A DNA stretch of 64,000 nt from Bacillota bacterium (GTDB taxonomy: Bacteria > Bacillota > Sulfobacillia > Sulfobacillales > JAIMBI01): positions 1-64,000 of the forward strand of contig JAJZWV010000005.1 of NCBI GenBank assembly GCA_021846505.1, in the 5' to 3' direction. A model generated the notes under the pieces. That model saw only the letters and a program-made list of their open reading frames with translations. It made no database searches and was not told the DNA's origin. Position numbers and translations under genes: made by a program. Position 1 is the first letter of the stretch; each line of letters opens with the position of its first letter. Below, one piece after another: positions 1 through 64,000 of this stretch.

Positions 1-112
1 TCGGCGAACGAGGTCTGTGGGGTGTGACGGCCTAACATGGGGCACCTCCGTGATCCAGGCTGATCCAATTATCCCGCCCCCCGCGGTGCGACACCACTCT
101 GTGCGGGGTTTA

Positions 113-829
113 TCACACCATCCCTAGGTGGCAGTTCACGGCGTCCGGCGCATCGGCCAGCCGCCAGCCGCGCTGCTCGGCCCGGTAGCCCAGGTCGGTA
201 TCCTCGCCCCCCCATCCGGTGCCAAAGCGCTCGTCGAATCCTCCGAGGGCTCTAAAGACGCCGGCGCTGACCGATAGGTTCGATGTGCAGGTGTGGACAA
301 ATCGGTAGGCGTGGTGCACAGGCAGTGCCAGCGCCCGGCGGGCGCGCGCTTCCCCGACCGTCATGCGCGCCTTCCGCCACAGCCGATCCAGCGCCGCCGG
401 GGTGACGGGCACCGCCAGCCACGCGGGCACTTCATCCACGGGGATGGCCCAGCGGCGCCCGCGATACAGCCAGCCCGGATCCGCCTGAAGCCGCCGCACA
501 TGAGCCGCGATGAATCCCCGCTGAGGGACCATGTCGTCATCGCTGAACACGAGCCACGAGCCGCGCGCTTGGGCCGCCGCCTGATTGCGCGCGGCCGCCG
601 CCCCGCGGTGCGTGCCGCGCACGACCTGCAAGGGAAACGGCAGCCGGCACGACGCGAGCCAGGCCCCTGTTCCATCCGTGGACCCGTCATCGGTGACCAC
701 CACTTCGAAGGGAAATCCCTGCGGAGTCAGGGCAAACGCCTCCAACACCGCACGCAGCCGATCCCGCTTGTTGTAGGTCGGCATGATGACAGAGGCTAGG
801 GGCCGCCTGGGCCTCGCCCCCGCGGTCAT
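113..829 (-). CDS. Family 2 glycosyltransferase
   Basis: ORF 238 aa; N-terminal 'ASVIMPTYNKRDRLRAVLEAF...VVVTDDGSTDGT', 'FSDDDMVP' (DxD), 'GFDERFGTGWGGEDTDLGYR' typical of GT2. Confidence 0.9.
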   Translation of the reverse strand: MTAGARPRRPLASVIMPTYNKRDRLRAVLEAFALTPQGFPFEVVVTDDGSTDGTGAWLASCRLPFPLQVVRGTHRGAAAARNQAAAQARGSWLVFSDDDMVPQRGFIAAHVRRLQADPGWLYRGRRWAIPVDEVPAWLAVPVTPAALDRLWRKARMTVGEARARRALALPVHHAYRFVHTCTSNLSVSAGVFRALGGFDERFGTGWGGEDTDLGYRAEQRGWRLADAPDAVNCHLGMV

Positions 830-1581
830 GCCGTGAGCCCCCCATCCACGACGATGGTGGTGCCGTTGATGTATGAGGCAGCCGGGCTGGCGAGGAAGCG
901 GACGACCGCGGCCACCTCGCGGGGATGCGCAAAACGCCCGAGGGGGATGTCCGCCAAGTACTGCCGCCGCACCTCAGCCGGCAGGCCGGCCACCAGCTCC
1001 GTTTCGATGAATCCCGGCGCCACCGCGTTGGCGCGCACGCCCGTGCCTGCCAGCTCACGCGCCAGCGAGCGGGTCAGCGACACCAGCGCCGCCTTGCTGG
1101 CGGCGTACAGGGCTTGTCCCCGAGCGCTTTTGAGGGCCGCCGCCGACGCGACATTAATGATGTGGCCGCGCCGGCTGAACAGCATGTCGCGCCCCAGGGC
1201 CGTCATGAGCGCCAGGGGCGCGCGCACATTCACGGCTTGGACCGCATCCCACTCGTCCGGCGTCTGCAGGAACAGCAGGCCATCGGCGCTGATGCCCGCA
1301 TTGTTCACCAGCACTTCAAACGGACCCGCGCCGCGGGCAACCTGCTCCAGGCGGGCGGCCCACTCCTCGGGGGGTGCTGCCAAGTCCCAGCGCATGGGCA
1401 CGAAGCGTGTGTGCGGGCACCGGCGCGCGGCCGCGGCGGCCGCCGCCGCCGCCGCGTCTTCGCGCGTGCGATAGGTGAACACCACGGGGTCGAAGCGGGC
1501 GCCCAGCGCCGCCACCAGCGTTCGCCCCAGTCCCCGCGATCCGCCGGTGACCAGGGCCGCCCCGCTCCGCGGCCCGCTCAT
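826..1581 (-). CDS. Short-chain dehydrogenase / 3-oxoacyl-ACP reductase (FabG-like)
   Basis: 'ALVTGGSRGLGRTLV' Rossmann motif, 'NNAG', 'YAASKAAL', 'NAVAPGFIETEL'; start chosen at the Met overlapping the ACP stop (ATGA). Confidence 0.92.
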   Translation of the reverse strand: MSGPRSGAALVTGGSRGLGRTLVAALGARFDPVVFTYRTREDAAAAAAAAAARRCPHTRFVPMRWDLAAPPEEWAARLEQVARGAGPFEVLVNNAGISADGLLFLQTPDEWDAVQAVNVRAPLALMTALGRDMLFSRRGHIINVASAAALKSARGQALYAASKAALVSLTRSLARELAGTGVRANAVAPGFIETELVAGLPAEVRRQYLADIPLGRFAHPREVAAVVRFLASPAASYINGTTIVVDGGLTA

Positions 1582-1868
1582 ACGGCCTGCTCGCCGTGCC
1601 GCTCCAGGCACAGGTCATAGAGCGCGCCCAGCGTCTGAAAGGCACCGGTATCCTTCTGTGTGATGCGTATGCGGTGCAGCTTCTGCAGGGCGACGGCCAG
1701 CTCAAGGCAGTCCACCGAGTCCAGCCCCAAGCCGTCCTCGCCCATGAGCCGCGTCTCGCGGCCCAGCGCCTGGCTGTCCATATCCAGTTCGAGATGCGTC
1801 ACCACCAGCTCCGCTAAATCTGCCAGCGTGAGCCCGGGCGCGCCGTCGGTCTTCAGCACGGTTGCCAT
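1578..1868 (-). CDS. Acyl carrier protein
   Basis: 'LGLDSVDCLELAVALQKLHRI' phosphopantetheine Ser motif; AGGAGG RBS upstream of the ATG at 1868. Confidence 0.9.
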   Translation of the reverse strand: MATVLKTDGAPGLTLADLAELVVTHLELDMDSQALGRETRLMGEDGLGLDSVDCLELAVALQKLHRIRITQKDTGAFQTLGALYDLCLERHGEQAV

Positions 1869-2314
1869 CGTGGCCATCCTCCTTCGATTGTTCGGCTTCG
1901 CTGCCGCCAAGCGTGGCGGCCGTTCGTGTGGACAATGCCGTCGCGGAGCGGGCGTACTGCGGCCCACATGGCGGAGCGCCTCCGCGACCAGGGCCGATGA
2001 TGCCGCTCGCGATCCCACGGTCGGATCCTGAGTGGAAGGGAAGTTGTCCCTGCCCACCCCACCGTAAGAGGTCCCGCACACGGGGAGCCTCGGGAAAACC
2101 CTAGGCTAAGCCCTGGTATTTTCACCCGGGACCACCAGGGCCCCGCCGCCCACACTGAGGGTCGTTGAGAGGCGATCGGGCGGGCGGCTGGCCCACGCTC
2201 GGCTCCCGCTCAATAGGCAGGCAACACGCGAGACGGGCTGCGGCACAAAGCCCCCGACCCCAAGCGGCATGTGACTGGCCGAGAGGGCAAAGCCGCGAAA
2301 GGAAAGGTGACAGG

Positions 2315-3328
2315 ATGGCAATGACAACGAATTCCCGGATGCTGGCCACCGGCTCCGATGGCGCGGGAGGGCTCCGCCAAGCCGCCCCCGCCGGCTCCGC
2401 GCCGGTGGTCGCCGGCCAAAACCTCGGCAAGCGCTATGGAGACCGGTGGGCGGTGCGCCACTTGGACCTCACGCTGTACTCCGGGGAGGTGTTTGGCCTC
2501 TTGGGCCCCAACGGGGCCGGCAAGACGACCACCTTCAATCTGCTGGCGGGGCTTCTGTCCGCCGACGAAGGCGAGCTCACGGTGCTGGGAGAGCCGTGGC
2601 ACCGCCCACGCGCTGCGGTGCGCCGCCAGCTGGGGATGGTGCCGCAGCACCTCGCCCTCTACCCGGAGCTGTCCGCCCGCCAGAACGTCCACTTCTTTGG
2701 CCGGCTGTATGGGCTCGCGGGCACCGCCCTGGACCAGGCGGCCATCAGAGCGCTGGACGCGGTGGGGCTGGCCGACCGCCAGCATGACACGGTGGCGGCG
2801 TTCAGCGGCGGGATGAAGCGGCGCCTCAACATCGCCTGCGCGGTGCTGCATCGGCCGCAGATCCTGCTCCTGGATGAGCCGACCGTCGGTGTCGACCCGC
2901 AGTCCCGCAACCTGATTTTCCAGACGCTCCAGCAGCTGGCCGACGACGGCGTGACCATCGTGTACACCACGCACTACATGGAGGAAGCGCAGGCGCTGTG
3001 CGACCGGGTGGCCATCGTGGACGGCGGCCGCGCGGTGGCGGAAGGCACGGTTGCCGAGCTGCTGCGCCAGCACGGCGAAAGCGTGATCCAGGTGGCCGTG
3101 GATCCCCCGCAGGCCGCGTGCCTGGAGCGGGCTCTCGCCGGTGCCGGAGCGGAGGTGACGCTCACCGGTGGGACGCTCGCGATTCGCGCGCGGGATGTGC
3201 CGGAGACGCTCACGCTTGTCACCCATCACTTGGCGGCGCTCGCCATCCGCCCCACGTCGCTGGATCTGGTGCCTGCCAGCTTGGAAGCCGTGTTCCTCAC
3301 CCTCACGGGGCGGCGGCTGCGCGACTGA
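2315..3328 (+). CDS. ABC transporter ATP-binding protein
   Basis: Walker A 'GPNGAGKTT', signature 'FSGGMKRRLNIA', Walker B 'ILLLDEPTVGVD'; RBS-like GGAAAGG before ATG 2315. Confidence 0.95.
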   Translation: MAMTTNSRMLATGSDGAGGLRQAAPAGSAPVVAGQNLGKRYGDRWAVRHLDLTLYSGEVFGLLGPNGAGKTTTFNLLAGLLSADEGELTVLGEPWHRPRAAVRRQLGMVPQHLALYPELSARQNVHFFGRLYGLAGTALDQAAIRALDAVGLADRQHDTVAAFSGGMKRRLNIACAVLHRPQILLLDEPTVGVDPQSRNLIFQTLQQLADDGVTIVYTTHYMEEAQALCDRVAIVDGGRAVAEGTVAELLRQHGESVIQVAVDPPQAACLERALAGAGAEVTLTGGTLAIRARDVPETLTLVTHHLAALAIRPTSLDLVPASLEAVFLTLTGRRLRD

Positions 3329-3449
3329 TGCGCTCACCGGCTGTCCCAGATTTTCGGTGCCGCTGGCGATGGACAGCGAGCCGGGACAGCGGGCCCGACG
3401 AGATACAGCTCGAGGAGAACGTGAGCCAGAAGAAGGAGGCATCAGCAAA

Positions 3450-4574
3450 ATGTGGCCCATCGCGATGAAAGACTTTTGGATTTACCTGCGCGACCGCGGC
3501 ACCATTGTGAACCTGTTTGTCCTGCCCCTGATGTTTGCCGTCGTGCTGACGGCCGCCCTGGGCGGCGTGTTTGGCGGCGGCACTCCCGCTGCCACCATGA
3601 AGGTGCCGCTGGTGCTGGAGCAGCCGAACCCTGCCGTCACTCAGGCGGTGCAGCGCCTGCCGGGGGTGGTGCTGACCCGCGAAGGCGCCGGGTCGGCCCG
3701 GAGCGCCGTGGCCAGCGGTTCGGCCCTGGCCGCCATCGTGGTGCGCGGCCAGCACGTGATGATTTGGCAAAGTCCCACGGAGCCGGCCACCGCGTCCCTG
3801 TTCCGCGGGGCGGTGACCTCCGCCATCTCCGCCGGCGTGAGCCGCGCGGATCTTGCGGCGCTCATCGCCCGCATCGGCCGGACGTCTGCGGGCCGCACCC
3901 TGGCAGCGGGGCTGTCCCCCATGCCGGCCGTGTCGCATCTGGCCGTGGGCGTCACCCGCCAAGCCCCTCACCCCAGCGCGGTGGAGCAGTATGTGCCGGG
4001 CTTTACCGTGGCGTTTCTCTTCTTCATTGCCGCCACCATCGTGCAAAGCTTCTTCAGCGAGCGGGAGCGCGGCACCATGGCCCGCATCCGCGTCGCCTCG
4101 ACCAGCCCGCGCGCCATCTTGGCGGGCAAGCTCATCCCCACGTTTGCCATGGGCATCATCCAGGCGGTGGTGATGTTTGCCGCTGGCCACTGGCTGTTTG
4201 GCCTGGCGCTGCCGAACCCCGCCGCGCTGCTGGCCGTGACGGTGGCCATCAGCGTGGCGGCCAACGGGCTGGGCTTGCTGGTCACGTCTTACGCGCGCAC
4301 CCAGAGCCAGGCCCAAAACGTGGCGACCCTGCTGGTGTTCCTGCTGGCGGCCGTGGGCGGGTGCTACGTGCCGCGCTTCTACATGCCGCCCATCATGCGC
4401 TCGCTGGCGCTGGCTACGCCCCAAGGCTGGGCCATGCGGGCTTACCAGGCCATTCTGCTGCAGGGGCAGGGCTTAGGCCACGTCTGGCCGAGCCTCGCCG
4501 TCCTGATGGGGTTCGGCCTGGTGTTCTTCGTAGTGGCCCTGCTGCGGTTCCGCGTTGACCAGGTGGCCGCGTGA
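3450..4574 (+). CDS. ABC-2 type transporter permease
   Basis: 'MWPIAMKDFWIYLRDRGTIVNLFVLPLMFAVVLTAALGG', multiple TM segments, 'ERERGTMARIRVASTSPRAILAGKLIP'; AAGAAGGAGG RBS. Confidence 0.93.
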   Translation: MWPIAMKDFWIYLRDRGTIVNLFVLPLMFAVVLTAALGGVFGGGTPAATMKVPLVLEQPNPAVTQAVQRLPGVVLTREGAGSARSAVASGSALAAIVVRGQHVMIWQSPTEPATASLFRGAVTSAISAGVSRADLAALIARIGRTSAGRTLAAGLSPMPAVSHLAVGVTRQAPHPSAVEQYVPGFTVAFLFFIAATIVQSFFSERERGTMARIRVASTSPRAILAGKLIPTFAMGIIQAVVMFAAGHWLFGLALPNPAALLAVTVAISVAANGLGLLVTSYARTQSQAQNVATLLVFLLAAVGGCYVPRFYMPPIMRSLALATPQGWAMRAYQAILLQGQGLGHVWPSLAVLMGFGLVFFVVALLRFRVDQVAA

Positions 4575-5038
4575 GCGCCAGAGGGAAAGGGACGGCGGCT
4601 GCCGCGCACGCGGCCGAGCCGGTGCGCGTGGACGCCTACCTGCCACACCGCGGGGCACTCTTGCTGGTGGATCGCGTGCGCCGGATGGGGCCGCCGCTGG
4701 CGGCCGCGGAGCTTGATGTCCCGCTCGGCCACTGGGCCGTGGCCGGGCACTTTCCCGGCGTCCCCATTTTCCCCGGCGTCCTGCTGCTGGAGTTCATGGC
4801 ACAGACCGGGCGGTTTCTCTTTCCCGAGCCCGGCACCGCACCAGCCCTCTTGGTTCGCGTGCGCCATGCTCGCTTTCTGGCGCCGGTGCATCCGCCGGCC
4901 CGCCTCGTCGCCATGGCCTCACTGGAGGGCGAGGTGGGGCCGCAGTTCCAAATTCGGTGTGAAGCCGTGGACGAGCACGCGCCACCGGAAGGCCGAGTGG
5001 TGGCCCGCGCCCGCTTCACCGTCCTCCGGGCGGAGTGA
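4571..5038 (+). CDS. FabZ/FabA-like hotdog 3-hydroxyacyl-ACP dehydratase
   Basis: 'LPHRGALLLVDRV', 'GHFPGVPIFPGVLLLEFMAQTG' hotdog dehydratase signature; GTGA overlap with the permease. Confidence 0.9.
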   Translation: MSARGKGTAAAAHAAEPVRVDAYLPHRGALLLVDRVRRMGPPLAAAELDVPLGHWAVAGHFPGVPIFPGVLLLEFMAQTGRFLFPEPGTAPALLVRVRHARFLAPVHPPARLVAMASLEGEVGPQFQIRCEAVDEHAPPEGRVVARARFTVLRAE

Positions 5039-5161
5039 GCGGTGGGAGGCCGCCCCCCGCCCAAGCGGCCTCGATCCCCGAGCCGATTGATGCGAAGAGA
5101 CCCCATGATCCTGACTGAGAGGGCCACACATGAGCTGAGGTTAGAGAAAGGAGCGGTCTTC

Positions 5162-6094
5162 ATGCGTTCCACGACCCGCATCGCCCTCACGGGCTTTGGC
5201 GCCGTCCACCCCGACGGCATGGGCCCCGTCTCCGGCGCGCTGCGCAGCACCGCCCGACTGGGCGATGCCGAAGAGGTCGTCCCGGGCACCTGGCGCCGCA
5301 CCGTCGCACAATCCACCCTGGACCCGTGGCTTCCCCCGGCCGGCCGGCGCCGGCTGGACCACCTGGCCCAAATGGCCGTGGCGGCCGTGCGCGCGGCACT
5401 CGCCGACCGCGGTCCCATCCTGGTTAGCAGCCCTCCGGGCCTGTTTGTAAATACTCTGTTTGGCAGCGCCACGGCGGTGGCCCGCCTGATGGCGTCGGCC
5501 GGCGACCCCGATGGCGTGGTGTCGCCGCTGCTGTTTCCCGGCGTGGTCGCCAACCAAGCGGCCGGCCAGGCGGCGGCGGCCGAGGGCCTCACCGGACCCT
5601 CGACGGTGTTTGGGGGCCACGGGGCGTTTGAGTACGCGTGCCTCCAGCTCATGGCGGGCCGCATCTCCACCGCCGTGGTGCTTGGCCTCGATGACATCTC
5701 TCCGCTGCTCGCCCGCGTGCTCGCGCGATCCGGGATGCGGCTGGGCGCACCGGCTCCCGCGCCCCAATTGCTCACCGAGGCGGCTGCGGCGCTCGTGCTG
5801 GAGACCGAGGCCCACGCCCAGCTGTGCGGCGCGCACGCACGGGTGTGGGTAGCTCCTGAGTGGCAGGACGCTCCCTCGGGCGCACACCTGGACTCCCGCG
5901 CGTGGGACGCGACTTGGGGATTCAGCGCCGCAGCCTGGCTGCCACTGGCGGTGGGCACGCTCGCGGCCAGCGGCATAAAGGCGCCGGCCGCGCTCCAGGC
6001 GGCCGATCCGCTGCGGCCGGGCGTCACCTGGGTCAGGGTGGCTCCTGCCGGCCGCAGCGCCGCCCGACCTTCCGCACTGGGGGTGGCCCTGTGA
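5162..6094 (+). CDS. Beta-ketoacyl synthase-like protein lacking the catalytic Cys (chain-length-factor or ApeC-type)
   Basis: 'TRIALTGFGAVHPDG' KS N-terminus; position of TACAS reads 'GPSTVFGGHGAFEYA'; only ~311 aa and no HGTGT. Confidence 0.75.
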   Translation: MRSTTRIALTGFGAVHPDGMGPVSGALRSTARLGDAEEVVPGTWRRTVAQSTLDPWLPPAGRRRLDHLAQMAVAAVRAALADRGPILVSSPPGLFVNTLFGSATAVARLMASAGDPDGVVSPLLFPGVVANQAAGQAAAAEGLTGPSTVFGGHGAFEYACLQLMAGRISTAVVLGLDDISPLLARVLARSGMRLGAPAPAPQLLTEAAAALVLETEAHAQLCGAHARVWVAPEWQDAPSGAHLDSRAWDATWGFSAAAWLPLAVGTLAASGIKAPAALQAADPLRPGVTWVRVAPAGRSAARPSALGVAL

Positions 6095-7374
6095 GCGCGC
6101 GGACAGCGGTCGCCATCACCGGGCTGGGCGCCGCCACTCCACTCGGTGCCGACGCATCCACCTTCCGGGCAGGACTGCTGGAGGGGCGGCGCCGCTGTGG
6201 GCCAGTCACCCGCTTCGATGCCACCCGCTACGGCGTCAACTGGGCTGGCCAGCTGGACGACGCCGTGTGGGCGCCCCCTGGCTCCCCGGATGCAGGCTCC
6301 CGGCCCGCTCAGCTTCTGGATCGGGTGGCGGCGGAGGCGCTGGCCATGGCCGGCGGGCCGAATGACACGCGCACGGCGCTGGTGCTTGGCACCACGCTGG
6401 GATCCGACGAGCTGTCGCGGGTGGCCTGGCAGGAGCAGCACGGCCACGCACCCGCGTATGACGCCGTCCTGTCCGGCATGGCCGACTGTGCGGGCCGCCG
6501 GCTGGTGGACCGCCTGGCGCTCGGCGGGCCCGTATGGAGTGTGGTCACCGCCTGCGCGGCCGGCACCACCGCCATTGGCATCGGGGCCGACCTGATTCGC
6601 CTGGGTCTCGTGGACCGCGTGCTGGCCGGCGGGGTCGACACGCTGACCGAGCTCATTTATGCCGGGTTTGACAGCATGGGGGCGCTCGGGCATGACTGCC
6701 GCCCCTTCGCCGAGGACCGGGAGGGCGTCGTGCTGGCCGAGGGCGCCGCCATGATAGTGCTGGAGTCCGAAGGCCGCGCCCGGGGGCGGGGGGCACACAT
6801 CCAAGCCTGGGTGTTGGGCAGCGGCACCGCCAACGACGCCTACCACGCGACCGCCCCGCACCCCGAGGGCCGCGGCGCGGCATTGGCCATGCAGCGCTGC
6901 CTCAGCGACGCAGGGCTCTCCCCCGCCGACATCGACTACGTCAACGCGCACGGCACCGGCACCCACGCCAACGATCCCGCGGAGTGGGCGGCCATCGCGG
7001 CGGTGCTCGGGAGCCACGCTTGGGAAATTCCTATTAGCTCGACCAAGAGCCAGATGGGTCACGCCCTGTCCGCGGCCGGAGCCATCGAGGCAGTGGCCAC
7101 GGTGCTGGCGCTGCGAGACGGCTTCGTGCCGCCCACCGCGCACCGCCACGCCCCCCTGGCCGCAGCAGTCGGAGCGGACTTCGTCCAGGACGCCGGGCGC
7201 CGGGCGCCGATTGCCTGTGCGCTCAGCAATTCCTTTGCGTTTGGCGGCCACACTGCGTGTCTCGCATTGGGCCGTGCCGACATCGACTGGAACTCGGAGC
7301 GCGGCGGTGGGTATCCCGCGCCCAAAACCCCGTCCCCCGACCCCACGCGCCACCGGGGTGTCCGCGACCATTAG
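6091..7374 (+). CDS. Beta-ketoacyl-ACP synthase II (FabF-like KS)
   Basis: 'VAITGLGAATPLG', 'VTACAAGTTAI' (active Cys), 'NAHGTGTHANDPAE', 'KSQMGHALSAAGAIEA'; GTG start overlapping the preceding stop. Confidence 0.95.
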   Translation: MSARTAVAITGLGAATPLGADASTFRAGLLEGRRRCGPVTRFDATRYGVNWAGQLDDAVWAPPGSPDAGSRPAQLLDRVAAEALAMAGGPNDTRTALVLGTTLGSDELSRVAWQEQHGHAPAYDAVLSGMADCAGRRLVDRLALGGPVWSVVTACAAGTTAIGIGADLIRLGLVDRVLAGGVDTLTELIYAGFDSMGALGHDCRPFAEDREGVVLAEGAAMIVLESEGRARGRGAHIQAWVLGSGTANDAYHATAPHPEGRGAALAMQRCLSDAGLSPADIDYVNAHGTGTHANDPAEWAAIAAVLGSHAWEIPISSTKSQMGHALSAAGAIEAVATVLALRDGFVPPTAHRHAPLAAAVGADFVQDAGRRAPIACALSNSFAFGGHTACLALGRADIDWNSERGGGYPAPKTPSPDPTRHRGVRDH

Positions 7375-7462
7375 GAGAACACGGGCGCCGCTGACGACAA
7401 GCGCGACACGGACGCCGCGCATGATACGAAGAGACGGAAGACCGAAAGGACGGAACATCAAC

Positions 7463-7858
7463 ATGATGAAGGGCAAGCAGATGAACCGCGGGGGGAACCG
7501 GCACTGGATGGGAGCGAGGAGCGGGCGGCTGGCCGCCGCCCTCAAGGGGTTTGGCACGCTGGCGGGGATCGCGGTGTTGGTCGGGCTGGTGGCCAGCGGC
7601 CTCATGCCCGCCGCCGAGCGCGTGGTGGCTGTCGCCGCCGCCTGGCCCGCCGCCACCGCCGCCGAGTTTTGGGTGGGGCGCCGCATGTCTGCCCGCACGG
7701 CCCAGGTGCTGGGCAGCGCGATGGGGGGCCTGTGGCTGGTTGCCGCGATAGGGCTCTGGTGGGGCTTTGCGTCGGCCGGCGGCATCGCGGCCTTGGGGGC
7801 CGGCTTGTGGGTGGCGCTGAGCTTCGTGGTTGACCCCGCCTACGGCATGGCGGATTGA
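7463..7858 (+). CDS. Small membrane protein of unknown function
   Basis: 132 aa with several hydrophobic stretches after 'MMKGKQMNRGGNRHWMG'; RBS AAAGGA upstream. Confidence 0.6.
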   Translation: MMKGKQMNRGGNRHWMGARSGRLAAALKGFGTLAGIAVLVGLVASGLMPAAERVVAVAAAWPAATAAEFWVGRRMSARTAQVLGSAMGGLWLVAAIGLWWGFASAGGIAALGAGLWVALSFVVDPAYGMAD

Positions 7859-7963
7859 GGGGCCGCGCGTGTGTGGTGGCTCGTAGCCGCACTGCCCAGC
7901 CCCTTGCGAAGTTGCCTCCACAGAGGACACCACCCCCAGCGTCGGGCTGGGTGGGGGGTTCTC

Positions 7964-8452
7964 TCAGTCATCGGGTGGAGGTGGACTGTCCCGGTGGGCG
8001 GGCTCACATTGGCGGGCCAGTCCGAGGACGCCCAGCGCAGCTCGCATCCGCTGCAAGGCATCACCCGGCCGCGCCACCTCCACGCCTGGGGGAGAGTAGT
8101 AGTGCCGCATGTTAAAGGTCACAAGCCAGTCGGCTGAGACCGCGGCAGCGGCGGCCAGGACATGGACGTCTGTGGGGTGCGCGTACTTGGCCCAGCGTGC
8201 GAGGTACGATTCGCCCGGGTCAGTGCCTACGGTGAGGCTGTTCGGCCACATCGCTTCGAAAATCGGCAGTCCGCGCGGCAGCTTCCGGATGAGGTTTCTT
8301 CGCACCTCCATCAATACCGCCGGCGATGTCCACGCCTGCACCAGCCCCAACTCTCCGACGAGCAACAGTGCATGCGAGGCACCGCTCGGTGACGCACATC
8401 CTGCAATAATCCCGTCGGCGTCCAAAAACACCCGGAGTGGGGTGGGCGTCAT
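7964..8452 (-). CDS. PIN-domain protein, putative VapC-type toxin
   Basis: 'LRVFLDADGIIAGCASPSGASHALL', acidic residues spaced as in PIN domains; overlaps the AbrB-like antitoxin gene. Confidence 0.75.
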   Translation of the reverse strand: MTPTPLRVFLDADGIIAGCASPSGASHALLLVGELGLVQAWTSPAVLMEVRRNLIRKLPRGLPIFEAMWPNSLTVGTDPGESYLARWAKYAHPTDVHVLAAAAAVSADWLVTFNMRHYYSPPGVEVARPGDALQRMRAALGVLGLARQCEPAHRDSPPPPDD

Positions 8453-8766
8453 AGGTCGTCAGGAGAATTACCCGTGCGGTCGCCGACAGGTTTGGTGGAA
8501 TCAGTGAACAGAGGCGCATCCGCGCCGTAGCGGTCCTGCGCCCACGCGGACAGGAGATCGTCCACGGACAAATTTTCGGAAGCGCGCTCTGCCGCTAGCT
8601 GGCGAGCGAGTTCTGTCACCACCGGAATGCGCGAGCTGAGTACCAGGAGGCCATCCCAGTCCACCAGCGTCAGTGGGGTGTCTGTCGCCAGGCCATACCG
8701 CTCGCGGACGTCCTTTGGCAGCGTCACGACACCGCGTTCACGCACTTGGACCACATACTGTCGCAC
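8449..8766 (-). CDS. AbrB/MazE-type antitoxin
   Basis: 'YVVQVRERGVVTLPKDVRERYGLATDTPLTLVDWDGLLVLS' swapped-hairpin AbrB signature. Confidence 0.85.
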   Translation of the reverse strand: MRQYVVQVRERGVVTLPKDVRERYGLATDTPLTLVDWDGLLVLSSRIPVVTELARQLAAERASENLSVDDLLSAWAQDRYGADAPLFTDSTKPVGDRTGNSPDDL

Positions 8767-8934
8767 CTGGCACCCCCCTTTTTGTGCAGTGTGTCACAGA
8801 AAAGCAGAAATGCAGACAGCCATAGCCGGACGACGGCGCGTCGGGACAGCAGCTGTCCACCGGCGGCCGCCGGAACGTGACGGCGGGTCCCTGCGATAGC
8901 CCCAGCTGGGCGCCTGGTTCGCGAGGTGACTCGC

Positions 8935-9390
8935 TTAAGATTCGAGCACCGACACGTAGTGCATTGCCCCGTATTCTAGGATGCGTTGATCGCGCGTTAC
9001 CAGGGTCAGGTTCATCAAGCGGGCGCTGGCGGCTAAGATGCGGTCCGCGGGGTCCCCGGGAAACGCACCGGGTAGCCGGCTGCTGGCGACGGCAATGTCC
9101 GGAGACAGCGGGAGAAGGTGCAGACCCGGCGCGGCCAATGCCTGGCGGACCCACTCGCTGCAGTCGCGGGACAGGCGGATGCGACCTTTGCTGTCGAGCA
9201 TGGACACTTCCCACACCGAAATGGCGGACACATACACGCGCCCGCCGGCCGCGGCCTGCTCAATGGCCTCGATGGCCACAGAGCCCAGCTGCTGCCGTTC
9301 GCCGCTCATCAGCCAGATCCAAATGTGAGTGTCGAGCAGGAGCCGGGTCAACCCATCACTTTCCATCGCGGTCCGCGTCCCATGCTTCAT
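8935..9390 (-). CDS. PIN-domain toxin, VapC type
   Basis: 'RLLLDTHIWIWLMSGE', 'VSAISVWEVSML', 'DPADRILAASARLMNLTLVTRDQRI' VapC signature. Confidence 0.92.
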   Translation of the reverse strand: MKHGTRTAMESDGLTRLLLDTHIWIWLMSGERQQLGSVAIEAIEQAAAGGRVYVSAISVWEVSMLDSKGRIRLSRDCSEWVRQALAAPGLHLLPLSPDIAVASSRLPGAFPGDPADRILAASARLMNLTLVTRDQRILEYGAMHYVSVLES

Positions 9391-9592
9391 CAGTGGGCCG
9401 CGTGATATCCCCGATGACGGTCACGGTCCCCTTCAGGCGCCCCAAGAGTGGGCTCGGATCCTCGTCGACTAGAGGGACCAGCTTCGCCACGGGCTGCCCC
9501 CGTTTGGTGACGATAACCTCCACACGCTTCTCCTTGACGAAGGAGATCAGCTCAAGGCACCTGGCTTTGAACTGACCAGCTGGAACATCCAT
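9356..9592 (-). CDS. Phd/YefM-family antitoxin
   Basis: 'MDVPAGQFKARCLELISFVKEKRVEVIVTKRGQPVAKLVPL' Phd/YefM signature. Confidence 0.92.
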   Translation of the reverse strand: MDVPAGQFKARCLELISFVKEKRVEVIVTKRGQPVAKLVPLVDEDPSPLLGRLKGTVTVIGDITRPTDEAWDADRDGK

Positions 9593-9846
9593 GGGAACGC
9601 TCCCCTCTCCATGGTCATCGTAACAAGACTATGTTACGCCGTATGCGACCGAAGCGCCAGCCCAGGGGCGCGACTTCCATGCAATCTTGGCGTCCAGCAT
9701 CCTATGGCGGGCTCCAAGCACAATAGCCGATAGCGGTCCTCCGCGGACGGCACGCCGCAGCATGGGCGATCCCGCCTCCAGCACCAGCTGGTCCCACCCG
9801 TTCCGGCCCAGGCCCGGAGGAGGCGTCCATCATCTGCCGCACCGCC

Positions 9847-10500
9847 TCAGAAGATCCACGGAATGAGGCGCCATGTCCGTGCACGATACGCCTCATAGGT
9901 CGGTCCGAAGTGGGCAGCGAGTGCGGCTTCCTCAACGCGGATGCGATAGCTGAAGAGGGCCCAGGCCACCCCCGCCAGAAAAGCCGAGCCCAGCCACGAT
10001 CCCGACGCCAATCCCAGTCCCGCGGACGTGGCCAGCACCGCGGCGTAGGCTGGATGGCGCACAACCCGGTAGGGACCGGACGTCACCAGCGGCTGAGACG
10101 GCGACGTGGCCACGACCAGCGAAAAGTGGCGGCCCAGCGTCAGCACCGCGGCCCACCGCAGGAAGATCCCTCCCAGCATGAGCCCGAGCCCGACGGCCTG
10201 CCAACCCTGGCCCACCGTGGCCCATGGGATGGCTTGGGTGATCAGCAGAAAAAACACGGCACCTGCCACCGGGGTTCCCGCGAAAACCACCCAGACCGAC
10301 CCACCGTCGCGTGCGGTCGCGTCCGTAAAGTCGCGGCGAGCTCGCCACGTGCGCCAGGCCACGGCAGCCTCCGACGCGAGCCAACCGCAGGCGGCTGCGA
10401 TCGGCAGGCCCAAAGTTTCGTGCCACACTGGCTGGGTGGCCTCCTTCTCACCACGCTTCTCATCACGCGCCCGGCGGACTCGACGCGCGGCGGTGGCCAC
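9847..10500 (-). CDS. Isoprenylcysteine carboxyl methyltransferase-like membrane protein
   Basis: 'TLGRHFSLVVATSPSQPLVTSGPYRVVRHPAYAAVL' ICMT signature. Confidence 0.88.
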   Translation of the reverse strand: MATAARRVRRARDEKRGEKEATQPVWHETLGLPIAAACGWLASEAAVAWRTWRARRDFTDATARDGGSVWVVFAGTPVAGAVFFLLITQAIPWATVGQGWQAVGLGLMLGGIFLRWAAVLTLGRHFSLVVATSPSQPLVTSGPYRVVRHPAYAAVLATSAGLGLASGSWLGSAFLAGVAWALFSYRIRVEEAALAAHFGPTYEAYRARTWRLIPWIF

Positions 10501-11007
10501 ACCAACAGGCGCCGGCTCAGACCGCCGCGGCCATCGAGTCAGGAAGCGCCCGCTCCACCAGGCTCCCTTACGCTCATTCTACCGATCACCACCACCGGCG
10601 CGCAGGGCCGTTCGGCGCACCGCGCCTGCACCCTTAGGCCTCAGAAACTCATGCCGCGGGGCGGCTGCGGGCGAAAGCGGCTCAGGCACACCGCACTCAG
10701 CAGGCTCCCCCCCGCGCGGTGGCTGCGTGGATGCGGCCACCCCTTGATCGGGGCGCCACGCCGGAAGGGGAGCGGGGATCGCACGGGGCAGGCTACCTGC
10801 ATGGCCCCTTGGGCGGAAGCACGTGGCTCTCACCCCATGGATGGAGAGAAGCTCGCCTAATCAGCGGCACCGTGCGAAAGCGCGTGAACTAGCGCCGCCT
10901 TCTCATCAATTGGCCGAAGTAGCTGGCCCCGGCCAGCAGCCGCCCCCGCGGCGGCTCCGCCGGGCTTTGTCGGGTCACAGGGCCCAGCCGCACCCACTCC
11001 CGGTCCC

Positions 11008-11946
11008 TTGCCGTCAGCTATCATGGGGTGTGAAGATTTCGGCGCGGCCCACATTCATGCGAGAGCGGGGGGCGACGGCGTGGCGTGGTTTGAGCGTGCG
11101 GTGGCGGCTCTGGGCCTGACCGAGAGTGTCATGGGAGTGGCAGACGGCCCGGGAGGCTCTGAAGCACCAGTGCATCGCATGACAGCGGCCGGCGGGCGGG
11201 TGTTGGCGCTGCGCGCGCGCCCTCCTGAGCATGCCGAAGCGATCACGCGCGAAGCCGCCAATGCGCAGTTGGCCGCCAGCTTGGGTGTGGCCCCACGGGT
11301 GTTAAGCGTCTACTGCGGTCCCGAGGTGGCTTGCCTCCTGACCGAGTGGGTGCCGGGCCAGCCCCTGGCAGACGTTTTGGCCGCCGAGCCCGAGCGGGTC
11401 CCCGATTGGGGACGGGCTATGGGGCGGTTTTTGGCATCAGTGCATCAGGCCGCCAAGGGACATGGTGGACTGGACACCTTGGACGCCGGCTGGGCTCGGC
11501 CTCACTCTGATGAGGAGTCGCGCCGCCTAGAGAAACTGCCTCCCTGCGACGTGCCCACCCTGGTGCATTTAGACTTTCACCCACTGAACGTGGTGGCATC
11601 AGGCGGCGGTGTCGCGGCGGCCGTGGACTGGATGAACGCCGGCGCTGGCGACTCCCGCCTCGACGTGGCGCGCACGGCGGCGTGCATGACGCTGGACGGC
11701 CCCAACTACGACGCGGCGTGGGAGCGTTGGATTCCCCCGCTGCTCGCCGGGTTTGCCGACGGCTATGAAAAGGCGTCCCAGGCGCTGGTGGATATGGCAC
11801 CGTTTATGCGCTGGGCTGCCGAAGCGACCCTCAGGGATCTGAGACCCAAGCGCACCCCCGAGCAAGTCGCGCAGATGGAGGCCACGGCCAGGCGCTGGGA
11901 CCATGATATCGGTTGGCCGCCTAGCCGAGCCATGTTTGGACTCTAG
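11008..11946 (+). CDS. Aminoglycoside phosphotransferase-family protein (APH-like)
   Basis: 'CLLTEWVPGQPLADVL', 'LVHLDFHPLNVVASGGGVAAAVDWMNAGAGDSRLDVAR' APH catalytic motif; exact start uncertain. Confidence 0.85.
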   Translation: MPSAIMGCEDFGAAHIHARAGGDGVAWFERAVAALGLTESVMGVADGPGGSEAPVHRMTAAGGRVLALRARPPEHAEAITREAANAQLAASLGVAPRVLSVYCGPEVACLLTEWVPGQPLADVLAAEPERVPDWGRAMGRFLASVHQAAKGHGGLDTLDAGWARPHSDEESRRLEKLPPCDVPTLVHLDFHPLNVVASGGGVAAAVDWMNAGAGDSRLDVARTAACMTLDGPNYDAAWERWIPPLLAGFADGYEKASQALVDMAPFMRWAAEATLRDLRPKRTPEQVAQMEATARRWDHDIGWPPSRAMFGL

Positions 11947-12497
11947 ACGCACCAGCGATTTGCGAGGACGTGTCCTCTCCGGCTGAACACCCACGTCGGG
12001 GCTCGCCCCGCGCCCCAGCCATTTGGCGACGAGGCTCAGCTCCACATTCTCCCGCACGCGCGCCGCAGCAAAGTCCGCCGCGTTGTGGGCCGGAATCACC
12101 ACCGCCCCTTGAAGTGCACTGTCGTTTGCCGCCGTGGACGCCTGGGATTGGCGAAGCGTTATTGGGGATGGACGTGCCGCGCTGCACGCGCGGTCCCTCC
12201 CTTTCTGTTCGACCGCTTTCGACTCGACGTGAGGTCGGACGTGAGGTCCAATGAAGGGTTCGGGGCGCGGATGGCTCATGCGCGGCGTCCCAGACTGCCA
12301 AACGCAGGCGCCACGGTGGTGCGAGAAGGCTGGTCAGGCGCTGCGCCGAAGAGCGTCTTCCGCGATCCGCCCGGGCTACACGACCTCAAGCGTGCCTAGC
12401 CGCGCAAGGCCTGGCTGAGGGCAGACTCGCAATGCCCCCAACCTCAGGGTGGGCGCCGCGGCCTGGCAGCTGAAGGTCCCCTAAGAGGCTTCCGCGC

Positions 12498-13301
12498 TCA
12501 CCACTCCGAAAGCCGCCGCGCCGCCGCGCGGTCCACTAGAACCTGCATGGGCGGCTCATGGCCCATGAGGGCGGCAGCGGGAAAGTGCGGGGATGGATCG
12601 TCACGAAGAAGGCGCCTGAGGGCTTCGGCCTTGTGCGGCCCCACGGCCACCATCAGCAGCCGCTGGGCGCGGCGGATGTCTCCAATCCCCATGGTGACGG
12701 CGGCTGCCGGCACGTGTTGCCCAGAGGCAAAGGTGGCCGCGTTGGCCGCCCGGGTGGAGGCGGACAGCGTGGCCACGTGCGTGCGAGCCTCCCAGGGGGT
12801 GCCCGGCTCATTGAATCCCACGTGCCCATTGGTGCCCAGGCCCAACACCTGCAGGCCCACTCCGCCGAGGTGGTCCAGTAGAATATCGTAGCGCCGGCAC
12901 TCCTCGTCCAGGTCGCGTGCCGCGCCATTCGGAATACAGTGCGCCGAAAACGGCACCTGGCTAAACAGGTGCGTCTGCATGAAGTGGTGAAACGACCCGG
13001 GGTCATCCGGGCCCAAGCCCACGTACTCATCGAGGTTGACCGCCACGACCTGGCGAAACCGCTCCGGCCGGCAGGCGTCGAGGCGGGACAGCGCGCGGTA
13101 CACCGGCACCATCGTCGCGCCGGTGGCCAGACCCAGCACGCCCCGGGGATGGCGGGCGGCCCACTCACAAATAGCCTCGGCGGCTGCCCGGGCCACTGAC
13201 GCCACGTCATCTAGCACGGTGAGTTCCACGGGGCCTCGGGTGTCGCGTGGCGGCCGCTCCACTAGCCAGCGCCTCCATCGACCGGCTGGGCCGGCCGACA
13301 T
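12498..13301 (-). CDS. nagB: Glucosamine-6-phosphate deaminase / NagB-like
   Basis: 'GLATGATMVPVYRAL', 'VNLDEYVGLGPDDPGSFHHFM', 'LGLGTNGHVGFNEPGTPWEARTHVATLS'; start uncertain. Confidence 0.88.
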   Translation of the reverse strand: MSAGPAGRWRRWLVERPPRDTRGPVELTVLDDVASVARAAAEAICEWAARHPRGVLGLATGATMVPVYRALSRLDACRPERFRQVVAVNLDEYVGLGPDDPGSFHHFMQTHLFSQVPFSAHCIPNGAARDLDEECRRYDILLDHLGGVGLQVLGLGTNGHVGFNEPGTPWEARTHVATLSASTRAANAATFASGQHVPAAAVTMGIGDIRRAQRLLMVAVGPHKAEALRRLLRDDPSPHFPAAALMGHEPPMQVLVDRAAARRLSEW

Positions 13302-13364
13302 GCCCCCCCGGCGCCCGGCGCCGGGGGCTTTAGGGACCGGCCGATCGAGGCTGCCCGCTGATGA

Positions 13365-14639
13365 TTAAGCACGGTAGCCCTCCATCACGGACTGGACCGC
13401 GGCGCGCGCTTCATCCAGGGCCAGCGGCACCATGCTGGCGGGGTCCAGCATGGTGGACGCGTGGTCAAACAGCCCCACCAGCTGGGGAGCGCCCGCCCGA
13501 AGCCCCGCCACCACCGCCACCCACGAGCGGGTCATGTGCATCTGCGTCCGGTAGCCCAGGAGGACGGTGTCGCCGACGGCGCCCCGCCCCCCATCGCTGA
13601 TGGGCAGGTGATAGTCAATGATTTGCTCCACCCAGCTGGCCGGCACAGGCTCACCGCGCACGGCGGCTGGCTCGTCTGCCACGATAGCTTGGAGCTGTTC
13701 CTCCGGGTCGTAAATGTCTCGGAACAGCCCACCGCCGTGAGCGTAGGCGCGCCCCTCGTACCGATGAGTAACCTCGGTGACGTAGCAGCACACCGGCACT
13801 TCGGGCAAGTCGGCGCGAAACGCGTGCGATGGGGTGGTCCCTAAAAGGCCGTTGCCGGGCTCCACGTGCGTGGCCCCCTCGCGCTTCAGCATGGGAAACG
13901 TGGCTGCTGACGTATTGCCGGGCGCGTTCAGCTGCCACACGTCGTACCCGGCGCCCTTTAAACGCTCAAACGCCGCCACGGCGGTCCGAAAGTTGGGCGT
14001 CGGCTCCACCGGGTCCTTGCGCCGCGCATTGTAGCGCACACAGGGAAAAGCCACCGTGCCGGCAACCTTTACACCGGGCAGGCGGGCAATCTGCCGCGCG
14101 GCCTCTAGCACCCCGTCTAGCGGGAACCCTCCCTCCTGGCCATCGAAAAACACGTCACCCGGGGCGTAGACCCGCAGCAGCACATCCTGCACGCGGCGCT
14201 CGGCGGAGGCCGCGGCCGAAATCCAGCGGGCGTGATCCACGCTGTACACCGTCCACACCTCGGGATGCTGCGCCAGCACAAACGGGATGGCGCGCCGCGG
14301 AATTTGATTCAAGTGGCCGACATGGCCCACCGGCAGCCCGTATCGGGCCAGCGCGCGGACGCACTGCTCGTCCACCGCGACCGTCGACTGCAGCCCCCGC
14401 GCGAGCGCCACCCCGGTAACGAGGGGATTGCGGCCGTGCTGCTTCGTCATGAGATAGGTCGCCAGACCCGTCTCGTCCTGCGCCCGGCGCAGCACGTCGG
14501 CATTGGCCGCCACGGCATCTAGGTCAATCAGCCAGCAGTTGGCGGGCAGCTGGCCCGCCTGATGCCAGGCCACGGCCAACTCCAGCAGGGCCGGGTTGCG
14601 CTCTTGGAGCCGGTGCAATAGCGCGCTCACGGGTCTCAC
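13365..14639 (-). CDS. YhfX-like PLP-dependent enzyme (alanine racemase N-terminal fold)
   Basis: 'NCWLIDLDAVAANADVLRRAQDETGLATYLMTKQHGRNPLV', 'EPGNGLLGTTPSHAF', 'VCCYVTEVTHRYEGRAYAHGGGLFRD'. Confidence 0.7.
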   Translation of the reverse strand: MRPVSALLHRLQERNPALLELAVAWHQAGQLPANCWLIDLDAVAANADVLRRAQDETGLATYLMTKQHGRNPLVTGVALARGLQSTVAVDEQCVRALARYGLPVGHVGHLNQIPRRAIPFVLAQHPEVWTVYSVDHARWISAAASAERRVQDVLLRVYAPGDVFFDGQEGGFPLDGVLEAARQIARLPGVKVAGTVAFPCVRYNARRKDPVEPTPNFRTAVAAFERLKGAGYDVWQLNAPGNTSAATFPMLKREGATHVEPGNGLLGTTPSHAFRADLPEVPVCCYVTEVTHRYEGRAYAHGGGLFRDIYDPEEQLQAIVADEPAAVRGEPVPASWVEQIIDYHLPISDGGRGAVGDTVLLGYRTQMHMTRSWVAVVAGLRAGAPQLVGLFDHASTMLDPASMVPLALDEARAAVQSVMEGYRA

Positions 14640-14680
14640 GTCCTTTGCTCAAGGTTTCCGAGTGCGAGGGTCGCCCGCCG

Positions 14681-16081
14681 CTAGATGTCCGCCAGCACAC
14701 GGCCCAGCTGCTCGAACGCGGCTCCGCGCTGGCGCTGCAGCCGCGCCGCATACAAGGCCCCCGCGATAATCCAGGCGGCCAGCGCGAGGGGGGCATAGCT
14801 GAACGGCGCCGCGGGACACGGAACCAGCTGGCCGTACAGCGGCAGCAGCATCACGAGCGACGCGGCCACCGGCACCAGGCCGTGCCGCCACGGCGACACT
14901 TCCGTGGGATGGTCTTTCCGATAGAAAATCATGAGGCTCACGTTCACGAGAATGTACACGACGATGATGCCCAGCCCCAATATAGTCCCCGCGAACCCAT
15001 AGACCGTGAGCGGGCCCCAAATGATGCCCAGCAGCAGTGTCAGGAGAATCGATCCCACCAGGTAGTACACGCCCGCCTTCACCGGGACGCCGCCGCGGGT
15101 TTCCCCCAGAGACCGATGCAGAACGCCTTCGCGGCCCATGTTGTACATCACCCGCACCACGCTGTTGGCACCCGAGATGAGGTTGGCGAAGATGGACGAC
15201 AGCGCGGCCACCATCACCAGCTTTCCCAGGGCGGGCCCCCAGAACGTGAGGGCCAGGGTGCTCCACGGCGCGGCGGCACTCATAAGGGCTTTGGCATGGC
15301 CGATGCCAAAGCCTACGTCGCCGGCATAGGCCGACAGCAGATACACAAACCCGATGGCAATCACCGCAGTGAGCAGTGCGCGTGGCACGGTGATGCGGGG
15401 GGCCCGCGCCTCTTCGCCCAGCGTGCCCGCCGATTCGAACCCCACGAACATCAGGATGCCCCACAGCGCGCCGATTCCGAGCCCGCTGATGCCGGTGGGC
15501 GACAGGCCGGGATTGAATCCGGCGAGCGTGTTGCCAGCCGCGCCGCCCCGCACGATGATGGTGGCAAAGAGCGCCAACATGATGGCCAGCTCGAACACCA
15601 GGAAGATGAGCGCCGTCTGCACCGACCGGCTGATGCCCAGCGACACCACCGCCAGCGCGATGGCGAAGAACGCCAGCGCCAGCACCCACCAGGCAATAGC
15701 CACCCCAAACGTGGCCAGAAAGCTGCTCAGCAAGGCACTCATCCCGGCCAGCAGCATGGGGGCGACCATGGCATAGCTGCCCAGCAGCAGCCAGCCAGAC
15801 ACGAATCCACCCCGGGGCCCAAAGCCCTTCACGGTGAAGGTGTAGGCAAACCCCGAGGTGGGCAGCTTCTTCGCAAATGCCCCAATGGTGACGGCCATGA
15901 GCATCATGGCCACCATGGCGATCAGGACGGAAAACGGAAACGCCGCACCCGCCGCCGCGACGCCCGGGCCGGTATTGAAGTAAATGCTGGTGGCCGGACC
16001 CATAAACGCGGCGGTGGACGCGGTGGTGCCCACCAGCGTCAGGGCTCCCGCTCTCAGCCGATTCGCCGTCACCGTTGCCAT
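14681..16081 (-). CDS. APC-family amino acid permease
   Basis: 'MGPATSIYFNTGPGVAAAGAAFPFSVLIA', 'GFESAGTLGEEARAPRITVPRALL', ~12 hydrophobic segments. Confidence 0.88.
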   Translation of the reverse strand: MATVTANRLRAGALTLVGTTASTAAFMGPATSIYFNTGPGVAAAGAAFPFSVLIAMVAMMLMAVTIGAFAKKLPTSGFAYTFTVKGFGPRGGFVSGWLLLGSYAMVAPMLLAGMSALLSSFLATFGVAIAWWVLALAFFAIALAVVSLGISRSVQTALIFLVFELAIMLALFATIIVRGGAAGNTLAGFNPGLSPTGISGLGIGALWGILMFVGFESAGTLGEEARAPRITVPRALLTAVIAIGFVYLLSAYAGDVGFGIGHAKALMSAAAPWSTLALTFWGPALGKLVMVAALSSIFANLISGANSVVRVMYNMGREGVLHRSLGETRGGVPVKAGVYYLVGSILLTLLLGIIWGPLTVYGFAGTILGLGIIVVYILVNVSLMIFYRKDHPTEVSPWRHGLVPVAASLVMLLPLYGQLVPCPAAPFSYAPLALAAWIIAGALYAARLQRQRGAAFEQLGRVLADI

Positions 16082-16167
16082 GTGACACCCCTTTCAACCA
16101 GTGAGCCGACGCTTGATGTGCGAACAGGATTCTTCGTGGCTGGGAAATGCGAGAAAGTGAACGAGTG

Positions 16168-17349
16168 CTAAAGCTCCTGGTAGCTGCGATTTCCCCGGCG
16201 GGCTTCCGCCAAGCGGTCGGGGATGGCCTCGAAGAGCCAGGCCATCCCTAATTCCAAGCCCCCGTACAGCGCGGCCCGATCCCCCAGGGTGCTGGGTGCG
16301 AGCTCGGGGGGAAACGGAAGGTGGCGCGCCAGCAGCGCGCGCAGATCCGGGGCCAGCAGGTCAAACGCGGCCCCACCGCCACCGCCCAGAATCACGCGCT
16401 CGGGATTGACGACGGTGCTAATCGAAATCAGGGCGGAGGCCAGATAGCGGGCCCAATCCCGCACGGCCGCCCGCGCCGGCTCCGAGCCCGCGCGCGCCGC
16501 CGCGACGATTTCGGGGGCGCTAGCCGCCTGATGCGTGCGCGCCTCCCACAGCCGGCCCAGCCCCACCGTGGAGGCGCGCGCCTCTAACGCGCCCCCGGCG
16601 CCGCGCGGCTCATCTAACAGATCCCGGTCGGGCACCAGGAATCCCACCTCGCCCGCGGCACCGGCGGCGCCCCGAATCAGGTGGTGGTTGACCAGAATCC
16701 CCGCCCCGATTCCAGTGCCCAAGGTGACAAACACCAGATCGCCCACGCCGCGTCCGGCCCCGCAGCGGGCTTCCCCCAGTGCCGCTAGGTTCACGTCATT
16801 GTCAATCACGTAGTGGCCATCCACAGCGGGCTGCAGCACGGCAGCCAGCGGAACATCGCGCCACTCGGGGATGTTGGCTGCCTCCACCACCACCCCGCCG
16901 CGCACAAACCCGGGGGCGCCCACCACGATGCAGCGCAGCTGCGCCGCCTTCGTGCTTAAGGCCCTCAGTAAGTTCGCCACCTGACCGGTGGTGTCGGTGA
17001 GCTCGGTGGCCACAATGCGCTCTTCGGTCAGTGTCCCTTGGAGGTTGAAGCGCCCGGCCTTGATCCGAGAGCCTCCCACATCCACGGCAACCACCTCCGC
17101 GCTGTCCGCGCTGAGCGCGACCGCGCGGGCGGGCCGCCCGCCCGACGGCACTGCATCGCCGGCCGTTTCAAGCCACCCCGCCTCCAGCAGCTCCTCCACA
17201 ATCTCCGCCGTCGTGGGCCCACTGATGTTCACCCGGCGGGCCAATTCGGTCCGAGACATGGGTCCCGCAGCGTGCAGCACACCCAGAATGGCCTGCACGT
17301 TCAAGGACCGCAGCAGCGGCGGGGTAGCAGCACGCACCTTTATTAACAA
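16168..17349 (-). CDS. ROK-family transcriptional repressor (NagC/XylR-like)
   Basis: N-terminal winged HTH 'SRTELARRVNISGPTTAEIVEELLEAGWL' plus ROK 'VVAVDVGGSRIKAG', 'VTLGTGIGAGILVNHHLIRGAAGAAGEVGFL'. Confidence 0.92.
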   Translation of the reverse strand: MLIKVRAATPPLLRSLNVQAILGVLHAAGPMSRTELARRVNISGPTTAEIVEELLEAGWLETAGDAVPSGGRPARAVALSADSAEVVAVDVGGSRIKAGRFNLQGTLTEERIVATELTDTTGQVANLLRALSTKAAQLRCIVVGAPGFVRGGVVVEAANIPEWRDVPLAAVLQPAVDGHYVIDNDVNLAALGEARCGAGRGVGDLVFVTLGTGIGAGILVNHHLIRGAAGAAGEVGFLVPDRDLLDEPRGAGGALEARASTVGLGRLWEARTHQAASAPEIVAAARAGSEPARAAVRDWARYLASALISISTVVNPERVILGGGGGAAFDLLAPDLRALLARHLPFPPELAPSTLGDRAALYGGLELGMAWLFEAIPDRLAEARRGNRSYQEL

Positions 17350-17476
17350 CCCTTCTTAAGTAAGCTGTTTAAGACATACGGCACCGCCGGCCGCCTGTCA
17401 ACAGGAGAGCGCGTTTATTTTGAAAAGTCCGCCGGGAAAGGCGACAGCCGTTCTTTGGCGCTCGGCCTGTCTGTGA

Positions 17477-17734
17477 TCATCCCGGGAACGGCGCAAGGCC
17501 CTGTTTGAAAACCCGGCCATTTCTGCGATTGGCGGTCGGCTTCGGCACCGCTGCGTGTTTGGCGCAGCCCAGGTGCGTGTCCAGCTCCGCGTCCAGCCTC
17601 GCCTGCAGCGTGTCGGCGAACAGGCCCTTGAGGGCCGCCTGGATATCCTCGGGGGTCCGTAAGTGATTCATCGCGATGAAATCCCGCATCTGCTCGTGGC
17701 TCAACAGCCCCATGGTGCACCCTCTTTGATGCAA
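17477..17734 (-). mobile_element. IS256-family transposase, N-terminal remnant
   Basis: 'RTPEDIQAALKGLFADTLQARLDAELDTHLGCAKHAAVPKPTANRRNGR' resembles the IS256/Mutator transposase N-terminus; ORF ends after ~80 aa with no catalytic domain. Confidence 0.75.
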
Positions 17735-17835
17735 TCCCCCAGTGTCCGGGATTTAGGAGTTTACACTGCCTTTTTTCAGTCCCCAAGAGAGAGGGGCCAG
17801 AGAAGTCTCTTGGCCGCGGCCCGGTGGAATTCGAT

Positions 17836-17965
17836 GGAGGGTTAGTGGAATCGCTGAACAGGGGCGCATCCTAGCCGGCGGCCCGAACCCATGCGATGCC
17901 AAATTGTCGCGCTCCGCCGCCAGGTGGGAGCAAGCTGGGCAACGACGTCTTAGACGGACTCAGTC
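17836..17965 (-). pseudogene. Possible decayed remnant of the AbrB-type antitoxin gene at 8449-8766
   Basis: 'ttagtggaatcgctgaacaggggcgcatcc' at ~17840 closely matches 'ttggtggaatcagtgaacagaggcgcatcc' at ~8492; weaker similarity continues. Confidence 0.5.
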
Positions 17966-18023
17966 ACTTGGCAGCAGTCGGCGTGACGCAAGTTGGCGCG
18001 CCCGAGCTCGCTCGGGATGGGCC

Positions 18024-21000
18024 TCATGGCGGCTGAAATGAGGGTGTCTTAAAGTTCCCTTGGTCGCCATCGGCCGACGACTCTGGGTTCTCTCTTTTCC
18101 TCCAGTCGCAGGCGTGGCGTTCGACCGAGACATTCCACTGGTGTTGTTGTGCTCTATCCAGACTTGACACGGGTAGCTTCACCGAAACAGACATCCCCTG
18201 ATCCTTCCCGTGAACGCGAAAGATCTCCTTTTCCAGTCCGTGCTTGGGGGTCCATGCCACTGACCCCCCTAGCGACCCATGGTTAACCATGGCGACATTG
18301 CAATACAACTCATAGCCGCGCGTCCAGGTAAACTGGTCATAAAGGTCCACGTCCTGGTTCCAGGCCACTACCAGCAGGTGGTGAATGCGTCCTCTTAGCC
18401 ACTCGTTGGGCCCGGAATCCAACAGCTCCGAGCAGATCACCGGCGCGAAACGGCCCCAGCCCGGAACCTGGAACCTCCACCAGCGCACGCCTCGAACAAA
18501 TCGCCAGCGCGGCGTGCCGTGCAGGGACAGCGAGCGCTCCAATCCCACCTCGCTAGCATTAGGCCGGGGTTTCACCACGCGAAATTCAGATGTGCTCCAG
18601 GGGCGCACCCGCGGAGCCGCGGATGGCAGCACCAGCATGGCCTCGTTGACCAGCAGGCGAAGGCCAGACGGCGACCGCCCGCGGACTGCGGGCACGGCCG
18701 ACGGAAGTTCCCTCGGTGTAAGTCCTGCCAGCACCCCCACGCCTGTCCGGCGGACAAACTCGCGCACCTTTGGAGCAAGGGGATGCGGAAATGACCACTC
18801 CGGCAGCATCAGCAGAGCATCCCGGCTGCCCTGGTGGTTACCTGCTCGTGCTTGGGACGTGACCTCGCGGAATCTCTCGCCAAGTTCCTCAGTGAGCGCG
18901 CCGAAGGTTGATCGCCGCACGCCTTGCCGGCGCGCGGCAAAAGCCGTGTTGAAGCTAGCCAGCCAACTTGGCCAGTCCGGCTCCGAGGCCACTTGCACCA
19001 GCCGGATGGGTAACACCACATCGAGAGGCGGTTCACCCGACCCAGCTAGGGAAATCTCGGTGGGAATAAACCGTCCGCCGCCGGCTGCGTTTAGCTGCCG
19101 GGGCTCATCCTGCTGCAGAGTGATAAGGTCGCCTTCGCGCCCCGACAAAAACAGGGACTTGCGAGGGCTTCGCAATCCGTCATCCACCAGGGTCCACGCA
19201 TCCCGGGGCAGCACAAACCGGCTTCGATAGGCTTCCCGGTCTGCCAGCGGCACCTGCCACGGAGCCCGGCGGAAAACTTGGTCCAATATGTGCTCACTCC
19301 CCGACACCAGCCAGAGCAGCAAGCACGCTTGCCGCCAGCGCGACGCGTCTTCCCCGGCCATGCCCAATAGCTCGGGCATCAGAAACAGAGGGTGCGGAGC
19401 GCGGCGATCGGGGCGGAGGCCGCGGATGCCTAAGAGGCGGGCGCCGGTGCTCCCCTCCTCATCAGCGCATGCCTCGGGCTCGTCGATGCCTAGCATCCGA
19501 CGCCGCAGGCCGCGGAGCCACCGGTCGCCGCTCTCGGTCATCTCGATGCAGTCCGGCGCCAGAAGCTGCCCGGCGTGCGAGGGTCCGAGGCGCATCGCCT
19601 CCTCCACCAAGAGCCACGCGTAGGGGGACGGCAGTTCCAATGCGGGCACGTCGGCATCGGGAGGCGTCTGCTGGGATCCCTCCAGGCGGTACATCGAGTC
19701 CATCAGCGTGACACGCGCCACGCGGGCATTGCTGTGCGTGGGGTGTTCGGGAAACCACTGAGAAAATTGCTGCCACAAGACTTCGCGGCCGTGGGCCTGC
19801 AGCATCCGCCTAATCTTGGCGTATGCCTCCAGCCGATATAGGGCATCCCACAGGGGCTGGGGTTGGACTGCCAGCGCCGGCCGCTGCAGCCGCTGGGCCA
19901 GCAGGCGGCGTGCGAGAACCGGATAATGGTCCCACAGACCCAACTGCGCCACAGCCGTCCAGCTCTCCGGGCGTGCGGGGGTCCACGCCTTCAGGATGCG
20001 GAATGTCTCTTGGCCACGCCGATCTTGAGCCATACGGGTCAGCCACAAAATCGCTAGCGATGGAGACCCCGTGACGGAGGGCGCCTCGCTTTCGGCCTGC
20101 CCCTCATAGCCAACCACATGGGCAGCCGCTGTTTTAAGCCAGTCCAGCCCAGCCGTCTTGTCTCGGCCCACCGCGTACCCAATGACGGATCCCGGGTGCC
20201 GAAACATTTCGGGCCGCGGCGCGCCGAGGCGCGCCAGCAGCGCTGGCGTAGGTGGCGACGCGGCCACCAGGGCTTCGCTCAGGCACTCCGCCTCCCACCA
20301 CCACAGCCAGGCGGGATCCTGAGCATGCCCGTACAGTACCTGAGCCCAACGGGCCCACCCGCCGATCTGCACCAGGCAGGTGCTGGCCTGGTCGCTGGTC
20401 AGGTGCCACGTCCAACGATTGGGATTGGCTGGCTGGCCCATGGCCAGTGCCTCCAGCTGTCGGCGCAGTGACGCCCATTCTCTCCAGAAATTCGCCCGCC
20501 GAAAGCTGTTGCGCAGCTCGGCGTTTCTCCAGCGAGCCGCCCGCACGGCACGGCAGTCACTGCCCCAGGGGTGCTCTTCTGCCAGGCTTCCGCGGTCCCC
20601 CACGGCCGCAAAGCTTAAAGCCCCGGCCGGCACGCTCGTTTGCAGGACCTCGTCGCGGTGCATGCCGTCGATATGGGCCAGCAGCGGCAGGATGCGCTGC
20701 TGCAACCACTGCGTACCGATGGCCTTGTCTCCCAGCGCATCGGCACGAACCGCGCAGACCAAGGCCGGACGCCACAACTTGTGCCGGGCGGGATACCGCC
20801 GCAGCGCCTGCTCAGCGGTGGAAAGAATCTGCAGGGCAAAGGCTTCGGGCTCCCAATCGGTATCGCCCACGCGCACGGGCCGGCTGGGCCACGAGGCCCG
20901 CGCCAAGCGGTGCAGGGCAAAGGAGACCCGGGCTTCAGCCTGAACTTCGGGGTCATCGTCATGGCGAAGCGCCAGCTCCATGAGGTCCTCCAGGCGTTCA

Positions 21001-22589
21001 ATGGCCGGAGCACCGAACGACTCGTCGAGGCCCTCCTCGCCCAAGTCGCTGACCTCTCGCACCACATGGCTAACAAATTTCTCCAAATTGCCACGCGTGA
21101 GGATTTGGCCCGGCGGAATGGCAGGTAGCACACTGGGGTCTCCGCTCTTGTCCTGATTGGCCAGCATCTGAGAAACCCACTTCGGCTTAGCCTTAGCGTT
21201 GGAAATCGAGAAGTGTTTGCTGGCCTCCCCAAGCGCAGTTTTGAGACGAGAGATGGAGCGGCATAGCAACTCCGGGCTGATCGCAAACAGCATTATGTCG
21301 TCCACATACCTCAGGTAAAACACGGCATCGCCGCCGATGGTGGAACTAGTGTGATGCTCGCACATAGCCGAATCGACCCGTGTCAGAGCCACGTTCAGCA
21401 AGGCACCGGATATTGCCAGGCCTGTCGGGATGCCGAAGGCACCGTCATTTACATAGTTGCCCGCCTGGGACTTCACCGGCCACAATCCGTAGGGATCCTT
21501 CTTGTCCTCCAACTCGTCTGAGCCTGGCTTAGGATCCGAATTGTCTTGGGGTGGGCCGAGTTCCGCTGCGTAATGATCTTTATGCCAATTGGCGTCGTGC
21601 ACTTCACCTCGCCAGTCGTCCCCGGACTCCGACGGGGCACACCACACCGCGTACTTAATGGCCACCAGCAGATTCCCTAAGCGGTCCGCCACAGCCGTTC
21701 GAAGAGAACAGCACGCTGCCAGCGCGGTCCACGGGTGATCGCCGGTGCCACTGCTGCGGCCTTCGACGGTTTTGTCAAACGGCCCCCCGTCGCGGACCAG
21801 CGATGGGAATGACGGCCGGCCCCACGGGTCTGGACCCGCTTGGCCCTTCATGAGACGCACCAGTTCTTCCGCCAGCGCCTTTCGACTGACAGCCGGGTAG
21901 GCCAACTCTAGATCGAGCCGGGCATAATACAGGTCCGATCCTCCACGGCGGACGGGTCGGTCCAGAAACCGTTGGTACGGGAGCAAGTCAGGTGGCTCCG
22001 CCTCCACCTCATCATGATTTTGGTTTGAGGTTTCCTCGCCAAGTACCTGCGCGTTGACCAGCCATTGGGCGACCCGTCGAAAAAGCCCGTAGCCGCTCTG
22101 AAAGTTGTCGTAGAGGCGCGGCTCCCCCAGCGAGAAGGGCGCGCGGTGCCAGCGCTGCCTCCCCTCTCCGTTGGGGCCATCGCCTTCAGGCGGTACCCAG
22201 GGGATTCGGGGCCGAAAAAGCCGGTTGCCAAACGACACATTGGGCATGCGCGCCTCCAGAAACGGCCCTAAAAGAACCATGTAGGCCATGAATGCTACCT
22301 GATCGCGCACGGAGGGCATCACGTAGTGGCGCGTGCGGCCTCCGCGCTTAGGGTACGGCACAACCGGGAACAGGCCGGGCCTATAGCGCCCGCTCGTGAG
22401 GTCATCAGCCAAGCTTGAAAGCCGCTCCCACGTATGAGCTTGCCAGTCCAGCCATTCCCCCGGGTCGCGCAGCTCGCCGGTCGCATACCACTGCTCCACC
22501 TTTTGGAACGCCGCCTTCATGACCCACGGCGTAAAGAGGGACGCCACTCCGCCCACAGCCGATTCCTCGCGAGGCTCATGAGAATTCAC
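18024..22589 (-). CDS. Reverse transcriptase-nitrilase fusion, DRT type 1 / UG1-like defence RT
   Basis: RT motif A 'ARLDLELAYPAV', 'GIPTGLAISGALLNVAL', catalytic 'YLRYVDDIMLF' (YVDD ~21298-21309); C-terminal nitrilase-like 'LMLPEWSFP' (Glu) and 'FAPVICSELLD' (Cys). Confidence 0.85.
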   Translation of the reverse strand: MNSHEPREESAVGGVASLFTPWVMKAAFQKVEQWYATGELRDPGEWLDWQAHTWERLSSLADDLTSGRYRPGLFPVVPYPKRGGRTRHYVMPSVRDQVAFMAYMVLLGPFLEARMPNVSFGNRLFRPRIPWVPPEGDGPNGEGRQRWHRAPFSLGEPRLYDNFQSGYGLFRRVAQWLVNAQVLGEETSNQNHDEVEAEPPDLLPYQRFLDRPVRRGGSDLYYARLDLELAYPAVSRKALAEELVRLMKGQAGPDPWGRPSFPSLVRDGGPFDKTVEGRSSGTGDHPWTALAACCSLRTAVADRLGNLLVAIKYAVWCAPSESGDDWRGEVHDANWHKDHYAAELGPPQDNSDPKPGSDELEDKKDPYGLWPVKSQAGNYVNDGAFGIPTGLAISGALLNVALTRVDSAMCEHHTSSTIGGDAVFYLRYVDDIMLFAISPELLCRSISRLKTALGEASKHFSISNAKAKPKWVSQMLANQDKSGDPSVLPAIPPGQILTRGNLEKFVSHVVREVSDLGEEGLDESFGAPAIERLEDLMELALRHDDDPEVQAEARVSFALHRLARASWPSRPVRVGDTDWEPEAFALQILSTAEQALRRYPARHKLWRPALVCAVRADALGDKAIGTQWLQQRILPLLAHIDGMHRDEVLQTSVPAGALSFAAVGDRGSLAEEHPWGSDCRAVRAARWRNAELRNSFRRANFWREWASLRRQLEALAMGQPANPNRWTWHLTSDQASTCLVQIGGWARWAQVLYGHAQDPAWLWWWEAECLSEALVAASPPTPALLARLGAPRPEMFRHPGSVIGYAVGRDKTAGLDWLKTAAAHVVGYEGQAESEAPSVTGSPSLAILWLTRMAQDRRGQETFRILKAWTPARPESWTAVAQLGLWDHYPVLARRLLAQRLQRPALAVQPQPLWDALYRLEAYAKIRRMLQAHGREVLWQQFSQWFPEHPTHSNARVARVTLMDSMYRLEGSQQTPPDADVPALELPSPYAWLLVEEAMRLGPSHAGQLLAPDCIEMTESGDRWLRGLRRRMLGIDEPEACADEEGSTGARLLGIRGLRPDRRAPHPLFLMPELLGMAGEDASRWRQACLLLWLVSGSEHILDQVFRRAPWQVPLADREAYRSRFVLPRDAWTLVDDGLRSPRKSLFLSGREGDLITLQQDEPRQLNAAGGGRFIPTEISLAGSGEPPLDVVLPIRLVQVASEPDWPSWLASFNTAFAARRQGVRRSTFGALTEELGERFREVTSQARAGNHQGSRDALLMLPEWSFPHPLAPKVREFVRRTGVGVLAGLTPRELPSAVPAVRGRSPSGLRLLVNEAMLVLPSAAPRVRPWSTSEFRVVKPRPNASEVGLERSLSLHGTPRWRFVRGVRWWRFQVPGWGRFAPVICSELLDSGPNEWLRGRIHHLLVVAWNQDVDLYDQFTWTRGYELYCNVAMVNHGSLGGSVAWTPKHGLEKEIFRVHGKDQGMSVSVKLPVSSLDRAQQHQWNVSVERHACDWRKRENPESSADGDQGNFKTPSFQPP

Positions 22590-22873
22590 ATTTCACCGCC
22601 CAGGCGGGAGACTTCGACGACAATCGCCACGCTCCTGCCTAAAACGCCTCGAATGCGGATACCGGCATGTTATAAATTGACGCGACTCCGGATGCCGGGG
22701 AGTTCGGATTCCGACGGCCCTGCCGGTACAATAACCCAGGCGGTTGTTTAGGACGCAGCCGACCCGGACAGGCGCCGCCGCGCTGTCAGAGGCCCCGACA
22801 CATGGCCGCGATCGTCTGTCCCGGTTGATCTGCCCCGATCAGTGTGGAGCGCTGGCGGTCGGAATCGCCTCAT

Positions 22874-23338
22874 TTATGTCGGTTCGGCCTCTCTCGGGTC
22901 CTTGCCGTTGGTGAAGCGCTCCCGGTCCGGCACAAGGCGGATGCCGTCCGCGTAAACGATGTAACAGAATGGTCCCGGTGCCGCACAAGCCTCGGCCATG
23001 CGCTCAACATTGCGGAGAAACCACGCGGCCATCTCAGGGCCGGTGAGTGTGCCGTCGCGAAGGCAAAAGCACCGCACGGCCGCATCGTGAACCGCTTGCC
23101 GCTCCAACATGTTGCGGAAGATGCGGGCATCCTTCATCCAGACGGCCTCACCTCGGCGACCCGCATCGGTCAGCCATTCGATGTCGTCTACAAATTGGTC
23201 ATGTTGGGCGCCATACCGCTCCGCCGAGGTAGTGAGGCGCAAACCGGCGCGGCGAAGGATGCCGGGCACCACCACGCGGCCCAGACTGCGGTCCAAAAAT
23301 AGGTCAGGAAGCTGCTCGGGATGCGACACGCAAAGCAT
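22874..23338 (-). CDS. VapC45-type PIN-like domain toxin
   Basis: 'DLFLDRSLGRVVVPGILRRAGLRLTT...DDIEWLTDAGRRGEAVWMKDARIFRN'; overlaps an upstream DUF433-type gene. Confidence 0.78.
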   Translation of the reverse strand: MLCVSHPEQLPDLFLDRSLGRVVVPGILRRAGLRLTTSAERYGAQHDQFVDDIEWLTDAGRRGEAVWMKDARIFRNMLERQAVHDAAVRCFCLRDGTLTGPEMAAWFLRNVERMAEACAAPGPFCYIVYADGIRLVPDRERFTNGKDPREAEPT

Positions 23339-24020
23339 CCTCGACGTCTGCCCGCGTCAAGCCGTAGTCCGCCGCCACCGTGTCGACGTCCTCCCCGGCC
23401 CAAATTCGCTGCAGGACATCCTCGACCTTGACGCCCGTCGCGCCGAAGAACGGCTGGCCAAACGACCGGCGGGGATCGACGAGCACCTCCGTGTGGCGGT
23501 AGGCGGGCGACCGCAGCACAGTAGGAAACCCATCGTCGCCCCACGTAATGAGCCGCAGGTAATCTCTTACCACATCCGTGAACACCTGTTGGCCGTTGCG
23601 AACGGTCACCAGTCGACCGATGACGTCCGGTCCCTCCTCGTTCCCCCACCGATACAGCACTTCTACGCCGTCAGTGAAGAGGCGCCGGGCCACCAAGGCG
23701 TGCTCCAGTCCGGTCGAATCTTGCAACACCGCGATGGCCGGTCGAATGCGCTGCATGGAAACACCGGCACGCCTAAAGGCGGCCAGCACATGGGCTTCCG
23801 CCAAACCGATAAACGTCACACCGGGATTGCCCCGCCGCAGTGCGCCCGCCCGCTGCACCAAAGGACGCCAGTCGGCCAGGGTCGAGGGCGGCACCTGAAG
23901 GAACTGTCCAACCTGCCGCACCGTGTACAGCGGCACCGTAAACCGGACGTCCGCATCGTTCCCCATGGCCGCGAGCGCCCCCCTTTCCATCATTATGCAC
24001 CAAATGTTCCCCGCGTGCAC
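23304..24020 (-). CDS. VapB45-type antitoxin with HTH and DUF433 domains
   Basis: 'YTVRQVGQFLQVPPSTLADW' HTH; C-terminal 'QPFFGATGVKVEDVLQRIWAGEDVDTVAADYGLTRADVEDALRVA' DUF433 motif. Confidence 0.82.
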   Translation of the reverse strand: MHAGNIWCIMMERGALAAMGNDADVRFTVPLYTVRQVGQFLQVPPSTLADWRPLVQRAGALRRGNPGVTFIGLAEAHVLAAFRRAGVSMQRIRPAIAVLQDSTGLEHALVARRLFTDGVEVLYRWGNEEGPDVIGRLVTVRNGQQVFTDVVRDYLRLITWGDDGFPTVLRSPAYRHTEVLVDPRRSFGQPFFGATGVKVEDVLQRIWAGEDVDTVAADYGLTRADVEDALRVASRAAS

Positions 24021-24090
24021 CCGGGCCGACCCGTGGCCGGTGGCTTCCGTGGGCTATAGCGCGGCACGCTGGGCACAATGGTGGTGCACG

Positions 24091-27000
24091 TCACCCCGGC
24101 CGGCCAAACACCTCGGGGTAGCGCTGGAACTGGTCCACCCACGGCTCGTCGTAGCGCAGCACCACCACGCGGTAGCCGCGCTCTCGCAGCTCGCCGCGCT
24201 CGGCCACATCGTGCTGCTGGCGAGTGGGTGCGTCATGCTGCGGCCCATCCACAAACACGGCCACCCCCAGCCGTCCCGCCCGGCGATAGAAAAGGTCGGC
24301 TTCGGCATACACATCGGCCTCCGGGCGCACCTGGGCCAAGTCCGGCAGCCGGTAGCCCCCTTCCCAAAGTGCCTGCAGCACTTCGTGTTCGCTGCTGTGA
24401 GGGTCGGCCTGCGCCAAAAGAGTCCGGTACTGCTCATCGCGATGGGGAGCGCCACTGCCGGCCGCAGAAGGCGCTGCAGACGCCAACTCCAGCAGGAAAT
24501 CGCGAATCAGGTGCCGGTTCAGCATGCGATGCACCCGCTGATTCCCGTAGCTCATCAGGCAGAGATAGCAGGCGTTGACACAGGGATCCACCTCGGCCGG
24601 GCGCTCCGACCCATCGCGGGGATCAAAGTGGCACAGCTCCAGCGCGGTTTGGGCCAGCTCGCCCCAGATGGCCGGGCGCGCCATCATCTGCGCCCAGGTG
24701 GCCGTGCCGCCTTCGGCGTTCTCCCAAAACAAGATCCGGCCCGTATCTCCTTTGCCCAGGAGCGCGTCGGCAATTTCGCGGTCCTCCAGGTGAAAGGCCA
24801 GCCCAATGGCGCGCGACAGCGCGGCGGTCAAGCTTTCCCGAAAGCCTTCGGGCACCGGCGTCGGCACTACCCGCAGCAAGAGGGCGTTTCGGGTGTCTTT
24901 GACCCAGGGCCGGATGCCAGCTCTGGTGGTCGTGGCCCCTGGACCGCCCTGGCCGTCGTCACCGTCTTCCTCGTCGGATCCCTCGCTGGGGTTCTTGTTC
25001 CACCGGCCGGTGGCCTGGTCCAGCGCGAACCCCTGGTGCGGGGCTTGAGTCCGCCGCCACCCATGGTTCACCTGATGCAGCTGCGCCTGGGGGGCGTAGG
25101 TGACTTCCAGCAGCGGGCCTGCATCGCTTCCGACTATCACCGTCTCGGCCGGCTCATCGCGCTGAAACTCCACGTAGGTCTCAATGTCATAGCCGGTCCG
25201 GATGCGCTCCTCGTCGTCAGAGGTAATCCGGCGCGAGGGCCGAGCACTGGACGTGGGCATCTGGAGCAAACTGCCCAGAAACTCGCTGGACGCCCCGTCC
25301 AGGCCCGACTCGCAGTGTGGGCACAGATCGCGTATTTCCGTGGAGAGCCACGCTCCGCACTGCTGGCACACCCGCGCCTCATCCAGCAAATCTTCCAAGC
25401 CCTGCGCGGGCAGGTGAATGCGGTCCACCTGAAAGCTTTGGCCCTCGTGGTACACCCGGTTGCGGGGCCCAAACTCCCGCAGGGCCAAAAACCGCGGCCG
25501 TGAAATCACATGGCTTTCATCGCGGACCGGCAGCACCAGCTGCAGCGGCAGCCGCGGAAAATTATACCCCGGCAGGAAGCCTTCGGCCGCCAGATAGCGA
25601 TACGGATAAAAGTCCGACTCACTGGACTGCCCCTGGTTTAAAAGCAGCGCCTGCTCATGCTCGGCCGTCATGCGCTGGCGCTTGGCCATCTCCCGATCCC
25701 GCTGGCTGCGGGACTGAACCACCCCGCGGTCAGCCAGGGCCCGCTGGCGCATCACCGTGCGATATAGCCCGCGCCAGCGCTCGAAGGCCCTGTCCAAGGC
25801 CGTCGGCGCTTCATTGACGGTGGCCGCGATGAAGTCCCGGGTGATGGCCCCGTCTGCCAGCAGTGCGGCGAGCGCCCGCTCGGCCGACGCAGCGACGTCT
25901 TGGGCGGCCGCCGGCGCCAGGTGCCGCGCCCGCTCGATGTCATCGGTGAAGGGCAGTGCGTCATCGTCCAGCTGCAGCACGTCCTGAATGCTGTTGCGGA
26001 GGTTTATTCCCGACCGGCCCAGCCACATCGCCTGGATGTGGGCCTTCACCAAGTCTTCACTGCTGAGGTCCAGCTGCGCCGCGCGCACTTCGCCCGCCAC
26101 CATGTCCACGGGGCGCCGAAAGAAGTACTGGTCGTGCCCGTTGCCCTCGGACGCAAACGACACCACCAGCGCGGATCGCCCGCCGCGGCCCGCTCGCCCG
26201 CTGCGCTGGGCGTAATTAGCCGGCGTGGGCGGCACGTTGCGCAAGTGCACCATGCGCAGGTCGCTGATGTCGATGCCCAGCTCCATGGTGGGGGAGCAAA
26301 AGAGCGCCGACAGCTTCCCATCCCGAAACGCCGCCTCGCGCTGCTGGCGCAGCACGGCCGGCACCTGGGCCGTGTGCTCTCGCCCCTCCATCCCCTGGCC
26401 GTGGCGGCTCATATCTTGGTACAGGTCGCGGAAAAACTGGTTGGCCCGCCGCTGCTGGGACGCGGCGCGGTCCGTGTTCATGAACTTTTGGCGCACCGGG
26501 TCCACTGCGGGTGTGCCATCGCCGACACACCACGCGAGTGACGCCGCCATCACCTGATAGCCGTCAGTGCGCTTCGCCAAGAACTGCCCGCGCAGCAGCT
26601 CCAGCAGAGCCCGGATAAAGCTGTTGTACTCGGCTTCCGTCATGGCATCGGCACGCTTCCAGGTGTCTGGCCGGCGGAGGTACTGGCCCAGCGCGCTTCG
26701 CGGCCCCAAACTCTTGGTGCGGCGATCGGGATCGCCCCCCTCCGGCGCAAACGACACCGGCTGAGCCAGCGATCCCACTCGACCGGGATGCCACAGGTCA
26801 TCCAGCGTCTGCTCCACCACCGTCACCATCTCGCGCTGGGCGGAGTAATCCAGGGCGCGAGCATCAATCGCCAGATCCCGGCGCATGTAGTCCAAAAGTC
26901 CTCGCACCGCGGTTTCGCGCACCGCCGGCGCGGCCTCGGCCAGAACGGGGTGGCCCGCCCACGCGGCCTCGCTGGCGCAAAACTCCGCCAAGCCCTCGTA

Positions 27001-29142
27001 ATCCACCCGCATGAGGCCGCACTGCTCCAAGTTGGGCTGGGCCAGGCGCCACCCGCGCTGCAGATCCTCGTACACCCGGTATTCAATCAGGTGGGACAGC
27101 GCCCGCTCGGCACGGGCTGCACCAGGCCCAAAGGTGGCGCCGCCGTGGGCATACGACCCCGGCGGCAGCCCATATGCGGCCACCACCGCCTCCGCGATGG
27201 TGGGAGAACTGAGCCGGCCCGCCGCGGCGAGCGCACTGTAGAGCGCCGCCCGAAACTGGGTGGTGCGCACAAAGTCGTTGAAGTGGCCGGCTTGCAGCGA
27301 CGCGTCCTGGCGATTGTCGGTGAAGCTCAAAAGCTTGGCGGCCACATTGGCGTCGCCCGAGGCACGGAGCGCCGCCACCGCAGCCAGCGTCGTGAGGGTG
27401 GTGGCGGTGCTGCGCCCCGTTTGGCCAAAGCGCGTGACTTTCCGGTATTCGGACGCCCGGCCGTCATACGCGGCGCCACAATTCAGGCACAGCGGCAGTG
27501 GCCGCTGCAGCAGCCAGACCCGAGAGCCGGCTGGCGCCGCCACTCCGGGTGCCGCGATGGGCACCCGCCGCCGATAGGTGGTCTTGAGCCGGCGCACGCT
27601 GCCTTTGTGCTCAAACCAGTGGTCCGGCAAAGCGTCTTCATTGCCCGTCCAAAGGTTGTCAGCATCCCACAGCAAATACGCCCGCTGGTCGTCGGGCCGG
27701 TCGTCGGCCCAGGGCTCCACCGTGCCCGCCTCGGGGTCCCAGCAGGCGTCGTAGTACTCCTGGCCACACTCGCGGCAAAACAGCAGAGTCCAAAGCGCCC
27801 GCGGCGCGGCGTCCGGCGCGTCCGGGCTTGGGGGAGCCAGCGCTTGCTGGGTCAAAGTCACATAGCGGTCGGAAGGCGCCTCCAGCGTGGCATACACCGC
27901 GCCGCCCCCGCTGAGAAACTGGTGCAGCCGAAATGCAAACACCGGCTCGCCGTTGGCAATGGTGAGCGCGTTGCCCCGCTCCAGCCATGCGGTGAGGCGG
28001 CCCTTCGCGTCTTCCGAGGAGACACCGGCCGCCTGGGCCAGGCGTGCCACCGCTTCCTCGAAGCGAATGGGCGGGCGCCGGCGGGGCGCCCCATCTCCTC
28101 CCACCAAGCCCAGCTCCATCTCAATCCAGGCCGCCATGGGGTGGCACACAAACGCCTCGGCGGTATCGGGTACGTCGTCCATGAGCGCAGCGCGCGTGGC
28201 CGCGCCTGCGGCCGGCGGGGACCCCACCGTGCGCCGCACCAGCGTTTCCTCCACCACCCGGTCCGCGGTGACCGGCTCGCCAAACATAGTGCGCGCCACC
28301 TCCGCAGCTGCTGCCTTGCGGCTCAGGCCGTCGGCGCCGGGGCCACTGGCGATGGTGGCGCTGGTGCCGACGCAGATAAGGTCGGGGCGCGCGCTGCGCT
28401 CTTTTAAGCGGCGGATGAGCAGCGACACATCGGCGCCCTGCCGGCCCCGGTACGTGTGCAGCTCGTCAAACACTAAAAAGCGCAGCTGGCGGGTGGCTTG
28501 GGTCAGCAGCAGTCGATCCGTGGGGCGGGTCAGCATCAGCTCGAGCATCACATAGTTGGTCAGCAGAATGTTGGGCTGGGTGTCTAAGATGCGCTGCCGC
28601 TCTTCGTCGCGGGTTTCCCCGGTATAACGATCGAAGGTAACCGGGCTTGCCGGGTGCTGGCGCGAAAACGCCTTCAGCGCCTCCAGCTGGCTGTTGATGA
28701 GCGCGTTCATGGGGTACACCAGCAGCGCCTTCACACCCGGACCCGGCGCCTCTTGGGCCAGCCAGTCGTAGATGGGCAGCAAGTAGGTCAAGCTTTTCCC
28801 TGAGCCCGTGCCGGTGGTGACTAGGTACGAGACACCCTGGTGCGCAAGATCCAGCGCATCTTCTTGGTGTTGGTACAGGCGGAGGGACTGGCCATCCGGC
28901 ACCCGGAAAAACGCAGCCGCGTCACGCCCCACCAGACCGGCGGCGCTCAGCTCTTCGACGGTGCGCCCCGCCTGATACGCGGGGTTCAGCTGGACCAGAG
29001 GATCCGGCCACAAGGCTCCGCCCTTTAGCGAGGCCCGCACATGGCCATCGATCCGCTCATCGCGAATCTTGATGAAGCTCTCCACGTATCCCTGGTACTC
29101 GTCCACCACGCGGTCTCGCAGCTGAAATACGTCCAGTGCCAT
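24091..29142 (-). CDS. DEAD/DEAH helicase with DUF1998-like Cys cluster (COG1205/YprA-like) and C-terminal nuclease-like domain
   Basis: 'LVTTGTGSGKSLTYLLP', 'FDELHTYRGRQGADVSLLIRRL', 'YAQRSGRAGRGG'; DUF1998-like 'CVNACYLCLMSYGNQRVHRMLNRHLI'; C-terminal 'EADLFYRRAGRLGVAVFVDGPQHDAP...RGYRVVVLRYDE' PD-(D/E)XK/Vsr-like. Confidence 0.88.
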   Translation of the reverse strand: MALDVFQLRDRVVDEYQGYVESFIKIRDERIDGHVRASLKGGALWPDPLVQLNPAYQAGRTVEELSAAGLVGRDAAAFFRVPDGQSLRLYQHQEDALDLAHQGVSYLVTTGTGSGKSLTYLLPIYDWLAQEAPGPGVKALLVYPMNALINSQLEALKAFSRQHPASPVTFDRYTGETRDEERQRILDTQPNILLTNYVMLELMLTRPTDRLLLTQATRQLRFLVFDELHTYRGRQGADVSLLIRRLKERSARPDLICVGTSATIASGPGADGLSRKAAAAEVARTMFGEPVTADRVVEETLVRRTVGSPPAAGAATRAALMDDVPDTAEAFVCHPMAAWIEMELGLVGGDGAPRRRPPIRFEEAVARLAQAAGVSSEDAKGRLTAWLERGNALTIANGEPVFAFRLHQFLSGGGAVYATLEAPSDRYVTLTQQALAPPSPDAPDAAPRALWTLLFCRECGQEYYDACWDPEAGTVEPWADDRPDDQRAYLLWDADNLWTGNEDALPDHWFEHKGSVRRLKTTYRRRVPIAAPGVAAPAGSRVWLLQRPLPLCLNCGAAYDGRASEYRKVTRFGQTGRSTATTLTTLAAVAALRASGDANVAAKLLSFTDNRQDASLQAGHFNDFVRTTQFRAALYSALAAAGRLSSPTIAEAVVAAYGLPPGSYAHGGATFGPGAARAERALSHLIEYRVYEDLQRGWRLAQPNLEQCGLMRVDYEGLAEFCASEAAWAGHPVLAEAAPAVRETAVRGLLDYMRRDLAIDARALDYSAQREMVTVVEQTLDDLWHPGRVGSLAQPVSFAPEGGDPDRRTKSLGPRSALGQYLRRPDTWKRADAMTEAEYNSFIRALLELLRGQFLAKRTDGYQVMAASLAWCVGDGTPAVDPVRQKFMNTDRAASQQRRANQFFRDLYQDMSRHGQGMEGREHTAQVPAVLRQQREAAFRDGKLSALFCSPTMELGIDISDLRMVHLRNVPPTPANYAQRSGRAGRGGRSALVVSFASEGNGHDQYFFRRPVDMVAGEVRAAQLDLSSEDLVKAHIQAMWLGRSGINLRNSIQDVLQLDDDALPFTDDIERARHLAPAAAQDVAASAERALAALLADGAITRDFIAATVNEAPTALDRAFERWRGLYRTVMRQRALADRGVVQSRSQRDREMAKRQRMTAEHEQALLLNQGQSSESDFYPYRYLAAEGFLPGYNFPRLPLQLVLPVRDESHVISRPRFLALREFGPRNRVYHEGQSFQVDRIHLPAQGLEDLLDEARVCQQCGAWLSTEIRDLCPHCESGLDGASSEFLGSLLQMPTSSARPSRRITSDDEERIRTGYDIETYVEFQRDEPAETVIVGSDAGPLLEVTYAPQAQLHQVNHGWRRTQAPHQGFALDQATGRWNKNPSEGSDEEDGDDGQGGPGATTTRAGIRPWVKDTRNALLLRVVPTPVPEGFRESLTAALSRAIGLAFHLEDREIADALLGKGDTGRILFWENAEGGTATWAQMMARPAIWGELAQTALELCHFDPRDGSERPAEVDPCVNACYLCLMSYGNQRVHRMLNRHLIRDFLLELASAAPSAAGSGAPHRDEQYRTLLAQADPHSSEHEVLQALWEGGYRLPDLAQVRPEADVYAEADLFYRRAGRLGVAVFVDGPQHDAPTRQQHDVAERGELRERGYRVVVLRYDEPWVDQFQRYPEVFGRPG

Positions 29143-29163
29143 AGGCCCCTCCGTTCAGTCCTG

Positions 29164-32100
29164 TCAGCCAGCCGGCTGGGTGCGCTTGCGATCTTGAAAG
29201 CGATATGCCAGGGCGTCGTAGGCGGCCAGCACCAATCGCTCCGTCCGATATTCGCCGTACGCTCTGAGTTCGCCCCGCTTCAAGGTGGGGAACGTCTTGC
29301 CGGGAAAGCCGGACCCCTTCACGGATTGTGGGTCCAAAATGTATTGGAGCTCCGTGCGGCTCAGCCCATACAGATGCGCGTAGTACCCATCCAACTCGGC
29401 GCGCAACACCGCCCGCCGGTCAGGATCCCATGCAAACGGCGCGCCGTCGTACCCAATATCGCGGGCAAACGGCTGCAACTCCCACGCCGTATACACCAAC
29501 TCCACCACCCGCTGCGTAATGAACGCCACGTCCGCAGGGGAATAGGCTTCAGGAGGCAAGATGGGGAATTGCTTCAGCAGAAAGTAGCTCAGGTGAGTGC
29601 CCCCTACCTTCTGGCGGGCCACATAGTCGGTTGCGATGCTGTTGAGGTTTGCCATCAGCGTTGTCGACGCGACCGAGCCCTCGCACGGAAAAACCAAGGG
29701 CAGTTCATCCCCTGCACCGGCCCAAGGAACCACGGCCGCCAGTACCGTGCGTTCGTTGGTCGCGTTGGTGATGTTCCGAAACCCGATGAACCACTGGTGA
29801 TGCCAATCCGTCGGCACCCGCTCCTCCACCTCTCGCTTGTCCACCCAATAGTGGGGCGTGACGCGAAAGTCGGGATCGCTGCGCTCGGCATCGGTGGTGT
29901 CGCGCACTTGGCCGCCGTCGTAGGTGCCCCAGCGGTGATCAAACTGGTGCATCATCTTGGCCTCGTACAGCGGCACCCGATCAGGCCCCGGCTCACTGCG
30001 AAACAGGTGGCTGTCATTGGCCATGTCCATCATGCGCGAAAACTGTATGCCCCAAGGGTTCTCATGGGTCCCCTCGTTGATCAGCACGGGCACTCGGCGG
30101 TAAATGCCGGCCGTAATTTCCGCGTCGGCGCGGGTACGGAACACGGGGCATGTGGCCGTGTTGGGGTTCACCTGCACCAAATCTGGGCGGGTGAGGTCAA
30201 ACACCCGCATGCGATCACGCATGTCTTCAACGTGCTCTAAGAAGAACCCGAAGTGCGCCCGCTCCACGGGTCGGCTGTCAAGCGTCAGCAAACCGAACTT
30301 GTAGCTACTGTGGACTCCCGGAAACAGCTTGGCCCGGTTTTCGAAGTCATAGAGTGACCGCAGCTGCCTCTGTTTGAGAAGGTCGCCGAAGAAATCCCGA
30401 TAGGTGTAGTCCGTGGCAATGGCCGTGGGAACGACCACGCCGGCCATGCCTTGAGGGCCCATTAGGTCGCGGGCCAGCTCGGCGAACAGCGCGTAGGTGT
30501 TGACGTCCCCCACACCGCCAAAGGGGAATCGGCCGCTGGTGCGGGCAAAGCCGCTGGCGGCCTCCGCCTCGTGGCTGGCTTGCTGAAACTCCCGCCACAG
30601 AGCCGGGTCCTCTGCCTGCAGCCGCTCGACGCTCTCCACCCGCCGTGCCCGGTTGGCGGCCCGCGCCACCTCCGGCCGCCGGGCCTGAAACCACTCCTTT
30701 TGCTGCAGCTTGACGCGCTCCCACGGAGGATTGCCGAGCACCGCGTCAAAGCCGCCGCGGTGAAATACCTCGGGGAACTCCAGTGGCCAGTGAAAGAAAT
30801 GGTGCTCCCGTGCGAGCTGGTTGGCGTACGCCACGACGGCGTTGGATACCTCTTGGTCCCTGGCCGCCTGCTGCAGGTGCACGGTGGTGGGCACCCGCAT
30901 TTCATTGTCGGGCGTGAGCTCCGCAAAAAACGGGGCCACGGCCAGGTTGGCCCGCTGCCAGTCCCGCTGCCAGACGGGGTTCAGATCGCGGCTTTGCTGA
31001 TACTGGCTTTCCTTCGCATGCACCGCGTCCACGCTGTCGCTCTTCATCCGGTCGAGCTGATTGTAAGACTGCGCCAGCGCGTCCAGTTGCCAGCTGTCCG
31101 CGGCGCGGGGGTCAAGGGATTCGAAGTGCTGGACTCCTCGTTTCTCGGCGGTGTTGCGCTTCTTAAGACGTTGGGCGGGCGCCTTGTCGTCCCCGGTCTT
31201 CACCAGGAAAGCCCCATCTGGCACGGACACCTCGGGGGCTTGCAGGTCAAACACCCCCACCAGGCTGTCTCCCAGGCGGATGCGGTGGTCCAGGAACGAC
31301 AGCGGCTGGCCAGGCGTGTGGCCCTCAATCCATAGCGCCACCTTGCACAGGTCCACGGCCAGCGGGTTTTTGTCCACCCCGTAGATGGAGTGCTCAATTA
31401 CCTCGCGCAGGGCCACGCGAAATTGGTCAGGGGTGGGCTCCTGCTCCTGAAACCGCGCCTGGGCCACCGCCCGCGCGATGGCGCGAGCCGCGGCCAGCAG
31501 GAAGTGGCCCGATCCGCACGCAGGATCGCAGACGGTCAGCGACAGCAGCGCCGAGACCGGGTCCGGCTCCCGCTTGCGCTCTTCAATCAGGTGGCTCAGG
31601 GAGCTTTCGATGAGCGCCCCCACAAGCTCCGGCGGTGTGTAGTAGGAGCCGGTCGACTTGCGGTCGGAGCCGGCCGACAGCTCAAACGCCCAGCGCTCGC
31701 CGTCCTGCACCCACTGGGGCGTGTAGTCCAGGAGGCTCTCATAGACGCTTCCCAGCTCTTCCACATCCAGCGCGGCATAGTTCACCCGGCGCCGCTCTTC
31801 CCCCGGCAGCACCGTGATGGGGCGTAGGGCTGCCAGCAGCACGTGGTTTTCCAGCCCCGCCTGCATGAGATGCGGCAGCGCGCTCGCGGAAAATAGCTGG
31901 CCATTTAGAGCGGGGATGGGCAGTGGCGACTCACCGTCGGGGTGGGAGGCAAACAGCTCGAACGTCGACAGCAGCCCCTGCCACAAGTCCGAGAATCCCG
32001 ACGGCATGGACCGCGTGGCATGGTGGTCCACCAAGCGCCGCAGCCGCTCCATGCCAAAGGCCTCTTCGTAGATGAACATATAGGGGGAAGAGTCGTCGCT

Positions 32101-33012
32101 GTCCGGCAGCAGCAGGTGCCGCTCCTCGGCCACCATGAGAAACAGGAGCCGATATATCAGCCGGAGCAATTCGCGGTAGTACTCACCGGCCGACAGCACG
32201 CCGCTGGCCGCGGCCGATCTTAGGGCGGCATTGTCGGGGTGCTGCAGAAACCCACTGCCCAAGGTGTCCAGGGCCTGCTTGACCCCGTCGCGCAGCCCGT
32301 CGCGGATGCGCCCCCCTTCACTGTGCGCCCGGCTGGCGTACTGCTCAATCCATGAGGTGGGCGCCGCGTCCACGCTCAGGGGAAACCGAGAGACATGGCA
32401 CAGCCGATACAGGGCGCGGAAATCGTCATACAGGCCGCCGTCCATCATGGCGGCCAAATCCCATTCTATAAAGCTGGGGCGCGCCACCCGCTGGGTGGCC
32501 CGCAAGAGCCACAGCTTTGCGCCATTGCTTAACAGGGCCCACACATGATCGCTGCGGTTCAAATACTCCTGCACCATCGCGTAGGGACTCCGCTTTTGGC
32601 CCTTGGCTTTCTGGCCCAGCGGTGTGGAGAAGCCGACCAGGTGCACCGGCAGCCCCTCTGGCCCACCACACCGGTGGGAAATGTGATACGTCTCGCCCGA
32701 TTCATTCACGGTGGCCGCTTGATTCTGATACACGAGCTCGTAGCCGAGCACGCGAAGCAGCGGGCGCAGCCACTGATCCCGCGTGGCGCCGGTATCGGAC
32801 CCCGCCACCCGATGCAGCGACAGCTGCAGGCTCTTCCAGGCCGACCGCGCTTCCGTCCAGGCGCGATTCAGCTCGGCTTCCAACTCCGCCTCGGCCGAGA
32901 AGCCAAACGCCTTGGCTCGCTGGTCGGGCTCCTTGCTTTCCAGCAGCTGCACCAAGATGTCCTCCGGCAGCAGCCCGCCCTCGGACCGGTAAGTGGTATA
33001 GGTCGAGTGCAT
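29164..33012 (-). CDS. N6-adenine DNA methyltransferase, large Eco57I/DrmMI/PglX-like
   Basis: SAM motif I 'VCDPACGSGHFLLAAARAIA', catalytic 'FDAVLGNPPWERVKLQQKEWF'; 1282 aa. Confidence 0.9.
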   Translation of the reverse strand: MHSTYTTYRSEGGLLPEDILVQLLESKEPDQRAKAFGFSAEAELEAELNRAWTEARSAWKSLQLSLHRVAGSDTGATRDQWLRPLLRVLGYELVYQNQAATVNESGETYHISHRCGGPEGLPVHLVGFSTPLGQKAKGQKRSPYAMVQEYLNRSDHVWALLSNGAKLWLLRATQRVARPSFIEWDLAAMMDGGLYDDFRALYRLCHVSRFPLSVDAAPTSWIEQYASRAHSEGGRIRDGLRDGVKQALDTLGSGFLQHPDNAALRSAAASGVLSAGEYYRELLRLIYRLLFLMVAEERHLLLPDSDDSSPYMFIYEEAFGMERLRRLVDHHATRSMPSGFSDLWQGLLSTFELFASHPDGESPLPIPALNGQLFSASALPHLMQAGLENHVLLAALRPITVLPGEERRRVNYAALDVEELGSVYESLLDYTPQWVQDGERWAFELSAGSDRKSTGSYYTPPELVGALIESSLSHLIEERKREPDPVSALLSLTVCDPACGSGHFLLAAARAIARAVAQARFQEQEPTPDQFRVALREVIEHSIYGVDKNPLAVDLCKVALWIEGHTPGQPLSFLDHRIRLGDSLVGVFDLQAPEVSVPDGAFLVKTGDDKAPAQRLKKRNTAEKRGVQHFESLDPRAADSWQLDALAQSYNQLDRMKSDSVDAVHAKESQYQQSRDLNPVWQRDWQRANLAVAPFFAELTPDNEMRVPTTVHLQQAARDQEVSNAVVAYANQLAREHHFFHWPLEFPEVFHRGGFDAVLGNPPWERVKLQQKEWFQARRPEVARAANRARRVESVERLQAEDPALWREFQQASHEAEAASGFARTSGRFPFGGVGDVNTYALFAELARDLMGPQGMAGVVVPTAIATDYTYRDFFGDLLKQRQLRSLYDFENRAKLFPGVHSSYKFGLLTLDSRPVERAHFGFFLEHVEDMRDRMRVFDLTRPDLVQVNPNTATCPVFRTRADAEITAGIYRRVPVLINEGTHENPWGIQFSRMMDMANDSHLFRSEPGPDRVPLYEAKMMHQFDHRWGTYDGGQVRDTTDAERSDPDFRVTPHYWVDKREVEERVPTDWHHQWFIGFRNITNATNERTVLAAVVPWAGAGDELPLVFPCEGSVASTTLMANLNSIATDYVARQKVGGTHLSYFLLKQFPILPPEAYSPADVAFITQRVVELVYTAWELQPFARDIGYDGAPFAWDPDRRAVLRAELDGYYAHLYGLSRTELQYILDPQSVKGSGFPGKTFPTLKRGELRAYGEYRTERLVLAAYDALAYRFQDRKRTQPAG

Positions 33013-35948
33013 CAGCGATTCCCCCCCGGCACCAGTACATAGACGCCCAGCCAGTCGGGCGCATAGGCATGGACCTGCACCCGCCCATCTACTAGCACGC
33101 CTCGAAGCCGCCGATAGGTCTCCTCAATTTCGCGCACACGCCCCTGCACCTGCTCGCCGATGGCGCTGGCCTCGGCGGCCAGCAACTCCAGGCCCCACTC
33201 GAGAGCTTCCTGCCGCTCGGCGAGGCTGTCGAAGTCGCTCACGGGCCGCGCCGACTCAGCCAGCACGCGATATTCTCTGGCATTCGGGTGCCAGTTGTCG
33301 GCCCGGCCGCGCTGCCAGCCTGCCACCATCACTTCTTCGGCAAAGCGCGCGGGCCCACTCCCTTCGCGCATCAAGTAGCGCAAGCGGCCCAGCGCGATCA
33401 CCGTGCGCCGGCTCACCGCGTCGGTGACGATGGCGCCGGCGCGCGCCACGCGGTGGCTCTCACCGCGGCCCAGCCCGGCCCGCAGCACGCGCTCCGCCCA
33501 CTCGCGCACCCACGGGTGCGTGCGGTCCAGGACCAGCCCCGCGCCGACGCTGTGGGGGTCGGTATTGATCGCGACCGCGTCCACCCGCGGCGGCCGATAG
33601 CGGCCGAGCGCTGCCGCCGGCACCGTCAGGCTGGTGCCCGCTCTCACCGCCACGCGCTGCTCCCACCGGGTCAGTGCCCGCTCCAAAAACCGCGCGATGG
33701 TCTCCGGGCTGCCCAGCACCTCTTCGGTTTGCTCCCACAAAGTTGATACGTCCTCGGGGCTGATGCGGCCCTGCGCGAAGCGACTCCGATTTTTCAGCTC
33801 GCGCTCAGCGGCCCGGTCCCAGTCGATGTGCAGCTGCTGTGCGGCCGGCTCCGCGGAAAAATCCGCGCCAAAGTCCATCGTGAGCTGCTGGGTCTGCGGC
33901 GCCGTAAAAAAGTACTTCACCAGCGCGTCGACGACCGCCTCGCTGTCGACGGGGACGGGCACCGTAATGCCCAGCGCCTTGAAAATCGCCCGCGCCTTCT
34001 TGATCAAGACGTTCAGCACGGCCGCATCAATGGGGTTGTTTTGGCCGTAGAGCAGGACCGTCTGCACCGTCGGCCGAATCTGCCCGTAGCGGTCGACACG
34101 GCCCTCGCGCTGCTCCAGCCGATTGGGGTTCCACGGCAAGTCGTAGTGCACTACGGCATCAAAGCCCGTCTGAAGGTCAATGCCTTCCGACAGGCAGTCG
34201 GTGGCCACCAGCACGCGCATGGGCTCGGCCACCAGTTCCTCCAGCCGCCGGGCCCGCTCCTCGTCCGGCATCTGGCCGGTGACGGCCAGCACCCGCAAGG
34301 CACGCCACTCCTTGCCGAGGGTCTCCTGCAGCCGCGCTTGGACATAGTGGGCCGTCGCGACGAACCGGCAAAACACGATGGGGTGCCCTCCGGCGCGCAC
34401 AAGATTGCTCACGGCGTCTACCAGGGCCGCCAGCTTGCGGTCGCCGCGCGGCACGGATTGCAGCGCCACTGCTTCCCGCCGCAGCGCCAGGAGGCGGCGG
34501 CGGTCTCCGTCGTGGACCACGGCCTCTTCCACCGCGTCGATGGGGAGGTCATCACGCGCCAGCTCATCGGTCATGACATCCAAAATCTGCGGGCGGCGCA
34601 AGGCGTCCAACTCGGCGGCGGTGCCCACGCCGCCGTCTTGCCCGGCTGCCTCCGATCCCTCTGCGAACGCGAACCCGCCCTCAAGGTTTGTGCCATCGCC
34701 AGCCTGCAGGTCGCGATCCAGCCGCCGCGACAGCGCGTCGGCCGCCGCGGCGGGGCTAGACATGACGCTGCGCAGCAGCGCCAGCGCAGCCCAATAGCGC
34801 ACGCGCTGGTGGCGCTCGGGCAGGCCGGGCGCCCCGTTCACCAGCTCTCGGGTGAATCGCCAGACGTTCTGATACAGGGCGTCATACGCGGGACTTAGCT
34901 GGTAGGGCACCTCCAGCGACTCGCGGACCGGGAACGGGGTGTCGGCGCCCATCCACGCCTGCACGTCGCCACGGCGGCGCTGGACCAGATGCTGGGCCAG
35001 CCGCCGCTCCATGAGGCCATCTAGCTTGCCGCCCTCCTGGAGAGCCCCCTCAAAGTCCGGGTGCACCAGCCCCATCAGGGAGGCAAACGCTTCGGCCACG
35101 CCGCTGTGGGGTGTGGCGGTCAGGAGCAGCAAGTGTCGGGCGGGGTCTTGGGCCAGCGCGGCCACCAGCCGATGCCGCTGCTGCTGCTCATGGCCCGTCT
35201 TGGTGCCGGGGTCAGCCACCCCATGCGCCTCATCCACGATGACCAAGTCCGGGCAGCCCGCGAGAAACGCCTCCCGGTAGCGCTCGCCCTTGACGAAGTC
35301 CGTGCTGAGAATGAGGTGGGGATAGGCGGAAAAGACGCTTTTGGGGGCCGCGGCATCTTCCAGCCGCCGTATGGTGCTGCTCCGTACCACCACGGCCTCT
35401 AAGCCAAACTTACTTTGCAGCTCGTGGTGCCACTGCTCGCACAGCGGCGGCGGGCACAGCACCGCCACTCTCCGCACGATGCCCCGCTCCAGCAGCTCTT
35501 TCGCAATGAGGCCCGCCTCAATGGTTTTGCCAATCCCGACGTCGTCAGCGATAAGCAGGCGCACCGGATCCAGCCGGAGCGCCATGATGAGCGGCACCAG
35601 CTGGTAGGGCCGCGGGCGGACACTCACCTGGCCCAGCGACGAAAGTGGCCCCGCCCCGCTGCGCAGCGCAATCCGCGCCGCATCCCGCAGCAGCGCTCCG
35701 CCCGCAAAGTCGCCCATGTCCGCCACCGTCGGCGCCGGCCACTCAGCCGGTGACAAGTCTCGTGCCGCCGGCCAATACACCGCAAGCCGCTCGGCTTCCG
35801 TGCCGTAGAGGGGATTGAGATACAAAAGCTGGTGCTCTAGGTCCAGCCGCTCCACAATCCAGTCGCGGCCGCGAAATTGGACCAGCGATCCCACGGCCGC
35901 CGGGCTTTCCGCCGATGCCAGGCTAGGCGCCATCAATTGCTGACTCAC
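33012..35948 (-). CDS. SNF2/SWI2-family helicase, DrmD-like
   Basis: 'RPYQLVPLIMALRLDPVRLLIADDVGIGKTIEAGLIAKELL', 'LVIVDEAHG', 'LVATDCLSEGIDLQTGFDAVVHYDLPWNPNRLEQREGRVDRYGQ'; stop/start overlap TGATG with the MTase. Confidence 0.92.
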   Translation of the reverse strand: MSQQLMAPSLASAESPAAVGSLVQFRGRDWIVERLDLEHQLLYLNPLYGTEAERLAVYWPAARDLSPAEWPAPTVADMGDFAGGALLRDAARIALRSGAGPLSSLGQVSVRPRPYQLVPLIMALRLDPVRLLIADDVGIGKTIEAGLIAKELLERGIVRRVAVLCPPPLCEQWHHELQSKFGLEAVVVRSSTIRRLEDAAAPKSVFSAYPHLILSTDFVKGERYREAFLAGCPDLVIVDEAHGVADPGTKTGHEQQQRHRLVAALAQDPARHLLLLTATPHSGVAEAFASLMGLVHPDFEGALQEGGKLDGLMERRLAQHLVQRRRGDVQAWMGADTPFPVRESLEVPYQLSPAYDALYQNVWRFTRELVNGAPGLPERHQRVRYWAALALLRSVMSSPAAAADALSRRLDRDLQAGDGTNLEGGFAFAEGSEAAGQDGGVGTAAELDALRRPQILDVMTDELARDDLPIDAVEEAVVHDGDRRRLLALRREAVALQSVPRGDRKLAALVDAVSNLVRAGGHPIVFCRFVATAHYVQARLQETLGKEWRALRVLAVTGQMPDEERARRLEELVAEPMRVLVATDCLSEGIDLQTGFDAVVHYDLPWNPNRLEQREGRVDRYGQIRPTVQTVLLYGQNNPIDAAVLNVLIKKARAIFKALGITVPVPVDSEAVVDALVKYFFTAPQTQQLTMDFGADFSAEPAAQQLHIDWDRAAERELKNRSRFAQGRISPEDVSTLWEQTEEVLGSPETIARFLERALTRWEQRVAVRAGTSLTVPAAALGRYRPPRVDAVAINTDPHSVGAGLVLDRTHPWVREWAERVLRAGLGRGESHRVARAGAIVTDAVSRRTVIALGRLRYLMREGSGPARFAEEVMVAGWQRGRADNWHPNAREYRVLAESARPVSDFDSLAERQEALEWGLELLAAEASAIGEQVQGRVREIEETYRRLRGVLVDGRVQVHAYAPDWLGVYVLVPGGNR

Positions 35949-35960
35949 GCATTACACCTC

Positions 35961-35989
35961 TAAGTGCGGATAGCACTGCTACCCACTTA
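35961..35989. promoter_or_regulatory. Long imperfect palindrome (possible operator or hairpin) just upstream of the SNF2 gene start
   Basis: TAAGTG-c-GG-a-TAGCA-C-TGCTA-CC-CACTTA: 13 pairable bases with two 1-nt bulges, 12 bp upstream of ATG 35948. Confidence 0.6.
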
Positions 35990-36040
35990 CTGTATGGCCG
36001 GTTCTATACCGCGGGGCGATTTCCCTGCTCACGTCCCGCA

Positions 36041-36346
36041 TCAGCGTGCAGGCGCTCGCCGAGGGGGTAGGTCATCGGTGGGCCGCCGTGACCAGGGGCC
36101 GCAGGAGCCCAAGCGCAGGGCCCCGTACCACACGCCGCGAATGGCGCCAAACGACAGGATAGCAGCCTTCATGTACTCCGAGCAGGTTGGTCGGTAGCGA
36201 CAGCGGGCGGGCCGGCGCCCAGAGATCTCCCGCTGATAACGCTCTATGAGCCGCACCAGCTGCGCCGCCGCCCTGCCGGGTTTACTGGTGCTCAAGGCCG
36301 CTGTTCCTGATGGCCATCTGGACAATGCGCGCGGTCTCCTGGGCAT
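36041..36346 (-). CDS. yidD: YidD-family membrane protein insertion efficiency factor
   Basis: 'RLIERYQREISGRRPARCRYRPTCSEYMKAAILSFGAIRGVWYGALRLGSCGPW'; true start likely internal (~36256). Confidence 0.85.
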   Translation of the reverse strand: MPRRPRALSRWPSGTAALSTSKPGRAAAQLVRLIERYQREISGRRPARCRYRPTCSEYMKAAILSFGAIRGVWYGALRLGSCGPWSRRPTDDLPPRRAPAR

Positions 36347-36659
36347 TGGTCAGCTTCAGGGCGAACTCGGTTTTGGCCGTCCCCGAGGCAGTCACGATTC
36401 CACTGGTACGCCGCTGCCCGTCTACATGGACGGACGAGATTTGGCGCAGCGGGATGTCGACGTCATGATACTTCGTAGCCGCCAAACAGCCGCCGGGCTC
36501 AACCGCCAGCCCGCTGACCCGCGCATCTGTCACCAAAAACCACAGGCGGGGACCGGAGAGGCACCCGCCACCCCCTTCGCCATAGAACAGGACCCGTTCG
36601 CCATCTAAGAGACGCTGGGCAATGCGCGCAGGCAACCTGTAAATCGTCGCGTTGGCCAT
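36282..36659 (-). CDS. Small PH-like-domain protein
   Basis: 126 aa 'LLDGERVLFYGEGGGGCLSGPRLWFLVTDARVSGLAVEP...DIPLRQISSVHVDG'; strong AAAGGAGGTGG RBS before ATG 36659. Confidence 0.6.
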   Translation of the reverse strand: MANATIYRLPARIAQRLLDGERVLFYGEGGGGCLSGPRLWFLVTDARVSGLAVEPGGCLAATKYHDVDIPLRQISSVHVDGQRRTSGIVTASGTAKTEFALKLTNAQETARIVQMAIRNSGLEHQ

Positions 36660-36755
36660 CCGGCACCACCTCCTTTGGCCTTCACCTGGCTCCGCTCCAG
36701 GCGAACCGACACTCCTTAGCACTCCCCGGCTTCACCGCAAGGGCATGCTTGCCTT

Positions 36756-37637
36756 TCAGGCCGGCACGTACATGCCGCCTCCCACCTGCTTGAGCACCAG
36801 GATCCCACCGGATCCGCAATACTTCGGGTTTTTCAAATCAGACAGCGCGGTCTTCAGGGTCACCTCTTTGTAGCCCGCGGCAATGCCCGCGGCCATCACA
36901 AACTGGCCCGTCTCCGCCACGGTTTGCCGAATGAAGTCCTTGGCGGACCGGGTGGGAGTTGTTTCGCCTCTGGCGCAGTCCGGCACCGTTCCATACACCA
37001 CGACCCCACCAGACCCGGCTGACCAGATTTCCGCGTCGATTTCGCGGAGCGGAAGGTTCAATGAAGCCGCCGCTTTTTCGAAGAGGGCCACGGCATCCAA
37101 GGCGCTCACCGGATGGCCCGTCAGCTCCGTCGCCTTCTCTACGATGTACTTGTCCGGCTTCACGGTCTGCACGCCGCAAAACATGCGGAAGTACTGGAAG
37201 CCAGCGGGTCCGAAGCCGGGAACCCTGACGTGAAGATAGTCCTGCGGCCCGACAGATACCGCCCAGCGATGGAGCCTCTCCGCTTCGGTGGCGTCGGACT
37301 GCGCATCGGCAACCCGTTGGAAATAGGCACAGACCCCTTCTAAGGTGCGCCCTCGCCGCTTGTCGTTGTAATCGAGGTGTTCGCTGAGAAAGGGACCGCC
37401 GCCGCCAGACGACTGGATCAGGTCAGAGAGGTCGCCAAGGGAAATCAAACTGGGCTGACGTCTAGCCAGCGTCTGAACCCGGGGGAGCACCATCGACGCA
37501 TAGGGCCGATTCAACGACAGGACGCAATCCACCAAATTCAGCGCGGGCTTCATCCACCCGTAGTCATTGCGAGCGCGCACGGCCGAAAAGTTAGTCGCCA
37601 AATACTTCTTGACCGCGTCCAAGTCGTCTTGCCTCAC
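36756..37637 (-). CDS. HhH/DNA-glycosylase-like protein of unknown specificity
   Basis: 'VPGFGPAGFQYFRMFCGVQTVKPDKYIVEKATELTG' resembles HhH base-excision glycosylase cores; GGGAGGAAG RBS before GTG 37637. Confidence 0.5.
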   Translation of the reverse strand: MRQDDLDAVKKYLATNFSAVRARNDYGWMKPALNLVDCVLSLNRPYASMVLPRVQTLARRQPSLISLGDLSDLIQSSGGGGPFLSEHLDYNDKRRGRTLEGVCAYFQRVADAQSDATEAERLHRWAVSVGPQDYLHVRVPGFGPAGFQYFRMFCGVQTVKPDKYIVEKATELTGHPVSALDAVALFEKAAASLNLPLREIDAEIWSAGSGGVVVYGTVPDCARGETTPTRSAKDFIRQTVAETGQFVMAAGIAAGYKEVTLKTALSDLKNPKYCGSGGILVLKQVGGGMYVPA

Positions 37638-37773
37638 AGATCTTCCTCCCTGATGGCTGCGCGGTATCCGTTCCCCCCGAATGCCGTACCGGTCTACATT
37701 CCAACCATCGCCTGTGTCACCTTCCCACACCAGTGCCGAGTCAATCGGGCTGACTGGTTCAAGCCGCTCGCCC

Positions 37774-40700
37774 CTACTCCTGCAGCTTCACATGCTTGGG
37801 GGCCTTGAAGCCTTCTGAGTAGAACAGCCCCTCATATCGCTTTAGCGCCTTGAGGTCATCGGCGAGGCGGCGCGACGCGCTGCTAGCGGCCATGACCTTG
37901 GCCATCACTTTGGCGTCGCTCTCGTTCACACGCAGCGCGAGGTAAGACCCCACGGCGGTGTACATGGACTCTTCGAAGTCCCGGCTCTCCTGGGATGCTA
38001 AGATGAAAGCGATGCCGAACTTCCTGGCTTCCTTGGCCATGGTGCTGAGCAGGTGCAGCTTGGACGCCTTGTGCGCCTCGTCAAAAATGACGGCGTGGGT
38101 GATGCGCCGCTGAGTGCCACGCGCCAGCATATCCTGGTACAAGCTGTGCAGGACAAAAAGGGCAAACGCGGTCTGAACCCTCTGATTCCCGCTCCGGTGC
38201 AACTCGACCACCACCGGGTTTGGGTCATCCAGCAGGGAGCGCACCGGACCACCGGCCTCAAACAAGTCGTAGTCCGCCAGCTCGCCCAGCCGCTGCATGA
38301 TCCCATTATCGGGCTTGGGACTGGTCTTCAGGATATCGAAGAACCGCCGAAACTTCGGAATGGGCCCGCGCTGCGCGAGGGACCACCCGTGTTCCTGGTA
38401 CGACTGCTTCAGCGCCTCGCGAATCTGCCCCAGCTGCACATCGCCCAACTCGGGGAAAATCGCGCCAAAGATATCGCGAATCATCCCGACGTTGTCCACA
38501 TAGGGCTGAGACCCGGTGTCGGGCACAATCATGGGGTTGAAGCCCAGCGACTGATACGTCACCCGGCTCAGCGGGTCCAGGCGCTGACCCAGCTTCTCGT
38601 CCATGTCGTCGTGGTATGAAAACACAATCGGGATGACACCCTGCTCGGCCAGCTGGGCCGTGATGTTAATGAGCGCCGTGGTTTTCCCCATGCCAGGCAG
38701 ACCCACGACCATCAGGTGCGGGTTGGACTTCGTCGACACATGCCAATCCACTCGCTCGCCCGCCCTGGTGGTGCCCAGCACCGCTACCGCCTCTTGAGGC
38801 TGGCCTTCGGTCCCGTCGAGCGACTCTTCGGGTACGGTCCCCTGCGGGGGGCTGATTTCCGGCACCAGCGGTTCGGGCGGCCGCACATCCGCGGGCTTCG
38901 ATAGGGCCGGAGTCGGCCCTGACGCCGTGGAACACAGCCACATCGCGCCATCGCCCAGATCCATCGGCTGCTCACCCTGGAACTCCGGGGAGAAGATAAT
39001 GGCCTGATTCTGCCCGGTCAGCTCCACGGCGGCACTCACATCCCCCTCGCTGGCGATCAAGTCGGCAACTGAACGCTGGATGCGCTGATAAGCCTCCTGG
39101 TCAAGTCCGGTGTCGAGCGCCTGCTCCGCGTAAAACTGGATCAGCTGACCGAGGCGCATGCGATTCAGCATGCCCACGACGCTAGACGCATTGGGAGCGA
39201 GCATGCGCTGCCAAGCTTTGGTGGAGGCTTGGAACGCCCTCTCTGATGTCTCCATCTGCTCCGCGCGGTGGACTCCCAGCATGTAGCGGACGAACTCTAC
39301 CTGGAAGAAGCTGACCCTGAGGCCGCCCCGGCCGGCCTTGACGTATGCCAGAGTGTCCGCGATCCCCTCGCCCAAAATCTGCTGCACCTCGTCATGCGGA
39401 ATGAAAAACCCCTCGCCCAGAAAGGGCCATGGGTCCGCCGCCCCCCCATACTCTCGGCTGAACCGATAAAACACGGCCAGGCCAATCGCCCTTTGAACCA
39501 TGTGATCCGGGCTGGCGAGGCGAATCGCCGTGCGCCCACTCACGGCTTTTAGGTCTTCAAGCAAACTGGGGCTTCCGGGCTCGCTGGACACCGACACCCC
39601 CAAGTCCCGGGCATACTGCGCAAACGCCGCCTCCAAGCCGTCTGCCTTGGCTGTCGAGGTCACGAGCTGCAGTGCGCTCAAATCAGCACGCTCGGGCGCG
39701 CGGTCCACAATCACGGCCCGGTGTCCGCCCCTCAGGGCGGCAATGCTCGCCATCGACGCCGATGGCAGGTGCCGGTCTACGGTCACCACCCAATCGCAGG
39801 CGTCGTGCAAGTTTTGCAGCAACTGACGGCTTAGCCGATCCGCCGCCACCGTGAGCACCGGATGGGCCCCCGCTGCTCCGCCCATGCGCAGGGCCGTGAG
39901 AAGAGTCAAATGGGTTTGAAGTCGGATCACCCGGTCACTGAAGAGCCGCGCCACGGGATGCTTCTGCCCCTTTTCCGGGGCCGGCAGCCAGGAATCCCAC
40001 CTGTCCGCCCCGCCACCAGTGGTCGCCACCGGTTGGTACAAGCCGTAGGCGTGCAATGGCATCACCGGGGGCACCCCCTCCGTCAGGCGCGCAGCCGCTG
40101 TCAGCGGGTGAAATACGATGCCCACGTGGGCGGGCCGCATCGAGCCAGCCCCGTCCCGCTTCGCCCAGGTGAAGCGGGGCACGGACCGATTCCCCCTGCG
40201 GCTGATGGTCTCGTTCATCCACCGGTGATCCGCCGCGTCAGACTTGGATTGCCGGCGGAGGCGATTCGAACGCGAAAAAAACTGGCCAATCAAATCGTTG
40301 TCGGCATCGGCGCTTACCAGAAGATCCAGCTCCACCGCCACGTCCTGTCCAGGGGATTCCTCCTCCGACGGGTCCTCGTCGGCCACATTCTGCGTCCCGG
40401 CCTTTAAGGCATGCGCCAGCGCCGCCCCGTTCCCGGTCTTTACACCCAACACCTTCAACGTGTGATACTCGGGGTTCAGCTCTCGGTACCGCTTAAGTTG
40501 CTCCGCCACCAGGTCGGCCGTGGCTGCCGGGCGCGCGGACACCGACGCCGCGGCTCCTACATCGCCCCCATTCCACATGGTGGCAAATAACGCCACCGTC
40601 GACGTGGGGTCTGGGTCCTCCGCGAATATCATGGCCACGGCGTTGAAATCCAGCGCATCGCCGAAGACAAACGCCTGGCCCTTGTCCGGCCCCGGCATGA

Positions 40701-42621
40701 ACATCGGAAAATTTGCCCCGTCCAGCGGTGCCAGGACGGACGGCAACTCCTTCGCCGCCACCTCGCTCCCCTCGTACCGCACGTGGTCCACCAACTTCGC
40801 GAAGGCATGCTGCCACGCGACGCGCAGGGGATGCATGGGCAGGACGATTAAGCCGCGGCATGCGCCATCCGCGTCCTGCACTTCCACCGTGAAAGCCAGT
40901 GCCGAATCGGGATCGGAGCCTTCCAACACCGCTGCCCAGGCGTTGACGTATTCAGAGGGGTCATTGCTCCCGACCGGCACCCACGCCAGCACGGAGGGAC
41001 CCTGTTTCAAAGTTTCAGCCCACAAGCGCGTGGCGGTCTCTACGCGGGACCAATTCCCGGATGGCTCCCGGCCTGGAGCTATGGGCACAAACGTGGGGTG
41101 GTCCAGTAGCTCCCCATCAGAACGCACCCGCACCTGCCAACGGCCCACGGCTCCTCCGTGCTGATGCCAATCCTGCTCCACCACCTTGAGCAGGGGCGGA
41201 TACGCGACGGTGACTTGCAACGCGGGGGCCGCGGCGCGAATCACGCCTGCCTGCTCGGAGTAAACTCCTCGGCCATAGCGCTCGGCCAGCTCCAGAAAAG
41301 CATCACGGGTTGGGCATGTTGCCAAGCCTTCAACCATAGTGCGGGCGTTGGCCTTGGCCGTCTTCGCCGGGGACGCTTCGGCCTGTCCGAAATACACCAT
41401 GAACTGCTCGCTCCCCGGCGACTCGAAATGGCCAGCGCGCACCACCACTTCGGCAAAAAACTTATCGCCTTCGTCGATCTGAAAATCGGATCCGAGAAAC
41501 CGGCAATCCTGCACCGACTTGTCCCGGTGGGAGACCGATTTAGACGCCAGGATGTCTGTGCCTGACCTTATCTCCACTTGGTAGTCCACAAATCCTTTGG
41601 GTAGGTCCACTGGCTTCACCCGCCACCGGACCGTGAGTCGCTTGGAGTCTTCTGGGTGTTCGGCATCGATGACGTAGTGCAGTTCACCGCCCCGGTCCTC
41701 GAGCCCGCACCACCGGCCCAGCGCATTCTTTGTGTCGCTGCGCCATGGATCCACGCTCAGCGCGGCTAGTTCCCTCGGATCAAAGACGCCAATGGTCATC
41801 TGCCCCAGCCAAATCGACTGAAACCGAGGGTCCGTGGCAATCTGCATGGTGACCAGATGGGCCGGCTGGCGCTCGCCGAGGCGGCTTGCCTCGGTGAGCA
41901 ACTCATTTTGCTCGGTCGTGGGCTCATGCAGCAGCAGCGCCGCCACCCGCTCGGGCGCACTTTGCAGCGCCGAGTGCTCCATCAACAGCCGCGCAGATAG
42001 CTTGCGCGCCTCTTCAATGTCTTTTTCGGTCAGCTCTCGGTCGGCCCTGACCGGCCACAGGCCCAGCCACGCCATCGCACGGCCAAGGGCCCGGTGGTCG
42101 CTGGCTTGCGACTGAAACAGGAACTCCTGCCACGGGGGCAGGGGCCTAATGGCTCCAAGTCGTCGTGCCTGACCCTTCGCCTGCTTGATGAGCTCCCAGG
42201 TTCTGCGGCCCACTTGGGACGCCAGATGTCGGCTGGCATCATCAAAGAAGTGCTTCTCGTCTAACTCCCGGCCGGCACTGAAAATGCCGTCCATGCCGGC
42301 ATCCGGCTGCGATTCGTCAACCAGCAGGAGAAGCGGCCGCCGCTTCTCCTCCCGCAGCTCCACGGCGCGCTCACCGCGGATCCAGCTCGGGGAGTCACCC
42401 TGGCCCACACCGTAGACATCCCACTGCGGAACGTCAAAGTGCGGATGGGCCAACAGCGTCCGTATCACCCCGCCCGGCAAAAATCGGGCGTAGGCCACGT
42501 CTCCGGGAACTGCGGCCGGCAGCAGACGCTGAAAAGTCTCCGCGAGCATGCGAACTTGTGCATCCGTCAAGTCCAGGGCATCCAAATCCAGTCCAGCCGA
42601 TTCAACTGATGGAACGGACAT
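37774..42621 (-). CDS. Large protein with C-terminal HerA/VirB4-like P-loop ATPase (DptH/MAD8-like architecture)
   Basis: 1615 aa; 'NPHLMVVGLPGMGKTTALINITAQLAEQGVIPIVFSYHDDMDE' Walker A; 'ITHAVIFDEAHKASKLHLLSTMAKEARKFGIAFILASQESRDF' Walker B/sensor. Confidence 0.8.
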   Translation of the reverse strand: MSVPSVESAGLDLDALDLTDAQVRMLAETFQRLLPAAVPGDVAYARFLPGGVIRTLLAHPHFDVPQWDVYGVGQGDSPSWIRGERAVELREEKRRPLLLLVDESQPDAGMDGIFSAGRELDEKHFFDDASRHLASQVGRRTWELIKQAKGQARRLGAIRPLPPWQEFLFQSQASDHRALGRAMAWLGLWPVRADRELTEKDIEEARKLSARLLMEHSALQSAPERVAALLLHEPTTEQNELLTEASRLGERQPAHLVTMQIATDPRFQSIWLGQMTIGVFDPRELAALSVDPWRSDTKNALGRWCGLEDRGGELHYVIDAEHPEDSKRLTVRWRVKPVDLPKGFVDYQVEIRSGTDILASKSVSHRDKSVQDCRFLGSDFQIDEGDKFFAEVVVRAGHFESPGSEQFMVYFGQAEASPAKTAKANARTMVEGLATCPTRDAFLELAERYGRGVYSEQAGVIRAAAPALQVTVAYPPLLKVVEQDWHQHGGAVGRWQVRVRSDGELLDHPTFVPIAPGREPSGNWSRVETATRLWAETLKQGPSVLAWVPVGSNDPSEYVNAWAAVLEGSDPDSALAFTVEVQDADGACRGLIVLPMHPLRVAWQHAFAKLVDHVRYEGSEVAAKELPSVLAPLDGANFPMFMPGPDKGQAFVFGDALDFNAVAMIFAEDPDPTSTVALFATMWNGGDVGAAASVSARPAATADLVAEQLKRYRELNPEYHTLKVLGVKTGNGAALAHALKAGTQNVADEDPSEEESPGQDVAVELDLLVSADADNDLIGQFFSRSNRLRRQSKSDAADHRWMNETISRRGNRSVPRFTWAKRDGAGSMRPAHVGIVFHPLTAAARLTEGVPPVMPLHAYGLYQPVATTGGGADRWDSWLPAPEKGQKHPVARLFSDRVIRLQTHLTLLTALRMGGAAGAHPVLTVAADRLSRQLLQNLHDACDWVVTVDRHLPSASMASIAALRGGHRAVIVDRAPERADLSALQLVTSTAKADGLEAAFAQYARDLGVSVSSEPGSPSLLEDLKAVSGRTAIRLASPDHMVQRAIGLAVFYRFSREYGGAADPWPFLGEGFFIPHDEVQQILGEGIADTLAYVKAGRGGLRVSFFQVEFVRYMLGVHRAEQMETSERAFQASTKAWQRMLAPNASSVVGMLNRMRLGQLIQFYAEQALDTGLDQEAYQRIQRSVADLIASEGDVSAAVELTGQNQAIIFSPEFQGEQPMDLGDGAMWLCSTASGPTPALSKPADVRPPEPLVPEISPPQGTVPEESLDGTEGQPQEAVAVLGTTRAGERVDWHVSTKSNPHLMVVGLPGMGKTTALINITAQLAEQGVIPIVFSYHDDMDEKLGQRLDPLSRVTYQSLGFNPMIVPDTGSQPYVDNVGMIRDIFGAIFPELGDVQLGQIREALKQSYQEHGWSLAQRGPIPKFRRFFDILKTSPKPDNGIMQRLGELADYDLFEAGGPVRSLLDDPNPVVVELHRSGNQRVQTAFALFVLHSLYQDMLARGTQRRITHAVIFDEAHKASKLHLLSTMAKEARKFGIAFILASQESRDFEESMYTAVGSYLALRVNESDAKVMAKVMAASSASRRLADDLKALKRYEGLFYSEGFKAPKHVKLQE

Positions 42622-44413
42622 CGTGCACCTCCTGATGATGAAAGCGGGGCTGCAGCAGCTTCATGCTTTCCGAATCGTTGACGCCAACTAACAGGCCCAG
42701 GTCGCGGAGTCTCTGTTCCAACACCAGGCGATTGGTTCTCAGGAGATCGGCGGCGATGGGCATCCCCGGCGGCGCCACATCCACGAACAATCCATAGCGC
42801 AGGCGGAGAGTCTTAAGAAACTCAGCCAAGGTAAGCGCCCGCCGCTCGCAGGCACCGGTCGCCGTTACCGCCCATAGATGGCGATGGACCAGGTAGTCTA
42901 ACGTGGTGTTGCTAAGCACAAGCGCGCGGGCATCCGCGCTGCGCGGGACACCCGCCACGGTCTTTCGAACCCGCCGCTGCACCACCAGCCGATTGGGTGA
43001 GGCTTCGTCCGATACCAGCGAGGAACTGAGCAGCTGGACGAACGGCATTTCCCCGGCATAACCCATTAGCCGGGCCAAACCATCCGCCAGCCGCTGAACG
43101 GGATGAACCGCCGTTTCTTGCAACACCGCCATAACATCCTCTGGTCCTTGGCTCTTGCTCAACTCACTGCCCAGGCGGCGACATTGCCTGGCAGCCTGGT
43201 CGGACACTGCGGCGGCTCTCGGGTGCCGCGAATCCAACAGCCGCGCCAGGGCCACGATACGGTCACGGCCGTGCGGCGTGGAAGGTGGCAGCGTGCCCTC
43301 CAAATGCGGATCCTCCTCGGCAAGCTGTTCAAGTACGCGGTAAGTCATGAAGCAGGTGGGCAGCCGCCGCATCACCTGATAAGCATGCGCCATGGATTCT
43401 TCGGCCAGGTCGCGGAGCTCACGGCTGCTGCCGGCCGACGCGTCCACGAACAGTGGAACTCGCACCTCCAGCGGCACCGGTTGATAGGTATCCAGGATTG
43501 ACAGCGCCAACTGCGCACTGGCCAACACCATGACGGTGAGACCCACAGCGAGGGACGTTTCCAACATCGCCATCAGGGCATCTAGGGGGACGCTGTCTCC
43601 ATACTGCGCGAGAAGCACCCGAAAGTCTTCGCCAAATTCCTCGGCGGCCACGCGCGCCAGTGGCAGCTGATTGGCAATGGGCGCCGCGTCGCCCGGAGCC
43701 GGTTTGGGAGCTTCCCCCACGGCTTCTGCAATGCGCACCATCAGCGTTTGCTCCACCGACAAGCCATCGGCAGCCCCAGCACTGAAGGAATCGGCCGTCA
43801 GGGAGCTCGCTTTCCGCCCGCTCTCCACTGCCTCTCCAAACGACCGCAATAGGAGGTTCTCCTGGAAGCGACCCAGTGGAAAGGCGCCCGCCTCCCCCGG
43901 ACCCTGGGGCCCTCGTAGTACATCGCCATCGGGCTGGGCCGCCAGGATGGCCGCGAGCATATCTGAAAGGCCTCGCACGTCCACATACTGGGCCGGCAAA
44001 TCGAGCCAGCTGGCGAAGTAGTGCACGGGATAAGCACGGATGATAGGTGCCGCCCGGTCGGCGCTGTGGCGCTGCGCTTCGAGGCAGTGTGCCAGCACTA
44101 GGTCTCCTACTATCGCATCGGCGGCGGGCCCACGTGTGCCCACCCTGCTGGCTCCGACCAACCTCGACGCCACATCGTGGGTTGCGGCTGACTTGGCTCC
44201 CGGGGGAGCGAACGCGGCGCGGAACTGGCCCGATCCCCGCCGCACCCCGTGCCGAAACAAGTAAAACAGGGCGGGAAGCAAAGTTCCAATCGCGAACGAA
44301 TGCGGTTGGACCGGAAGCACCGGGTCATAATTAGATGTCCAGAGCCGACGGACCGTCGCGACGGTCAGGGCGTCCTCCGCATTTTTTCTATAGCTGCCTG
44401 TCGTTGATGCCAC
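42602..44413 (-). CDS. Tandem paralog 3 of unknown family (603 aa)
   Basis: 'VRRLWTSNYDPVLPVQPHSFAIGTLLPALFYLFRHGVRRG' and 'LRTNRLVLEQRLRDLGLLVGVNDSESMKLLQPRFH' shared with the two upstream genes. Confidence 0.9.
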   Translation of the reverse strand: MASTTGSYRKNAEDALTVATVRRLWTSNYDPVLPVQPHSFAIGTLLPALFYLFRHGVRRGSGQFRAAFAPPGAKSAATHDVASRLVGASRVGTRGPAADAIVGDLVLAHCLEAQRHSADRAAPIIRAYPVHYFASWLDLPAQYVDVRGLSDMLAAILAAQPDGDVLRGPQGPGEAGAFPLGRFQENLLLRSFGEAVESGRKASSLTADSFSAGAADGLSVEQTLMVRIAEAVGEAPKPAPGDAAPIANQLPLARVAAEEFGEDFRVLLAQYGDSVPLDALMAMLETSLAVGLTVMVLASAQLALSILDTYQPVPLEVRVPLFVDASAGSSRELRDLAEESMAHAYQVMRRLPTCFMTYRVLEQLAEEDPHLEGTLPPSTPHGRDRIVALARLLDSRHPRAAAVSDQAARQCRRLGSELSKSQGPEDVMAVLQETAVHPVQRLADGLARLMGYAGEMPFVQLLSSSLVSDEASPNRLVVQRRVRKTVAGVPRSADARALVLSNTTLDYLVHRHLWAVTATGACERRALTLAEFLKTLRLRYGLFVDVAPPGMPIAADLLRTNRLVLEQRLRDLGLLVGVNDSESMKLLQPRFHHQEVHDVRSIS

Positions 44414-44443
44414 CGATGCACCTCCCCGCGATCCTCGCCGGCT

Positions 44444-46222
44444 TTAGCCCACCGCAGTGCCTGCCGCATCCAGGCGTCTGAATCGCGGATGCAGCAACTT
44501 CATGGACTCCGCGTCGTTCACCCCGGTCAAAAGCCCCAAGTCCCTCAGGCGCCGCTCCAGCGCGCTGCGGTTTTGCCTCAGCACCTCGGCCGATATGGGC
44601 TGGCCCGGGGGCGCTGCGTCGACAAAAAACCCATATCGCTCGCGCAGGCCCGCCAAAAATTCGCGATAGGACACGGACCGGTGGGGAGAACTCCAAAGGT
44701 GGCGGTGCACGACGTAATCCAACACCCCATTGGAGAGCACCAGGGATCGCACCTCCGTGCTGCGCTGGACCCCACCGCGCGACTCCCTTGCCCTCCGCTG
44801 GGCCGCCAGCCGATAGGGCGCAGCCTCATCGGCAGTCAAGGCCGAGCTCAACAGCTTCACGAAATGGCCCTCCTGAGACACGCGTCCCATCATGCGCACC
44901 AACACCTCCGCCAGGCGCTGCACGGGATGGACGGCTCCATCCCTCAGCAAGTCCAACAGCTCGGAGGCTGAGTCCTGTTCTCTGATAGCCCGGGCCAGCT
45001 GATTGCATTGCACTGCGGCTCGCTCCCGGATAGTCGCGGACCGAGCATGGCGGCTCTGCAGCACATCCACCAACAGCCGCACGCGGTCAAAGCCATCGGG
45101 CGCTTCCGGTGGCAGTTCATCCGACAGTGCCTCGTCGACACCCGCCATCTCGTCCAAGATGCGCAGGACCATGAGGTCCAGCGGGGCACGGCGCACAAGC
45201 CGGTAGGCACCTTGCATGGACTCCTCGGCCAGTTCACGCAAGCGGTACTGGCCGCCCATCGACGCATCCACGAACAGCGGCCACTTGTCGGAACGCTCCG
45301 GGGGGGACACCGCTCCGCCGTTTAGAATGTTCCGAGCCAGTGCGGTGGACGCCAGCACCATGACGGCGAGCCCTATAGCGATGGAGCACTCCAGCATGTC
45401 CGTGAGCACTGTGAGTGGCATGATGTCGGCACCATTTATCAGCACCGTCTGAAAGTCGGCGGCAAATTCCTGGGCGGCGCCGGCGGCCAAGGGCCACTGG
45501 CCGCTGATGGCTTCAGCCGCCACCGGTGCCTCGCCCACGAGGCCCGCAATGCGCGCCATGACGACTTGCTCAGCCGACAGTGCATCCGCCGCCTCATCGC
45601 GGAACTGGTCCGCCGTTAAGGCGGACGGGCGGCCCCGCGTCTCGACTGCACCCGCAAACACCCGGAGCAGGGCATTGTCCTGGAGCGCCTCCGCCCCAAA
45701 CAGCCTGGGCGCGCCCGGCGCATGGCTAGGGCTGTGCCCAGGCGCCTGAGCGAGGGCAGCCGCCAGCGCATCCGGCACATAGCGCAAGTTGGAGTACTTC
45801 ACCGGTAGATCAAGCCAGCTGGCCAGGTAATGCGTCGGATAGGCACGAATGATGGGCTCGGCGCGGGCCGCACTGCGCTTCCGCGCCTCCAGGCAGTGGG
45901 CCAGGACCATGTCCCCCAGTATGGCGGGGCCGGCGGGGCCGTCCACCCGGATGGCGGGATGCTGCACTAGCTTGGCCGCGACGTCTTCGGCTCGAACCGG
46001 ACCGCCGTCCCCCGAGCTGAACGCGGGCGCGAACCGGCCACGTCCACGCCGCACGCCCCACCGAAAAAGATAAAACAAGGCAGGCAGCATGGTGCCAACG
46101 GCAAAGTCCTGCGGCTGCACTGCCAGCACCGGCGCGTAATTCACCGTCCAGAGACGGCGGACGGCAGAGGCCGACAGCACATCAGTGGCCAGCTGCCGAT
46201 CGCTCATCGCCTGTCTAGCCAT
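44444..46222 (-). CDS. Tandem paralog 2 of unknown family (592 aa)
   Basis: 'VRRLWTVNYAPVLAVQPQDFAVGTMLPALFYLFRWGVRRGRGRF', 'LRQNRSALERRLRDLGLLTGVNDAESMKLLHPRF'. Confidence 0.9.
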   Translation of the reverse strand: MARQAMSDRQLATDVLSASAVRRLWTVNYAPVLAVQPQDFAVGTMLPALFYLFRWGVRRGRGRFAPAFSSGDGGPVRAEDVAAKLVQHPAIRVDGPAGPAILGDMVLAHCLEARKRSAARAEPIIRAYPTHYLASWLDLPVKYSNLRYVPDALAAALAQAPGHSPSHAPGAPRLFGAEALQDNALLRVFAGAVETRGRPSALTADQFRDEAADALSAEQVVMARIAGLVGEAPVAAEAISGQWPLAAGAAQEFAADFQTVLINGADIMPLTVLTDMLECSIAIGLAVMVLASTALARNILNGGAVSPPERSDKWPLFVDASMGGQYRLRELAEESMQGAYRLVRRAPLDLMVLRILDEMAGVDEALSDELPPEAPDGFDRVRLLVDVLQSRHARSATIRERAAVQCNQLARAIREQDSASELLDLLRDGAVHPVQRLAEVLVRMMGRVSQEGHFVKLLSSALTADEAAPYRLAAQRRARESRGGVQRSTEVRSLVLSNGVLDYVVHRHLWSSPHRSVSYREFLAGLRERYGFFVDAAPPGQPISAEVLRQNRSALERRLRDLGLLTGVNDAESMKLLHPRFRRLDAAGTAVG

Positions 46223-46315
46223 CTTGGCCCACCCAGCGGTCGCGGCTCGGCGACGTGTGCGAATCCATTTGCATTGGCACCCTCCGTTCCTCTGACCACA
46301 CCTCGAGATACGTCA

Positions 46316-48106
46316 TCAGCTTGGGTCGTCCATGGGCGCACCCACGTGGCCGTGGAAGCGCGGCTGAAGAAACTTCATGGTCTCGGCATCGTTGACGCCT
46401 GCCAGCAAGCCCAAGTCCCGCAGCCGCCGCTCCAGCCAGTGCCGGTTTTGCCGAAGGTTTTCCGCGGAAATTGGCAAGCCGGGCGGAGCCGCGTCCACGT
46501 AGAACCCATAGCGCTGTCGCAGCAGCGCCAAGAATTGCCGGTAGGTGACCGGGCGGCGCTGAAGGTGGTCTCCGCCGTCTTCTTGCCACAAATGGCGGTG
46601 GACCAGGTAGTCGAGCGCCGTGTTGTTCAGGGTGAGGGATCGGGCTACGCCGCGCCGGGCGACGCCATCTCGCATTTTGGATACTCGGCGCTGGGCGGCC
46701 AATCTATAAGGGGACGCATCATCCGCCACCAAAGAGGACCCTAACAATTTCGCAAACCGCAATTCCTGGCTATTGGTTCCCATGAGCCGCACCACCACGT
46801 CGGCCAACTGCAGCACCGGATGTACAGACCGATCGTCCAAAACGGCCACCAAGTCCGAGAATGTCTCGTCTCTGACGCACGCCCGGGCGAGCTGGCGGCA
46901 GTAGACTCCTGCCCGGTCCCGTATGGCTGGCCCACGGTGATGCCTTTCCTTCAGCACATCCAGCAAAAACTGAACCCGAGGGTTCCCGTCGGGTGATGAC
47001 GGCGGAATGTCGGCGGCTAGCGCATCATCGTCCCGTGCCAGGCTCTCCAACACACGAAGCGTCATCAAGCTCACGGGAAGGCCCCTCATCAGGCGCTCGG
47101 CCTGGTCCATCGATTCTTCTGCCAGCTGACGCAGATGCGGGTGACCACCCTCGGACGCATCCACAAACAGCGGCCACGGCTCCCGGCTGGAGGCGTCGCC
47201 CCGTTCGTCAAACAGCCGGCGGAGTTGCCCGGCACTGCCCAACACCATGCGCGTGAGGCCTATGGCCAGCGCGCATTCGAGCATCGGGACCAGTGAGGGC
47301 AGCGGAATTTCCTCCCCGTATGCGGTTAGGAACACGCGAAAGTCTTCCCGGAATGCCGCAGCCGCCGCCCCATCCAGTGGCAGCTGATTCGGCATGGCCG
47401 TGCCGTCTCCCTGCGCGGGACGGGGCGCCATCTCAAGCTCCTGGGCCATGCGCACCATGGCCAGTTGGTCGGCCGACAGGGCATCGGCCTCGCCTTCCAC
47501 GAATCGGTCCGCCGTCAAGGCATAGCTGCGGTCGCCAACCTCCACCGCCGTGGCAAAGGTTTTCAGCAGCAAGTTGTCCCGCACAGAGCCCACGGAGAAG
47601 GGACTTGGCATCATGGCGTCCCTCGCTGAATCTGGCCTTCCCAGGATGGTGGCCAGTGCATCAGGCACATACCGCATGTGAGCGTACGCTTGAGACAAGT
47701 CCAGCCAGCTCGAAAAATAATGGCTCGGGTACGCCCGATCGATCGGGCTCTGGCGACTGGCACTGTGATTAACCGCTTCCAGGCAGTGTGCCAAAATTAC
47801 ATCGCCTAAAATAGCGGCGCCCGCTTCGACATGCACAACTACATCGGGGCGCCAGCTCAGTCGCTCGGCCACACCATCTGCCGTGGCTCTCCGCTCGCCC
47901 TTCCCATAGGTCTCTACAAACCGGCCCCGGCCCCGCGCCTCCCCGCGCCGCATCAGGAACAGCAGGGCAGGGAGCAGCGTGCCGACGGAGAAATCGCCCG
48001 GCTGCATCGGAAAGACAGGATCGTAATGCGCGGTCCACAGCTCGCGCACCATGGCCCGCGACAGCACGTCTTCCAGGATTGCCCGGTTGCCAATCGGCTT
48101 AGCCAT
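46316..48106 (-). CDS. Tandem paralog 1 of unknown family (596 aa)
   Basis: 'VRELWTAHYDPVFPMQPGDFSVGTLLPALLFLMRRGEARGRGRF', 'LRQNRHWLERRLRDLGLLAGVNDAETMKFLQPRF'; overlaps the kinase gene stop. Confidence 0.9.
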   Translation of the reverse strand: MAKPIGNRAILEDVLSRAMVRELWTAHYDPVFPMQPGDFSVGTLLPALLFLMRRGEARGRGRFVETYGKGERRATADGVAERLSWRPDVVVHVEAGAAILGDVILAHCLEAVNHSASRQSPIDRAYPSHYFSSWLDLSQAYAHMRYVPDALATILGRPDSARDAMMPSPFSVGSVRDNLLLKTFATAVEVGDRSYALTADRFVEGEADALSADQLAMVRMAQELEMAPRPAQGDGTAMPNQLPLDGAAAAAFREDFRVFLTAYGEEIPLPSLVPMLECALAIGLTRMVLGSAGQLRRLFDERGDASSREPWPLFVDASEGGHPHLRQLAEESMDQAERLMRGLPVSLMTLRVLESLARDDDALAADIPPSSPDGNPRVQFLLDVLKERHHRGPAIRDRAGVYCRQLARACVRDETFSDLVAVLDDRSVHPVLQLADVVVRLMGTNSQELRFAKLLGSSLVADDASPYRLAAQRRVSKMRDGVARRGVARSLTLNNTALDYLVHRHLWQEDGGDHLQRRPVTYRQFLALLRQRYGFYVDAAPPGLPISAENLRQNRHWLERRLRDLGLLAGVNDAETMKFLQPRFHGHVGAPMDDPS

Positions 48107-51100
48107 GGCGCGGCTCAGCCCGTGGCCGCACGCTTAGCACCTGCTGGATGTTGCCGTTCTCCTCCACCCGGTCGACGTCCACGGCGTAAACTTGCCGACT
48201 GTCGGAGGGGTTCCAGGCGAAGTAGTGCCGCCGCTGCTCCTGGGCTAGGCGCTGGGCAAAAATCGATAGGCGCGCATGGGTGTCTGCGCTCCTCAAGTCA
48301 AACCCGGGCCGAAAGCCCTCCTCCACCTCCAACAGCAACGAAAACAGCTCCAGGCCCATCTCCAAATGTTCACGCTGGCCCCCGTCGTAGGTATAGGCGA
48401 GGGACACTTCGGTATGGAGAGTGGGCACGCCTCGAAGGTCGGATGGCGGCACGCTCAAGGAAAATCCTTCATACGGCTTTTCCACCCAAAACACGCTTTC
48501 CGTGGCGGTGCGAGCCGGCACGCGCAGGGACACGCCGCCGCTTTGCTCCAGTGCAATTCGCGGCAAATCGTCCAGCGCCGACAGGCCCCGCACCAACCTT
48601 TGGCACAGCGCGTCGGTCTCATCGCGGGTCATGTGGCCCACCCTTCGGAACAAGTCCAAGTGGGCTCCGCCGACCAAGCTAGCCGCATCAGGATGGTCCA
48701 GAAAGTAACTTTGGCGCCTCAGGACCTCGAGCTTAGAGCCTGAGCCGCGCGCAAGCAGCTGGCGGTCCACCTCCGGCTCGGCCACTAGTGCGGGGTCTAG
48801 CAGGGTCAGCTCGGCGAGCACTTCTCCTTGGCGGTGTGGTGACTCCGGGTCAAACGCTCGGGTGGCAAACAGACTAACGGGAGAATCTGCAAGTTGTTGG
48901 TGGATCTCCTGGCATGTGTCGGTGCCAAATAGCACATAGCTTACGGTCGCTCGCAGCTCCCGAGTGGTGATGTGCACGGTGCCGCGGTGGTGGACGGCCT
49001 GCAACGCCTCGGTCAGCCGCTGGCGAACCAATTTCCCCTGAACCGGATCGCGGAGCGTGCGCACCGACTGGTAGGGCGAGCACCAGGCTTGGGCACTGCA
49101 CGTTCGGCACTGCGTCCATAGGTCCGCGGACGGGTTGGGGCCGTCTACCAGCACGCCAATTAGCTGCTCAAGGAAGTCTGCGCGCGTGCCTCCATCGTGG
49201 AGCGATCCGACCAGCGACCGCTGGTTCAAGTCCAAGATCCGAATGCGCGAATCCGCCACCGGGGTCCGGCCCAGCAGTGCGGCGCGAAGTTGGCTGGTAA
49301 GCCAGGTATCCTCGCCGTTCGCAAAGCGCTCCAGCCACGCACGCAGCGGGCCGCTGTTGATGGCCACCAACCGAACCCGGTGTGGAGAAAAGTTCCGGTC
49401 ATGAAACGGCTCAAACAGCTCGTCCAGCAACTCGGCCGACGTTTTCTCCCGATACGAGGCTGAGCCATCCAGATTGATCATCAGCTCGCGCCCATCCGGC
49501 AGCGATTGCTTCCAGATACGGTCAGCCGAGCGGGGTGGGGTGAGACCCAGTTCGTGGACCAAGTGCTGTAGCAGCGCCGTCTTGCCATCACCGGCATTCC
49601 CCAGCAGCACCACGAGATTTAAGTCACCATGCTGGATGTCGTCCCGCAGCACGCGGTCCAGCTCCGTCTCAATGTACGTGGACTCAGCAAACGCGGAGTC
49701 GAGCCCCCGGGTCTCGGCGTTCCCGTGCCTCGATCCCGGATACAGGCCCAGCAGTTCTAGCAGCCGCGGGGCCTCATTCCAGCCAAACGGCTGACCTGCA
49801 GGACGAATGTCCTCCACCAGCCCCTGGCCTTCACAGAGAAAACGCAGCCCATCATCGGCGTCGCGGAATCGCCGTGCGGCATCCGGGTCCGTGGCTCTGC
49901 GCACAAACGCGGCCGCTCGTTCCCAGTCGGACTCCTCCACCGCATCCCAGTTCAGCCCGCCCTCTGCATAAACCGGGCGGCTGGGGGCTGGCTCAAACAT
50001 CGCCTGAAACAGTGTCACGCCCAAGGCGTACATGTCGTAGGAGGCGTCGGCCAGCGCTGCCTCCGCGCCTGGGGGGCGCAATCCGGGTGTGGCGGCTACC
50101 GGGTGCTCATGTCCGCGCGTCACGGTGTCATAGTCGGTCAGCACCACGCGACGCCCCTGCACGATGATGTTGCTCAGCGATACGTCGCCGTGAACATATC
50201 CGACTCGGTGCAGGACTGCTAGCGCTTTGCACAAGTCCTCCAGCCAGCCCAAAAGCAGTTCGTCCTGGCTAATGCCTTCTTCCTCCGCCTGCAGTTCGAT
50301 AACCCCCTGGATGCTTTGAAGCGGGACGCCTTCCACCCACTGAAGCACCGCCACTGGTTGATTGGGATCCCAGCTGCTCGCTACTTCATGGACGGAAGCC
50401 AAGGAGGGCACCACCGAATACGGCCGCACGCGCCGGTAGGCGTCGACGGCCAAGGTGCCCATCTCACGGTCACGCATGACCTTGGCGACAAAGGGCCCGT
50501 GCTGCTCCCCATTGCGGACTTCCATAACCTTGTACGAAGTGCCATTGGCCCCCTGCCCCAGCATGGCCAGCACCAGATAATGCTCTCCCCGCGCTGTGAC
50601 GATCTCATCGTCTGCGGCCCAAAACTTTGGCGCCACTGGGATGCTAGTTGACGGCACCTCGTCAGGATCCTCGGCTAGCGGCGGGACCGGCAGTATAAGC
50701 TCCCTTAACCGTTCGGCCAGCTCCGCTGCGCTGCAGCGATCCGATGCCTGACCGCCCATGCCCGCTTCCAGGCACTCTCGAACCTGCGTTTCCGTTTCAC
50801 CGTGACCTACAAACAGCGTCCTTAAGGACTTGCAAAGGGAGAACACGTCGCTCTCGGCGGAGGCTTGTCCCAAACCACCCGCCGCGACCTCTGGTGCCAT
50901 CCACGGGTCAGAGACGACCTCATCGGCCCCCGCCGCGATGGTGGCAACTTGATCCAGCCGTGCCCATTGGAAACCCGTAAACATGGGATGGTTGCCGCCG
51001 CGCACCAAAATCGTTGACGGCGACAAGCCCCGATGAACCACGGGCTTCCCCGTGTGGCCACCTTCATGCATGGTGGCTAGGGCCTCGGCGCAACGCGTGG

Positions 51101-52091
51101 CAAATTCCAGCCGATCCGCGGGCAGCCAGTGCTCGTCGGTCGCGCGCTCGTCCAAGGTCGGAGCATCAGGGGCCACCACGCTGAAGAAGTACATCTCTCC
51201 CGCATAATTGGAGACCGCTTGGAAGGAGTCTACGATGATCGGCACAAAGGGGTGCCTGACCATTTCTTGCATGGCGCCCCACTCTCGCTCCGCGAGCCTC
51301 AGGGGGACCTTGTGGGGTGACGCCGACAAATCGTATGAGTGCACGATCCGCTTTTCCCGCTTGGTGCGGTGCACTCCCACGTAAACGCGGTGAAACAGCT
51401 CCTCCCGTGGGCTGATAAGCTCCAGGTTGATAATTTCCCCCAGGCGGCGAAGCGAACCGTGCACCATGGCTGCCTCCGGGCCGCCCAGCTCCCGAGCGAT
51501 GGCCTGGATCTTCACCGGGTCTAGCTGACCGGACTCATCCACGCGCAGCGCCAAGGACCAGTCTTCCTGGCTGAATACCTGGGGGTAGCGACGGCGGATA
51601 CCCGGAATTTTGCCGGTAGGTTTGGTCAGCAGCATAACGCCTGACACCCATTGGTTGGCGTCCAGTCGCTTGACGGGGCCCGAAGCGATCCTGGCCTTCA
51701 TTTCAAGCTTCTGCAGCTCTTCCTCAACGGTTGCCGGGTTTTCCTTGATGAACACTTCGTCCCAGTGCTTGACCTCAACCACGAAAACGCCTGAGGGTCC
51801 CACGACGAGTTGGTCCACTTCCAAGCGTCGGCCCTGGGAAGCCTTGAGCATTATGTTGGTGTAAATAAACCAGGGGCCATCCTCGCGCCCGCGCAGGCCC
51901 TTCAGCAGGAGCCTGGCCATTTGTTCCTCGCTCGCGGTGGCGAATTCCCCACAGGGAACATGACGAACCGACGGCATCTCGGCCACGAAACCGGCCCCTT
52001 TCACGGTTCCAGTTTGAGAGGTTCGACATATGGTGATGGAAATCTCTCGCAACCGTACGCCTTCGTTTCCCGGCCTGTCAACATCCGCCAC
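48099..52091 (-). CDS. NERD - pseudokinase - Ser/Thr kinase - P-loop NTPase protein (PglW/MAD6-like)
   Basis: NERD 'EVDQLVVGPSGVFVVEVKHWDE'; degenerate kinase 'VVHRGLSPSTILV'; second kinase 'GYVHGDVSLSNIIV...VVLTDYDTV'; Walker A 'LLGNAGDGKTALLQHL'; start uncertain (possibly ~51976). Confidence 0.88.
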   Translation of the reverse strand: MADVDRPGNEGVRLREISITICRTSQTGTVKGAGFVAEMPSVRHVPCGEFATASEEQMARLLLKGLRGREDGPWFIYTNIMLKASQGRRLEVDQLVVGPSGVFVVEVKHWDEVFIKENPATVEEELQKLEMKARIASGPVKRLDANQWVSGVMLLTKPTGKIPGIRRRYPQVFSQEDWSLALRVDESGQLDPVKIQAIARELGGPEAAMVHGSLRRLGEIINLELISPREELFHRVYVGVHRTKREKRIVHSYDLSASPHKVPLRLAEREWGAMQEMVRHPFVPIIVDSFQAVSNYAGEMYFFSVVAPDAPTLDERATDEHWLPADRLEFATRCAEALATMHEGGHTGKPVVHRGLSPSTILVRGGNHPMFTGFQWARLDQVATIAAGADEVVSDPWMAPEVAAGGLGQASAESDVFSLCKSLRTLFVGHGETETQVRECLEAGMGGQASDRCSAAELAERLRELILPVPPLAEDPDEVPSTSIPVAPKFWAADDEIVTARGEHYLVLAMLGQGANGTSYKVMEVRNGEQHGPFVAKVMRDREMGTLAVDAYRRVRPYSVVPSLASVHEVASSWDPNQPVAVLQWVEGVPLQSIQGVIELQAEEEGISQDELLLGWLEDLCKALAVLHRVGYVHGDVSLSNIIVQGRRVVLTDYDTVTRGHEHPVAATPGLRPPGAEAALADASYDMYALGVTLFQAMFEPAPSRPVYAEGGLNWDAVEESDWERAAAFVRRATDPDAARRFRDADDGLRFLCEGQGLVEDIRPAGQPFGWNEAPRLLELLGLYPGSRHGNAETRGLDSAFAESTYIETELDRVLRDDIQHGDLNLVVLLGNAGDGKTALLQHLVHELGLTPPRSADRIWKQSLPDGRELMINLDGSASYREKTSAELLDELFEPFHDRNFSPHRVRLVAINSGPLRAWLERFANGEDTWLTSQLRAALLGRTPVADSRIRILDLNQRSLVGSLHDGGTRADFLEQLIGVLVDGPNPSADLWTQCRTCSAQAWCSPYQSVRTLRDPVQGKLVRQRLTEALQAVHHRGTVHITTRELRATVSYVLFGTDTCQEIHQQLADSPVSLFATRAFDPESPHRQGEVLAELTLLDPALVAEPEVDRQLLARGSGSKLEVLRRQSYFLDHPDAASLVGGAHLDLFRRVGHMTRDETDALCQRLVRGLSALDDLPRIALEQSGGVSLRVPARTATESVFWVEKPYEGFSLSVPPSDLRGVPTLHTEVSLAYTYDGGQREHLEMGLELFSLLLEVEEGFRPGFDLRSADTHARLSIFAQRLAQEQRRHYFAWNPSDSRQVYAVDVDRVEENGNIQQVLSVRPRAEPRHG

Positions 52092-52540
52092 TTTGTGCGA
52101 AACACCAGGGAGGTCGACGCAGGTTTACTGTACTAAGTAGCCGACACGCGCTTCGCGCCCCAAACGCAGCATGGTGCGGGATCATAACGCTCACTGCTTA
52201 GGGCGACCCGCGGTGGCACTTGCCCGCTACCGCTACATGGCGCCTGGATGGAAGTGGGCACGCGAGGGCTACACGGCATGCGCTTAGCCGTGCCGCCACT
52301 TGTGTCCGGCCATCCACGCCGCGACCTCGGGTGCCTTCGGCAACATGCCCCGGCAAGTCGGGCCCGGGATGAAGGTCAGCATGGGCCATTCCTGGCTATG
52401 ACTAGGATGTGGTGTCGGGGCATTCCGCCTCGTTATCGCCCTGTTTCTTCTACAGGTTCGGCGAGACGAAAAGCCTTGGTATGACTCCGTTGGAGGATTG
52501 CGAGGCCCCGGTAACCGTCCTCTCGCTTTTCAAGTGGCGT

Positions 52541-53015
52541 GGGCACCAAAGGACGCCTAGCCAATCACGCTGATGGCCAAAGGCGCCCGCCACACGGTTT
52601 ACCCCCAGCGGGCCCGCGCACTGATGGTCGCATAGTCTTGGGGACGCGAGCGCGGGTCCAGCGAGAGCGACCACACCACTAACCAATGAGCAACACGGCG
52701 ACGGGTCAAACTGCCCGTGGAGCGGTGCCGGTCGTAAATCAGGACGGCCAGTGCCCCAGCGCGTCGGGGACCCAAGCGCACCACCGTCAGAAGCCTACCG
52801 CGTTCCTCCCGCCGTCCAGCCACAGCACCGGCGTCCGTTTAAAGACATTCAGAAGGTAGCCCGCACTGCCCAGGGCGGCCCAGATTGGATTGGCCGCTGC
52901 CATCCACAAGAGAGCAGCCACCCCTGTGCCGGCCAGCCCCTCGATGCCCAGGAGCACTTCTTCGCCGGCGTCCGCTGGCTATTGCATCAGTCCAATCAAA
53001 GCACTCAGGAACAGC
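52541..53015 (-). pseudogene. Decayed partial copy of the M50 protease gene at 62743-63870
   Basis: Extended nucleotide similarity to ~62765-63250 with indels, e.g. 'cccccagcgggcccgcgc', 'gaccacaccacta', 'tgtgccggccagccc'. Confidence 0.85.
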
Positions 53016-53238
53016 AGAAGGCCGGCTAAGCTGGCTGCCCTGTGGCGGTCACTCATGGCCCAAAGGGGCTTGACCTCACGACACGCGCCCACGAGGTATG
53101 GGGCGTGACAGCTACCGCCTAGGCCGCGCCCTCTGCCCAAATATTTCTCGTCGCATCCCTCCACCCTATCCGGCCTCCTGTATACTCTTGGACAATTTAG
53201 GCCCGCTAAAGGAGATGGCTCGCTTGCTGGGTGCACAC

Positions 53239-53319
53239 ATGACCCTCGCCGACCTGCTGCTGATGGGAATCGCGACGACGACGCACCGCCCCCGGGAGGG
53301 CGGGCTATGCATGCCATAG
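53239..53319 (+). promoter_or_regulatory. Possible thr leader peptide 'MTLADLLLMGIATTTHRPREGGLCMP' with GC hairpin overlapping the thrC RBS
   Basis: Ile-Ala-Thr-Thr-Thr codons at 53269-53283 followed by CCGCCC-N6-GGGCGG (53286-53303) covering GGGAGGG ahead of ATG 53307. Confidence 0.35.
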
Positions 53320-54365
53320 GGGTCATTTCCTCCTATGCCTCCTGGCTCCCCGTGTCCAGCGCGACACCGGTCATCACACTGGGGGAGGGCAACACGCCGC
53401 TCCTCGAAGCACGGGGGCTCCTGCCGCCCAAATTCCGGCTCTGGCTCAAGTGGGAAGGCGCGAATCCCACCGGATCCTTCAAGGATCGCGGCATGACGCT
53501 CGCCGTCTCCAAGGCGTGCGAAGCGGGCGCCCGCGCCATGGTATGCGCGTCCACCGGCAACACTGCGGCATCCGCCGCCGCCTATGCCGCGCGCGCGGGG
53601 GCGCGGGCGGTCGTGGTGGTCCCCCAGGACGCCGTCGCCCGCGGCAAGCTGGCTCAGGCGCGCATCTATGGCGCACGCATCGTGCGGGTCCGCGGCAACT
53701 TTGATGCCGCCCTCGCGGCGGTGCGGCAGTTCACCAGCCAGCATCCGACCGTCGCCCTCGTGAACTCCGTCAATCCCTACCGCCTCGCCGGCCAGAAGAC
53801 GGCCGCCTTCGAAGTCGTGGACGCGCTGGGGCACGCTCCCGACTACCTGGCGCTGCCCGTGGGCAACGCCGGCAACATTTCCGCCTACTGGAGGGGCTTT
53901 GTCGAGTACCACGAGGCGGGCCTTGCCGCCACGCGGCCCCACCTCCTGGGCTTTCAGGCGGCCGGCGCGGCGCCCCTCGCCACGGGCGCGGCGGTGGACC
54001 ACCCCGAGACGCTCGCGAGCGCCATCCGCATCGGGCGGCCCGCGAGTGGCCATCTAGCACGGCAGGCGGTGGCTGAGTCGGAAGGCGCATTCTATGCCGT
54101 CACCGACGCCGAGATGCTGGCAGCCCAGGGCCGGCTCGCGCGCGCCACCGGCATCATTGCGGAGCTGGCGTCGGCCGCTCCCCTGGCCGGGGTGCTGCGC
54201 CTCGCTGAGTCAGGCGAGCTTAGGCCCGGCACCGAGGTTGTGGTGGTCCTGACCGGCCACGGGCTGAAGGACCCGGACGTACTGGAGCTGCACGGCGGCG
54301 CGGACGAGGACTCCATCAGCGTAGAGGCGGTGGCCGAGGCGCTGGAGCAGGAGGCTCGCCGATGA
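53307..54365 (+). CDS. thrC: Threonine synthase
   Basis: 'LGEGNTPLLEA', 'LKWEGANPTGSFKDRGMTLAVSKA' PLP-Lys motif, 'STGNTAASAAAYAARAGARAVVVVP', 'LPVGNAGNISAYW'. Confidence 0.97.
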   Translation: MHAIGVISSYASWLPVSSATPVITLGEGNTPLLEARGLLPPKFRLWLKWEGANPTGSFKDRGMTLAVSKACEAGARAMVCASTGNTAASAAAYAARAGARAVVVVPQDAVARGKLAQARIYGARIVRVRGNFDAALAAVRQFTSQHPTVALVNSVNPYRLAGQKTAAFEVVDALGHAPDYLALPVGNAGNISAYWRGFVEYHEAGLAATRPHLLGFQAAGAAPLATGAAVDHPETLASAIRIGRPASGHLARQAVAESEGAFYAVTDAEMLAAQGRLARATGIIAELASAAPLAGVLRLAESGELRPGTEVVVVLTGHGLKDPDVLELHGGADEDSISVEAVAEALEQEARR

Positions 54366-55264
54366 CCATCGTCGTGACCGTTCCCGCCAGCGCCGCCAAT
54401 CTGGGGCCGGGGCTTGACACGCTGGCCCTCGCCGTGGCCCTGGAGAACACGTTCCGCTTCGAACACGCCCCCAGGGATCGGATTGACATCGTTGGACCCC
54501 AAGCCTCCCACCTTGCCGCCGAGGATGCCCAGGGGATTTTCAGGGCGATGGACGCCGTCTATCGGGGGCGCGGGCTCCCTCGGCCCCCTCTCCGGATTAC
54601 GGCCACGAGCAGCGTGCCCGTCGCCAGGGGCCTGGGATCCAGCGCCACGGCCATCATTGCCGGCGTGATGGCGGCGCGGACCCTGCTGGGCGACCCGGTC
54701 AGCACGCGTGACGTGCTTGCGGAAGCCGCCCGCCTTGAAGGCCATCCCGACAACGTGGCGGCGGCCGTGCTGGGGGGTGTCACGGTCGCCTATATGGGCA
54801 ACGGGCAGGTGGAGGCCGTGCGCCTGCCCCATCCCCGCGACCTCGTGGCCGTCGCCGTCGTGCCGGCCAATCCGCTGGCCACGCCCCAGGCGCGGCGCGT
54901 CCTGCCTGACCAGGTGCCGCTGGCCGACGCCGTCTTCAATCTTGGACGGGTCGCCCTGCTGGTCGGTGGCCTTGCCTCAGGCAATCTGAGCTGGCTGCGG
55001 TCCGGAGGGGAGGACCGGCTGCACCAGCCATACCGAGCCCACCTGGTGCCGGACCTTGAGCTGCTCATCGCCAGTGCGCTGCGCGCCGGAGGATGGACGG
55101 CCAGCCTCTCCGGTGCCGGGCCCACCATTATCGCGCTGTCCAACCGGTCCCAGGCGCGCACCATCGCGGAGGAGTGGCACCGCACGCTGGCCAGCGTTCA
55201 CACGGCAGCCGACGTCAGCATCCTCGACATCGCGGGAGCCGGGGCACGGGTGAGTGTGGTCTGA
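54362..55264 (+). CDS. thrB: Homoserine kinase
   Basis: 'VTVPASAANLGPGLDTLALAV', 'VPVARGLGSSATAIIAGV' GHMP motif, 'LSGAGPTIIAL'; ATGA overlap with thrC. Confidence 0.97.
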   Translation: MTIVVTVPASAANLGPGLDTLALAVALENTFRFEHAPRDRIDIVGPQASHLAAEDAQGIFRAMDAVYRGRGLPRPPLRITATSSVPVARGLGSSATAIIAGVMAARTLLGDPVSTRDVLAEAARLEGHPDNVAAAVLGGVTVAYMGNGQVEAVRLPHPRDLVAVAVVPANPLATPQARRVLPDQVPLADAVFNLGRVALLVGGLASGNLSWLRSGGEDRLHQPYRAHLVPDLELLIASALRAGGWTASLSGAGPTIIALSNRSQARTIAEEWHRTLASVHTAADVSILDIAGAGARVSVV

Positions 55265-55278
55265 CGGGCGCGCTCGCG

Positions 55279-58200
55279 TCAATCCTCGCACCACGCCGGA
55301 ACGGACAGGCCGGCCCGCCCCGCGGCCGCGCGCTGGCGATTCACGGCCTCCACGGCTTGCCGCACGGCCGCCGCGGCGGCTTGCCGCGCAGCGTCGAAGT
55401 GGCGGGACTGCTCGCGGAACACTTCCCAGGCCTGCGCCGTGGGTGCCTGGTCGCCCAGCGCCACCACCTCGGCCAAGGCCGACAGCTGAGCACTCAGAGG
55501 CGCGGGATGGGAGCGCAGGGAATCCGCGCTGGGCTGCTCCGGCCCCGCCATCCCCGTGAGGACCGCCTCCAGCTGGTGGCTAGCGTGGGCTGCGGTGGCT
55601 GGCGACTCGGCACGGACCTGCTGCATCCACGCGCGCGCCGCCACCACCAGGTCGATCAGCTGGCGGAATGCCGCGCGAATAGCGCCATGGAGCTCGCGCT
55701 GGGCCGCGAGCGCGGCAGGATCCACGCCGCTGCCTGGCACAAGCGCCACGGCAAAAGGCTGAACCCGCGACGGCCCTCCGGCCGCCAAGACCGCCCGATA
55801 CGGGCCGGGCAGCACGGGCAGTCCGGAGATGCCGGCGGCACGCCGCGCCGTGGATGGCAAGCCATTGACCCCCGCTTCCCGCAAGTCCCACGCGGCCCGA
55901 TGAAACCAGGCAGCGTGGGCGCCCTCGGCCACGATCCGCACCAGCCGGCCCGCCTCATCTTCGATGTGCAGCTTGAGCTCCGCCACGGGCTCCGACAGCT
56001 CATAGCTGAGCCAGAGGCCGCCGGCAGGGTTGGCTCCGCTGTCCACCCACTCGGGCTCGCCGGCCGCACTGCGCTCCCAGCGGGCCGCAGTGTAGGGGAG
56101 CGCGCGATACCCCGCGCCGCCCGCGGCGCCGCGCCCTCCGCCGGCCGCCCGCGGGATCCAGCGCACCGCGTCAGCCGGGCGATGCAGAATCGGTGCGGCG
56201 CCCACTGCCCCGGCTGCCTGGGCGCGCCATGGCGACACGTCATCCAGGATCCAGAAGGAGCGCCCGTGCGTCGCCGCCACCAAGTCCTGGCCATGAACCG
56301 CCAAGTCATAAATCGGGACCGCGGGCAGATTGGCGTTGGCGCGCTGCCAGCCGTCGCCGCCGTCGGTGGATACGTAGACGCCGGTCTCCGTGCCGCAGTA
56401 CAAGAGCGCCGGCTCCTGGGGATCTTGGCGCACGGCGCGCACCCACTCGCCGCCGGGAATGCCCGACACGATCCGGGTCCAGTGGCAGCCTCGGTCCGTG
56501 GTGCGAAAGATGTAGGGAGCCGGGTCGTCAAGCTTGTAGCGATGGGCGGCCACGAACGCGGCGTCGGCGTCGTGCGCCGAAGGCTCCACCACCGCGACAT
56601 AGCTGTCGCGCGGCAACTCTTCTGGGGTCGCTGCCTCCCAAGTGGCCCCGCCATCGGGCGACACGTGCACGAGCCCGTCGTCCGTGCCGGCCCACAGCAG
56701 GCCGCGCCGGCGAGGCGACTCGGCTAAAGCCGACACCGTGCCGTAGTATTCGGCATTCATAGCCTGCCCCGTGATGGGCCCGCCGGACGGCCCCATCTTG
56801 CTGGGGTCCTGGCGGCTCAGGTCTGGGCTGATGACCGTCCAGCTGGCCCCCTCATTCTGCGAGCGGAACACCACCTGCGCCGCGGTGTACAGCGTCGTGG
56901 GGTCATGCGGCGACAGCACCACGGGAAACGTCCAGGGAAACCGATACCGGACCGCCGCCGCGGGCCGGCCCGCCGTCAAATCGGGCCACGGGTGAATCGA
57001 GCGCAGCTCGCCGACCTGCCCGTCGTATCGGGTGAGGGTGTTGTAGCTGCCGGCATACACGATGTGGGGGGCATCGGGGCGCACCGCAATGGCGCCGCTC
57101 TCTCCTCCACCCACGTCGGCCCACTCCGCCGCGCCCACCGCACCCCACCGGCTTTGGCTCGGCACACTCAAGGTGGTGTTGTCTTGCTGGGCGCCGTACA
57201 CCCGATACGGCACGCGGGTGTCGGTCGTCACATGATAAAACTGGGCGGTCGGCTGGTTGAACGTGGACGACCACGACGCGCCCCCATCAAACGACACGGC
57301 GGCCCCGCCGTCGTGCCCGTTAATGAGGCGCTGGGGGTCTCGGGGATCAATCCACAGCGCGTGGTGATCCCCGTGCGCCGTCGGCACGGCGGCAAAGGTG
57401 TGGCCCCCATCGGTCGAGCGCCGGCACTCGAGGTCCAGTACGTACACGGTGTCCGGGTGCACCGGGTCGGCCACGATGTGGTTGTAATACCATGGCCGCC
57501 GCCTGAGGGCCAATTCATCATTGGTGCCCACCCAGTGGGCGCCCTGGTCGTCGGATCGAAAGATCCCGCCTTCCCGCGCTTCGATCATGGCCCAGAGCCG
57601 GCCAGGCCGGGCCGGCGTGGTGGCCAGGCCCACCCGGCCCCACACGCCCCCGGGCAGCCCTGGAGCTTCGGTGATGCTGACCCAGTGATTTCCTCCATCC
57701 TCCGACCGATAGAGGCCAGATCCGGGCCCGCCGCTGACGAAGGTCCACGGCTGTCGGCGCACTTCCCACAGGGCGGCATACAGCACGCCGGGGTCATCCG
57801 GATCCATGGCCAAGTCCACGGCGCCGGCGTCGGGCCCCCTGTGCAGGATGAGGTCCCAGGAGCGGCCGCCGTCTCGCGACCGAAAGACGCCGCGCTCCGG
57901 GTTGGGCCCAAACGCATGCCCCAGCGCCGCCACGTAGAGCGTGTCGGGATCCGTCGGGTGCACCAGAATGCGGCCAATGTGCTGGGTGTCCGCCAAGCCC
58001 AGGGACTCCCAGTGCGCACCGGCGTCATCCGAGCGCCACACCCCATCACCCGGCACCACGTCATTGCGCACACACGATTCTCCGAGCCCCACGTACAGCC
58101 GCCGCGGCTCCGCCGGCGCCAGCGCCAGCGCCCCCACCGACGGGCGCCTCAAGGCGCCGTCCGTCAGATTGTGCCAGGACACTCCCCCGTTGCGGGTCAC

Positions 58201-58362
58201 CCACACCCCGCCCGCCGCCGCGCCGAAGAAAAACGTCAGCCGATCCGTCGGATGCCCAGCCACCGCGGTCACACGGCCCCCGCGGTGGGGCCCGATGAGG
58301 CGCCACGGCAGCGGGGGCCAGGCGGGAGCGCCCGCGGCGCCGCTACGCCCCATGATCGGCAA
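55279..58362 (-). CDS. VPS10/sortilin-type BNR-repeat beta-propeller protein
   Basis: Repeated 'GVWRSDDAGAHWESLGL', 'GVFRSRDGGRSWDLIL', 'GLYRSEDGGNHWVSI', 'GIFRSDDQGAHWVG' BNR/Asp-box motifs; 1027 aa. Confidence 0.88.
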   Translation of the reverse strand: MPIMGRSGAAGAPAWPPLPWRLIGPHRGGRVTAVAGHPTDRLTFFFGAAAGGVWVTRNGGVSWHNLTDGALRRPSVGALALAPAEPRRLYVGLGESCVRNDVVPGDGVWRSDDAGAHWESLGLADTQHIGRILVHPTDPDTLYVAALGHAFGPNPERGVFRSRDGGRSWDLILHRGPDAGAVDLAMDPDDPGVLYAALWEVRRQPWTFVSGGPGSGLYRSEDGGNHWVSITEAPGLPGGVWGRVGLATTPARPGRLWAMIEAREGGIFRSDDQGAHWVGTNDELALRRRPWYYNHIVADPVHPDTVYVLDLECRRSTDGGHTFAAVPTAHGDHHALWIDPRDPQRLINGHDGGAAVSFDGGASWSSTFNQPTAQFYHVTTDTRVPYRVYGAQQDNTTLSVPSQSRWGAVGAAEWADVGGGESGAIAVRPDAPHIVYAGSYNTLTRYDGQVGELRSIHPWPDLTAGRPAAAVRYRFPWTFPVVLSPHDPTTLYTAAQVVFRSQNEGASWTVISPDLSRQDPSKMGPSGGPITGQAMNAEYYGTVSALAESPRRRGLLWAGTDDGLVHVSPDGGATWEAATPEELPRDSYVAVVEPSAHDADAAFVAAHRYKLDDPAPYIFRTTDRGCHWTRIVSGIPGGEWVRAVRQDPQEPALLYCGTETGVYVSTDGGDGWQRANANLPAVPIYDLAVHGQDLVAATHGRSFWILDDVSPWRAQAAGAVGAAPILHRPADAVRWIPRAAGGGRGAAGGAGYRALPYTAARWERSAAGEPEWVDSGANPAGGLWLSYELSEPVAELKLHIEDEAGRLVRIVAEGAHAAWFHRAAWDLREAGVNGLPSTARRAAGISGLPVLPGPYRAVLAAGGPSRVQPFAVALVPGSGVDPAALAAQRELHGAIRAAFRQLIDLVVAARAWMQQVRAESPATAAHASHQLEAVLTGMAGPEQPSADSLRSHPAPLSAQLSALAEVVALGDQAPTAQAWEVFREQSRHFDAARQAAAAAVRQAVEAVNRQRAAAGRAGLSVPAWCED

Positions 58363-60238
58363 ACCACTGCCGCATCAGGGCCAAGCGCTCCAGGCGATGG
58401 GCGGGATGGCCATTGCGTGCGAGGCCGTGATTCTCGTGGGGGAAGCGCACGAGGCGCGCGGGCTTGCCTTGGAAGTACAGCGCCGCAAACAGCTGCTCGC
58501 CTTGCTCGATCGGCACGCGGTAGTCGTTCTCCGCGTGAATGATCAGCACCGGCGTGTTGATGTCCAGCGCATAGGCGATGGGGGACGCCTTCCAGAAGAA
58601 CTCGGGGTTTTCCTGCGCCGTGAACCCATACTGGAGCCGGCGGTTGCGCCCGGCCAAGTCCCCGGTGCCGCTCATCGAATAGAGATTGTTCGGCGCTGCC
58701 TCGGAGCACGCCGCCCGAAATCGGTTGGTGTGCCCCACAATCCAGCTGGTGAGATAGCCGCCATAGCTGCCGCCGTTGACGGCCAGGCGGTCGGGGTCGA
58801 CGGCCCGATCGTGGGCGAGCCCCGCATCCACGGCGGCCAGCACATCCTCATAGTCCGCCACCCCGCGCGCCATGCCCAAGGATCGGGCCCACGCCTCGTC
58901 GCGGCCGGAACTGCCGCGAGGGTTCGCCATAAACACGGTGTAGCCCTGCGCGGACCAGTACTGCATCTCGTGGGAAAAACCATACCCAAACTGCGCAAAG
59001 GGCCCGCCGTGCAGCTTGAGCAAGCCGGGGTGCGTGCCGCCGCCGGGATTCGCCAGCGCGGGCGGACGCATCAGCCAGCAGGAGACGCGCGCCCCGTCGG
59101 CGCTGGTCGCGGTGTAGGGCTCCATGTCGGCCAGCGCCACGCCGGCACACCACGCATCGTGCAGATGGGTGAGCGCGGTGGGCGGGGTGTCGGGGCGCAG
59201 CGCTTCCCGGCAAACCTCCGGCGGCCGCGTGGGCCAGGCGCTGACGGAAACCCCCCAGGTTCCGTCCGGTGCCACCTGAAACGCTGAAACGTGGCGGCGG
59301 CCGGGTCCGGCTGGCTCTGGGGCGGCCTCGGCGCCGCCGGCTCCAAGGGCAACGCGCCACACCTCCGTCGCGCCATCGTCCTCGGCCAGCACATAGATCG
59401 CCTGATGATCCGGGCTCCACTGGGGGCGCCCAATGACGTGGCGGTCCCAAGACCCTGCCCAGCGGCGGCGGCCGCTGCCGTCGGCATTCATGACGAACAG
59501 CCGGCCGTGGGAGGGGGTGCTCTCCCGCCGCGTGGTGCCCACGTAGGCGATGTGGCAGCCGTTCGGGCACCACACCGGATCGTGCGCGCCCCCCTCGGTG
59601 GCTGTGAGCTGGCGGATAGACAAATCGTCCAGCCGAAGGGTGAAGACGTCTTGAGCCACATCCTGGTCACGGGTGTCGTGGCGGGCCGATACAAAGGCGA
59701 TGGCCGCCCCATCCGGCGACCAGGCGGGCTGAGTGTCGCTGTAGGCGCCATCGGTCAGGGCCGCGACCTCACCCGAGGACGAGTCCACCCGAAACAGGTG
59801 AAACCGCCGATCATAGGTGTAGCCCACGCCGTTTAAGCGGTAGGGCATGCGATCGATGACGCGGGCGGGCTCCGGCTCTGGGTCCTCCGCTCGGGTCCAT
59901 GGCTCGCCGGAGGCGGCCACCACCACCACGGATTGAGCGTCGGGGGCCCAGGCGAAATCTTCGACACCGCGGCGGAGCCGCGTGATCGGGCGCGCCTCGC
60001 CGCCGGACGCTGCCATCACATAAACCTGTGGCGGCAGTCCTTGGCGCCGAGACAGAAACCCCAGCCAGCGCCCATCGGGCGACCACTGCGGCCGCCGGCT
60101 GCGTCCTGTGGTGGTCCACAGTTGAGGCTCCGGGGCGTCCGCGCTGATTACAAATATGTTTGCGTCCGGCTCTCGCTGGCCGCGGACCGGAATGGAAGCG
60201 CCATACGCTACCCGCTCCGCTCCGGGCTGGATCGCCAC
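58343..60238 (-). CDS. S9-family (prolyl oligopeptidase-like) peptidase
   Basis: C-terminal 'NGGSYGGYLTSWIVGHTNRFRAACSEA' (GxSxGG) and 'IHAENDYRVPIEQGEQLFAAL'; N-terminal WD40-like propeller. Confidence 0.93.
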   Translation of the reverse strand: MAIQPGAERVAYGASIPVRGQREPDANIFVISADAPEPQLWTTTGRSRRPQWSPDGRWLGFLSRRQGLPPQVYVMAASGGEARPITRLRRGVEDFAWAPDAQSVVVVAASGEPWTRAEDPEPEPARVIDRMPYRLNGVGYTYDRRFHLFRVDSSSGEVAALTDGAYSDTQPAWSPDGAAIAFVSARHDTRDQDVAQDVFTLRLDDLSIRQLTATEGGAHDPVWCPNGCHIAYVGTTRRESTPSHGRLFVMNADGSGRRRWAGSWDRHVIGRPQWSPDHQAIYVLAEDDGATEVWRVALGAGGAEAAPEPAGPGRRHVSAFQVAPDGTWGVSVSAWPTRPPEVCREALRPDTPPTALTHLHDAWCAGVALADMEPYTATSADGARVSCWLMRPPALANPGGGTHPGLLKLHGGPFAQFGYGFSHEMQYWSAQGYTVFMANPRGSSGRDEAWARSLGMARGVADYEDVLAAVDAGLAHDRAVDPDRLAVNGGSYGGYLTSWIVGHTNRFRAACSEAAPNNLYSMSGTGDLAGRNRRLQYGFTAQENPEFFWKASPIAYALDINTPVLIIHAENDYRVPIEQGEQLFAALYFQGKPARLVRFPHENHGLARNGHPAHRLERLALMRQWFADHGA

Positions 60239-60460
60239 ATCCGCGACGGTCCACAGCGCGAAAAGGTCCTCGGCGGCAACCAGCCGCCTGCTGTTGCTGT
60301 TGATGCCTTCTCCTCCTCGGGCCCGCTGCTCCTCTAACCCCTCGGTCGTGGCCGGCTGGTCGGCGCAGACGGTCTAGTAGATAATTAGTCTAACACCGCC
60401 AAGAGCGTAAGCGGACGCGACGATGGCGTCAAGGTGGTGGCGCTTCCCATCGCGCCTCAG

Positions 60461-60650
60461 CTGCGGCCCGACCACTCTCAAATGGCGCAGGCCCCAAAGG
60501 TCACGCAGCCAAGCACGCTGATCGCCAACAGCGCCCCCCACAGCAAGGTGTACCCCCAGCGGGCCCGCGCGCTGATGGCGGCATAGTTTTGGGGCCGGGA
60601 GCGCGGCTCCACTGACAGCGACCACACCACCAAGCCAATGAGCAGAACCG
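60461..60650 (-). repeat. Truncated 3'-end copy of the M50 protease gene (direct repeat with 62726-62915)
   Basis: ~190 bp almost identical to 62726-62915 ('ctgcggcccgaccactctcaaatggcg...'); sits in a 94-aa chimeric ORF (60478-60762). Confidence 0.93.
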
Positions 60651-61151
60651 CGAAACCCAGTGGGCCGGGCTTTGGGACACGTTTTGCCGCCGCGGATTCC
60701 TCCCGCGACCCGCGATCGGCTGGCTTGGCCAGGCGGCGGAACCGGTGTGGGTGCTTCTCCACGCTCTGTCATTCACAGCGGAGGTGGTGTGCCGGCCCCT
60801 CGGCGGTGGGCCTACCCCCACACCCCCACCGCAACTGACGGTCCCATCCGGGGTTCCAAGCGTTCAATCTACGGACCTACTCCAGGATCAACCCGAAAAG
60901 GCGTCCCAAGGCATCTGCGCGAAACGCGCATCATCGCTCCACACCTAACCGGCGCGCAGCGGACTCTATTTTCCGTGGGCGTCCGGCCTGGACTTCCCTG
61001 CGACCTCCGCCATCTCCCATCGCGGCACGGAGAGATAAGGGACCTTGCGAGATGGCCCCCTGGCGATTGAGTCCTCGATTATGCTATCGTTAATTCAATG
61101 TAGCCTCCGGGCGCGCCGACATCAGGAGGCTGATCGACCAGGGGGTCAATC

Positions 61152-62507
61152 ATGGAATATCCATCCGCGGAAAGTTCTGCCGCCATCCGGTCGGCGGTTG
61201 ACTACGCAAAGATGGTAACCGCTGAGGTGCATGCCCCGAAGTTGAGCGAGGCCGACACCCGCGCGGTGTTAATCGACCCGCTTTTGAGAGCCCTGGGATA
61301 TGAAGACGTCACCGACATCACGAGGGAGTACTACGTCCGCACCTCGCAGGAATTCATCGACTATGTCATCCGGGTGGGCGGGCGCAGTGTGCTCGCCGTC
61401 GAGGCCAAATCGTTGTCGGTTGACCTGACGGAGAAGGCAGCCTCACAGCTGATCGCATACTGTGCGGTAGATGGGATCCCGTGGGGCGTGCTGACCAACG
61501 GTCGCCTTCTGAAACTGTACAATGCCGCGACCAGCGGCGATGTCGCGACGAAGTTGGTAGCAACAATCGATCTATTCTCCTACCACGATGACAGCGACTT
61601 TGCGGAGATACTTTCTCAGTTATGGATCCTATCCCGATCGAACATGTCCGACCCAGGACGTTTGACTGACTGGGTTGCCAAACGTGCCATGGATGGGATT
61701 GTTCGGGAGTGGCTGTGCAATCCTGCGTCGAACGTGGTTGGGATCCTGCGGCGAGATCTGCGGAGGGAGGGCATCGACACGACTCGCCACGACATAGCTG
61801 AGTGGGCTGCTCGGGCGTTGATGGGATCGGCCGCGCCTATCCCCCCGTCTGCGGCAGCTCAACCGAAGACCACAGCGGCGCTAAGTCAGCCTCACATCGC
61901 GCCGACCAACGCACCGGAGGGCCGCCGCATGAGAGCGTGGGTGAGCCTCGTCGAATCCGGCGCAGTAGGCAGTCAAGCGTCCCTGCGAGGGGACTGGGAC
62001 GGGGAGCTGGTCGAGGCCTCGGTGGACTCCTCGGGTTACATAACGTGTCGCGGGAGGGTCTTTGCCAACCCGACGGCAGCCGCCACATATATTGCCGGCA
62101 CGCAAACCGACGGATGGAAGTTTTGGAGATATGAAGGCAGGTGGCTTGGCGAAGTTCGCGCCGGACGCAGCAACGACGGGGCGCATCCAGTTGAAAGGCC
62201 TGCGCCAAAACACCAAGGACCCTCGCTTCAGGGTTACCGGAACTCCCGCTGGGATGCCTTGTTTGCCTCTGGTCGGATATCGCTCCCCGCTGTGCTCACA
62301 GCGAGCTGGGAAGGGAGACGCTTTGAAGCAACTGTCACCCCGGAAGGTCACCTGGACTGCGAGGGAAAGTCGTTCATCAACCCGTCGGCTGCGGCCACAC
62401 ACCTCGCAGGGCGACCTATGAGCGGGTGGCAGTTTTGGTCATATAACGGCCGCTCCTTAGGACTGGTGGAGCAAAGCGAATCCAGGGACTGGCGCGTGGT
62501 TAAATAA
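61152..62507 (+). CDS. HsdR N-terminal-like nuclease domain protein with two C-terminal RAMA/DUF4357-like repeats
   Basis: 'EADTRAVLIDPLLRALGYEDVTDITREYY...SVLAVEAKSLSVDL' (HSDR_N-like, ExK); repeats 'CRGRVFANPTAAATYIAGTQTDGWKFWRYEG' and 'CEGKSFINPSAAATHLAGRPMSGWQFWSYNG'; AGGGGG RBS. Confidence 0.82.
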   Translation: MEYPSAESSAAIRSAVDYAKMVTAEVHAPKLSEADTRAVLIDPLLRALGYEDVTDITREYYVRTSQEFIDYVIRVGGRSVLAVEAKSLSVDLTEKAASQLIAYCAVDGIPWGVLTNGRLLKLYNAATSGDVATKLVATIDLFSYHDDSDFAEILSQLWILSRSNMSDPGRLTDWVAKRAMDGIVREWLCNPASNVVGILRRDLRREGIDTTRHDIAEWAARALMGSAAPIPPSAAAQPKTTAALSQPHIAPTNAPEGRRMRAWVSLVESGAVGSQASLRGDWDGELVEASVDSSGYITCRGRVFANPTAAATYIAGTQTDGWKFWRYEGRWLGEVRAGRSNDGAHPVERPAPKHQGPSLQGYRNSRWDALFASGRISLPAVLTASWEGRRFEATVTPEGHLDCEGKSFINPSAAATHLAGRPMSGWQFWSYNGRSLGLVEQSESRDWRVVK

Positions 62508-62742
62508 CGCTCACCACCTGCGATATCCTAAGCAGCCTACCCATGTGGCCGCCTGATGTGCGCCTCCAGTAGCGCCAGTTAGCCCGTTGTGCCTGGTGAT
62601 TGGGTTTTGAGCTGTGGCGCCCATCGAGGCGCCTGCACCGCAGCGTTCGATGGCCGCTCCGATACGTCCAGCACACTGCCAACCTTGGCACCGCTTCGCG
62701 CCGGCCGTCATGGCCGCATTGGACGCTGCGGCCCGACCACTC

Positions 62743-63870
62743 TCAAATGGCGTAGGCCCCAAAGGTCACGTAGCCAAGCACGCTGATCGCCAACAGCGCC
62801 CCCCACAGCAAGGTGTACCCCCAGCGGGCCCGCGCGCTGATGGCGGCATAGTTTTGGGGCCGGGAGCGCGGCTCCACTGACAGCGACCACACCACTAATC
62901 CAATGAGCAGGACGGCGATGGGGTCGAACTGCCAGTGTGGCGGCGTCGGCCGATAAAACAGGACGGCCAGCGCCCCCAGGGCCCCGGGGATCCAGGCGCG
63001 CCAGCGCCAGAAGCCCACAGTGCGCCCGCCATCCAGCGGCAGCACCGGCATCAAGTTAAAGACGTGCAGCAGGCAGCCGGCACTGGCCAGGGCGGCCCAG
63101 AATGGATTAGCCGTGGCCACCCACAGCAGAGCGGCCACCCCGGTGCCGGCCAGCCCAAAGATGGGGCCTGCGATGCCCAGGAACGCTTCCTCACTGGCGT
63201 CCGCCGGCCGCTGCTTCAACCCAATAAACGCCCCCAGGAACGGGAGAAAGATGGGCAGGCTGGTTGCCATGTGCCGGCGGCGCGCCGCCACCATATGCCC
63301 CATCTCATGGCCGGCAATCAGGAGCACCAGCCCGATGGCAAAGGGCCACCCCAGCACCAGCGCGTACAGCGCCATGGTGACCAGCACCGACCCAAACACC
63401 AGCAAAAGCTTCAGCTTGGCCAGCACCGCCAGCCCGGTGGTAAACAGGCGGCGCCACCACGACGGCTGGCCCGCCCGAGGGCCACTGGCAAACCGAACCT
63501 TGGTAATGGGCTGGCCGCTTGGCGAGTACACGAGCAAGGCGTCGCCCTGCCAAAACACCAGGGGCCGGCTGTGTAAGTCGCTCAGCACCGATGGATCGTG
63601 GAATTCCGGGTTTGTCAGCACGTGGTGGAGATACTGCTGGCGGCCGTCGTGGCTGCCCAGGTCCGGCATGGCCACCCGCCACTCCGTGGGGCTGTCTGAA
63701 GGAGGAGCCTCTACCTGGTACCAGTGGCCCTCGTCCCACTCGGGTGCCCCGGGCAATGCCGCACGCAGGCTCAGCCAGCGCGGGTCGTGAGGCGACACCG
63801 GCCGCCTGGCGCGGCGCCAGAGCGGCGGCGCGGGCCGACCCGTGTTGACGAAGAACTCCATGCCGCCCAC
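62743..63870 (-). CDS. M50-family site-2 protease
   Basis: 'LLIAGHEMGHMVAARR' (HExxH), 'FNLMPVLPLDGGRTVGFW', multiple TM segments. Confidence 0.9.
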   Translation of the reverse strand: MGGMEFFVNTGRPAPPLWRRARRPVSPHDPRWLSLRAALPGAPEWDEGHWYQVEAPPSDSPTEWRVAMPDLGSHDGRQQYLHHVLTNPEFHDPSVLSDLHSRPLVFWQGDALLVYSPSGQPITKVRFASGPRAGQPSWWRRLFTTGLAVLAKLKLLLVFGSVLVTMALYALVLGWPFAIGLVLLIAGHEMGHMVAARRRHMATSLPIFLPFLGAFIGLKQRPADASEEAFLGIAGPIFGLAGTGVAALLWVATANPFWAALASAGCLLHVFNLMPVLPLDGGRTVGFWRWRAWIPGALGALAVLFYRPTPPHWQFDPIAVLLIGLVVWSLSVEPRSRPQNYAAISARARWGYTLLWGALLAISVLGYVTFGAYAI

Positions 63871-64000
63871 CCCCTTGCCATCATCGCCATCATGGCCACT
63901 TAGCCAGATGGAGTCACATTACACTAATGGCGAGGAGATGCCATTGGCAGCGCTCCACCTTTCGCCGCGCCCATTTTCTCGCCCAGCGGCGCTGACTGAA

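What the first reader, a model, noticed from the sequence alone, without database searches (positions are those of the whole stretch)
36282..52091. Candidate novel defence cassette: kinase / triplicated paralog / HerA ATPase / HhH protein / PH-like protein
Co-directional minus-strand genes with tight junctions run: NERD-pseudokinase-kinase-P-loop, three paralogs, 1615-aa HerA-type ATPase, HhH/glycosylase-like protein, PH-like protein. BREX2/Pgl contains a PglW kinase, but no PglZ phosphatase, PglY/BrxC or BrxL is visible here. MADS has kinase, unknown and ATPase genes beside a methylase. This locus may be a related but distinct architecture that uses the neighbouring N6-MTase.
Basis: partly seen in the sequence, partly recalled or inferred. 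Interest (0 to 1): 0.87.

Follow-up and report, generated by a model that had tools for sequence, protein, structure and literature searches.

The report
Kinase-armed DndFGH-type defence operon, triplicated DndG
This is a three-part bacterial anti-invader machine of the DndFGH kind (sensor-kinase, DNA-binding protein, DNA pump) in which the DNA-binding subunit has been triplicated and the pump's own DNA-cutting site looks dead, leaving a nuclease domain on the kinase subunit as the likely cutter.

Summary
In detail: seven co-directional minus-strand ORFs (52091-36282), three of them ~50%-identical paralogs. The core (NERD-pseudokinase-kinase-P-loop protein / paralog / 1615-aa HerA protein) recurs in the order F-G-H, 32-42% identical, at 15 other loci (two Rhizobium plasmids, Alphaproteobacteria, Chlorobiota, Verrucomicrobia, Geobacteraceae, one same-order genome) with varying flanks. 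Profile-profile, PADLOC and fold comparisons identify the genes as DndF/SspF, DndG/SspG and DndH/SspH relatives; the only significant PDB match of the modelled paralog is DndG (7exx). DndF fused to NERD plus inactive and active kinases is already described (PMC10853773), so the kind is known. It is not MADS (no specificity subunit in the genome), not BREX (no PglZ), not PT-Dnd (no DndC). The neighbouring N6-MTase belongs to a separate ARMADA type I operon. New here: (1) G is triplicated only in this genome; (2) the DndH REase motif (D..ExK, intact in all other relatives covering it and in four DndH/SspH) is eroded to D..QxE here and M..QxV in the sister locus, while HerA, NERD and the second kinase stay intact. 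Likely mechanism: a DNA-translocating defence complex whose remaining recognisable nuclease is NERD. Untested experimentally.

The parts
48099..52091 (-). F: NERD - pseudokinase - kinase - DndF/SspF-type P-loop protein (1330 aa)
   Evidence: Pfam NERD, Pkinase; MAD6 3.1e-48, PglW N-term; SspF 4.2e-17; hhalign to NERD/kinase-SspF proteins of the same phylum, E 7e-41 over 1018 columns
51738..51929 (-). NERD nuclease motif of F, intact (EVD..VVEVKHWD)
   Evidence: Pfam 8.7e-11; alignment across relatives
50682..51389 (-). first kinase-like domain of F, catalytic residues lost (VHRG instead of HRD, no DFG); limits approximate
49980..50585 (-). second kinase domain of F, intact (VAK, HGDVSLSN, DYD)
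   Evidence: Pkinase
48894..49679 (-). DndF/SspF-type P-loop domain (GNAGDGKT)
   Evidence: SspF stretch 805-1066
46316..48106 (-). G1: DndG/MAD7-like paralog (596 aa)
   Evidence: mad7 3.7e-7, SspG 1.1e-4
44444..46222 (-). G2: DndG/MAD7-like paralog (592 aa)
   Evidence: mad7 4.9e-8, SspG 5.3e-5
42602..44413 (-). G3: DndG/MAD7-like paralog (603 aa)
   Evidence: MAD7 2.8e-25; AF2 model matches DndG 7exx, E 4.9e-4, probability 1.00
37774..42621 (-). H: DndH-like protein with C-terminal HerA/FtsK ATPase (1615 aa)
   Evidence: mad8 3.2e-25, DndH 3.4e-14; DptH 7es4 in PDB by profile; hhalign to DndH/SspH E 1.7e-15 over 879 columns
39295..39357 (-). eroded REase motif of H: D1089 .. Q1107-V-E1109 where the other relatives have D .. 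E-V-K (sister locus L052 excepted)
37783..38784 (-). HerA/FtsK ATPase domain of H, Walker A GLPGMGKTT and Walker B IFDEAH intact
36756..37730 (-). P0006, 324-aa protein, likely co-transcribed; C-terminal ~70 aa shared with the tail of another protein
   Evidence: 43 bp behind H; 55% identity over residues 253-321 to L056:9970-10842; no family match
36282..36722 (-). P0007, 146-aa protein, unknown, likely co-transcribed
   Evidence: 33 bp behind P0006; no family match

Best explanation
The cassette is a stand-alone DndFGH-type counter-invader system of the kinase/NERD-fused subtype, with one DndF-like (F), three DndG-like (G1-G3) and one DndH-like (H) subunit. Shown by sequence: subunit identities, intact HerA ATPase, intact NERD and second kinase, dead first kinase, eroded H REase, triplication of G within this lineage. 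Inferred: F, G and H form a complex on DNA; the G subunits recognise target sequence or modification state; H translocates on or captures invader DNA; F senses infection through its P-loop part. Because the restriction nuclease of H appears to be lost in this lineage, cutting would be done by the NERD domain of F, gated by the kinase, so the domain proposed elsewhere as a 'backup' effector may be the main one. The three diverged DndG copies would widen or combine DNA recognition.
For: F-G-H order conserved at 15 other loci in several phyla with differing flanks. F homologous over its length to NERD/kinase-SspF proteins next to SspG, SspH, SspB- and SspC-like genes in the same phylum. G model hits DndG as the only PDB match under E 0.001. 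H aligned to DndH/SspH over residues ~700-1615. REase: RPD..IIECK of four DndH/SspH aligns with RAD..VEVK of relatives and with IAD..QVEF here; H keeps 41 of 45 family-invariant residues in 1300-1399 but 8 of 24 in 1100-1199. The sister locus L052 also lacks the motif (M..QxV) and has intact NERD and kinase. All three G copies keep as many family-invariant residues (92-95 of 121) as the single-copy sister (92), so none is decaying. Published reading of DndFGH as a stand-alone system and of NERD/kinase fusions: PMC10853773.
Against: No experiment has shown defence by this subtype. Curated NCBIfam cut-offs for DptF, MAD6 and MAD7 are not reached. The N-terminal ~700 residues of H were not matched to DndH, and the AF2 model of H 640-1285 was of low confidence and matched nothing, so the REase call rests on the profile alignment and motif. 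Some PD-(D/E)XK enzymes tolerate substitutions in ExK, so loss of activity is probable, not proven. P0006 could be the effector instead of NERD. Complex formation and kinase gating are inference.
Confidence: 0.62

Rival explanations
1. A MADS (methylation-associated defence system) variant: F, G and H are MAD6, MAD7 and MAD8 and work with a MAD2-like methyltransferase, here the N6-MTase at 33012-29164.
For: Best curated-family matches of F and G are MAD6 (3.1e-48) and MAD7 (2.8e-25); mad8 for H; an N6-MTase gene starts 3.3 kb downstream; some relatives sit next to MTases.
Against: Scores far below curated cut-offs (164.7 against 460; 89.4 against 410); no HsdS/MAD5-type specificity gene found in the genome; the MTase belongs to an ARMADA type I trio that stands alone elsewhere; H has a DndH-like middle region.
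Confidence: 0.15
2. The cassette and the neighbouring ARMADA type I operon form one composite system sharing self-recognition through ArmB methylation.
For: Same strand, 333 bp apart, both helicase/ATPase-rich; ARMADA works with neighbouring systems in E. coli (PMC12458937).
Against: Neither module was seen with the other at any other locus examined.
Confidence: 0.12
3. A decaying system: loss of the H nuclease and duplicated G genes reflect drift, and the locus no longer defends.
For: H REase eroded; region 1100-1199 relaxed.
Against: All large ORFs intact; HerA, NERD, kinase 2 and the family-invariant residues of all three G copies conserved; REase loss is shared with a sister lineage whose other parts are also intact.
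Confidence: 0.11

Closest known systems
DndFGH with NERD-inactive kinase-active kinase fused to DndF (Rakesh, Aravind, Krishnan 2024, PMC10853773)
   Same: Domain order of F; F-G-H gene order; DndG-like fold; DndH-like middle and HerA C-terminus; no linked PT-modification genes
   Different: Three G genes instead of one; G ~600 aa rather than 450-500; REase motif of H eroded; curated DptF model not reached
SspFGH with kinase-fused F and SspB/SspC-like genes (loci L047-L049, same phylum)
   Same: NERD/kinase-SspF, G, H in the same order
   Different: Those have SspB/SspC-like neighbours, an intact PD..ECK motif and one G
MADS (MAD6-MAD7-MAD8)
   Same: Kinase, MAD7-like and HerA-type ATPase components
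   Different: No MAD1-5 set; scores below curated cut-offs
BREX type 2 / Pgl (PglW)
   Same: NERD + pseudokinase + kinase front end
   Different: C-terminal half of F is DndF-like; no PglZ in the genome
ARMADA type I (PMC12458937): the neighbouring operon 35948-24091
   Same: Adjacent and co-directional
   Different: Separate module: RapA-like helicase, PglX-like MTase, YprA helicase

Membership tests
DndFGH / SspFGH restriction module | F-G-H operon in that order | tested here: met
DndFGH / SspFGH restriction module | DndF core: P-loop kinase with long lid and C-terminal alpha+beta domain | tested here: met
   SspF 4.2e-17 at 805-1061; hhalign E 7e-41; curated DptF cut-off not reached, 15.1 of 50 bits
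DndFGH / SspFGH restriction module | DndG fold (triple wHTH) | tested here: met
   only PDB fold match under E 0.001 is DndG 7exx, probability 1.00, TM 0.45 by target; N-terminal ~250 residues poorly modelled; sequence-profile match confined to the C-terminus, E 8e-5
DndFGH / SspFGH restriction module | DndH: multidomain N-terminus with TRD/inactive MTase, then REase, then HerA/FtsK | tested here: inconclusive
   residues ~700-1615 aligned to DndH/SspH E 1.7e-15; N-terminal part not matched; fold model of 640-1285 unconfident
DndFGH / SspFGH restriction module | catalytically intact REase in H | tested here: not met
   D..QxE instead of D..ExK; a departure of the H subunit, so the claim here is 'DndFGH-type variant', not canonical DndFGH
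Phosphorothioate Dnd/Ssp defence system (modification + restriction) | DndC-type PT-modification gene | tested here: not met
   no TIGR03183 match in the own genome; SspABCD not searched separately
MADS | MAD6, MAD7 above curated cut-offs | tested here: not met
MADS | MAD2 MTase and MAD5 specificity subunit in the locus | tested here: not met
   no Methylase_S in the genome; only generic mad2 similarity in the ARMADA MTase
BREX type 2 | PglZ present | tested here: not met
BREX type 2 | PglW above curated cut-off | tested here: not met
   53.1 of 990 bits
Anti-phage defence (function) | protection against phage or plasmid | not testable with these tools
   needs plating assays

The most novel reading that the evidence does not exclude
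A DndFGH subtype that has moved its cutting activity from the DndH REase to the NERD domain of a kinase-fused DndF, and that uses three diverged DndG subunits as a multi-specific or hetero-oligomeric DNA reader: a natural REase-less DndFGH showing that the 'backup effector' can be the main effector.
Probability: 0.35. Interest if true: 0.66.

Novelty: new variant of a known kind. Interest (0 to 1): 0.5.

Why it matters
How DndFGH works without a linked modification, and whether the NERD and kinase domains fused to DndF are backups or main effectors, are open questions raised in PMC10853773. A natural variant with a seemingly dead DndH nuclease but intact NERD and kinase, and a sister lineage with the same loss, lets that question be tested by single point mutations. 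The triplicated DndG offers a way to ask whether DndG sets target specificity.

Tried and rejected
Membership in MADS, BREX-2 and PT-Dnd tested and rejected as full assignments. The idea that the N6-MTase is the partner: examined through its plasmid relatives and rejected as unsupported. First genome scan with the three-paralog alignment found nothing, probably because its two peptide patterns were too narrow; repeated with an H alignment including Rhizobium, which worked. Viral-contig scan with the G alignment: no relatives. A 399-genome phylum sample gave only HerA-domain and DndH/SspH matches. AF2/Foldseek of H 640-1285: low confidence, uninformative. P0006 and P0007: no family match; P0006 no plasmid or PDB match.

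Full report
OBSERVATION. The reported ORFs are real and uninterrupted (translations). On the minus strand, in order of transcription: F 52091-48099 (1330 aa), G1 48106-46316, G2 46222-44444, G3 44413-42602, H 42621-37774 (1615 aa), P0006 37730-36756, P0007 36722-36282. Overlaps or gaps of at most 93 bp join them; a 333-bp gap then precedes the next operon. F carries NERD and two kinase-like domains and a P-loop part matching SspF/DndF. The three middle proteins are 49-52% identical to each other. H ends in a HerA/FtsK-type ATPase. The labels 'HhH/glycosylase-like' and 'PH-like' for the last two genes got no support. P0006 shares its C-terminal ~70 residues with another protein (L056:9970-10842) whose sequence contains an EVK motif by eye.

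CONSERVATION. tblastn in plasmids found full-length relatives of H and G on two Rhizobium plasmids, where NERD-kinase, one G and H follow each other. A genome scan with an H alignment returned 14 loci from Chlorobiota, Verrucomicrobia, Alphaproteobacteria and a Geobacteraceae MAG. Twelve of them carry F-G-H in the same order, some cut by contig ends (L025, L034, L036) or split by stops or an insertion (L030, L035); L028 shows only H at a contig end and L033 only a distant H. One genome of the same order has F-G-H too (L052/L053). That makes 15 loci besides the window. Identity to the window is 36-40% for F, 34-42% for G and 32-35% for H. Every other locus, and every one of ten genomes re-searched whole, has a single G. 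In the G tree the three window copies form one clade (support 1.0) with L052 as sister (0.998), so the triplication arose in this lineage.

FLANKS. The neighbours of F-G-H differ: type II MTases (L022, L023), an MTase plus a ResIII-type helicase (L024, L032), type I restriction genes (L031), a type IIG-like enzyme some kilobases off (L021), plasmid-partition genes (L026). The three genes therefore behave as a module of their own. In the window, 35948-24091 encodes a RapA/BrxHII-like helicase, an N6-MTase and a YprA-type helicase. Close relatives of that MTase sit with helicases of the same two annotated kinds and without F-G-H on Chroococcidiopsis, Nostoc, Acidithiobacillus and Chlorohelix plasmids. 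This composition and order fit ARMADA type I (PMC12458937).

IDENTITY. F: MAD6 3.1e-48, PglW 1.1e-14, SspF 4.2e-17. G: MAD7 2.8e-25, SspG ~1e-4. H: mad8 3.2e-25, DndH 3.4e-14. None of the NCBIfam matches reaches its curated cut-off. Loci L047-L049 in the same phylum carry kinase-fused SspF, SspG, SspH and SspB/SspC-like genes. Profile-profile alignment of the window family with these gives F E 7e-41 over 1018 columns, H E 1.7e-15 over 879 columns, G E 8e-5 at the C-terminus. An AF2 model of G3 (mean pLDDT 62.7; C-terminal half confident) has one PDB match under E 0.001: DndG, 7exx, E 4.9e-4, probability 1.00. The genome has no match to DndC, PglZ or a type I specificity subunit. So it is a DndFGH-type module, not a full MADS, BREX or PT system. 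The fusion of NERD, inactive and active kinase to DndF, and DndFGH as a stand-alone system, are published (PMC10853773; also noted in PMC12839542).

WHAT IS UNUSUAL. (1) Three G genes. All three keep as many family-invariant residues (92-95 of 121) as the single G of the sister locus (92), so none looks decayed. (2) The REase of H. In four DndH/SspH proteins the motif reads RPD...ECK, and it aligns with RAD...EVK of the window family; in the window it reads IAD...QVE, in L052 GGM...QVV. All other relatives that cover the region, including the distant L033, keep D and ExK. The loss is local: H keeps 41 of 45 family-invariant residues at 1300-1399 (HerA) but 8 of 24 at 1100-1199. NERD (D..ExK), kinase 2 and the F P-loop are intact in both the window and L052. 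Kinase 1 is dead in the whole family. Because window and L052 are sisters, the loss of E and K may be one ancestral event rather than two.

MECHANISM. Shown: domain content, motif states, order, lineage of the triplication. From published knowledge: DndFGH has nickase and translocase activity (abstract of PMC11662687) and PMC10853773 proposes sensing by F, DNA recognition by G and HerA-driven capture by H. Inferred: with the H nuclease apparently gone, NERD is the only recognisable nuclease of the operon, so it probably cuts, under control of the kinase; the three G copies broaden or combine DNA recognition. P0006 as an alternative effector is not excluded.

LIMITS. No expression or phage data. 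Searches covered one successful scan of GTDB representatives that finds only loci with given peptide patterns, plasmids, and samples of one phylum; multi-G loci elsewhere may exist. PD-(D/E)XK enzymes can tolerate motif changes, so REase loss is probable, not proven. The H middle-region model was uninformative.

Noticed in passing
window 24091-35948 (-): Complete-looking ARMADA type I operon in the order seen in cyanobacteria: RapA/BrxHII-like helicase, PglX-like N6-MTase (NPPW motif present), YprA-type helicase whose C-terminus looks Vsr-like by eye.
   Followed up: partly
window 18024-22589 (-): 1521-aa reverse transcriptase fused to a nitrilase-like C-terminus (PADLOC RT-nitrilase 5.4e-32, UG5-nitrilase 1.6e-25), a DRT-type defence gene in the same island.
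   Followed up: no
window 22874-24020 (-): Gene pair HTH/DUF433 and PIN-like (PIN_10): toxin-antitoxin-like pair between the ARMADA and RT genes.
   Followed up: no
window 61152-62507 (+): 451-aa protein with HSDR_N nuclease and RAMA domain, outside the cassette.
   Followed up: no
L047, L048, L049: Same-phylum loci with kinase-fused SspF, SspG, SspH followed by SspB- and SspC-like genes: kinase-fused restriction genes combined with Ssp-type modification-related genes.
   Followed up: partly
L052 15566-19999 / L053: Sister H protein with an eroded REase motif (M..QxV) and one G gene.
   Followed up: yes
L035, L030, L034: F-G-H loci with in-frame stops or an insertion inside G or H (L035 H is split, with ORFs related to L021 mobile-element genes nearby), suggesting some copies are broken or misassembled.
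   Followed up: no

What the first reader, a model, noticed from the sequence alone, without database searches (positions are those of the whole stretch)
42602..48106. Three tandem, diverged ~600-aa paralogs of an unrecognised family inside a defence operon
Three consecutive genes (596, 592 and 603 aa) are clear paralogs end to end. Shared blocks include 'R.LWT..Y.PV..vQP.dF.vGT.LPAL..L.R.G..RG.G.F', 'I.GD..LAHCLEA..hSA.R..PI.RAYP.HY..SWLDL', and C-terminal 'FL..LR.RYG..VDAAPPG.PI.A..LR.NR..LE.RLRDLGLL.GVND.E.MK.L.PRF'. I recognise no catalytic motif. They sit between a NERD-kinase and a HerA-like ATPase with overlapping or very short junctions. Retaining three diverged copies in a row suggests a hetero-oligomer or target-diversified subunits rather than redundancy. 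They could be diverged relatives of an accessory protein in kinase/ATPase systems (for example MADS Mad7, recalled from memory).
Basis: partly seen in the sequence, partly recalled or inferred. Interest (0 to 1): 0.88.

Follow-up and report, generated by a model that had tools for sequence, protein, structure and literature searches.

The report
Triplicated G subunit of FGH defence system
The three neighbouring genes are diverged copies of one subunit (the Mad7/SspG-type "G" protein, probably DNA-binding) of a known kind of bacterial anti-phage machine; relatives normally carry one copy, but several unrelated bacteria have independently built arrays of two to four, which suggests a swappable recognition part.

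Summary
Three intact tandem genes (596, 592, 603 aa) are end-to-end paralogs, 50-52% identical. They are not an unrecognised family: all match NCBIfam MAD7 (E 3e-25 to 2e-31, far below its equivalog cut-off), and their C-termini resemble SspG. The upstream gene fuses NERD, pseudokinase, kinase and a DptF/SspF-like P-loop; the downstream gene is DndH-like with a HerA ATPase. The unit is an F-G-H system of the Dnd/Ssp/MADS678 kind with three G subunits. In 50 related loci from many phyla the order F-G-H holds and nearly all have one G. Arrays also occur in Thioalkalivibrio HK1 (4), Anaerolineae (2), Actinomycetota (2) and AqS2 (at least 2): at least four independent expansions, which argues against an ancient fixed hetero-oligomer. 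The window copies are under purifying selection and differ in proportion to family variability, without a recognition hotspot. Unexpectedly, the window's H has lost a conserved nuclease-like EVK motif (QVE) while HerA, NERD, kinase and P-loop motifs are intact. Most likely the copies are alternative DNA-recognition subunits. The adjoining MTase/helicase genes are a separate ARMADA-like system. New variant of a known kind; mechanism inferred.

The parts
48099..52091 (-). F subunit, 1330 aa: NERD nuclease domain, pseudokinase, kinase, C-terminal DptF/SspF-like P-loop domain
   Evidence: NERD E 9e-11 and Pkinase E 4e-18; MADS6 E 3e-48; SspF E 4e-17 and DndF E 9e-7. Motifs aligned with relatives: NERD EVD..EVKHW intact, first kinase lacks the catalytic Asp residues, second kinase VAK/HGD/TDY intact, GNAGDGKT invariant.
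46316..48106 (-). Ga: first G (Mad7/SspG-type) paralog, 596 aa
   Evidence: MAD7 E 4e-26, residues 25-584; AF2 pLDDT 92
44444..46222 (-). Gb: second G paralog, 592 aa
   Evidence: MAD7 E 2e-31, residues 26-581; 52% identical to Ga
42602..44413 (-). Gc: third G paralog, 603 aa
   Evidence: MAD7 E 3e-25, best stretch residues 216-590; 50-52% identical to Ga/Gb
37774..42621 (-). H subunit, 1615 aa: DndH-like with C-terminal HerA/FtsK ATPase; conserved nuclease-like EVK motif replaced by QVE at residues 1107-1109
   Evidence: mad8 E 3e-25 and DndH E 3e-14; PDB DptH 7es4 E 0.0015; Walker A GLPGMGKT at 1307 and FDEAH at 1513; motif alignment
36756..37730 (-). 324-aa protein of unknown family directly downstream of H; not found beside relatives
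   Evidence: no significant Pfam/PADLOC/NCBIfam hit; absent from the related loci; membership of the system uncertain

Best explanation
The three genes encode alternative G subunits of one F-G-H anti-invader machine (kinase/NERD/P-loop F, HerA-motor H) of the DndFGH / SspFGH / MADS6-7-8 kind. G is expected to be the DNA-engaging adaptor that links DNA recognition to F and the H motor. Having Ga, Gb and Gc lets one F and one H be programmed with different G homo- or heterodimers, widening the range of DNA targets or escaping phage anti-G inhibitors. Because the nuclease-like motif of H is lost here, damage is more likely delivered by the NERD nuclease and/or kinase of F after HerA engages DNA. 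Shown: gene content, paralogy, conservation of order, independent expansions, intact and lost motifs. Inferred: DNA binding by G, assembly of all three with F and H, use of NERD as the nuclease, and the benefit of multiple copies.
For: MAD7 match of all 48 family members; mad7 in 47/48 and SspG in up to 15/48. F and H matches to MADS6/SspF/DptF and mad8/DndH. Conserved order F-G-H in related loci of many phyla and in two Rhizobium plasmids. Independent arrays with 100% support for the window trio, the HK1/AqS2 group, the Anaerolineae pair and the Actinomycetota pair. Purifying selection on the window copies and dN/dS about 0.2 in HK1 arrays. Each window copy deviates from conserved family positions to a similar extent (17, 18, 21 of 109), so none is a degenerate copy. 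Published: DndF:G:H assemble 2:2:1 with translocation-coupled nicking (PMC11662687); DndG is a triple winged-helix protein, probably for target recognition, and DndF variants with NERD plus tandem inactive/active kinase exist (PMC10853773). H motif QVE against an acidic-x-Lys motif in 32 of 37 readable systems.
Against: No recognition hotspot: differences between window copies follow family variability along the whole protein. Foldseek of the confident full-length model and of the C-terminal fragment gave no significant PDB match, so the winged-helix reading rests on topology, on weak hits rich in wHTH proteins and on published analysis of DndG. Homology to canonical DptG was not detectable by profile comparison. 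No test that the three copies join the same complex. A single G in most relatives shows that multiplicity is not needed for basic function.
Confidence: 0.5

Rival explanations
1. Obligate hetero-oligomer: Ga, Gb and Gc occupy distinct fixed positions in one complex (subunit specialisation after duplication), so all three are needed.
For: All three kept under purifying selection at ~50% identity; DndG is present in two copies per complex (PMC11662687), giving room for heterodimers; gene order keeps them inside the F-H operon.
Against: Homologous systems have one G gene; array sizes of 1, 2, 3, 4 arose independently and do not form orthologous Ga/Gb/Gc classes across genomes. No copy shows a block of lost core residues expected of a specialised pseudo-subunit.
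Confidence: 0.25
2. Decoys or anti-inhibitor variants: extra G copies are kept because phages inhibit G proteins, and variants titrate or escape the inhibitors, without new DNA targets.
For: Uniform divergence along the whole protein rather than in one recognition segment fits evasion over a broad surface; a phage kinase that disables DndFGH is cited in PMC11662687.
Against: No phage inhibitor of this family is known to me; not tested.
Confidence: 0.15
3. Near-neutral retention or dosage: the copies are largely redundant.
For: One G suffices elsewhere; uniform divergence.
Against: ~50% divergence with intact frames and conserved invariant residues in all three; recurrence of arrays in at least four lineages.
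Confidence: 0.1

Closest known systems
MADS Mad6-Mad7-Mad8 (methylation-associated defence system)
   Same: NERD/kinase F, MAD7-family G and HerA-type ATPase in the same order; MAD7 profile match
   Different: Scores far below the MAD7 and MAD6 equivalog cut-offs; F carries an extra DptF-like P-loop part; H is 1615 aa rather than the ~200-314 aa of the MAD8 models; no MAD2-type methylase over cut-off in the genome; three G genes
DndFGH / DptFGH (phosphorothioate-linked restriction; standalone DndFGH of Rakesh et al. 2024, PMC10853773)
   Same: Three-part F-G-H module; DndF variants with NERD plus inactive/active kinase fused to the P-loop core are described there; DndH-like HerA C-terminus
   Different: No DndC in the genome; no detectable profile similarity to a DptG; DndG triplication is not mentioned in the main text; nuclease-like motif of H lost in the window
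SspFGH (PMC8092258)
   Same: C-terminal ~60 residues of G match SspG; F P-loop matches SspF
   Different: No single-strand phosphorothioate genes seen in the window; kinase fusion; triplicated G
ARMADA (YprA/RapA/PglX-like system, PMC12458937)
   Same: Genes 33012-35948, 29164-33012 and 24091-29142 downstream match its ArmA-ArmB-ArmC order
   Different: A neighbouring system, about 0.8 kb from the 324-aa gene, not part of the F-G-H unit in relatives; no ArmD next to it

Membership tests
MAD7 (NCBIfam NF047733 / PADLOC mad7) | profile match over the protein's length | tested here: met
   E 3e-25 to 2e-31; residues 25-584 and 26-581 for Ga and Gb, best stretch 216-590 for Gc; 48/48 relatives
MAD7 (NCBIfam NF047733 / PADLOC mad7) | score above curated equivalog cut-off (410 bits) | tested here: not met
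   89-110 bits: distant homologue, not an equivalog
MADS system | kinase MAD6, MAD7 and ATPase MAD8 homologues adjacent in order | tested here: met
MADS system | MAD2-type methyltransferase (and other mad genes) present | tested here: not met
   best genome match 20.9 bits against a 720-bit cut-off, lying in the ARMADA-like methylase; the other mad genes were not searched
DndFGH | DndF core: Walker-A P-loop domain | tested here: met
   GNAGDGKT invariant in all readable relatives; SspF E 4e-17, DndF E 9e-7
DndFGH | DndG: three winged-helix domains | tested here: inconclusive
   confident AF2 model, C-terminal helix-strand topology compatible with a wHTH, no significant PDB fold match
DndFGH | detectable sequence similarity to DptG | tested here: not met
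   hhalign against one DptG sequence: no match
DndFGH | DndH C-terminal HerA/FtsK ATPase | tested here: met
DndFGH | DndH REase catalytic motif | tested here: not met
   family-consensus D..EVK reads D..QVE in the window; identity of this motif as the REase site is inferred from position and pattern
DndFGH | phosphorothioate genes in the genome | tested here: not met
   no DndC in G000, assembly 96% complete; not required for standalone DndFGH according to PMC10853773
DndFGH | F:G:H complex with translocation-coupled nicking | not testable with these tools
   needs biochemistry
SspG | profile match | tested here: inconclusive
   C-terminal ~60 residues only; E 0.008 to 5e-5 in the window, best 3e-10 in relatives

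The most novel reading that the evidence does not exclude
An F-G-H machine whose own H nuclease site is lost, in which a repertoire of G subunits acts as interchangeable invader readers that feed one F kinase/NERD effector and one HerA motor; G arrays of 2-4 copies would be a recurrent way to build multi-specificity in this class.
Probability: 0.2. Interest if true: 0.75.

Novelty: new variant of a known kind. Interest (0 to 1): 0.5.

Why it matters
How F-G-H systems recognise invaders is not settled. G is the least understood subunit, and natural arrays of two to four diverged G genes beside a single F and H provide a ready experiment: swap or delete single G genes and read out the change in phage range or DNA target. 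The loss of the nuclease-like motif in H alongside intact NERD and kinase motifs would also separate the motor role of H from its proposed restriction role.

Tried and rejected
1) First genome-contig scan with only the three window copies found nothing; adding one relative gave 48 loci. 2) viral contigs and phage records: no relatives. 3) Recognition hotspot: tested by comparing differences per segment with family variability; none in the window copies. In HK1 copies 3 and 4 residues 41-125 looked hypervariable, but synonymous divergence is equally raised there (dS 0.90 against about 0.2), so conversion or recombination of the rest of the gene explains it, not positive selection. 4) G arrays tied to loss of the H motif: 2 of 3 readable arrays against 3 of 34 single-G loci, Fisher p 0.04 without correction for relatedness; the single-G sister L011 also lost it and HK1 kept it, so not claimed. 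5) ARMADA methylase/helicases as part of the same system: homologues are not beside relatives, so treated as a neighbour. 6) A catalytic role of G: invariant residues are scattered and no enzyme family matches; left open. 7) Assembly artefact: excluded by ~50% identity between copies and by independent arrays elsewhere.

Full report
Observation. The three ORFs are exactly where stated, 50-52% identical over their whole length, and the only copies in the 3.6-Mb, 119-contig genome. They lie between a 1330-aa NERD-kinase gene and a 1615-aa HerA-type gene. With the called starts the junctions are -8, 93, 30 and -20 nt. Differences by codon position (about 0.4/0.3/0.6) show that all three are selected as proteins.

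Identity of the family. Pfam has no match. NCBIfam MAD7 matches all three (E 3e-25 to 2e-31), well under its equivalog cut-off; PADLOC mad7 and, at the C-terminus, SspG also match. Of the 48 aligned family members (the window copies included), 48 match MAD7 and 47 match mad7. A Bacillus thuringiensis plasmid links the two: its protein in the same position scores 308 bits against MAD7 and aligns with our profile over the last ~125 residues. Similarity to a canonical DptG was not detectable.

Neighbours. The upstream gene (F) consists of NERD, pseudokinase, kinase and a C-terminal P-loop region matching SspF/DndF. Aligned with relatives, its NERD EVD..EVKHW, second-kinase VAK/HGD/TDY and GNAGDGKT motifs are intact, while the first kinase lacks catalytic residues. 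The same architecture is described for a subset of DndF proteins by Rakesh, Aravind and Krishnan 2024 (PMC10853773). The downstream gene (H) ends in a mad8/DndH/HerA ATPase with intact Walker A and FDEAH. The unit is therefore an F-G-H system. According to the literature DndF:G:H assemble 2:2:1 and nick DNA while translocating (PMC11662687), and DndG is a triple winged-helix protein thought to recognise targets (PMC10853773). The main text of that paper describes DndG as constant and simple; no triplication was found by searching it. Its supplements could not be read.

Survey. A scan of one genome per species gave 48 loci from Pseudomonadota, Planctomycetota, Chlorobiota, Chloroflexota, Armatimonadota, Actinomycetota and others, plus two Rhizobium plasmids. 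F-G-H order is kept wherever contig length allows, and one G is the rule. Arrays: window 3; Thioalkalivibrio sp. HK1 4; Anaerolineae RH-23may17-496 2; Actinomycetota F1-80-MAGs030 2; Betaproteobacteria AqS2 at least 2, cut by the contig end. In the tree the window trio is a clade (100/100) whose sister is a single-copy Bacillota system, and the other arrays form their own clades. This gives at least four independent expansions; HK1 and AqS2 share one. Among 42 genomes of the window's order only one other has the gene, in single copy, so the system is a patchy, probably mobile cassette.

What the copies do. If each copy had a fixed place in an obligate complex one would expect conserved classes across genomes; there are none. 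If one copy were decaying it would have lost conserved positions disproportionately; the three deviate at 17, 18 and 21 of 109 conserved positions. If they were target-diversified like HsdS one would expect a hypervariable segment; differences instead follow the family's own variability along the protein. In HK1 copies 3 and 4 an apparent N-terminal hotspot has raised synonymous divergence too, so it marks recombination. The evidence thus favours alternative, whole-protein variants, but cannot say whether they differ in DNA target, partner or inhibitor sensitivity.

Structure. AF2 of Ga with 48 sequences is confident (pLDDT 92, pTM 0.92) but has no significant PDB neighbour. The C-terminal 151 residues fold less well alone (pLDDT 77); their Foldseek list contains many winged-helix proteins (HlyU, PerR, BlaI, MecI, MukE/F, Fur, ORC), none significant. 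DNA binding by G is therefore inferred from the published DndG analysis and is not shown here.

An unexpected feature. Just before the HerA domain the H family has a conserved D..[F][VI]E[VI]K pattern, at the place where DndH has its REase domain (PMC10853773). It is EVK-like in 32 of 37 readable systems but QVE in the window, QVV in the sister system, SVK (with the Asp lost) in a related pair (L044, L051) and TVR in the two-copy Anaerolineae system. That this is the nuclease site is inferred from position and pattern, not from a structure. If right, nuclease activity in this system would have to come from NERD of F.

Surroundings. The genes 33012-35948 (RapA/DrmD-like helicase), 29164-33012 (PglX-like methylase) and 24091-29142 (YprA/DruE-like helicase) reproduce the ArmA-ArmB-ArmC order of ARMADA (PMC12458937). 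They are not found beside the relatives, so this is a separate system in the same defence island, together with a reverse transcriptase of the DRT/nitrilase type at 18024-22589. Some relatives have methylase-like genes close by (motif scan; annotated). A methylation tag for self-recognition is possible but not shown.

Verdict. Real, ordinary in family, unusual in copy number: a new variant of a known kind.

Noticed in passing
window 24091-35948 (-): ARMADA-like system (RapA-like helicase, PglX-like methylase, YprA-like helicase) next to the F-G-H system, without an ArmD gene beside it.
   Followed up: partly
window 18024-22589 (-): 1521-aa reverse transcriptase with C-terminal nitrilase-like region resembling DRT UG5/RT-nitrilase defence proteins.
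   Followed up: no
window 36756-37730 (-): 324-aa protein downstream of H with no family match; one weak Rhodococcus plasmid hit.
   Followed up: partly
window 36041-36346 (-): 101-aa ORF containing 'LVRLIERYQREISGRRPARCRYRPTCSEYMKAAI', which looks like a YidD (membrane protein insertion factor) gene between the two defence systems.
   Followed up: no
L046 (Thioalkalivibrio sp. HK1) 3999-11824: Four tandem G genes; copies 3 and 4 are 86% identical except residues 41-125, where dS is about four times higher: mosaic homogenisation.
   Followed up: partly
L012, L013, L015, L016, L019, L050 (between G and H); L020, L036 (between F and G): Small genes resembling HTH-nucleotidyltransferase (MNT-like) or PIN toxin-antitoxin parts inserted inside the F-G-H operon.
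   Followed up: no
L044 460-4485 and L044 H: A relative whose kinase motifs (HGN, NYD) and H nuclease-like motif (SVK, Asp lost) both look degenerate while the P-loop and NERD are kept.
   Followed up: no
window 61152-62507 (+): 451-aa protein with weak matches to PADLOC candidate defence families (PDC-S14) at the other side of the island.
   Followed up: no
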